Positions 1-18,491 of a DNA stretch of 18,491 nt are shown here, one piece after another. The notes under the pieces are model-generated. The model ran no database searches. It was not told where the DNA came from and saw nothing but the letters and a program-made list of their open reading frames with translations. Within the stretch, counting starts at the first letter, position 1. Each line of letters opens with the position of its first letter. Source of the DNA: a bacterium (GTDB lineage Bacteria > Hydrothermota > UBA3072 > B12-G15); the NCBI GenBank assembly GCA_003646055.1, contig QNDZ01000010.1:1-18491 (forward strand), written 5' to 3'. Made by a program: the position numbers and the translations under genes.

Positions 1-2271
1 ATCTGAACTCCAGGTTGAATCAACAGAATCATGAAATACCACAGTGAATGCAATCTGTTGGCCATCTTCGGCATCTGAAGAGATGCTGAAGATGTAAGGT
101 GTTAATGATGGAACTGTGTCATTTACACCTATATGGCCATAGTAGGAGGAATCAACCGTAATACTTATGAGGGAACTGGAACTTGTGAGTATTCCATACA
201 CCCCATTACCAGGGTCACTTCCACTGTTTGTTGCCTTTACAGTGAGATTTATTGTTTCACCTGGATTGAGCCTCCCATTGTTGTTCCCTGATGAGTCGTC
301 AATGTTGTTTCCAGCATAACTCAGATAAGGGCCATTTGGAGCAATCACCTGAATGTTTGTTATATAGGGAGTATGGTTGAATGCAGTAACAGTCAGTTTC
401 AGTTCACCAGGTGATGCGATAGGGGAGAAGGTGATTGTGGCACTTCCAGATGCATCTGTGTATGCCCTTCCAATGAGTGTATTTGTTGTGGAGTCATACA
501 GGGCACATAGTGCTCCTTCAATGCCTGCATCAACAGTAAAACTGGTTGCACCAACAACAATGGTTGAGGCATGGGATACTGTCAGTGGTGCTGGTGTATC
601 TGTAAACAACTGGACAGACGGGTCTCCAAAGATAATCCATGTCTCAAATATTTCAACACCATCAGGGTTGCCATAGACATCTATCATGTAACAATTACCG
701 TTTTCAACAATCCCGCCAAAGGTATGGCGGTCAAAGTGTGCGAGGAGGTTCACTGCCTCCCTTTGCCCAACAGTTGGAGGTACCCATGATTGATAGATTG
801 ATGCAGCCTCAATTGCAATTGCACCTGTTGGCTGGTCATAGGAGCCATTTGTTGCCCTCAACCATGCCTCACCAAAACACTCCTTTGAAAAAACACCATT
901 CAGGCATGCAACCGATATTATTGCAGGTAGTTTACTGGTATTGGTGAGAGCATTTATATTGGAGATGTCATAGTAAACAGAGGCCCAGTAGGTAACATCT
1001 CCATGCCCGATATAGTTCACAAGGCTCCTTCCCTCATTCAGGGCACTGGATATCTGTGTGGCATTCCCATTGGGCTGATAAATCCTATCAACAAGGGTGT
1101 AGGTAGAGGCAAGCAGGGTATCCCTCAACCAGTTTGCCCTTTCAGAATCAGCCGGACTCCCTTCATCTGATGCCACACCAGTTGCCATGTGATACCATTC
1201 TGCAGTAGGGTCTGGATTTTTCTCGTACTGAATTGTCCTGTAGACCATTGTCTTCACCTGGTTTGTATCATCACATGAGAATCTGCCCACAAAAAGGTCA
1301 GGATAATAATCATTGCCTTCAACACAACCATAGAATGGGTCTGCTGCAGAATCTGCCTGTACTCCAACATCTGAACGTTTAGAGGGTATGTCCTCAATAT
1401 CCCCCACAAGTAAAACAAATGTGAGACCATTATTGTAGTATTCATTGGATATGTAGTTCTGAATATTTGTGTTCCCTGAACCAGTTGAATCAGGGTAAAG
1501 TGCTATCCTTGTGTAAAACCCTTTCTGTCTTTTCCACCTGACATATGGTAGTATTGCATTGTAATACTCCTGTGTGGTTATCACAAGTATATTCCCTGCA
1601 TCCTCGTTAAGTGTATCATACTTTGCCTGTTCCAGATTGATGAAATGGTTTTTGTAAATTGGCCTGAACCAACCATTCACCCTTCCAAAATGGGACTTAA
1701 CATTCTCTAAACCTTTACCCTTAACATAAAATTCAACAGTCATCCTTTTAACAACCTCTATCTCTCTCCTTTTCCCATTGTATCTTATTGGATATATCCT
1801 GAATGGGATCCCCCTGTAATCTCTCAGTATATAGGGTTTCCCCAGTTCTATGATGGAAGAGGGAAAGTATGTATCTTCATTATAGACCTTTCCAAAGGTG
1901 TAAGGAATCCTGTCAGGGTCCTGATTTCTGTAAAGATTCCCTTTTGATGGTATCACAGGGTTTACCGAAATTTTTTCCGACTCAATCTTCAGCACCCTGT
2001 AACCTATCTCTGCATCAGGTGGGATAGCAAGGGATTTTGCAATCACAGGAAGGGAAGGGAAACCCCTTTTAAGCAGATTGGGGAATTCAGGAATTTTTAT
2101 AACAGAGTAAGTTTTGCCATCAATCATCTTCTCATCAATACTGTATGTTTCAAGGCTAAATTCAACAATCCATGCATTTTTTGTGCTGGAAGAAACATCA
2201 ACCTTCACTCCACCCCTTTCAAATGAAAAACCAACAAGGGGTATAATAAGGAATATAAGACCTCTAAACAT
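1..2271 (-). CDS. Gingipain-type C25 cysteine peptidase, exported (3' end off the left edge)
   Basis: The frame is open from an ATG at 2271 to base 1, giving 757 residues with no stop, so the C-terminus lies outside the window. The start has a strong Shine-Dalgarno (GGAGG at 2277-2281). Residues 1-16 form a short hydrophobic signal peptide. Residues ~20-190 resemble the C25 propeptide, and ~195-555 the caspase-like catalytic domain. The two catalytic residues sit in textbook motifs: H423 in YIGHGD and C456 in SVACLNG, 33 residues apart as in gingipain RgpB. An Ig-like domain follows (~558-650), then a CARDB/NEW3-like domain starting around LNPGETINLTVKA. The family are secreted proteases or, as PorU, the T9SS sortase that trims cargo at the cell surface. 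The position of the catalytic pair favours a gingipain-like cargo protease; adjacency to a PorV-like barrel favours PorU. Expect a T9SS C-terminal domain beyond base 1. Confidence 0.9.
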   Translation of the reverse strand, partial: MFRGLIFLIIPLVGFSFERGGVKVDVSSSTKNAWIVEFSLETYSIDEKMIDGKTYSVIKIPEFPNLLKRGFPSLPVIAKSLAIPPDAEIGYRVLKIESEKISVNPVIPSKGNLYRNQDPDRIPYTFGKVYNEDTYFPSSIIELGKPYILRDYRGIPFRIYPIRYNGKRREIEVVKRMTVEFYVKGKGLENVKSHFGRVNGWFRPIYKNHFINLEQAKYDTLNEDAGNILVITTQEYYNAILPYVRWKRQKGFYTRIALYPDSTGSGNTNIQNYISNEYYNNGLTFVLLVGDIEDIPSKRSDVGVQADSAADPFYGCVEGNDYYPDLFVGRFSCDDTNQVKTMVYRTIQYEKNPDPTAEWYHMATGVASDEGSPADSERANWLRDTLLASTYTLVDRIYQPNGNATQISSALNEGRSLVNYIGHGDVTYWASVYYDISNINALTNTSKLPAIISVACLNGVFSKECFGEAWLRATNGSYDQPTGAIAIEAASIYQSWVPPTVGQREAVNLLAHFDRHTFGGIVENGNCYMIDVYGNPDGVEIFETWIIFGDPSVQLFTDTPAPLTVSHASTIVVGATSFTVDAGIEGALCALYDSTTNTLIGRAYTDASGSATITFSPIASPGELKLTVTAFNHTPYITNIQVIAPNGPYLSYAGNNIDDSSGNNNGRLNPGETINLTVKATNSGSDPGNGVYGILTSSSSLISITVDSSYYGHIGVNDTVPSLTPYIFSISSDAEDGQQIAFTVVFHDSVDSTWSSD

Positions 2272-2299
2272 GATAACCTCCTTTTATGTTACTCTTAAT

Positions 2300-2328
2300 C
2301 GGATAACTTCATTGTTTGTTTCTGTCAA
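2300..2328 (-). promoter_or_regulatory. Possible internal promoter for the C25 peptidase gene
   Basis: The 66-bp gap between the cyclase and the peptidase is the only real gap inside the left operon. On the minus strand it holds a perfect TTGACA (2323-2328), a 17-bp spacer, and a weak -10 TATCCG (2300-2305). A transcript starting there would carry a short leader with the strong Shine-Dalgarno ahead of the ATG at 2271. The poor -10 makes this tentative. No hairpin-plus-T terminator was seen in the gap, so read-through from the cyclase gene is also expected. Confidence 0.35.
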
Positions 2329-2337
2329 GCCCCTTTA

Positions 2338-3681
2338 TCAGGTGCTGTTTTGTGGAGGGGGTTGCTCTGTTATGAGTTTGTATATCCTCACTGGGTTTTC
2401 CTTGCCCTTGACCTTGATAAGATAGGGACCCTGGAATGTGAATGGGACATTAATCTCATTGAATACCCTTTCAGATATAATAATCTCACCGCCCCCAGCC
2501 ACCTCCTGTAGTCTTGAAGCAAGATTCACGGTATCACCAATAACCGTGTAATCAAGCCTTTCCTGAGAACCAATATTACCCACGACTGCCTCTCCTGAAT
2601 TTATACCAATACCAATGCTCATGGTGGGCTGTCCAAACCTCTTCCTCCTCTCATTGATTTTCTGGATTTCCTTCTGTATATCCACTGCAGACATCACTGC
2701 CCTGTTCGGGTCATCTGAATGTTCAATGGGTGCACCATAAACAGCCATGAGACAGTCGCCAATAAACTTATCAATTGTCCCTTCGTATCTGAATACAACA
2801 TTGGTCATTGCTGAAAGGAGTTCGTTCAGAAGTGCAACAACCTGTTCTGGCGGAAGTTTCTCTGAGAGGGGGGTGAATTTTCTGACATCCGCAAAAAGCA
2901 CTGTTACCTTTTTCCTTGTCCCTTTCAAAAGATTCACATACTTGTCAGGGTCTTTGAATATCTCCTCTGCAACCTGATGGGAAACATATCTCCTGAAGGC
3001 ATCCTTTATCTGCTCCTTCTCCTTCAAACTCTTTGCCATGTTGTTGAATGCCTCTGTTAATTCACCTATCTCATCCCTTGATTTTATCTTAATCCTTACA
3101 TCGTACTTTCCTTTTGCAATCTGCTGGACACCATGAACAAGTTGCTTTATAGGTCTGCTCATGAAACTGGATAGTATCACAGAACCAATTATACCAAGAA
3201 ATAGGCCTATGGATGAAATAATTATTAAAATCAGTTGAATCTTCTGGGTTGTCGATTCAATCCTTCCAATGTCAAGACCAATATAAACCTTCCCAATCTC
3301 CTTTTTACCGGCAAGAAGAATGGGGTGTACAACCCTGTAAACATTTCCGGGGAATTTATAGTCATTCACATTTTTCCCGATCCATCTCACATCGTTATGT
3401 GCCCTTATCCTGCCTTCCCTGTCTGTGATAAATGCATAGATTACCCCCTCGTTCTTTGAAGCGTCTGCTACGATTGTTGCAAGGTAAAGGTCATCATTTG
3501 TTATCAGGGGGTCTTCAGCATTCAGGGCAATCATTCTTCCTATTAGTTCACCCTGGAGTTTAATCTCATGGGATAGCGCTTCCCTCACCCTGTCAAGGGT
3601 GAAGTAGAAAATAAGAAGTGTAACAATTGTCAGGAGGAGGAAAATCAGTATTATAAACTTCAGCCTTATGGATATTCTCAT
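2338..3681 (-). CDS. Membrane-bound class III adenylate cyclase with extracytoplasmic sensor and HAMP domain
   Basis: Makes cAMP from ATP at the inner membrane. The 447 residues show TM1 (~7-29), an extracytoplasmic sensor domain (~30-145, single-Cache-like; not assigned to a family), TM2 (~149-172), a HAMP linker (~172-224) and a class III cyclase catalytic domain (~255-437). Key residues are visible: metal-binding D265 (VLFADVRKF) and D309 (FIGDCLMAV), the adenine-specifying K305, and transition-state N386 and R390 (GDTVNLASR). The position usually held by the second adenine-specifying Asp is T379 (DYTVIGD), which marks subclass IIIb, a group known for bicarbonate responsiveness in some members. 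The ATG follows the stop of the barrel-TPR gene by 3 bp and has no Shine-Dalgarno, so translation is probably coupled. It is complete, and its place between a T9SS-like barrel and a C25 peptidase suggests it reports on the envelope. Confidence 0.93.
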   Translation of the reverse strand: MRISIRLKFIILIFLLLTIVTLLIFYFTLDRVREALSHEIKLQGELIGRMIALNAEDPLITNDDLYLATIVADASKNEGVIYAFITDREGRIRAHNDVRWIGKNVNDYKFPGNVYRVVHPILLAGKKEIGKVYIGLDIGRIESTTQKIQLILIIISSIGLFLGIIGSVILSSFMSRPIKQLVHGVQQIAKGKYDVRIKIKSRDEIGELTEAFNNMAKSLKEKEQIKDAFRRYVSHQVAEEIFKDPDKYVNLLKGTRKKVTVLFADVRKFTPLSEKLPPEQVVALLNELLSAMTNVVFRYEGTIDKFIGDCLMAVYGAPIEHSDDPNRAVMSAVDIQKEIQKINERRKRFGQPTMSIGIGINSGEAVVGNIGSQERLDYTVIGDTVNLASRLQEVAGGGEIIISERVFNEINVPFTFQGPYLIKVKGKENPVRIYKLITEQPPPQNST

Positions 3682-3684
3682 AAA

Positions 3685-5547
3685 TCAGTCAGACTTTTTG
3701 AGTTCCTTTAATTTAAGTTTTGCCCTCTGGATGTTCTCTTTTGCATTGGGGTAATTAGGATAGAGTTTCAATGCCTTTTCCCAGTATTTTATTGCCAGTT
3801 CATAGTTGTTTTTTGTATAGGCTTCAATCCCTAATATATAGTATCTGTCTGCTTCGTCTTTCCTGTTTTTGACCATTGTTTTTCCAATCTTTTCAAGATA
3901 CCCCAGTGCAGTCTTGTTTCCAGGTTGATACTCCAGCACCTTCTCAAAGTATCTTTCTGCAGAGGATATATCACCGTTTGCATAAGCCTTTTTACCCTTT
4001 GACAGATAGAATTTGACCTTTTGAGAGATAAGTTCATTGATTTTAGACTTTCTCTTCAGGAGGCTCTTGTTTCCTTTGTACTTTTTCAAAAGTTTATCAA
4101 CAAGGTATGTGGCAGATTTGAGTTTCTCCTGCTTTATGTAAAGGTCAATCTTTTTAATTCCAGAGGAAACTTCTTCCAGCATCTTGTTTTTTGCACTGGA
4201 AATATAATTTTTCACCTTTTTGTTTGTTGGGTCTTTTTTGAGGAGTTTTTCCCATATTGACATTGCCCTGCTGTAATCCCCCATTCTATAATATTTTAAG
4301 GCAAGTTCCATTTCCCTTGTGGATATGGATTTTACACCCCTTCTTATTTTTTCTTCAGCCTTCCTTTTAAGTTTTATGGCCGTCTGATTTGTTGAGTCAA
4401 TGGAGAGTGCTTTCCCGAAGTAATAGACTGCATTCAGGTAATCACCAGATGCCATCTTATTTTTACCAAGGCTTATATATTTCTCTACTTCCTGTGCATT
4501 CAGAATATTGGTCACCTTATCAAGCCATTGTTTTGCATCCCTGTTGTTTGGATTCCATATAAGGGAAAGGTCAAAGTAGTTCATCGCCTCTTTGTATTTC
4601 TTTTCCTTGAAATAAGAGATTCCCTGTTCAACAAGTTTGTCACTCATCATCCTCTCTTTTGAGAATGTCTCCTGAACAGCAATCTTTTTAGGTTTCTCCT
4701 CCCTTCCAGGAGAATATGAAATTGTAAAGAAATGGGAAACCCCAAGATTGCTTCCGGGGATTGCTGCATAGTTTATTGAAAGGGTTTTCAAGTTCAGACC
4801 AAATCCCATTGTGATTCCCTTGAAGAGTCCAGAGGATGTAATGTCAGGGTTGTATCCAGCCCTCAGGGAGAATATCTCAACAGGAGAAAACTCTATTCCT
4901 GCATTTGCAGATAAGCCTGCTTTCAGGGTGTATCTTATGTCCACAACTGGATGAAGTTTTTTATCAAACAGATTCAGTCCTCCACCTGCCTGAACAGTGA
5001 TTGGAAGTGAGGTTCTCAATATTCTTGTTCCAAGGTTTGTTATGCTCAATCCGGCATTAAACATTTCATCTGTGTATTTCACTCCAGCATTAAGAAAGAC
5101 CCCTGTTCCACCTGAATGTTCTATCTTGAAATTACCGATGTTCAGGCCTGCACCAAGAAAGAGGTTGTTCAGCCTCATTCCATAGTCTATGTGTCCAATA
5201 AGAAAGTAGGAACTGTAATACGATAGATTCCAGGGGTCATCTTCAGGTCTGTATTCTATACCACCTGTATAAAAACCCCTCAAGCCAAAACCCATGCCCT
5301 TTTCACCATTAAGTGGAATAATGCTGGATATGGAGATTAGATGGCTTCCGAGAAAATAGTATGAATAGGCTGAAGAGAAGTTGAGTCCCTTAAACTCCCC
5401 TGCAATTGCCGGGTTAAAGTATGCCCCCTCAGGTGAGATAATTCCTGTATAAGCACCACCAAGGGCAATCACCTTCCCGTCAATCTTCATATTAAGAAAA
5501 CTCAATCCAGGTGATGTCTGTGAGAAAAGCAGAATCAGGGATATCAT
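3685..5547 (-). CDS. PorV/PorQ-like outer-membrane barrel fused to a C-terminal TPR array
   Basis: 620 residues with a short N-terminal hydrophobic signal (MISLILLFSQ). Residues ~18-280 are a glycine- and aromatic-rich beta-barrel that opens with the family signature GGAYTGIISPEGAYFNPA, as in PorV/PorQ/UPF0164 proteins, and runs through alternating barrel strands to HFFTISYSPG. After a basic linker (~280-298), residues ~299-615 are lysine-rich helical repeats of TPR type (for example ELALKYYRMGDYSRAMSIWE and ILGIEAYTKNNYELAIKYWE). In T9SS, PorV shuttles cargo from the translocon and, with PorU and PorZ, forms the attachment complex. PorV itself has no TPR array; since C-termini of outer-membrane barrels face the periplasm, the TPRs probably bind a periplasmic or peptidoglycan-linked partner. 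Its ATG overlaps the stop of the giant upstream gene (ATGA), with a GGGGTGG site just before it. The barrel family is fairly sure; the PorV role is inferred. Confidence 0.82.
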   Translation of the reverse strand: MISLILLFSQTSPGLSFLNMKIDGKVIALGGAYTGIISPEGAYFNPAIAGEFKGLNFSSAYSYYFLGSHLISISSIIPLNGEKGMGFGLRGFYTGGIEYRPEDDPWNLSYYSSYFLIGHIDYGMRLNNLFLGAGLNIGNFKIEHSGGTGVFLNAGVKYTDEMFNAGLSITNLGTRILRTSLPITVQAGGGLNLFDKKLHPVVDIRYTLKAGLSANAGIEFSPVEIFSLRAGYNPDITSSGLFKGITMGFGLNLKTLSINYAAIPGSNLGVSHFFTISYSPGREEKPKKIAVQETFSKERMMSDKLVEQGISYFKEKKYKEAMNYFDLSLIWNPNNRDAKQWLDKVTNILNAQEVEKYISLGKNKMASGDYLNAVYYFGKALSIDSTNQTAIKLKRKAEEKIRRGVKSISTREMELALKYYRMGDYSRAMSIWEKLLKKDPTNKKVKNYISSAKNKMLEEVSSGIKKIDLYIKQEKLKSATYLVDKLLKKYKGNKSLLKRKSKINELISQKVKFYLSKGKKAYANGDISSAERYFEKVLEYQPGNKTALGYLEKIGKTMVKNRKDEADRYYILGIEAYTKNNYELAIKYWEKALKLYPNYPNAKENIQRAKLKLKELKKSD

Positions 5548-8500
5548 TTAACCACCCCGAGTTTTTTGATAATAACCCTTCTGTTATTATTCCCCGTGGC
5601 AATAAATCTAACAAAGTATATGTCTGTTCCAAGGTTCTGGATGGAGAAGGGTATATCGTGAAGAATGCCACCTGGATAATCCTCATTCAATAGGGTTTGA
5701 ACAAGCTTTCCTGTAAGATTGTATAATTCTACACGAACCCTGGCATCCTGATTTAGATAAAATACAATGTGAGCCTGGTCACCCCTAACAGGATTTGGAT
5801 AGATAAAGCATGAGTCATCAGGGAAGAAGGCGCCCTTTGTCCCTATAAATACTCCAAGTAGTGTATCACCCGAGTTCCCCATTGTATCTGAATAGGTGAT
5901 GTAAAGTTGGGCATCCCCGGAAGGCATTCCACTCACAAGTCCACTGGCAACGTACTCTGTATCCATGCTTGTAGGTACAACATCCAGATAAAGTGTATCA
6001 TCCCCTGAGATAAGTGAAACCACAGGGGAATGAGAGATAAATTCTTCTGAAGATATATAAACAAAGATTGAATCTCCAATGTAAATGGTATCAGAATAGT
6101 TGACCTCAATCAGTGGAGGGATTGTGTCAGTGTATGTTATAAACACCTGTGATGAATCTATTCCAGTATTGTTCCTCAGGTCTGTACCACGGGCAACAAG
6201 ATAGGCCATTCCAAGGGATATTCCATTCAGATACACATGACCCCCATAGGTGAGGTGGCCTGTTTGAACAACCGAGCATACAAGTGAATCACCATTCACA
6301 TCGTACAGAACTGATGTGGGTACACCGGCAAGTGATTCAGATGAAACTATTGTGAAATGTAGTGTGTCACCAAGGAAGCCTGTATCAGGTGCAGTTATTG
6401 TTAATACAGGTGGGATTGTGTCCAGGGAATCTATAAGTATTGGCTTTATCTCCAGTGTTGAGTTCCCGGAAACATCCGAGGCATAGACCCTGATTTCACC
6501 CATACCCGTTGATAGGCCAGAAACAAGTAGTGAGCCTGCATAGGTGTAGTTGTCTATCTTTGTGACGGTGAAATCAAGTGAATCATTGAAGGAATCAATG
6601 AGCCTTGCAACAGGGTTTGAAATTAGAGGTTCATCGGTTAATAACCTTATCCCCAGTTCTGTGTTTAGATAGGTGGTTTCAGGTGCCTCTATGGTGATGC
6701 TTGGTCCTGTAGTATCTGTATGGGTTGCGATATAGAATCTAATTGTATAGGGAAAAGAATTTCCCTCTGTCCAGACAACGTATGGTTGCTCTGAGGAGGA
6801 TGGGGAGAATGCAGAATCCCCTGTTGTTGATATTACCTCTGTTTCCAGCCAGCCATTCTGGTGGTCATGGATTTTCATGCAAACCTTCTCATCCTCCTGC
6901 CAGAAGAGATAGAGATTACCAAGGGAATCCAGAGACAGGGTGGGATGTTTTGAAATGCCAATTGTGTTTGTGAGGTTTGTATCAGGGAGCCACCCAGTTC
7001 CAGGTTTGTACTGTTTATAATAAATATCAGTGTTCCCAAGACGGGTATCCTCCCAAACAAGGTGGATACAACCCAGACCGTCTGATATGGCAAAGGGATG
7101 TGAAAGGTTGCCCGTGCCTGTTATGGTTGTTTCTGCCTGCCACGTTCCATTATATCTTCTCATTTTTATTGCAGGCTGTGGGGTTCCAGTATCATCGCAG
7201 TAGAAAACAATCTTATCACTTCCATATTTTATTACAAATGGGTCAAAGGAATTTCCAGAGGACTGGGAAAGATTTGCTGGTGAACTCCATGAGAGTGTAC
7301 TGGCATAGTAGATTGAGTAGTAGATTTCACCTGTTGCCTTCTGTTCCCAGACAAGCATCACATCACCATTATCATCACCAACTGCTGAGGGCTTGACTGT
7401 ATTACCAATTGAAGTAATCTGCTCAGGGGATTCCCATACTCCACCAGCATTCCTCCTTGCGAATATACGGGTCAACCCTGATATTTTTTCCTCCCATATC
7501 ACAAATATGTTGTTGTCGCTCCCTGTTAAAAGTATTAGGGGATTACCTGATGTATCCGCTTTTGAATTACTCAGGTCAACAGGCTCAGAGAATACATTAC
7601 CATCATCTGTATAGGTGTAGAAGATTTCTCCATAGGGGAATGTTGTGTAAACTATGTGCACTCTGCCCGAACTAATGTCATATGCTACTTTTCTGCCTGA
7701 TGGAATCTGGGTGGCTGTATTTAATCCTGAAACCATGGGTTGCTTGCTCATCTGAATAGATGTTGATACTGAATCAAGGTTCAGAAATCCATCAACTATG
7801 AAGACTCTGAAATCATATAAACCATTATTCCTTAAGACACCAGAGGAGTCAAAACCATCCCATACCATTATGGAATCAGGATATCCGAACCCTTCATCCT
7901 GCTGTATTGTATCACTACCCTGAACAATGGATGCCTTCCAGTAATATATACCCTGCCTGTCAGAGACATTTAAGTGAATGGCAATGGTGTCATTGGACAT
8001 ATCACCATCAGGTGAAAAAACTCCGAATGAAGGGCTTGCTGTTAGGGTGTCTATCAAGGTATCCGTATAACTCAAAACACCTGAGTGGTCACCAAGGAAG
8101 AGGGTATGGGTACCTGGATTGAACATAGTGGTGTAATTGATGTTGGTTGTTTCTGTCTGCGGGATGCTTATCCATTCTGTACCACCATTGGATAGCATAA
8201 AAACCCTGTTGTTGAAGTCAGAGGCATAAACAAGGAAAGGATATCCTGTTATTGTGTACAAATCCCTTATCCATAGATCAATGCCAAGGGAAGGACTCCA
8301 GGTTCCTCCAGCATCATTGGATATGTATATGGATGGTAAGGCTGGGTAATCAGGTGAAGACCAGAGGAGGTTTCCAAAATAACCATCACATGCGATAGCC
8401 CTGAAATTTCCAGATGGAAGCCCTGAATTCAAAAGGTTAAATGTTCCTCCGTTGTCATCACTTCTCAGAATCCCATCCCTTGCAGTTATGAAAAGGGTAT

Positions 8501-9872
8501 CGGGATTTGTGACAGGATAAGCAATCTTTGTCATATTGATTCCTGAATAGACATTTGTCCAGTTGATACCACCATCAGTGCTCCTGTATATCTCAGAAGA
8601 GGTTACTGCAAAGGCTGTTGCGGGATTGTTAGGGTTAAACTTCACATCATTAAAGTAGTCAAGGGTCATTAACCTTTCCGACCATGAGGTGCCATGGTTG
8701 GCAGTTCTGTATAGAACATTGTATCCGCCTGCAAGAAATATATTTGTGTCTGCAGGACTTATTGAAATGGTTAAAAATAGAGGAATAGGTGGAGGATTCC
8801 CCATCCTTGACCAGGAGAGGCCGTTGTCATCACTTATGAATATACCTCCAAGGGTTGCAGCATAAAGGGAATGACGATTCACAGGATTGATTTCAATATC
8901 CCAGACAATACATGCATCAAGCCCCTGATTATTTTCATACCAGAGGTTTCCAAGGTCTGTGGATATATAAACACCACCACATGTTCCTGCATAAATTGTA
9001 TCACTTATTGCAATTATAGAGTTTGTAAAGTCATAAACAAGCCCGTTGTTCGTCTTGTAAAGACTGTCATTTCCTATTAATCCAGTCCATACACCTGCTG
9101 TCTGGGTGGAGACAAAAATTGAATCAATATCAGGAACCTTTGTGATTCCTGATACAGGTGCAAGAATATTTGTTGATTGCCATGGAGGTGTAGTAATCAT
9201 ATACAAAAGTCCAGCATCACATCCTGCATAAAGTATATTCTGGGTGAAGAGGAGGGCATTCACATTATTGGGAGAGTTAATCTTGCTCCATGCAACGGGG
9301 CCAATAGAACTTCTGAAAATACCTCCATTTGTCCCTGCATAGATTGTGTAGGTTGATGAATCATAGGCAAAGGAGGTAACCGTGAGCGTATCTATCTGGG
9401 AATTGCTTGCGCTGAACCAGTTGATACCCCCATTTGTACTTCTGTAAATCCCATGTTTGTCTGTTCCAAGAAAAATTATGGTATCATCAACCGCATAGAT
9501 TGCACTCACAGTGAATGTATCAGGAATGTCAGTATTTTTAAACCAGCTACCTCCACCATCCATGGTTTCCCATAGACCACCAGATTCAACTCCAGCAAAA
9601 ATTGTATCCTTACCCTTAGCATAAACCACAATCACATTCTCAAACCTGAAATCAGGGGATACATTGGACCATGCACCAAACACATTTTTGTAAACACCGT
9701 TCAGAAGAAGGCCTGCATATACATTACTTCCGTCATAGGTGAGGCTATTCACAAAACCGCCGAAAGGACCATTCCTTGTCCAAGTGTTGTATCCCTTCAC
9801 CTGGAAGTTGGTATTCCCATATTCTTTTAATGCTGAAAGATCCAGCGCCAACAGAAGCAGTATTATATGCAT
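5544..9872 (-). CDS. Giant secreted two-propeller protein with Ig-like repeats and T9SS sorting domain
   Basis: 1442 residues. After a short hydrophobic N-terminus (MHIILLLLALDLSA), residues ~25-605 form a sortilin/BNR-type beta-propeller with repeated Asp-boxes such as STNGGINW (145-152), SDDNGLSW (347-354) and STDGGINW (431-438). A FlgD-like Ig domain follows (~612-706, SPSFGVFSPDGD), then a second propeller (~715-1050) built on VWEE/VWEQ/VWEDT strands. Three ~98-residue Ig-like repeats (1053-1348) each open with DTxxP. The end (1349-1442) is a type A T9SS sorting domain: FIYPNPVRGD, VRVELYNLTGKLVQTL and a terminal KKLGVVK. Such proteins cross the outer membrane through T9SS and are anchored or released at the surface. 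Double propeller plus sorting domain recalls PorZ of the attachment complex, but this protein is far larger and could simply be cargo. It is the first gene of its operon and has no Shine-Dalgarno. Confidence 0.92.
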   Translation of the reverse strand: MHIILLLLALDLSALKEYGNTNFQVKGYNTWTRNGPFGGFVNSLTYDGSNVYAGLLLNGVYKNVFGAWSNVSPDFRFENVIVVYAKGKDTIFAGVESGGLWETMDGGGSWFKNTDIPDTFTVSAIYAVDDTIIFLGTDKHGIYRSTNGGINWFSASNSQIDTLTVTSFAYDSSTYTIYAGTNGGIFRSSIGPVAWSKINSPNNVNALLFTQNILYAGCDAGLLYMITTPPWQSTNILAPVSGITKVPDIDSIFVSTQTAGVWTGLIGNDSLYKTNNGLVYDFTNSIIAISDTIYAGTCGGVYISTDLGNLWYENNQGLDACIVWDIEINPVNRHSLYAATLGGIFISDDNGLSWSRMGNPPPIPLFLTISISPADTNIFLAGGYNVLYRTANHGTSWSERLMTLDYFNDVKFNPNNPATAFAVTSSEIYRSTDGGINWTNVYSGINMTKIAYPVTNPDTLFITARDGILRSDDNGGTFNLLNSGLPSGNFRAIACDGYFGNLLWSSPDYPALPSIYISNDAGGTWSPSLGIDLWIRDLYTITGYPFLVYASDFNNRVFMLSNGGTEWISIPQTETTNINYTTMFNPGTHTLFLGDHSGVLSYTDTLIDTLTASPSFGVFSPDGDMSNDTIAIHLNVSDRQGIYYWKASIVQGSDTIQQDEGFGYPDSIMVWDGFDSSGVLRNNGLYDFRVFIVDGFLNLDSVSTSIQMSKQPMVSGLNTATQIPSGRKVAYDISSGRVHIVYTTFPYGEIFYTYTDDGNVFSEPVDLSNSKADTSGNPLILLTGSDNNIFVIWEEKISGLTRIFARRNAGGVWESPEQITSIGNTVKPSAVGDDNGDVMLVWEQKATGEIYYSIYYASTLSWSSPANLSQSSGNSFDPFVIKYGSDKIVFYCDDTGTPQPAIKMRRYNGTWQAETTITGTGNLSHPFAISDGLGCIHLVWEDTRLGNTDIYYKQYKPGTGWLPDTNLTNTIGISKHPTLSLDSLGNLYLFWQEDEKVCMKIHDHQNGWLETEVISTTGDSAFSPSSSEQPYVVWTEGNSFPYTIRFYIATHTDTTGPSITIEAPETTYLNTELGIRLLTDEPLISNPVARLIDSFNDSLDFTVTKIDNYTYAGSLLVSGLSTGMGEIRVYASDVSGNSTLEIKPILIDSLDTIPPVLTITAPDTGFLGDTLHFTIVSSESLAGVPTSVLYDVNGDSLVCSVVQTGHLTYGGHVYLNGISLGMAYLVARGTDLRNNTGIDSSQVFITYTDTIPPLIEVNYSDTIYIGDSIFVYISSEEFISHSPVVSLISGDDTLYLDVVPTSMDTEYVASGLVSGMPSGDAQLYITYSDTMGNSGDTLLGVFIGTKGAFFPDDSCFIYPNPVRGDQAHIVFYLNQDARVRVELYNLTGKLVQTLLNEDYPGGILHDIPFSIQNLGTDIYFVRFIATGNNNRRVIIKKLGVVK
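5829..6716 (-). repeat. Three tandem ~98-residue Ig-like repeats within the giant T9SS protein
   Basis: Residues 1053-1150, 1151-1248 and 1249-1348 of the giant protein are three consecutive units of about 98 to 100 residues. They open with DTTGPSITIEAP, DTIPPVLTITAP and DTIPPLIEVNYS and share later landmarks: a YxGDS/LGDT/LNTE strand, an SGL/NGI/SGM turn, and a YASDVSGN / RGTDLRNN / TYSDTMGN turn. They probably act as a stalk between the propellers and the sorting domain. The units have diverged clearly, so the duplication is old. Confidence 0.75.
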
Positions 9873-9878
9873 ATAGAA

Positions 9879-9906
9879 ATTTTACAGAAAAAAAATTCAG
9901 GGTCAA
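9879..9906 (-). promoter_or_regulatory. Sigma70-like promoter of the left operon, predicted leaderless
   Basis: On the minus strand: -35 TTGACC (9901-9906), 16-bp spacer, -10 TAAAAT (9879-9884), then 6 nt and the ATG at 9872. A start site 7 nt below the -10 would be the A of the ATG itself, giving a leaderless mRNA. This agrees with the absence of any Shine-Dalgarno before this gene. The spacer contains an 8-T run. Confidence 0.6.
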
Positions 9907-10099
9907 GGGAATAACCGAATACAAAAATTCAAATAAAAATTATGAGACCGCATTAGGAATTATAAATGTGAATTTTCAGAGTTTCTTTTAGTATTTGGAG
10001 GGCTTATATGCTCAGTAAAATTAAACAAGCCTGATGATTTCACAAAATAGATTTTAGAGCAGAAATTTATATAAAAGGAATGTAGGGATAAATTATGGG

Positions 10100-10128
10100 T
10101 TTACATTGTTGCAAACATCCTTTATAAT
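10100..10128 (+). promoter_or_regulatory. Sigma70-like promoter of the plus-strand lipid operon, predicted leaderless
   Basis: TTTACA (10100-10105), a 17-bp spacer, and a perfect TATAAT (10123-10128), followed by 6 nt and the ATG at 10135. The expected start site is the A of the ATG, so the first gene would be leaderless; no Shine-Dalgarno is present. The stretch between this promoter and the divergent one (9907-10099) is AT-rich with no clear operator or hairpin. Confidence 0.65.
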
Positions 10129-10134
10129 CAAAAC

Positions 10135-11205
10135 ATGCTGGAAAAGAAGTTTGAAATTATCAGATATGCCAATTGCTGGGAAGATACGGAAATACTTTTA
10201 AAGGCCCTTTCAATTAAAAAGAGTGGGAAATATCTATCCATAATTTCAGGGGGTGATAATACTCTTTCCCTCCTTACAGAAGACCCTGATCTTGTGGTTG
10301 GTGTTGATATCAGTCCTGCCCAGATTGCTCTATTCTACCTGAAAATCGCTGCATTCAAAAATCTCTCTCACGATAATGTGCTGAAATTCTTTGGAATAGT
10401 AGAATCGGATGAAAGGATTGAGATATACAACACCATAAAAAGGGATATGCCGGAAGGGGCACAGATTTACTGGGACAATCACCCTGGTATCATAAAAAAA
10501 GGAATTATTTTTGCAGGTAAATTTGAGCGATACTTTGCCATTTTCAGAAGATACATTTTGCCTCTGGTTCACAGAAGAAAAACCATTGAAAAACTATTCG
10601 CCCTTAACACAAGAAAGGAGAGGCTTGAGTTTTTCAAAAGGAATTGGAACAACTTCTTTTGGAAACTAATATTCAGGATATTTTTCAGTAAATTCCTTAT
10701 GGGGCATCTTGGTAGAGACCCCGAATTCTTCCGTTATGTGAATGAACCCGTTGCAGTTAATATTAAATGGCGGGTTGATAGAGGAATTATAAATGTTCCA
10801 GCATCTGACAACCCATATGTTGACTTCATACTCCATGGTAATTTCAAAGTTTGCCTCCCTTATTATTTGAGAAAAAAAAATTTCCAGAAGATAAAGGATA
10901 GGCTTGACAGGATAAAAATTGTCCAGGGGCCCGTAGAAAAAGCACTGATTTTAAGATACGATGGATTCAACCTCTCCGATATTTTTGAGTATATGGATTA
11001 TAACAGTTTCAAGAATATATATGGGCAGATTCTAAGAAGTGCAAAAAAAGGTGCCAGAATTGTTTATAGAAACATGCTTGCACCACGAGAATCTCCGCCT
11101 GAATACAAAAAGTTCGTAGTCTCCCATGCTGGTATTGCAAGGGAATTCCTGAAGAGGGACAGAGCATTTTTTTATTCCAGAATTGTAATTGAGGAGAAAC
11201 TATGA
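10135..11205 (+). CDS. BtaA-like (DUF3419) SAM-dependent 3-amino-3-carboxypropyl transferase
   Basis: 356 residues, soluble or peripheral at the membrane. It matches the DUF3419/BtaA pattern: a SAM site in SIISGGDNTLSLL (35-47) and VVGVDISPAQIALFYLKIAA (54-73), a YWDNHPGIIKKGIIFAGKFE segment (112-131), and a C-terminal Rossmann-like part (IYGQILRSAKKGARIVYRNM, 295-314). BtaA moves the aminocarboxypropyl group of SAM onto diacylglycerol, the first step to betaine lipids. The N-methylating partner BtaB is not in the window, so the product may stay an unmethylated homoserine ether or the acceptor may be another lipid alcohol. It is slightly shorter than typical BtaA. First gene of a three-gene operon; its end overlaps the next start by 4 bp. 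Family assignment is good; substrate unknown. Confidence 0.82.
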   Translation: MLEKKFEIIRYANCWEDTEILLKALSIKKSGKYLSIISGGDNTLSLLTEDPDLVVGVDISPAQIALFYLKIAAFKNLSHDNVLKFFGIVESDERIEIYNTIKRDMPEGAQIYWDNHPGIIKKGIIFAGKFERYFAIFRRYILPLVHRRKTIEKLFALNTRKERLEFFKRNWNNFFWKLIFRIFFSKFLMGHLGRDPEFFRYVNEPVAVNIKWRVDRGIINVPASDNPYVDFILHGNFKVCLPYYLRKKNFQKIKDRLDRIKIVQGPVEKALILRYDGFNLSDIFEYMDYNSFKNIYGQILRSAKKGARIVYRNMLAPRESPPEYKKFVVSHAGIAREFLKRDRAFFYSRIVIEEKL

Positions 11206-12563
11206 GTCCTGTTCTACTTGAGGTAATTAAGGCGCTCGGTTTCGGTTGTGGATATATATTTCTTTTTATAATAGCAGAGGTTATCCACAAAAAGAAATCT
11301 GTTCCGGTTGAGTGGACAAGGAAAGGCGTCCATTTTCTAAGTGCATCAATCTCCATTGTGTTTCCCCTAGTGTTTAAATATACATTAACCCTCTTTATAC
11401 TTGCTGTTTCCTTTTTAATAATTCTCATAGTAGGTGAAAAAAAGGGGCTCTTGAGCTCCATTGGTGGCGTGGAAAGGAAAACAAAAGGTGAGTTCTATTT
11501 CCCCATTTCAATCTTCATTGTTTATGTCCTTTCGCACAACAACTTTGTCCTTTATGCGGTCTCTATGGCTGTTCTCGCTATCTCTGACCCACTTGCTGCC
11601 CTTATAGGGAAGTCGTACGGTCATGTAAAATACAGGGTGCAGACAGATCTCAAGAGCCTTGAAGGCTCTGTAACCTTCTTCTTCGCAACTTTTCTTATTG
11701 TTCATATACCTATACTACTATTCACAAACGTAAGCAGGGTAAACTCCCTCCTTATCAGTCTGGTTGTTGCTATTCTTGTAACATGCCTTGAGTCCATCTC
11801 CCTGGAAGGAAGTGATAATCTGATAATTCCTCTTGGAACATTTTTCATTCTTTACAAACTTATAACCAAACCCACTGAAATGGTCTTTCTTCAGGTAATG
11901 ATTCTAATTTTTATTATCGTCACTACTATTATTCTTACCTACAGGGTGCATAAAATAGGTTCAAGCGGACTTATTACAATAATACTTACAAGTTACGCAG
12001 CATGGGCTCTTTGTGGTCTCAATTACTACATTCCAACTCTGCTCTTTTTCTTTGGTTTTCTCTTTATGAATATTGTATTCAGGGTGAAACCCGGTGACGA
12101 TCCGGCCTTATTCAGAACAAAGGCGGTTCTGAAACTTGTCTATATTCCCATAGCCATTGTTTTTGCTGCAAATTTCTTTTCCCTTGAAGATTTTCTTTCC
12201 ACAGTCTTCCTTGTTTCTGTTTCCACACATTTAACGCTCCTATGGAGGCACTGGTATCTTGACAGAAACGTTGTCAGCAGGTTTTTTAGACGATGGAGAA
12301 AGATTTTTATCCATTGTGGTTCAGTGGTCTCTTTTTTGATCGTAGTTCTTCCCTGGCTTTTTATCTTTAGAAGAGAGCGAATTCTTGTGCTTTCAGCAGT
12401 TCTATTCATATTTAATCTATTGGCCGACGCCTTTTATACTATCCTTCGTTCAACCATATACAGAGAGATAGACTACATGAAAAACCGGGCACTCAGAAAT
12501 TTCGTAAACCTCTTCATAACAATGCTATTCCTGATACAAAAATTTCTGGGGAGGATAGGATGA
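11202..12563 (+). CDS. Polytopic dolichol/phytol-kinase-like protein with extra C-terminal membrane domain
   Basis: 453 residues with roughly 14-16 hydrophobic segments. The first ~220 residues carry the marks of the CTP-dependent dolichol/phytol kinase (SEC59/VTE5/CDP-alcohol-like) family: RKGVH (40-44), ISDPLAALIGKSYG (127-140), KSLEGS (151-156) and EGSDNLIIPLG (202-212). These enzymes phosphorylate isoprenoid alcohols in the membrane. The remaining ~230 residues are another membrane domain that I do not recognise with confidence. Its start (ITIILTSYAAWALCGLNYYI) slightly resembles DUF92/VTE6, which would make a second, isoprenyl-phosphate kinase half. The ATG overlaps the preceding stop (ATGA) and has a GAGGAG site. 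With the BtaA-like neighbour it points to a polar lipid pathway. Confidence 0.78.
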   Translation: MSPVLLEVIKALGFGCGYIFLFIIAEVIHKKKSVPVEWTRKGVHFLSASISIVFPLVFKYTLTLFILAVSFLIILIVGEKKGLLSSIGGVERKTKGEFYFPISIFIVYVLSHNNFVLYAVSMAVLAISDPLAALIGKSYGHVKYRVQTDLKSLEGSVTFFFATFLIVHIPILLFTNVSRVNSLLISLVVAILVTCLESISLEGSDNLIIPLGTFFILYKLITKPTEMVFLQVMILIFIIVTTIILTYRVHKIGSSGLITIILTSYAAWALCGLNYYIPTLLFFFGFLFMNIVFRVKPGDDPALFRTKAVLKLVYIPIAIVFAANFFSLEDFLSTVFLVSVSTHLTLLWRHWYLDRNVVSRFFRRWRKIFIHCGSVVSFLIVVLPWLFIFRRERILVLSAVLFIFNLLADAFYTILRSTIYREIDYMKNRALRNFVNLFITMLFLIQKFLGRIG

Positions 12564-14503
12564 ATTCTGAAAGAAAATGGTTGTTCATTATTCTTCTCAT
12601 TTTGCTCGTTACCCTGTCACTTTTTTATTCAACAAAGGCAAAAATAACTAACAGCCTCAGCATCTGGTTTCCTGAAAACGAACCGACTCTTCTTGAATAC
12701 AGAAAATTCCTTGAGAAATTCGGGAACGATGAACAACTGGTGATTGGTCTTGAATCAGCCACCCCATTTACTCTTCAAACAAACATTGAAAAACTCAAAG
12801 TAATGGCAAAAGAACTTAAATCCATACAGGGTATTGATGTACCTCTGGGGCCATTTTCTCCATTTCTCAATGAAAAGGGAAGAAGGAGATTTTTATCAAA
12901 GGATTCCATGTGTGTTTTAATTGTTCTGCCAATTAAAAAAGGACTGGATATAGAAGAGAAAAGACACGATATTGTGAATCAGGTAAAGCATGTGCTTGAC
13001 AAATATCCATACAGGTATCACATTGCTGGCACAACCGCAATTTACGAAAGATTAAACTGGCTTACCCGTGAGAATGTGGGTTATTTTTTTATCCTTGTGT
13101 TTGTCTATATGTTTATATTATCCGGCCTTGTGTTCAGAGATGTAAAAATATCCATTCTTACATCATGCACTACAATAATAACAACAATAATTCTTATTGC
13201 ATCTTTTGGTATCAGTGGTGTTCCGATAAATATGATAACCTCCATTCTCCCTGTGCTTGTGCTTATCTATGGGCTTTCTGATATGGTTTATATTGCCTAC
13301 ATCACCAGAATTAGTAAAAAAACCGATATAAAAAGGATATTATTCCCCTGTTTTCTTACATCCCTCACAACCTTTGCGGGATTCCTTTCCCTTGCTGGCT
13401 CAAAAATCCCCTGTGTCAGGCAACTTGGCATATTCGGTGGAATTGGAGTTATGGCCGAATTTCTGGTGACCATGCTCTTATTTCTGGCCTTCTTTAAAAA
13501 CCTGAAGCCAGCCCGTCCAATCCTTCTGCACAGGTTTCACAGGTGGGAAGAAGAATTTGTCAGAAAAAAGGGAAATGTTATCATTGGCATTTCTGTCGTT
13601 GTCTTTGTTTTATTCGCAGGTGGCATGCTGAACCTGAAAATAGATACCTTCACCCTTGGAATGTTCAGAAAAAATGATGTGATAAGACAGGACTCAGAAT
13701 GGATAGAAAAAAACATAGGTTACTATCTTCCAATGGAGTTTCTAATAAATCCCCATGGTGACTTTGAAAAGATAGTTACTATTGAGAATGTCCTGAGTGA
13801 AAGAGGATTCAGGTGCCTTTCACTAACGGACTTTAACCTTAATTTATTGAGCATCCCCGGTTTCAACATTCTACTTCCAGAACAAAATTACATTTCTCAG
13901 GACGGTAAATGGATAAGGTTTACGGTGATGGTTCCCGTGGTAAGCGCCAAAAAAATTAAGAGCCTAATGGATAGTATAAAGGAGATGATGGAAGAGGTTG
14001 AGGGCATATCAGTAAAAGAAACTGGTTATCTTCCTCTATATGTCAAATTGATTGATTACATCAATAGAAGCCAGATGGTAACCTTTCCTGTATCTATACT
14101 GATAGTAACAATGATGATCCTCTTTATTGCAGGCTGGGAAAAGGGTCTCTCCAGTATTCCACCAAATCTATTACCCATTGTGGGTGTTCTTGGAATTATG
14201 GGGTTTTTCAAAATCTATCTTGATATCGGGACTATTATTGTCGTTCCAATTCTCATAGGAATCGCTGTTGATGATACAATACATTTTATCTATGCCTCAA
14301 AGCAAGGTGAGATAGAAGTGATCAGACATCCAATGGGAATAACATCCTTTATCCTTTGTACAGGTTTCCTCTTTCTACTCCTCGCTCCATTAAATACCGT
14401 AAACCAGTTTGGGTTCCTTGCTTCAACCGGTGTTCTTATTGCATATTTTGGAGATTCTCTTCTTCTTCCCTCATTACAACGTTTGAAAAGGATTCATAAA
14501 TAA
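12560..14503 (+). CDS. RND/MMPL-superfamily predicted lipid exporter
   Basis: 647 residues, inner membrane, with the duplicated RND layout: TM1 (~7-24), extracytoplasmic loop (~25-170), TM2-6 (~173-312), TM7 (~338-357), second loop (~358-505), TM8-12 (~508-640). Acidic residues sit in the expected TM4 and TM10 positions (YGLSDMVYIAY, D241; GIAVDDTIHF, D571-D572), consistent with proton-driven transport. The two loops are much shorter than in HAE-type drug pumps. The layout fits the single-protein MMPL/HAE3 type that moves lipids such as hopanoids and mycobacterial glycolipids. The start overlaps the kinase-like gene by 4 bp, with a GGGGAGG site. Likely exports the lipid made by its neighbours, which is inferred. 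Its stop overlaps that of the facing ligase gene by 10 bp. Confidence 0.85.
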   Translation: MNSERKWLFIILLILLVTLSLFYSTKAKITNSLSIWFPENEPTLLEYRKFLEKFGNDEQLVIGLESATPFTLQTNIEKLKVMAKELKSIQGIDVPLGPFSPFLNEKGRRRFLSKDSMCVLIVLPIKKGLDIEEKRHDIVNQVKHVLDKYPYRYHIAGTTAIYERLNWLTRENVGYFFILVFVYMFILSGLVFRDVKISILTSCTTIITTIILIASFGISGVPINMITSILPVLVLIYGLSDMVYIAYITRISKKTDIKRILFPCFLTSLTTFAGFLSLAGSKIPCVRQLGIFGGIGVMAEFLVTMLLFLAFFKNLKPARPILLHRFHRWEEEFVRKKGNVIIGISVVVFVLFAGGMLNLKIDTFTLGMFRKNDVIRQDSEWIEKNIGYYLPMEFLINPHGDFEKIVTIENVLSERGFRCLSLTDFNLNLLSIPGFNILLPEQNYISQDGKWIRFTVMVPVVSAKKIKSLMDSIKEMMEEVEGISVKETGYLPLYVKLIDYINRSQMVTFPVSILIVTMMILFIAGWEKGLSSIPPNLLPIVGVLGIMGFFKIYLDIGTIIVVPILIGIAVDDTIHFIYASKQGEIEVIRHPMGITSFILCTGFLFLLLAPLNTVNQFGFLASTGVLIAYFGDSLLLPSLQRLKRIHK

Positions 14504-15846
14504 TTTTTCACTATCTTTTTCAACTTTCGGGAATCGACCTTTGCCCCGTGTCTTGGATCCTTTGGAATCTTTTTCATAAATACCACTCCAGGGTTTATTC
14601 CTGTTTTTTCAATAGACTTTGTTTTTATAACTTTTTCAAGTTTTAGGTCTCGCCTGCCTTCAACCACTATGTAAAGACAATTTTCCTTAGCAAGAGGGAA
14701 AATAGCCCTTCCAGTATCCTCAAACATCCTTTGAAATACATAGGGATAAATAATCCTCTGATTCAAAATAGATAAATCCATCTTCCTTCCAAGGAGTTCA
14801 ATCTCTCCTTTCCTGATACGAACCACGTCCCCAGTATTAACCCAGTTTTCACCAGGAAATCTGACATATAATATCCCTCCATCCTTCTCAATGAAAGAAA
14901 TCCTGTGTTCAAGGTCGGACTCTATCTTTCCAGCGTAATAACCATCCCCTTTCCATTCCACGTATTCCTGGCCACTTACAACAGATATTGGTTCAATCTG
15001 AGTGCATCCGTAAAAAATAACAGTTTTGTTTATAATTCCAGTAGATTCAAGAAAAACTGTGGGTATTGTACTTCCCCCTGTATAAATCCTATGGAGCCTT
15101 TTCCCAATTTCTTTGTCAACGGCAAAAGGCAAAGCACTTGATGAAATAAACAACCTATCAAGGCTCAGTCTTTCCATTTCTTCTTTTAAAAAATTCTTTT
15201 TGAGTTTTCTGGGTGGAAGAAGGGTTGAACGCATATAGTAGAGGTTTAGCAAAACAAGGTTGGGAAACATTACAAAATCAACAAAATCACCATCCTCTAT
15301 GTGTCTTGATAGTCTATCTACCTGCCTGAAAAGTTCTCCATATGTCCTGGTTACCTTGGTTGGTATTCCGCTACTTCCTGTGGTAAATGTAATCACCGCA
15401 GGGAAATTATTTTCAATACCGAGAAGAACATCTCCTCCACATCCTTTCCCCCTTCTAATAAACTCCTTTTTTAAGCCCATCATTCTGAGAAAGACCTTTC
15501 CTGCTGGAGATGTGATTGCAAACCTTCCCTTTATACTTTTGCACACCCTCCTGAAAATCTCTCTCTTCATCCAAGGTTCAACGAAAACTGCACACGCACC
15601 CCTTGCCAGCACACTTATAACAGCTACATACATATCTATAGAAAAAGGTAGCATTATTAGAACTTCATCTCCAGGACCAACACCCTTTTCTTTGAGAACA
15701 CCAGCCATTTCATAAACGCTATCCCGCAAACCCCCGTAAGTGATGCTCTTAAAACCATAAGGCACAGGTTGATAAAGGGCTATTTTCCCTTCGTTGAGAT
15801 TCTCAGTAAAAAGGTATGAAACAGGATTACTTGAGTTCCTTTTCAT
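14494..15846 (-). CDS. Short ANL-superfamily adenylating enzyme (OleC-like AMP-dependent ligase)
   Basis: Activates a carboxylic acid, probably an acyl chain, as an acyl-adenylate. From the ATG at 15846 it has 450 residues, short for the family. Motifs in that numbering: phosphate loop TFTTGSSGIPTK (153-164), A5 YGCTQIEP (279-286), A7 NTGD (337-340), GRKMD (353-357), and C-terminal DPRHGAKVDSRKL with candidate catalytic K436. The RHxAK motif and the ...GRK...YP...F hinge region resemble OleC beta-lactone synthetases and related fatty-acid ligases. Oddities: the A5 Glu is Gln, and the usual Gly/Lys pattern after GRxD is missing (LSILNQRIIYP). The frame is open back to a TTG at 15876, but that site has a badly spaced Shine-Dalgarno. 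The ATG with AGGGTG ~10 nt upstream is preferred. It overlaps the GNAT gene by 20 bp. Confidence 0.85.
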   Translation of the reverse strand: MKRNSSNPVSYLFTENLNEGKIALYQPVPYGFKSITYGGLRDSVYEMAGVLKEKGVGPGDEVLIMLPFSIDMYVAVISVLARGACAVFVEPWMKREIFRRVCKSIKGRFAITSPAGKVFLRMMGLKKEFIRRGKGCGGDVLLGIENNFPAVITFTTGSSGIPTKVTRTYGELFRQVDRLSRHIEDGDFVDFVMFPNLVLLNLYYMRSTLLPPRKLKKNFLKEEMERLSLDRLFISSSALPFAVDKEIGKRLHRIYTGGSTIPTVFLESTGIINKTVIFYGCTQIEPISVVSGQEYVEWKGDGYYAGKIESDLEHRISFIEKDGGILYVRFPGENWVNTGDVVRIRKGEIELLGRKMDLSILNQRIIYPYVFQRMFEDTGRAIFPLAKENCLYIVVEGRRDLKLEKVIKTKSIEKTGINPGVVFMKKIPKDPRHGAKVDSRKLKKIVKNYL

Positions 15847-16750
15847 AGAGTGAATACACCCTGTAAATCCTGCCAAACCTTCTGGAAAATATATGGGTTG
15901 ATATGGATTCTCTCATGAAGGCATGTATAAATCTTTTACAACCCATCTCCAATCCTGCAAGATACATCTGGTATATAAGCAGTGTACCTGTGAATCTGTT
16001 CCTGTATTCTGGCAGAACAGCCACTGTTTTTTCAATAAGGGTATTACCCCAGGGATATCCAAATATGAAACCTGCAGGCTGATTATCCAGCCAGGCTATA
16101 AAAAGTAAACTATTGTTTTTCTCCTCCGAATGCATAGCTATAAACTCCTGAAATGGAATTTTTTCAAAGAGAAATGCCTTTTTAAATGCCTCACAGGAAA
16201 TTTTATATACAATCTCCATTGTCTTAATATCCTTCTTGCCCTCTTCTATTCTTAATCCCTCTTTTTTCCCACGCTTCATCCCCGGTTTCAGATACCTGAG
16301 AACACCCTCAAACTCATCCACAACATAGGAATAGTATTTTTTTACCACCTTCATTCCCCATTCCTTCAACCATTCGTTTATATGGAAAGGATAGTCCATC
16401 TCTCCAGGGAAAAGTGGATTCTCTGGATTGGACGATGGAATTCTGTAAGTATGCCATGTGTTAAAGTCCATGGGTGCAAAATATCTCTTAACGCCCTGGT
16501 GTGAAAACCAGTCCTCCATAAACTCAAGCATAGCAAAGAATTCCTCTTTTTCCTCTGGCGCATGTAGAAATCCCATTCCGCCAATGGTCTCTTTGTTCAA
16601 TTTTTTTGAATAGATCGTAAAACAGCCGGTTTCACCAAGGACAAAAGAAATTTTGTAGCCTCTGTTTCCGTAAACCTCAAAGAGTTCCTTCTCTTTCTCA
16701 GACCAGAATCCTTTCTGTGGAATCTCTTCTACAAGTTCAACACTATCCAT
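15827..16750 (-). CDS. GNAT-family acyltransferase with N-terminal extension
   Basis: 307 residues, no signal or membrane segments. The C-terminal ~135 residues have a GNAT fold: an early helix pair (~174-205), strand IAWLDNQPAGFIFGY (218-232), strand TVAVLPEYR (242-250), a degenerate acetyl-CoA loop (RNRFTGTLL, 250-258) and the ending helix-strand (MESISTHIFSRRFG-like region, ~280-300). The N-terminal half looks like a diverged GNAT-like domain with VKRYFAPMDFNTWHTYRIP (87-105) and a YYSYVVDEF strand, a two-domain layout seen in YghO-type proteins. The acceptor is unknown; the neighbours suggest an amine on a lipid head group. The start overlaps the stop of the upstream PEP-enzyme gene by 8 bp and has GGGAGA before it. 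The loop lacks the usual Gly-x-Gly, so acyl-CoA binding needs testing. Confidence 0.78.
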   Translation of the reverse strand: MDSVELVEEIPQKGFWSEKEKELFEVYGNRGYKISFVLGETGCFTIYSKKLNKETIGGMGFLHAPEEKEEFFAMLEFMEDWFSHQGVKRYFAPMDFNTWHTYRIPSSNPENPLFPGEMDYPFHINEWLKEWGMKVVKKYYSYVVDEFEGVLRYLKPGMKRGKKEGLRIEEGKKDIKTMEIVYKISCEAFKKAFLFEKIPFQEFIAMHSEEKNNSLLFIAWLDNQPAGFIFGYPWGNTLIEKTVAVLPEYRNRFTGTLLIYQMYLAGLEMGCKRFIHAFMRESISTHIFSRRFGRIYRVYSLYEKELK

Positions 16751-18491
16751 TTTTTTCTCCCAGTTTCCTGATCACACCTTTTGACCCATCCATCTCCACC
16801 ATATCTCCATCCTTCAAAATTCTGGTCACCCCCCTCACACCCACAACGGCTGGGATTCCAATCTCCCTTGCAACAATTGCAGAATGGGATAGGAGACTTC
16901 CACGTTCAACTATGATTCCTTTGAACAAAGGAAAGATGGGAAGCCAACCCGGGTCTGTCTGTGGTGCTACCATGATATCACCTTTTATCTCCTGAGAATA
17001 TGGGTCTTTAATAATCTGAACCCTTCCTTTTACCACACCTGGTGAACATCCAAGACCTTTAAGCTCTCCTGGGAATTCCTCCTCCTTCCCCGATGGCAGA
17101 TGGATATAGGGAGGAACAACCGTTGTAAACCTTTCAGGTAGTTCTCTGTATTGATTTTTTCTGAACTCTCTTTTTCTGAGTCTAACAAGGGATTTTAAAT
17201 CCTGTGTAACAGATGTTCCGAATATATATGAAAAGATTTCCTGATGGGAGAGAAAGAATATGTCATCTTCTCTATCAATTACCCCTTGCTTAACAAATTC
17301 TTTTGCAATATTGAGGAAAAGTTCCCTAACGGCTCCGAATATATTGCTCCTGAATAGTCTCTGGTTCTCTCTGTATTTTATAAATCTCCGCGTATGGGAA
17401 AGAAGAAACTTAAAGAGTAGAAGGTGGAATAGATTGAATGGGAAGGGCCTGGAGTATATCATTTTCAATACCTGTTTTTCGGCCAGTTTCCGTTTATCCC
17501 TGCCCCTGGTATAGATAGTTGAAATATTTTCCTTTTCAACCATCTTCTTCAGTATTGAAAACAATTTCTCAGGCTTTTCCCTTATGTTGGGAATCTCTAA
17601 TTTTAATTCATTCACAGAACGGTTTCCATAATGGGAGAGAAATTCGTCAAAGAGTTCGTTTATCTCTTTATTCTCTTTTATTCTATAAAAAAACTCCCCT
17701 GAATTTCCTTTGAGAAGTAAATCTTTCAGTTCTGGATATGCTCGTATTCTTTCTGCAATCTCAGAGAGTTTCATTCCAACAAGTGCACTCTCCATATCCC
17801 CTTCTCCTGAAAGAAGCTGATTGTGCAGGGAAAGCCCATTTTCCGGGAAAAGGAAATTAACATATTTCTTCAAAAGTCCGTAAAAAATCATTGTGAAAAT
17901 ATCGTTGTTAATGGGAGGAAGCCAGTGATAAAGGAGTTTACCCTTCATCTGTTCATAAAGCCCTGCATATTCTTTTAAGGAAAGTTTCTTTTCCAGGTTT
18001 TTCCTGAAAAATTCCATTGCACTGTGGTATCTTCTGTTAAACTTTTCCATATTCCTGCTGTGGAGAACAAAGGAGAATAATATCCTTATGCCAACTTTTA
18101 CTATCTCGTAGATTCCTCTAATTCCTCCAAATCCAGGCTTTTCCCTGATGTCGTAGGAACTTTTCACTCCCATCATGCCTTCCATAAATTCCCTGTTTGC
18201 CTGGTAGGCCGGAAGAAAAGCAAGGGTAGTGTACCAGCTATCAAGGGAATAATAGACCCTGTTACTCAAAAAACCTATCATATTCCTGAACACCATACCA
18301 TGTTCATTAAGAATCTTCTGACTCACCCCGAGATTTTTCATAACGAGTTTGTAAACAATGGAGTAAACTTCATTTGCAAAGGAGAAGGTAAGAGGAGTTG
18401 TTGGACCCGAAAAGCTTTCAATTATATTTGAATTATCCCAGGTGAAACTATCCTTTATGGTGGTTATTGGTCTTGCCTGAAGAATAAAAAC
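16743..18491 (-). CDS. PEP-synthase / rifampicin-phosphotransferase-like protein (5' end off the right edge)
   Basis: The reading frame stays open from the stop at 16743 to the last base (582 residues). The first in-frame ATG (18341) is internal: the 50 codons above it encode VFILQARPIT, the motif that ends the ATP-grasp domain of PPDK/PEP-synthase enzymes, then WDNSNIIESFSGPTTPLTFSF, typical of the domain that follows. So the ATP-binding domain lies beyond the edge. A helical middle domain of ~465 residues includes RENQRLFRSNIFGAVRELFL and REDDIFFLSHQEI, as in rifampicin phosphotransferases. The C-terminus is the swivelling phosphohistidine domain (GLGCSPGVVKGR; ERGSLLSHSAIVAREIGIPAVVGV, catalytic H536 in window numbering). 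These enzymes move the ATP beta-phosphate through His to a substrate. The middle domain sets the substrate, which is unknown; neighbours suggest a lipid or its precursor. Confidence 0.88.
   Translation of the reverse strand, partial: VFILQARPITTIKDSFTWDNSNIIESFSGPTTPLTFSFANEVYSIVYKLVMKNLGVSQKILNEHGMVFRNMIGFLSNRVYYSLDSWYTTLAFLPAYQANREFMEGMMGVKSSYDIREKPGFGGIRGIYEIVKVGIRILFSFVLHSRNMEKFNRRYHSAMEFFRKNLEKKLSLKEYAGLYEQMKGKLLYHWLPPINNDIFTMIFYGLLKKYVNFLFPENGLSLHNQLLSGEGDMESALVGMKLSEIAERIRAYPELKDLLLKGNSGEFFYRIKENKEINELFDEFLSHYGNRSVNELKLEIPNIREKPEKLFSILKKMVEKENISTIYTRGRDKRKLAEKQVLKMIYSRPFPFNLFHLLLFKFLLSHTRRFIKYRENQRLFRSNIFGAVRELFLNIAKEFVKQGVIDREDDIFFLSHQEIFSYIFGTSVTQDLKSLVRLRKREFRKNQYRELPERFTTVVPPYIHLPSGKEEEFPGELKGLGCSPGVVKGRVQIIKDPYSQEIKGDIMVAPQTDPGWLPIFPLFKGIIVERGSLLSHSAIVAREIGIPAVVGVRGVTRILKDGDMVEMDGSKGVIRKLGEKNG

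Follow-up and report, generated by a model that had tools for sequence, protein, structure and literature searches.

A proposed cell-surface receptor and relay unit built from a T9SS-sorted surface protein, a barrel-TPR protein and a Cache-HAMP sensor cyclase

The closest described systems, PorP-PorE-PG1035 and SprF-SprB, occur in Bacteroidetes, where proteins with a type B C-terminal T9SS sorting domain (CTD) are carried on PorP-like barrels (PMC9143113). In Porphyromonas, the T9SS CTD protein PorA affects PorXY-SigP control of the T9SS genes (PMC7712824). Among the titles and abstract openings retrieved from the open-licence PMC literature, no T9SS description was found for WOR-3, Stahlbacteria or Caldifarciminota, nor any unit of a barrel-TPR protein with a cyclase.

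The window analysed here is an entire contig of 18,491 b, in which four genes were confirmed on the minus strand (Table 1). The original prediction had read them as three T9SS-type proteins standing side by side with a cyclase; the genes are present, and the first three lie as close together as the genes of a single operon, with a 4-nt overlap between the surface protein and barrel-TPR genes and a 3-nt gap between the barrel-TPR and cyclase genes. The fourth gene, encoding a C25 peptidase, starts 66 nt past the cyclase gene and is incomplete at the contig end because the window is the whole contig. A promoter and terminator scan gave 19 promoter-like and 5 terminator-like sites, no excess over shuffled sequence (23.5 and 7.2, respectively).

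Table 1. Features of the locus, with the basis for each assignment.
Feature	Position	Strand	Basis
Secreted surface protein, 1442 aa, proposed exposed head	5544..9872	-	Pfam PF15902, PF02012, PF18962; TIGR04183
CTD of the surface protein, sub-type pairing with barrel-TPR	5547..5801	-	77.4 bits, model of 18 partner CTDs
620-aa outer-membrane barrel of the PorV family with TPR tail; candidate cognate anchor and relay in the periplasm	3685..5547	-	PorV_fam and TPR models
Barrel part, residues 1-291	4675..5547	-	NF033709, 77.6 bits
TPR tail, about residues 300-605	3733..4650	-	TPR_2, four stretches
Inner-membrane sensor cyclase, 447 aa	2338..3681	-	PF17203, PF00672, PF00211
C25 peptidase resembling gingipain R, truncated at the contig end; considered to lie outside the unit	1..2271	-	RgpB 1cvr, 256.9 bits

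The surface protein carries a Sortilin-Vps10/BNR propeller signature, a long middle region and a C-terminal T9SS sorting domain (PF15902, 61.3 bits; PF02012, 28.4 bits; PF18962, 28.7 bits), the Vps10/BNR repeats and the CTD being its only Pfam matches. Its CTD is recognised by the type A model TIGR04183 (31.8 and 35.7 bits, cut-off 23). PorZ has a fold of two propellers and a CTD, and the protein had been labelled PorZ-like; this label is without sequence support, as the PorZ model NF052228, present in the NCBIfam library, gives no match at E<=1. A search of solved structures with the protein returned nothing at E<=0.01. The CTD bears the sub-type motifs [ST]D[IV]Y and a C-terminal IIKKLGVVK, and its score with the model of partner CTDs from other genomes (Table 1) compares with at most 33.0 bits for the 38 other CTD-like ends examined in the source genome; in the phylum-wide search it reaches 97.5 bits, being there itself a row of the model.

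Pfam and NCBIfam matches identify the second protein as a PorV/PorQ-family barrel with TPRs, in agreement with the TPR-fused barrel first proposed. PorV_fam (NF033709) scores 74 bits for the whole protein and slightly more for the barrel part alone, both below the cut-off of 90, and PorV (NF033710) scores 19.2 and 23.4 bits, far below its cut-off of 250. The profile of the barrel family finds solved PorV (6h3i) at 3.9e-25, and therefore the barrel likely belongs to the same fold family as PorV; the suggestion that it might be an unrelated UPF0164 barrel does not hold. No PorP/SprF-family barrel or type B CTD was among the Pfam (E<=0.1) or NCBIfam (E<=1) matches, models for both being presumably present in these libraries. 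Of the stretches of the tail matched by TPR_2, the best is 567-599; the last TPR (566-599) is also among the most conserved parts, with invariant columns in alignment A1. No Pfam match to a peptidoglycan-binding domain was found in the tail.

The third protein is laid out as a TM-like segment (9-27), a Cache domain (34-147), a second TM-like segment (151-169), a HAMP domain (170-221) and a class III cyclase domain (256-429), with Pfam scores of 36 bits for PF17203 (sCache_3_2), 60.2 bits for PF00672 and 96.1 bits for PF00211. Its catalytic core aligns with solved adenylate cyclases (CyaB 3r5g, 134 bits) and appears to be that of a class III adenylate cyclase, with putative cAMP synthesis; six cNMP-binding matches occur in the source genome. 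Across units, one Cache-HAMP sensor half is conserved and the output is swapped between class III cyclase and SpoIIE phosphatase, and STAS and HATPase proteins lie beside the SpoIIE unit in the three clusters scanned. None of the four proteins in the window has a Pfam match to a TonB-plug barrel or a FecR-type regulator.

Searches made genome by genome in two phyla support well a conserved three-gene unit of a large CTD protein, a barrel-TPR protein and a Cache-HAMP cyclase or phosphatase, bearing out the original prediction that the locus has its own sensor. At 37 barrel-TPR loci examined in 30 genomes, a CTD gene was detected by HMM directly upstream in 32, and a sensor is adjacent or within 1.4 kb at 19 (9 cyclase, 8 SpoIIE and 2 cut by contig ends). 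One or two genes separate barrel-TPR and sensor in three genomes (G014, G008 and G009), and in six cases a SpoIIE unit and the barrel gene run towards each other, so co-transcription alone does not account for the association of barrel and sensor. Heads vary across units, the large ones carrying Vps10/BNR or Big_5 repeats, and the CTD, barrel and sensor are retained.

The CTD and sensor models were run on 147 genomes of the phylum. All 22 CTD matches at or above 88 bits (next full-length match, 56.7 bits) lie beside a barrel-TPR-like gene and 18 have a sensor within 1.4 kb, 19 of the 22 being the model's own rows and 3 lying outside it. The sensor search gave 37 matches at or above 115 bits (next, 101.7 bits), 20 of which sit close to a barrel-TPR gene, including 6 outside the sensor model. 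Models A1, A3 and A4 were built from unit members, so top ranks favour the unit. Barrel and sensor are both present in 26 genomes, barrel only in 5, sensor only in 2 and neither in 114 (Fisher p 1e-21, without correction for relatedness). Three full units with another gene order, outside all models, were identified in genomes assigned alongside L117, an Edwardsiibacteriota record. In L117 the unit was located by stop-to-stop scanning; ORF picking favoured antisense frames in GC-rich DNA, and genes in other GC-rich annotated loci may be hidden.

No nearby sensor is seen at 18 of the 37 barrel-TPR loci, 13 of them in a single family (f22) and some on short contigs. Genome G017 has the CTD sub-type and barrel-TPR with no sensor match above 60.3 bits, and the 1-kb gap after its barrel-TPR gene holds no sensor remnant. 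The remaining 17 of the 37 strong sensors do not adjoin barrel-TPR, and G108 and G112 have a sensor with no barrel-TPR found among the eight candidates scored per genome. Scanning the contigs of 84,980 species with two A1 peptide patterns returned 13 loci, at least 11 of which are the same contigs as genomes already examined, or near kin; a weak Treponema match (74 residues, 2e-7) was dropped as TPR resemblance. A protein-database search with A1 gave 17 matches, two of them full-length.

Trees of barrel, sensor and CTD were built for 14 units. Barrels split by output type (87/93), as do sensors (100/100), and the two trees largely agree; G104 groups with the cyclase-type G003 of another family and not with the SpoIIE-type members of its own family, and G014 and the long-branched G031 are placed differently in the two trees. 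The CTD tree is weakly resolved (one of 11 inner branches starred) and has no clean split by output.

Taken from sequence, the three genes (9872-2338) probably encode a cell-surface receptor and relay unit, to which a probability of roughly 0.58 is assigned. The T9SS of the cell would carry the surface protein out, and a barrel dedicated to it, recognising a CTD sub-type that occurs on no other CTD examined in the source genome, would keep it at the surface. The TPR tail is predicted to reach into the periplasm and to touch the Cache domain of the HAMP cyclase or bring a partner to it, such that binding or anchoring outside would alter cAMP in the cytoplasm. In relatives with the other output, this combination of head, barrel and TPR would act on a SpoIIE phosphatase instead, as a partner switch. 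Few routes are known from the outer surface of a two-membrane bacterium to its cytoplasm, and sequence alone here points to a complete one with a named contact, that of TPR tail to Cache domain. A tentative extension, at a little under even odds, is a new class of two-membrane receptor in which exchangeable T9SS-delivered heads with a private CTD sub-type are joined to a barrel with a TPR arm in the periplasm that switches inner-membrane Cache-HAMP enzymes of exchangeable output (cAMP or anti-sigma partner switch), one barrel perhaps serving both in some genomes. The two outputs can be compared with each other, and the phyla concerned are known chiefly from metagenomes; the pairing also suggests partner-specific T9SS sorting-domain sub-types outside Bacteroidota, where a CTD could predict its barrel.

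The alternative that survives best, although unlikely, is that the barrel-TPR protein, a fusion resembling PorP and PorE, only anchors its one cognate CTD protein and makes no signalling contact, the sensor merely regulating expression of that protein via its own periplasmic ligand. Small ligands can be bound by Cache domains, and the pairing of CTD and barrel (22/22) is tighter than the link to the sensor (18/22). PorP-PorE-PG1035 is such a complex, PorE having TPR and propeller domains (PMC9143113); however, the TPR tail here is without a peptidoglycan-binding match, the barrel tree tracks the output type of the sensor, and the convergent orientation of six SpoIIE units to the barrel gene speaks against a link by simple co-transcription. 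It is improbable that the unit senses the state of secretion or assembly and not an external ligand, with the TPR tail signalling whether the barrel is occupied or the CTD protein accumulates in the periplasm, and the cyclase or phosphatase tuning T9SS output. The effect of Porphyromonas PorA on PorXY-SigP control of T9SS genes (PMC7712824) and the retention of CTD, barrel and sensor while heads vary are consistent with this reading, but the large size of the heads and their Vps10/BNR or Big_5 repeats suggest an outward task.

The C25 gene encodes a C25 propeptide (PF08126), core (PF01364) and Ig domain (PF03785), and its best solved match is gingipain R of the RgpB type (Table 1). GHGD at 422 and ACLNG at 455, which we take to be the C25 catalytic His and Cys motifs, are common to gingipains and therefore not diagnostic of PorU; the PorU model NF033707 gives 48.7 bits over residues 311-459 (cut-off 420), the C-terminal end of the gene lying outside the contig. 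In the near relative L119, C25 is reduced to a 59-bp remnant after the cyclase, and in only one other annotated neighbourhood does a C25 match exceed 40 bits (L171, divergent to the barrel pair), with a weak match of 23 bits in L096. Given this gingipain-R-like character, the remnant and the rarity in annotated neighbourhoods, the peptidase was rejected as a unit member. Other copies of PorU and of a PorV-like barrel, which by its own terms would count against the original prediction, do occur in the source genome: PorU on contig C24 is matched end to end by NF033707 (positions 5-1093 of 1095; 419.2 bits, 0.8 under the cut-off) and matches solved PorU 6za2, and a full-length PorV-like barrel on C19 scores 185.5 bits with PorV_fam (cut-off 90) and 136 bits with PorV (cut-off 250) and matches PorV 6h3i. 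A SprA/Sov-like gene on C11 scores 179.5 bits with TIGR04189 over the stretch present (cut-off 200). A rearranged T9SS attachment complex of PorU, PorV and PorZ counterparts plus a cyclase, suggested by C25, PorV-family barrel and propeller-CTD protein standing side by side, is thus highly improbable, because PorU, PorV-like and SprA-like genes lie on other contigs, the C25 peptidase is gingipain-R-like and not conserved with the unit, and there is no PorZ match.

Among known systems, FecA-FecR is one in which an outer-membrane barrel signals via the periplasm to an inner-membrane protein; the proposed receptor and relay unit resembles it in principle only, having no TonB-plug or FecR match and an enzyme output, not a sigma regulator. 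The catalytic cores are like those of CyaB-type class III adenylate cyclases and SpoIIE partner-switch phosphatases, but here both stand behind one common Cache-HAMP sensor type near a barrel-TPR gene. The barrel part resembles the PorV/PorQ family in its PorV_fam score and its profile match to PorV 6h3i, but falls below the family cut-off and far below that of PorV, and continues into roughly 300 residues of TPR tail. As with PorA and PorXY-SigP (PMC7712824), a surface T9SS CTD protein would influence an inner-membrane sensor and gene expression; in Porphyromonas, however, T9SS genes are controlled through a two-component system plus a sigma factor, and the gene set differs. The likeness to PorP-PorE-PG1035 and SprF-SprB (PMC9143113) is that a dedicated FadL-family barrel would keep one CTD sub-type at the surface (22/22 pairing, 19 of these model rows), that the CTD-protein and barrel genes are adjacent, as in sprB-sprF, and that a TPR-containing part would lie on the periplasmic side, as in PorE. 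The unit differs from these systems in that the type A model TIGR04183 recognises the CTD, models of the PorV/PorQ family recognise the barrel, the TPRs have no peptidoglycan-binding match and are fused to the barrel, and a cyclase or phosphatase sensor stands alongside.

The window spans all of contig C10, which belongs to a draft genome (G000) of 1.87 Mb in 277 contigs that is 80.6% complete; its genes are listed in the table. The first three are separated by a 4-nt overlap and then a 3-nt gap, and the C25 peptidase gene starts 66 nt downstream.

Genes of the window contig with positions and strands
Feature	Position	Strand	Assignment
Propeller/CTD protein, 1442 aa	9872-5544	-	
Barrel-TPR protein, 620 aa	5547-3685	-	
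Cache-HAMP-cyclase, 447 aa	3681-2338	-	
C25 peptidase, cut by contig end	2271-1	-	
DUF3419, unmatched 453-aa protein, MMPL protein	within 10135-18491	+	Pfam
AMP-binding, GNAT, PEP-utiliser-domain proteins	within 10135-18491	-	Pfam

Barrel-TPR genes were sought across the phylum (147 genomes) with A1, an alignment of 11 such proteins; eight candidates were scored per genome, so absences in this search are weak. Examination covered the 37 listed loci that score at least 340 bits, from 30 genomes; two are split genes. A gene encoding a protein with a T9SS sorting domain (CTD), recognised by an HMM made for this analysis, is located directly upstream of the barrel-TPR gene in 32 of the 37, and a Cache-HAMP sensor gene is adjacent or within 1.4 kb in 19, with one intervening gene in genomes G014 and G008 and two in G009. 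Sensors overlapping the barrel gene by a few bases have coordinates on its downstream side. The 19 sensors carry cyclase (nine) or SpoIIE (eight) outputs or are cut (two); 13 share the strand of the barrel gene and six, all SpoIIE, are convergent. HATPase and STAS proteins adjoin the phosphatase in all three SpoIIE clusters scanned (G107, G009 and G008), two of which also contain a TPR protein. Among the 18 sensor-less loci, 13 belong to family f22, and some contigs end shortly past the barrel gene. At loci L101 and L102, a CTD gene lies upstream of barrel proteins with C-termini that appear OmpA-like by eye, possibly fusions to a peptidoglycan-binding tail in place of the TPRs.

Records found with A1 are titled candidate division WOR-3 (now phylum Caldifarciminota), Stahlbacteria, Hydrothermus and Edwardsbacteria, with one Cloacimonadota, two "bacterium" and one weak Treponema match. 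The barrel part alone as query matched 52 of 60 genomes (E ≤ 0.001, G000 included), many matches sitting within longer proteins; among the neighbourhoods of 20 of these 52, part show the pattern of CTD protein, barrel-TPR and Cache-HAMP protein. The three-gene unit is very likely real and conserved.

The sensors were surveyed with a 14-row alignment of the transmembrane-Cache region (A3), which gave 37 matches of at least 115 bits, the next scoring 101.7. Twenty are near a barrel-TPR gene (the 19 described and one at a contig edge in G001), including six absent from the A3 model; the other 17 are located away from barrel-TPR genes. Barrel-TPR and sensor occur together in 26 genomes (G001 via the contig edge), the barrel only in five, the sensor only in two (G108 and G112) and neither in 114. 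In five genomes, an additional sensor with the alternative output is encoded outside the unit (a SpoIIE type in G014, a cyclase type in G107, G109, G110 and G111), which would allow one barrel to serve two outputs. In G025 and G030, there is a separate SpoIIE sensor and the unit's own sensor is cut ahead of its output domain. Orphan sensor cyclases of family f11 (loci L181, L183, L185, L186 and L152) have neighbours in common with the complete unit of G104, by eye a LarE-like start and a 362-396-aa gene, as would follow from a loss of the genes for barrel and CTD protein at this site.

Trees were built for the barrel-TPR, sensor and CTD of 14 units. The groups G003-G104 with G000, G050-G070, and G008-G009 are common to the barrel-TPR and sensor trees, as is a cyclase/SpoIIE split (support 87/93 and 100/100, respectively), whereas G014 and the long-branched G031 are placed differently. 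G104 belongs to f11, the SpoIIE-type members of which group elsewhere in the tree, so barrel type tracks output rather than family. The weakly resolved CTD tree recovers the first two groups but not G008-G009, with no clean split by output.

The CTDs themselves form a recognisable sub-type. The window CTD scored 77.4 bits against a model built on the CTDs of 18 partner proteins in other genomes, and the other CTD-like ends of G000 at most 33.0 in the 38 examined (67 matches in the genome). A search of the 147 genomes with an alignment of 19 partner CTDs (A4), scoring up to 37 candidates per genome, gave 22 matches of at least 88 bits, 19 of them rows of A4 itself, followed by a contig-edge fragment (64.8) and a full one (56.7). 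The three non-model matches (G034, G038 and contig C10 of G058) each lie directly upstream of a barrel gene scoring 273-297 bits to A1. A sensor is adjacent or within 1.4 kb at 18 of the 22 loci, the exceptions being these three and G017; in G058, the sensor adjoins a second barrel-TPR gene that has no upstream CTD gene. Heads differ among six partner proteins (952-2097 aa), which have Vps10/BNR propellers, Big_5 repeats or no Pfam-known domain besides the sorting domain; the latter has a match at E ≤ 0.01 in each of the six and reaches the Pfam cut-off of 27 in three. Variable heads with a constant barrel, tail and sensor are what would be expected of a receptor family.

Locus L117, from a Candidatus Edwardsbacteria record (phylum now named Edwardsiibacteriota) and absent from all models, encodes in succession two STAS/HATPase-like ORFs (by eye), a sensor-SpoIIE (159 bits to A3), a CTD protein (103 to A4) and a barrel-TPR (457 bits), an order seen in none of the 37 loci. 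Exactly one A4 match (E ≤ 1e-15) is present in each of the 10 genomes of its phylum set. Three (G147, G152 and G156) have the full unit, with A4 scores of about 104 bits at the loci and 107.6-110.2 in the genome search; in the remaining seven, the CTD scores lower (60-64 and 65.9-68.9, respectively) and adjoins a PorV-like barrel protein of 834-856 aa in six, the seventh contig ending, and no sensor match was found in the stretches scanned. At L223-L228, placed with Edwardsiibacteriota, a CTD protein ending KAAVI[KR] pairs with such an 834-856-aa protein; the pair is flanked by another CTD protein, gave no sensor match in the stretch scanned and is distinct from the barrel-TPR unit.

The original prediction read the window's C25 peptidase, PorV-like barrel and PorZ-like protein as a possible rearranged T9SS attachment complex, and proposed checking the genome for other PorU and PorV copies. 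Profiles matched seven C25, seven PorV_fam, 67 type A sorting domain (E ≤ 0.001) and one SprA_N in G000, and PorU- and PorV-like genes lie outside the window. When the PorU model was scored on all six C25 genes outside the window, the one on contig C24 matched end to end at 419.2 bits (cut-off 420), and also matches solved PorU 6za2; another on C160 scored 260.8. The window C25 scored 48.7, with gingipain R nearest among solved structures. A PorV-like barrel on C19 (PorV_fam 185.5 bits; PorV 136, cut-off 250) matches solved PorV 6h3i, a C20 barrel is of the PorV/PorQ family (181.3; PorQ 83.7, cut-off 220), and a C11 gene matches SprA/Sov at 179.5 bits over the portion present (cut-off 200). 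With PorU-, PorV- and SprA-like genes at C24, C19 and C11, G000 seems to have T9SS parts of its own. Near relative L119 (isolate AUK059; ORFs as in contig C79 of G001), 95.9% identical in DNA over 1,544 b, retains the cyclase intact, but all that follows it of the C25 gene is a 59-bp remnant. An attachment complex in the window is thus very improbable, and the window's C25 peptidase looks like cargo.

Also on C20, a cluster at 191-10773 (L022) contains a TonB-type receptor, a CTD protein, the PorV/PorQ-family barrel, a second CTD protein and a possible lipoprotein; a 702-aa protein there scores 33.4 bits to the end of the PorZ model, which has a cut-off of 260. Among annotated neighbourhoods, one other C25 match exceeds 40 bits: a 764-aa protease with a CTD (L171; contig C5 of G096, 5679-7973; 538 bits to the window C25). 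On the opposite strand, at a distance of 279 bp, are a 386-aa ORF and a barrel-TPR gene.

The reading we favour, at a probability of about 0.58, is a relay in which the surface protein, anchored on its own barrel, would signal through the TPR tail to the inner-membrane sensor. The termini of this barrel fold face the periplasm, so the TPR tail should be periplasmic too; the sensor's Cache domain is bracketed by two transmembrane-like segments and should therefore also be periplasmic. Contact, signal direction, ligand and cAMP synthesis are putative parts of this relay, and the six cNMP-binding-domain matches of G000 could be receivers of cAMP. The closest known signalling case is that from PorA to PorXY-SigP (PMC7712824).
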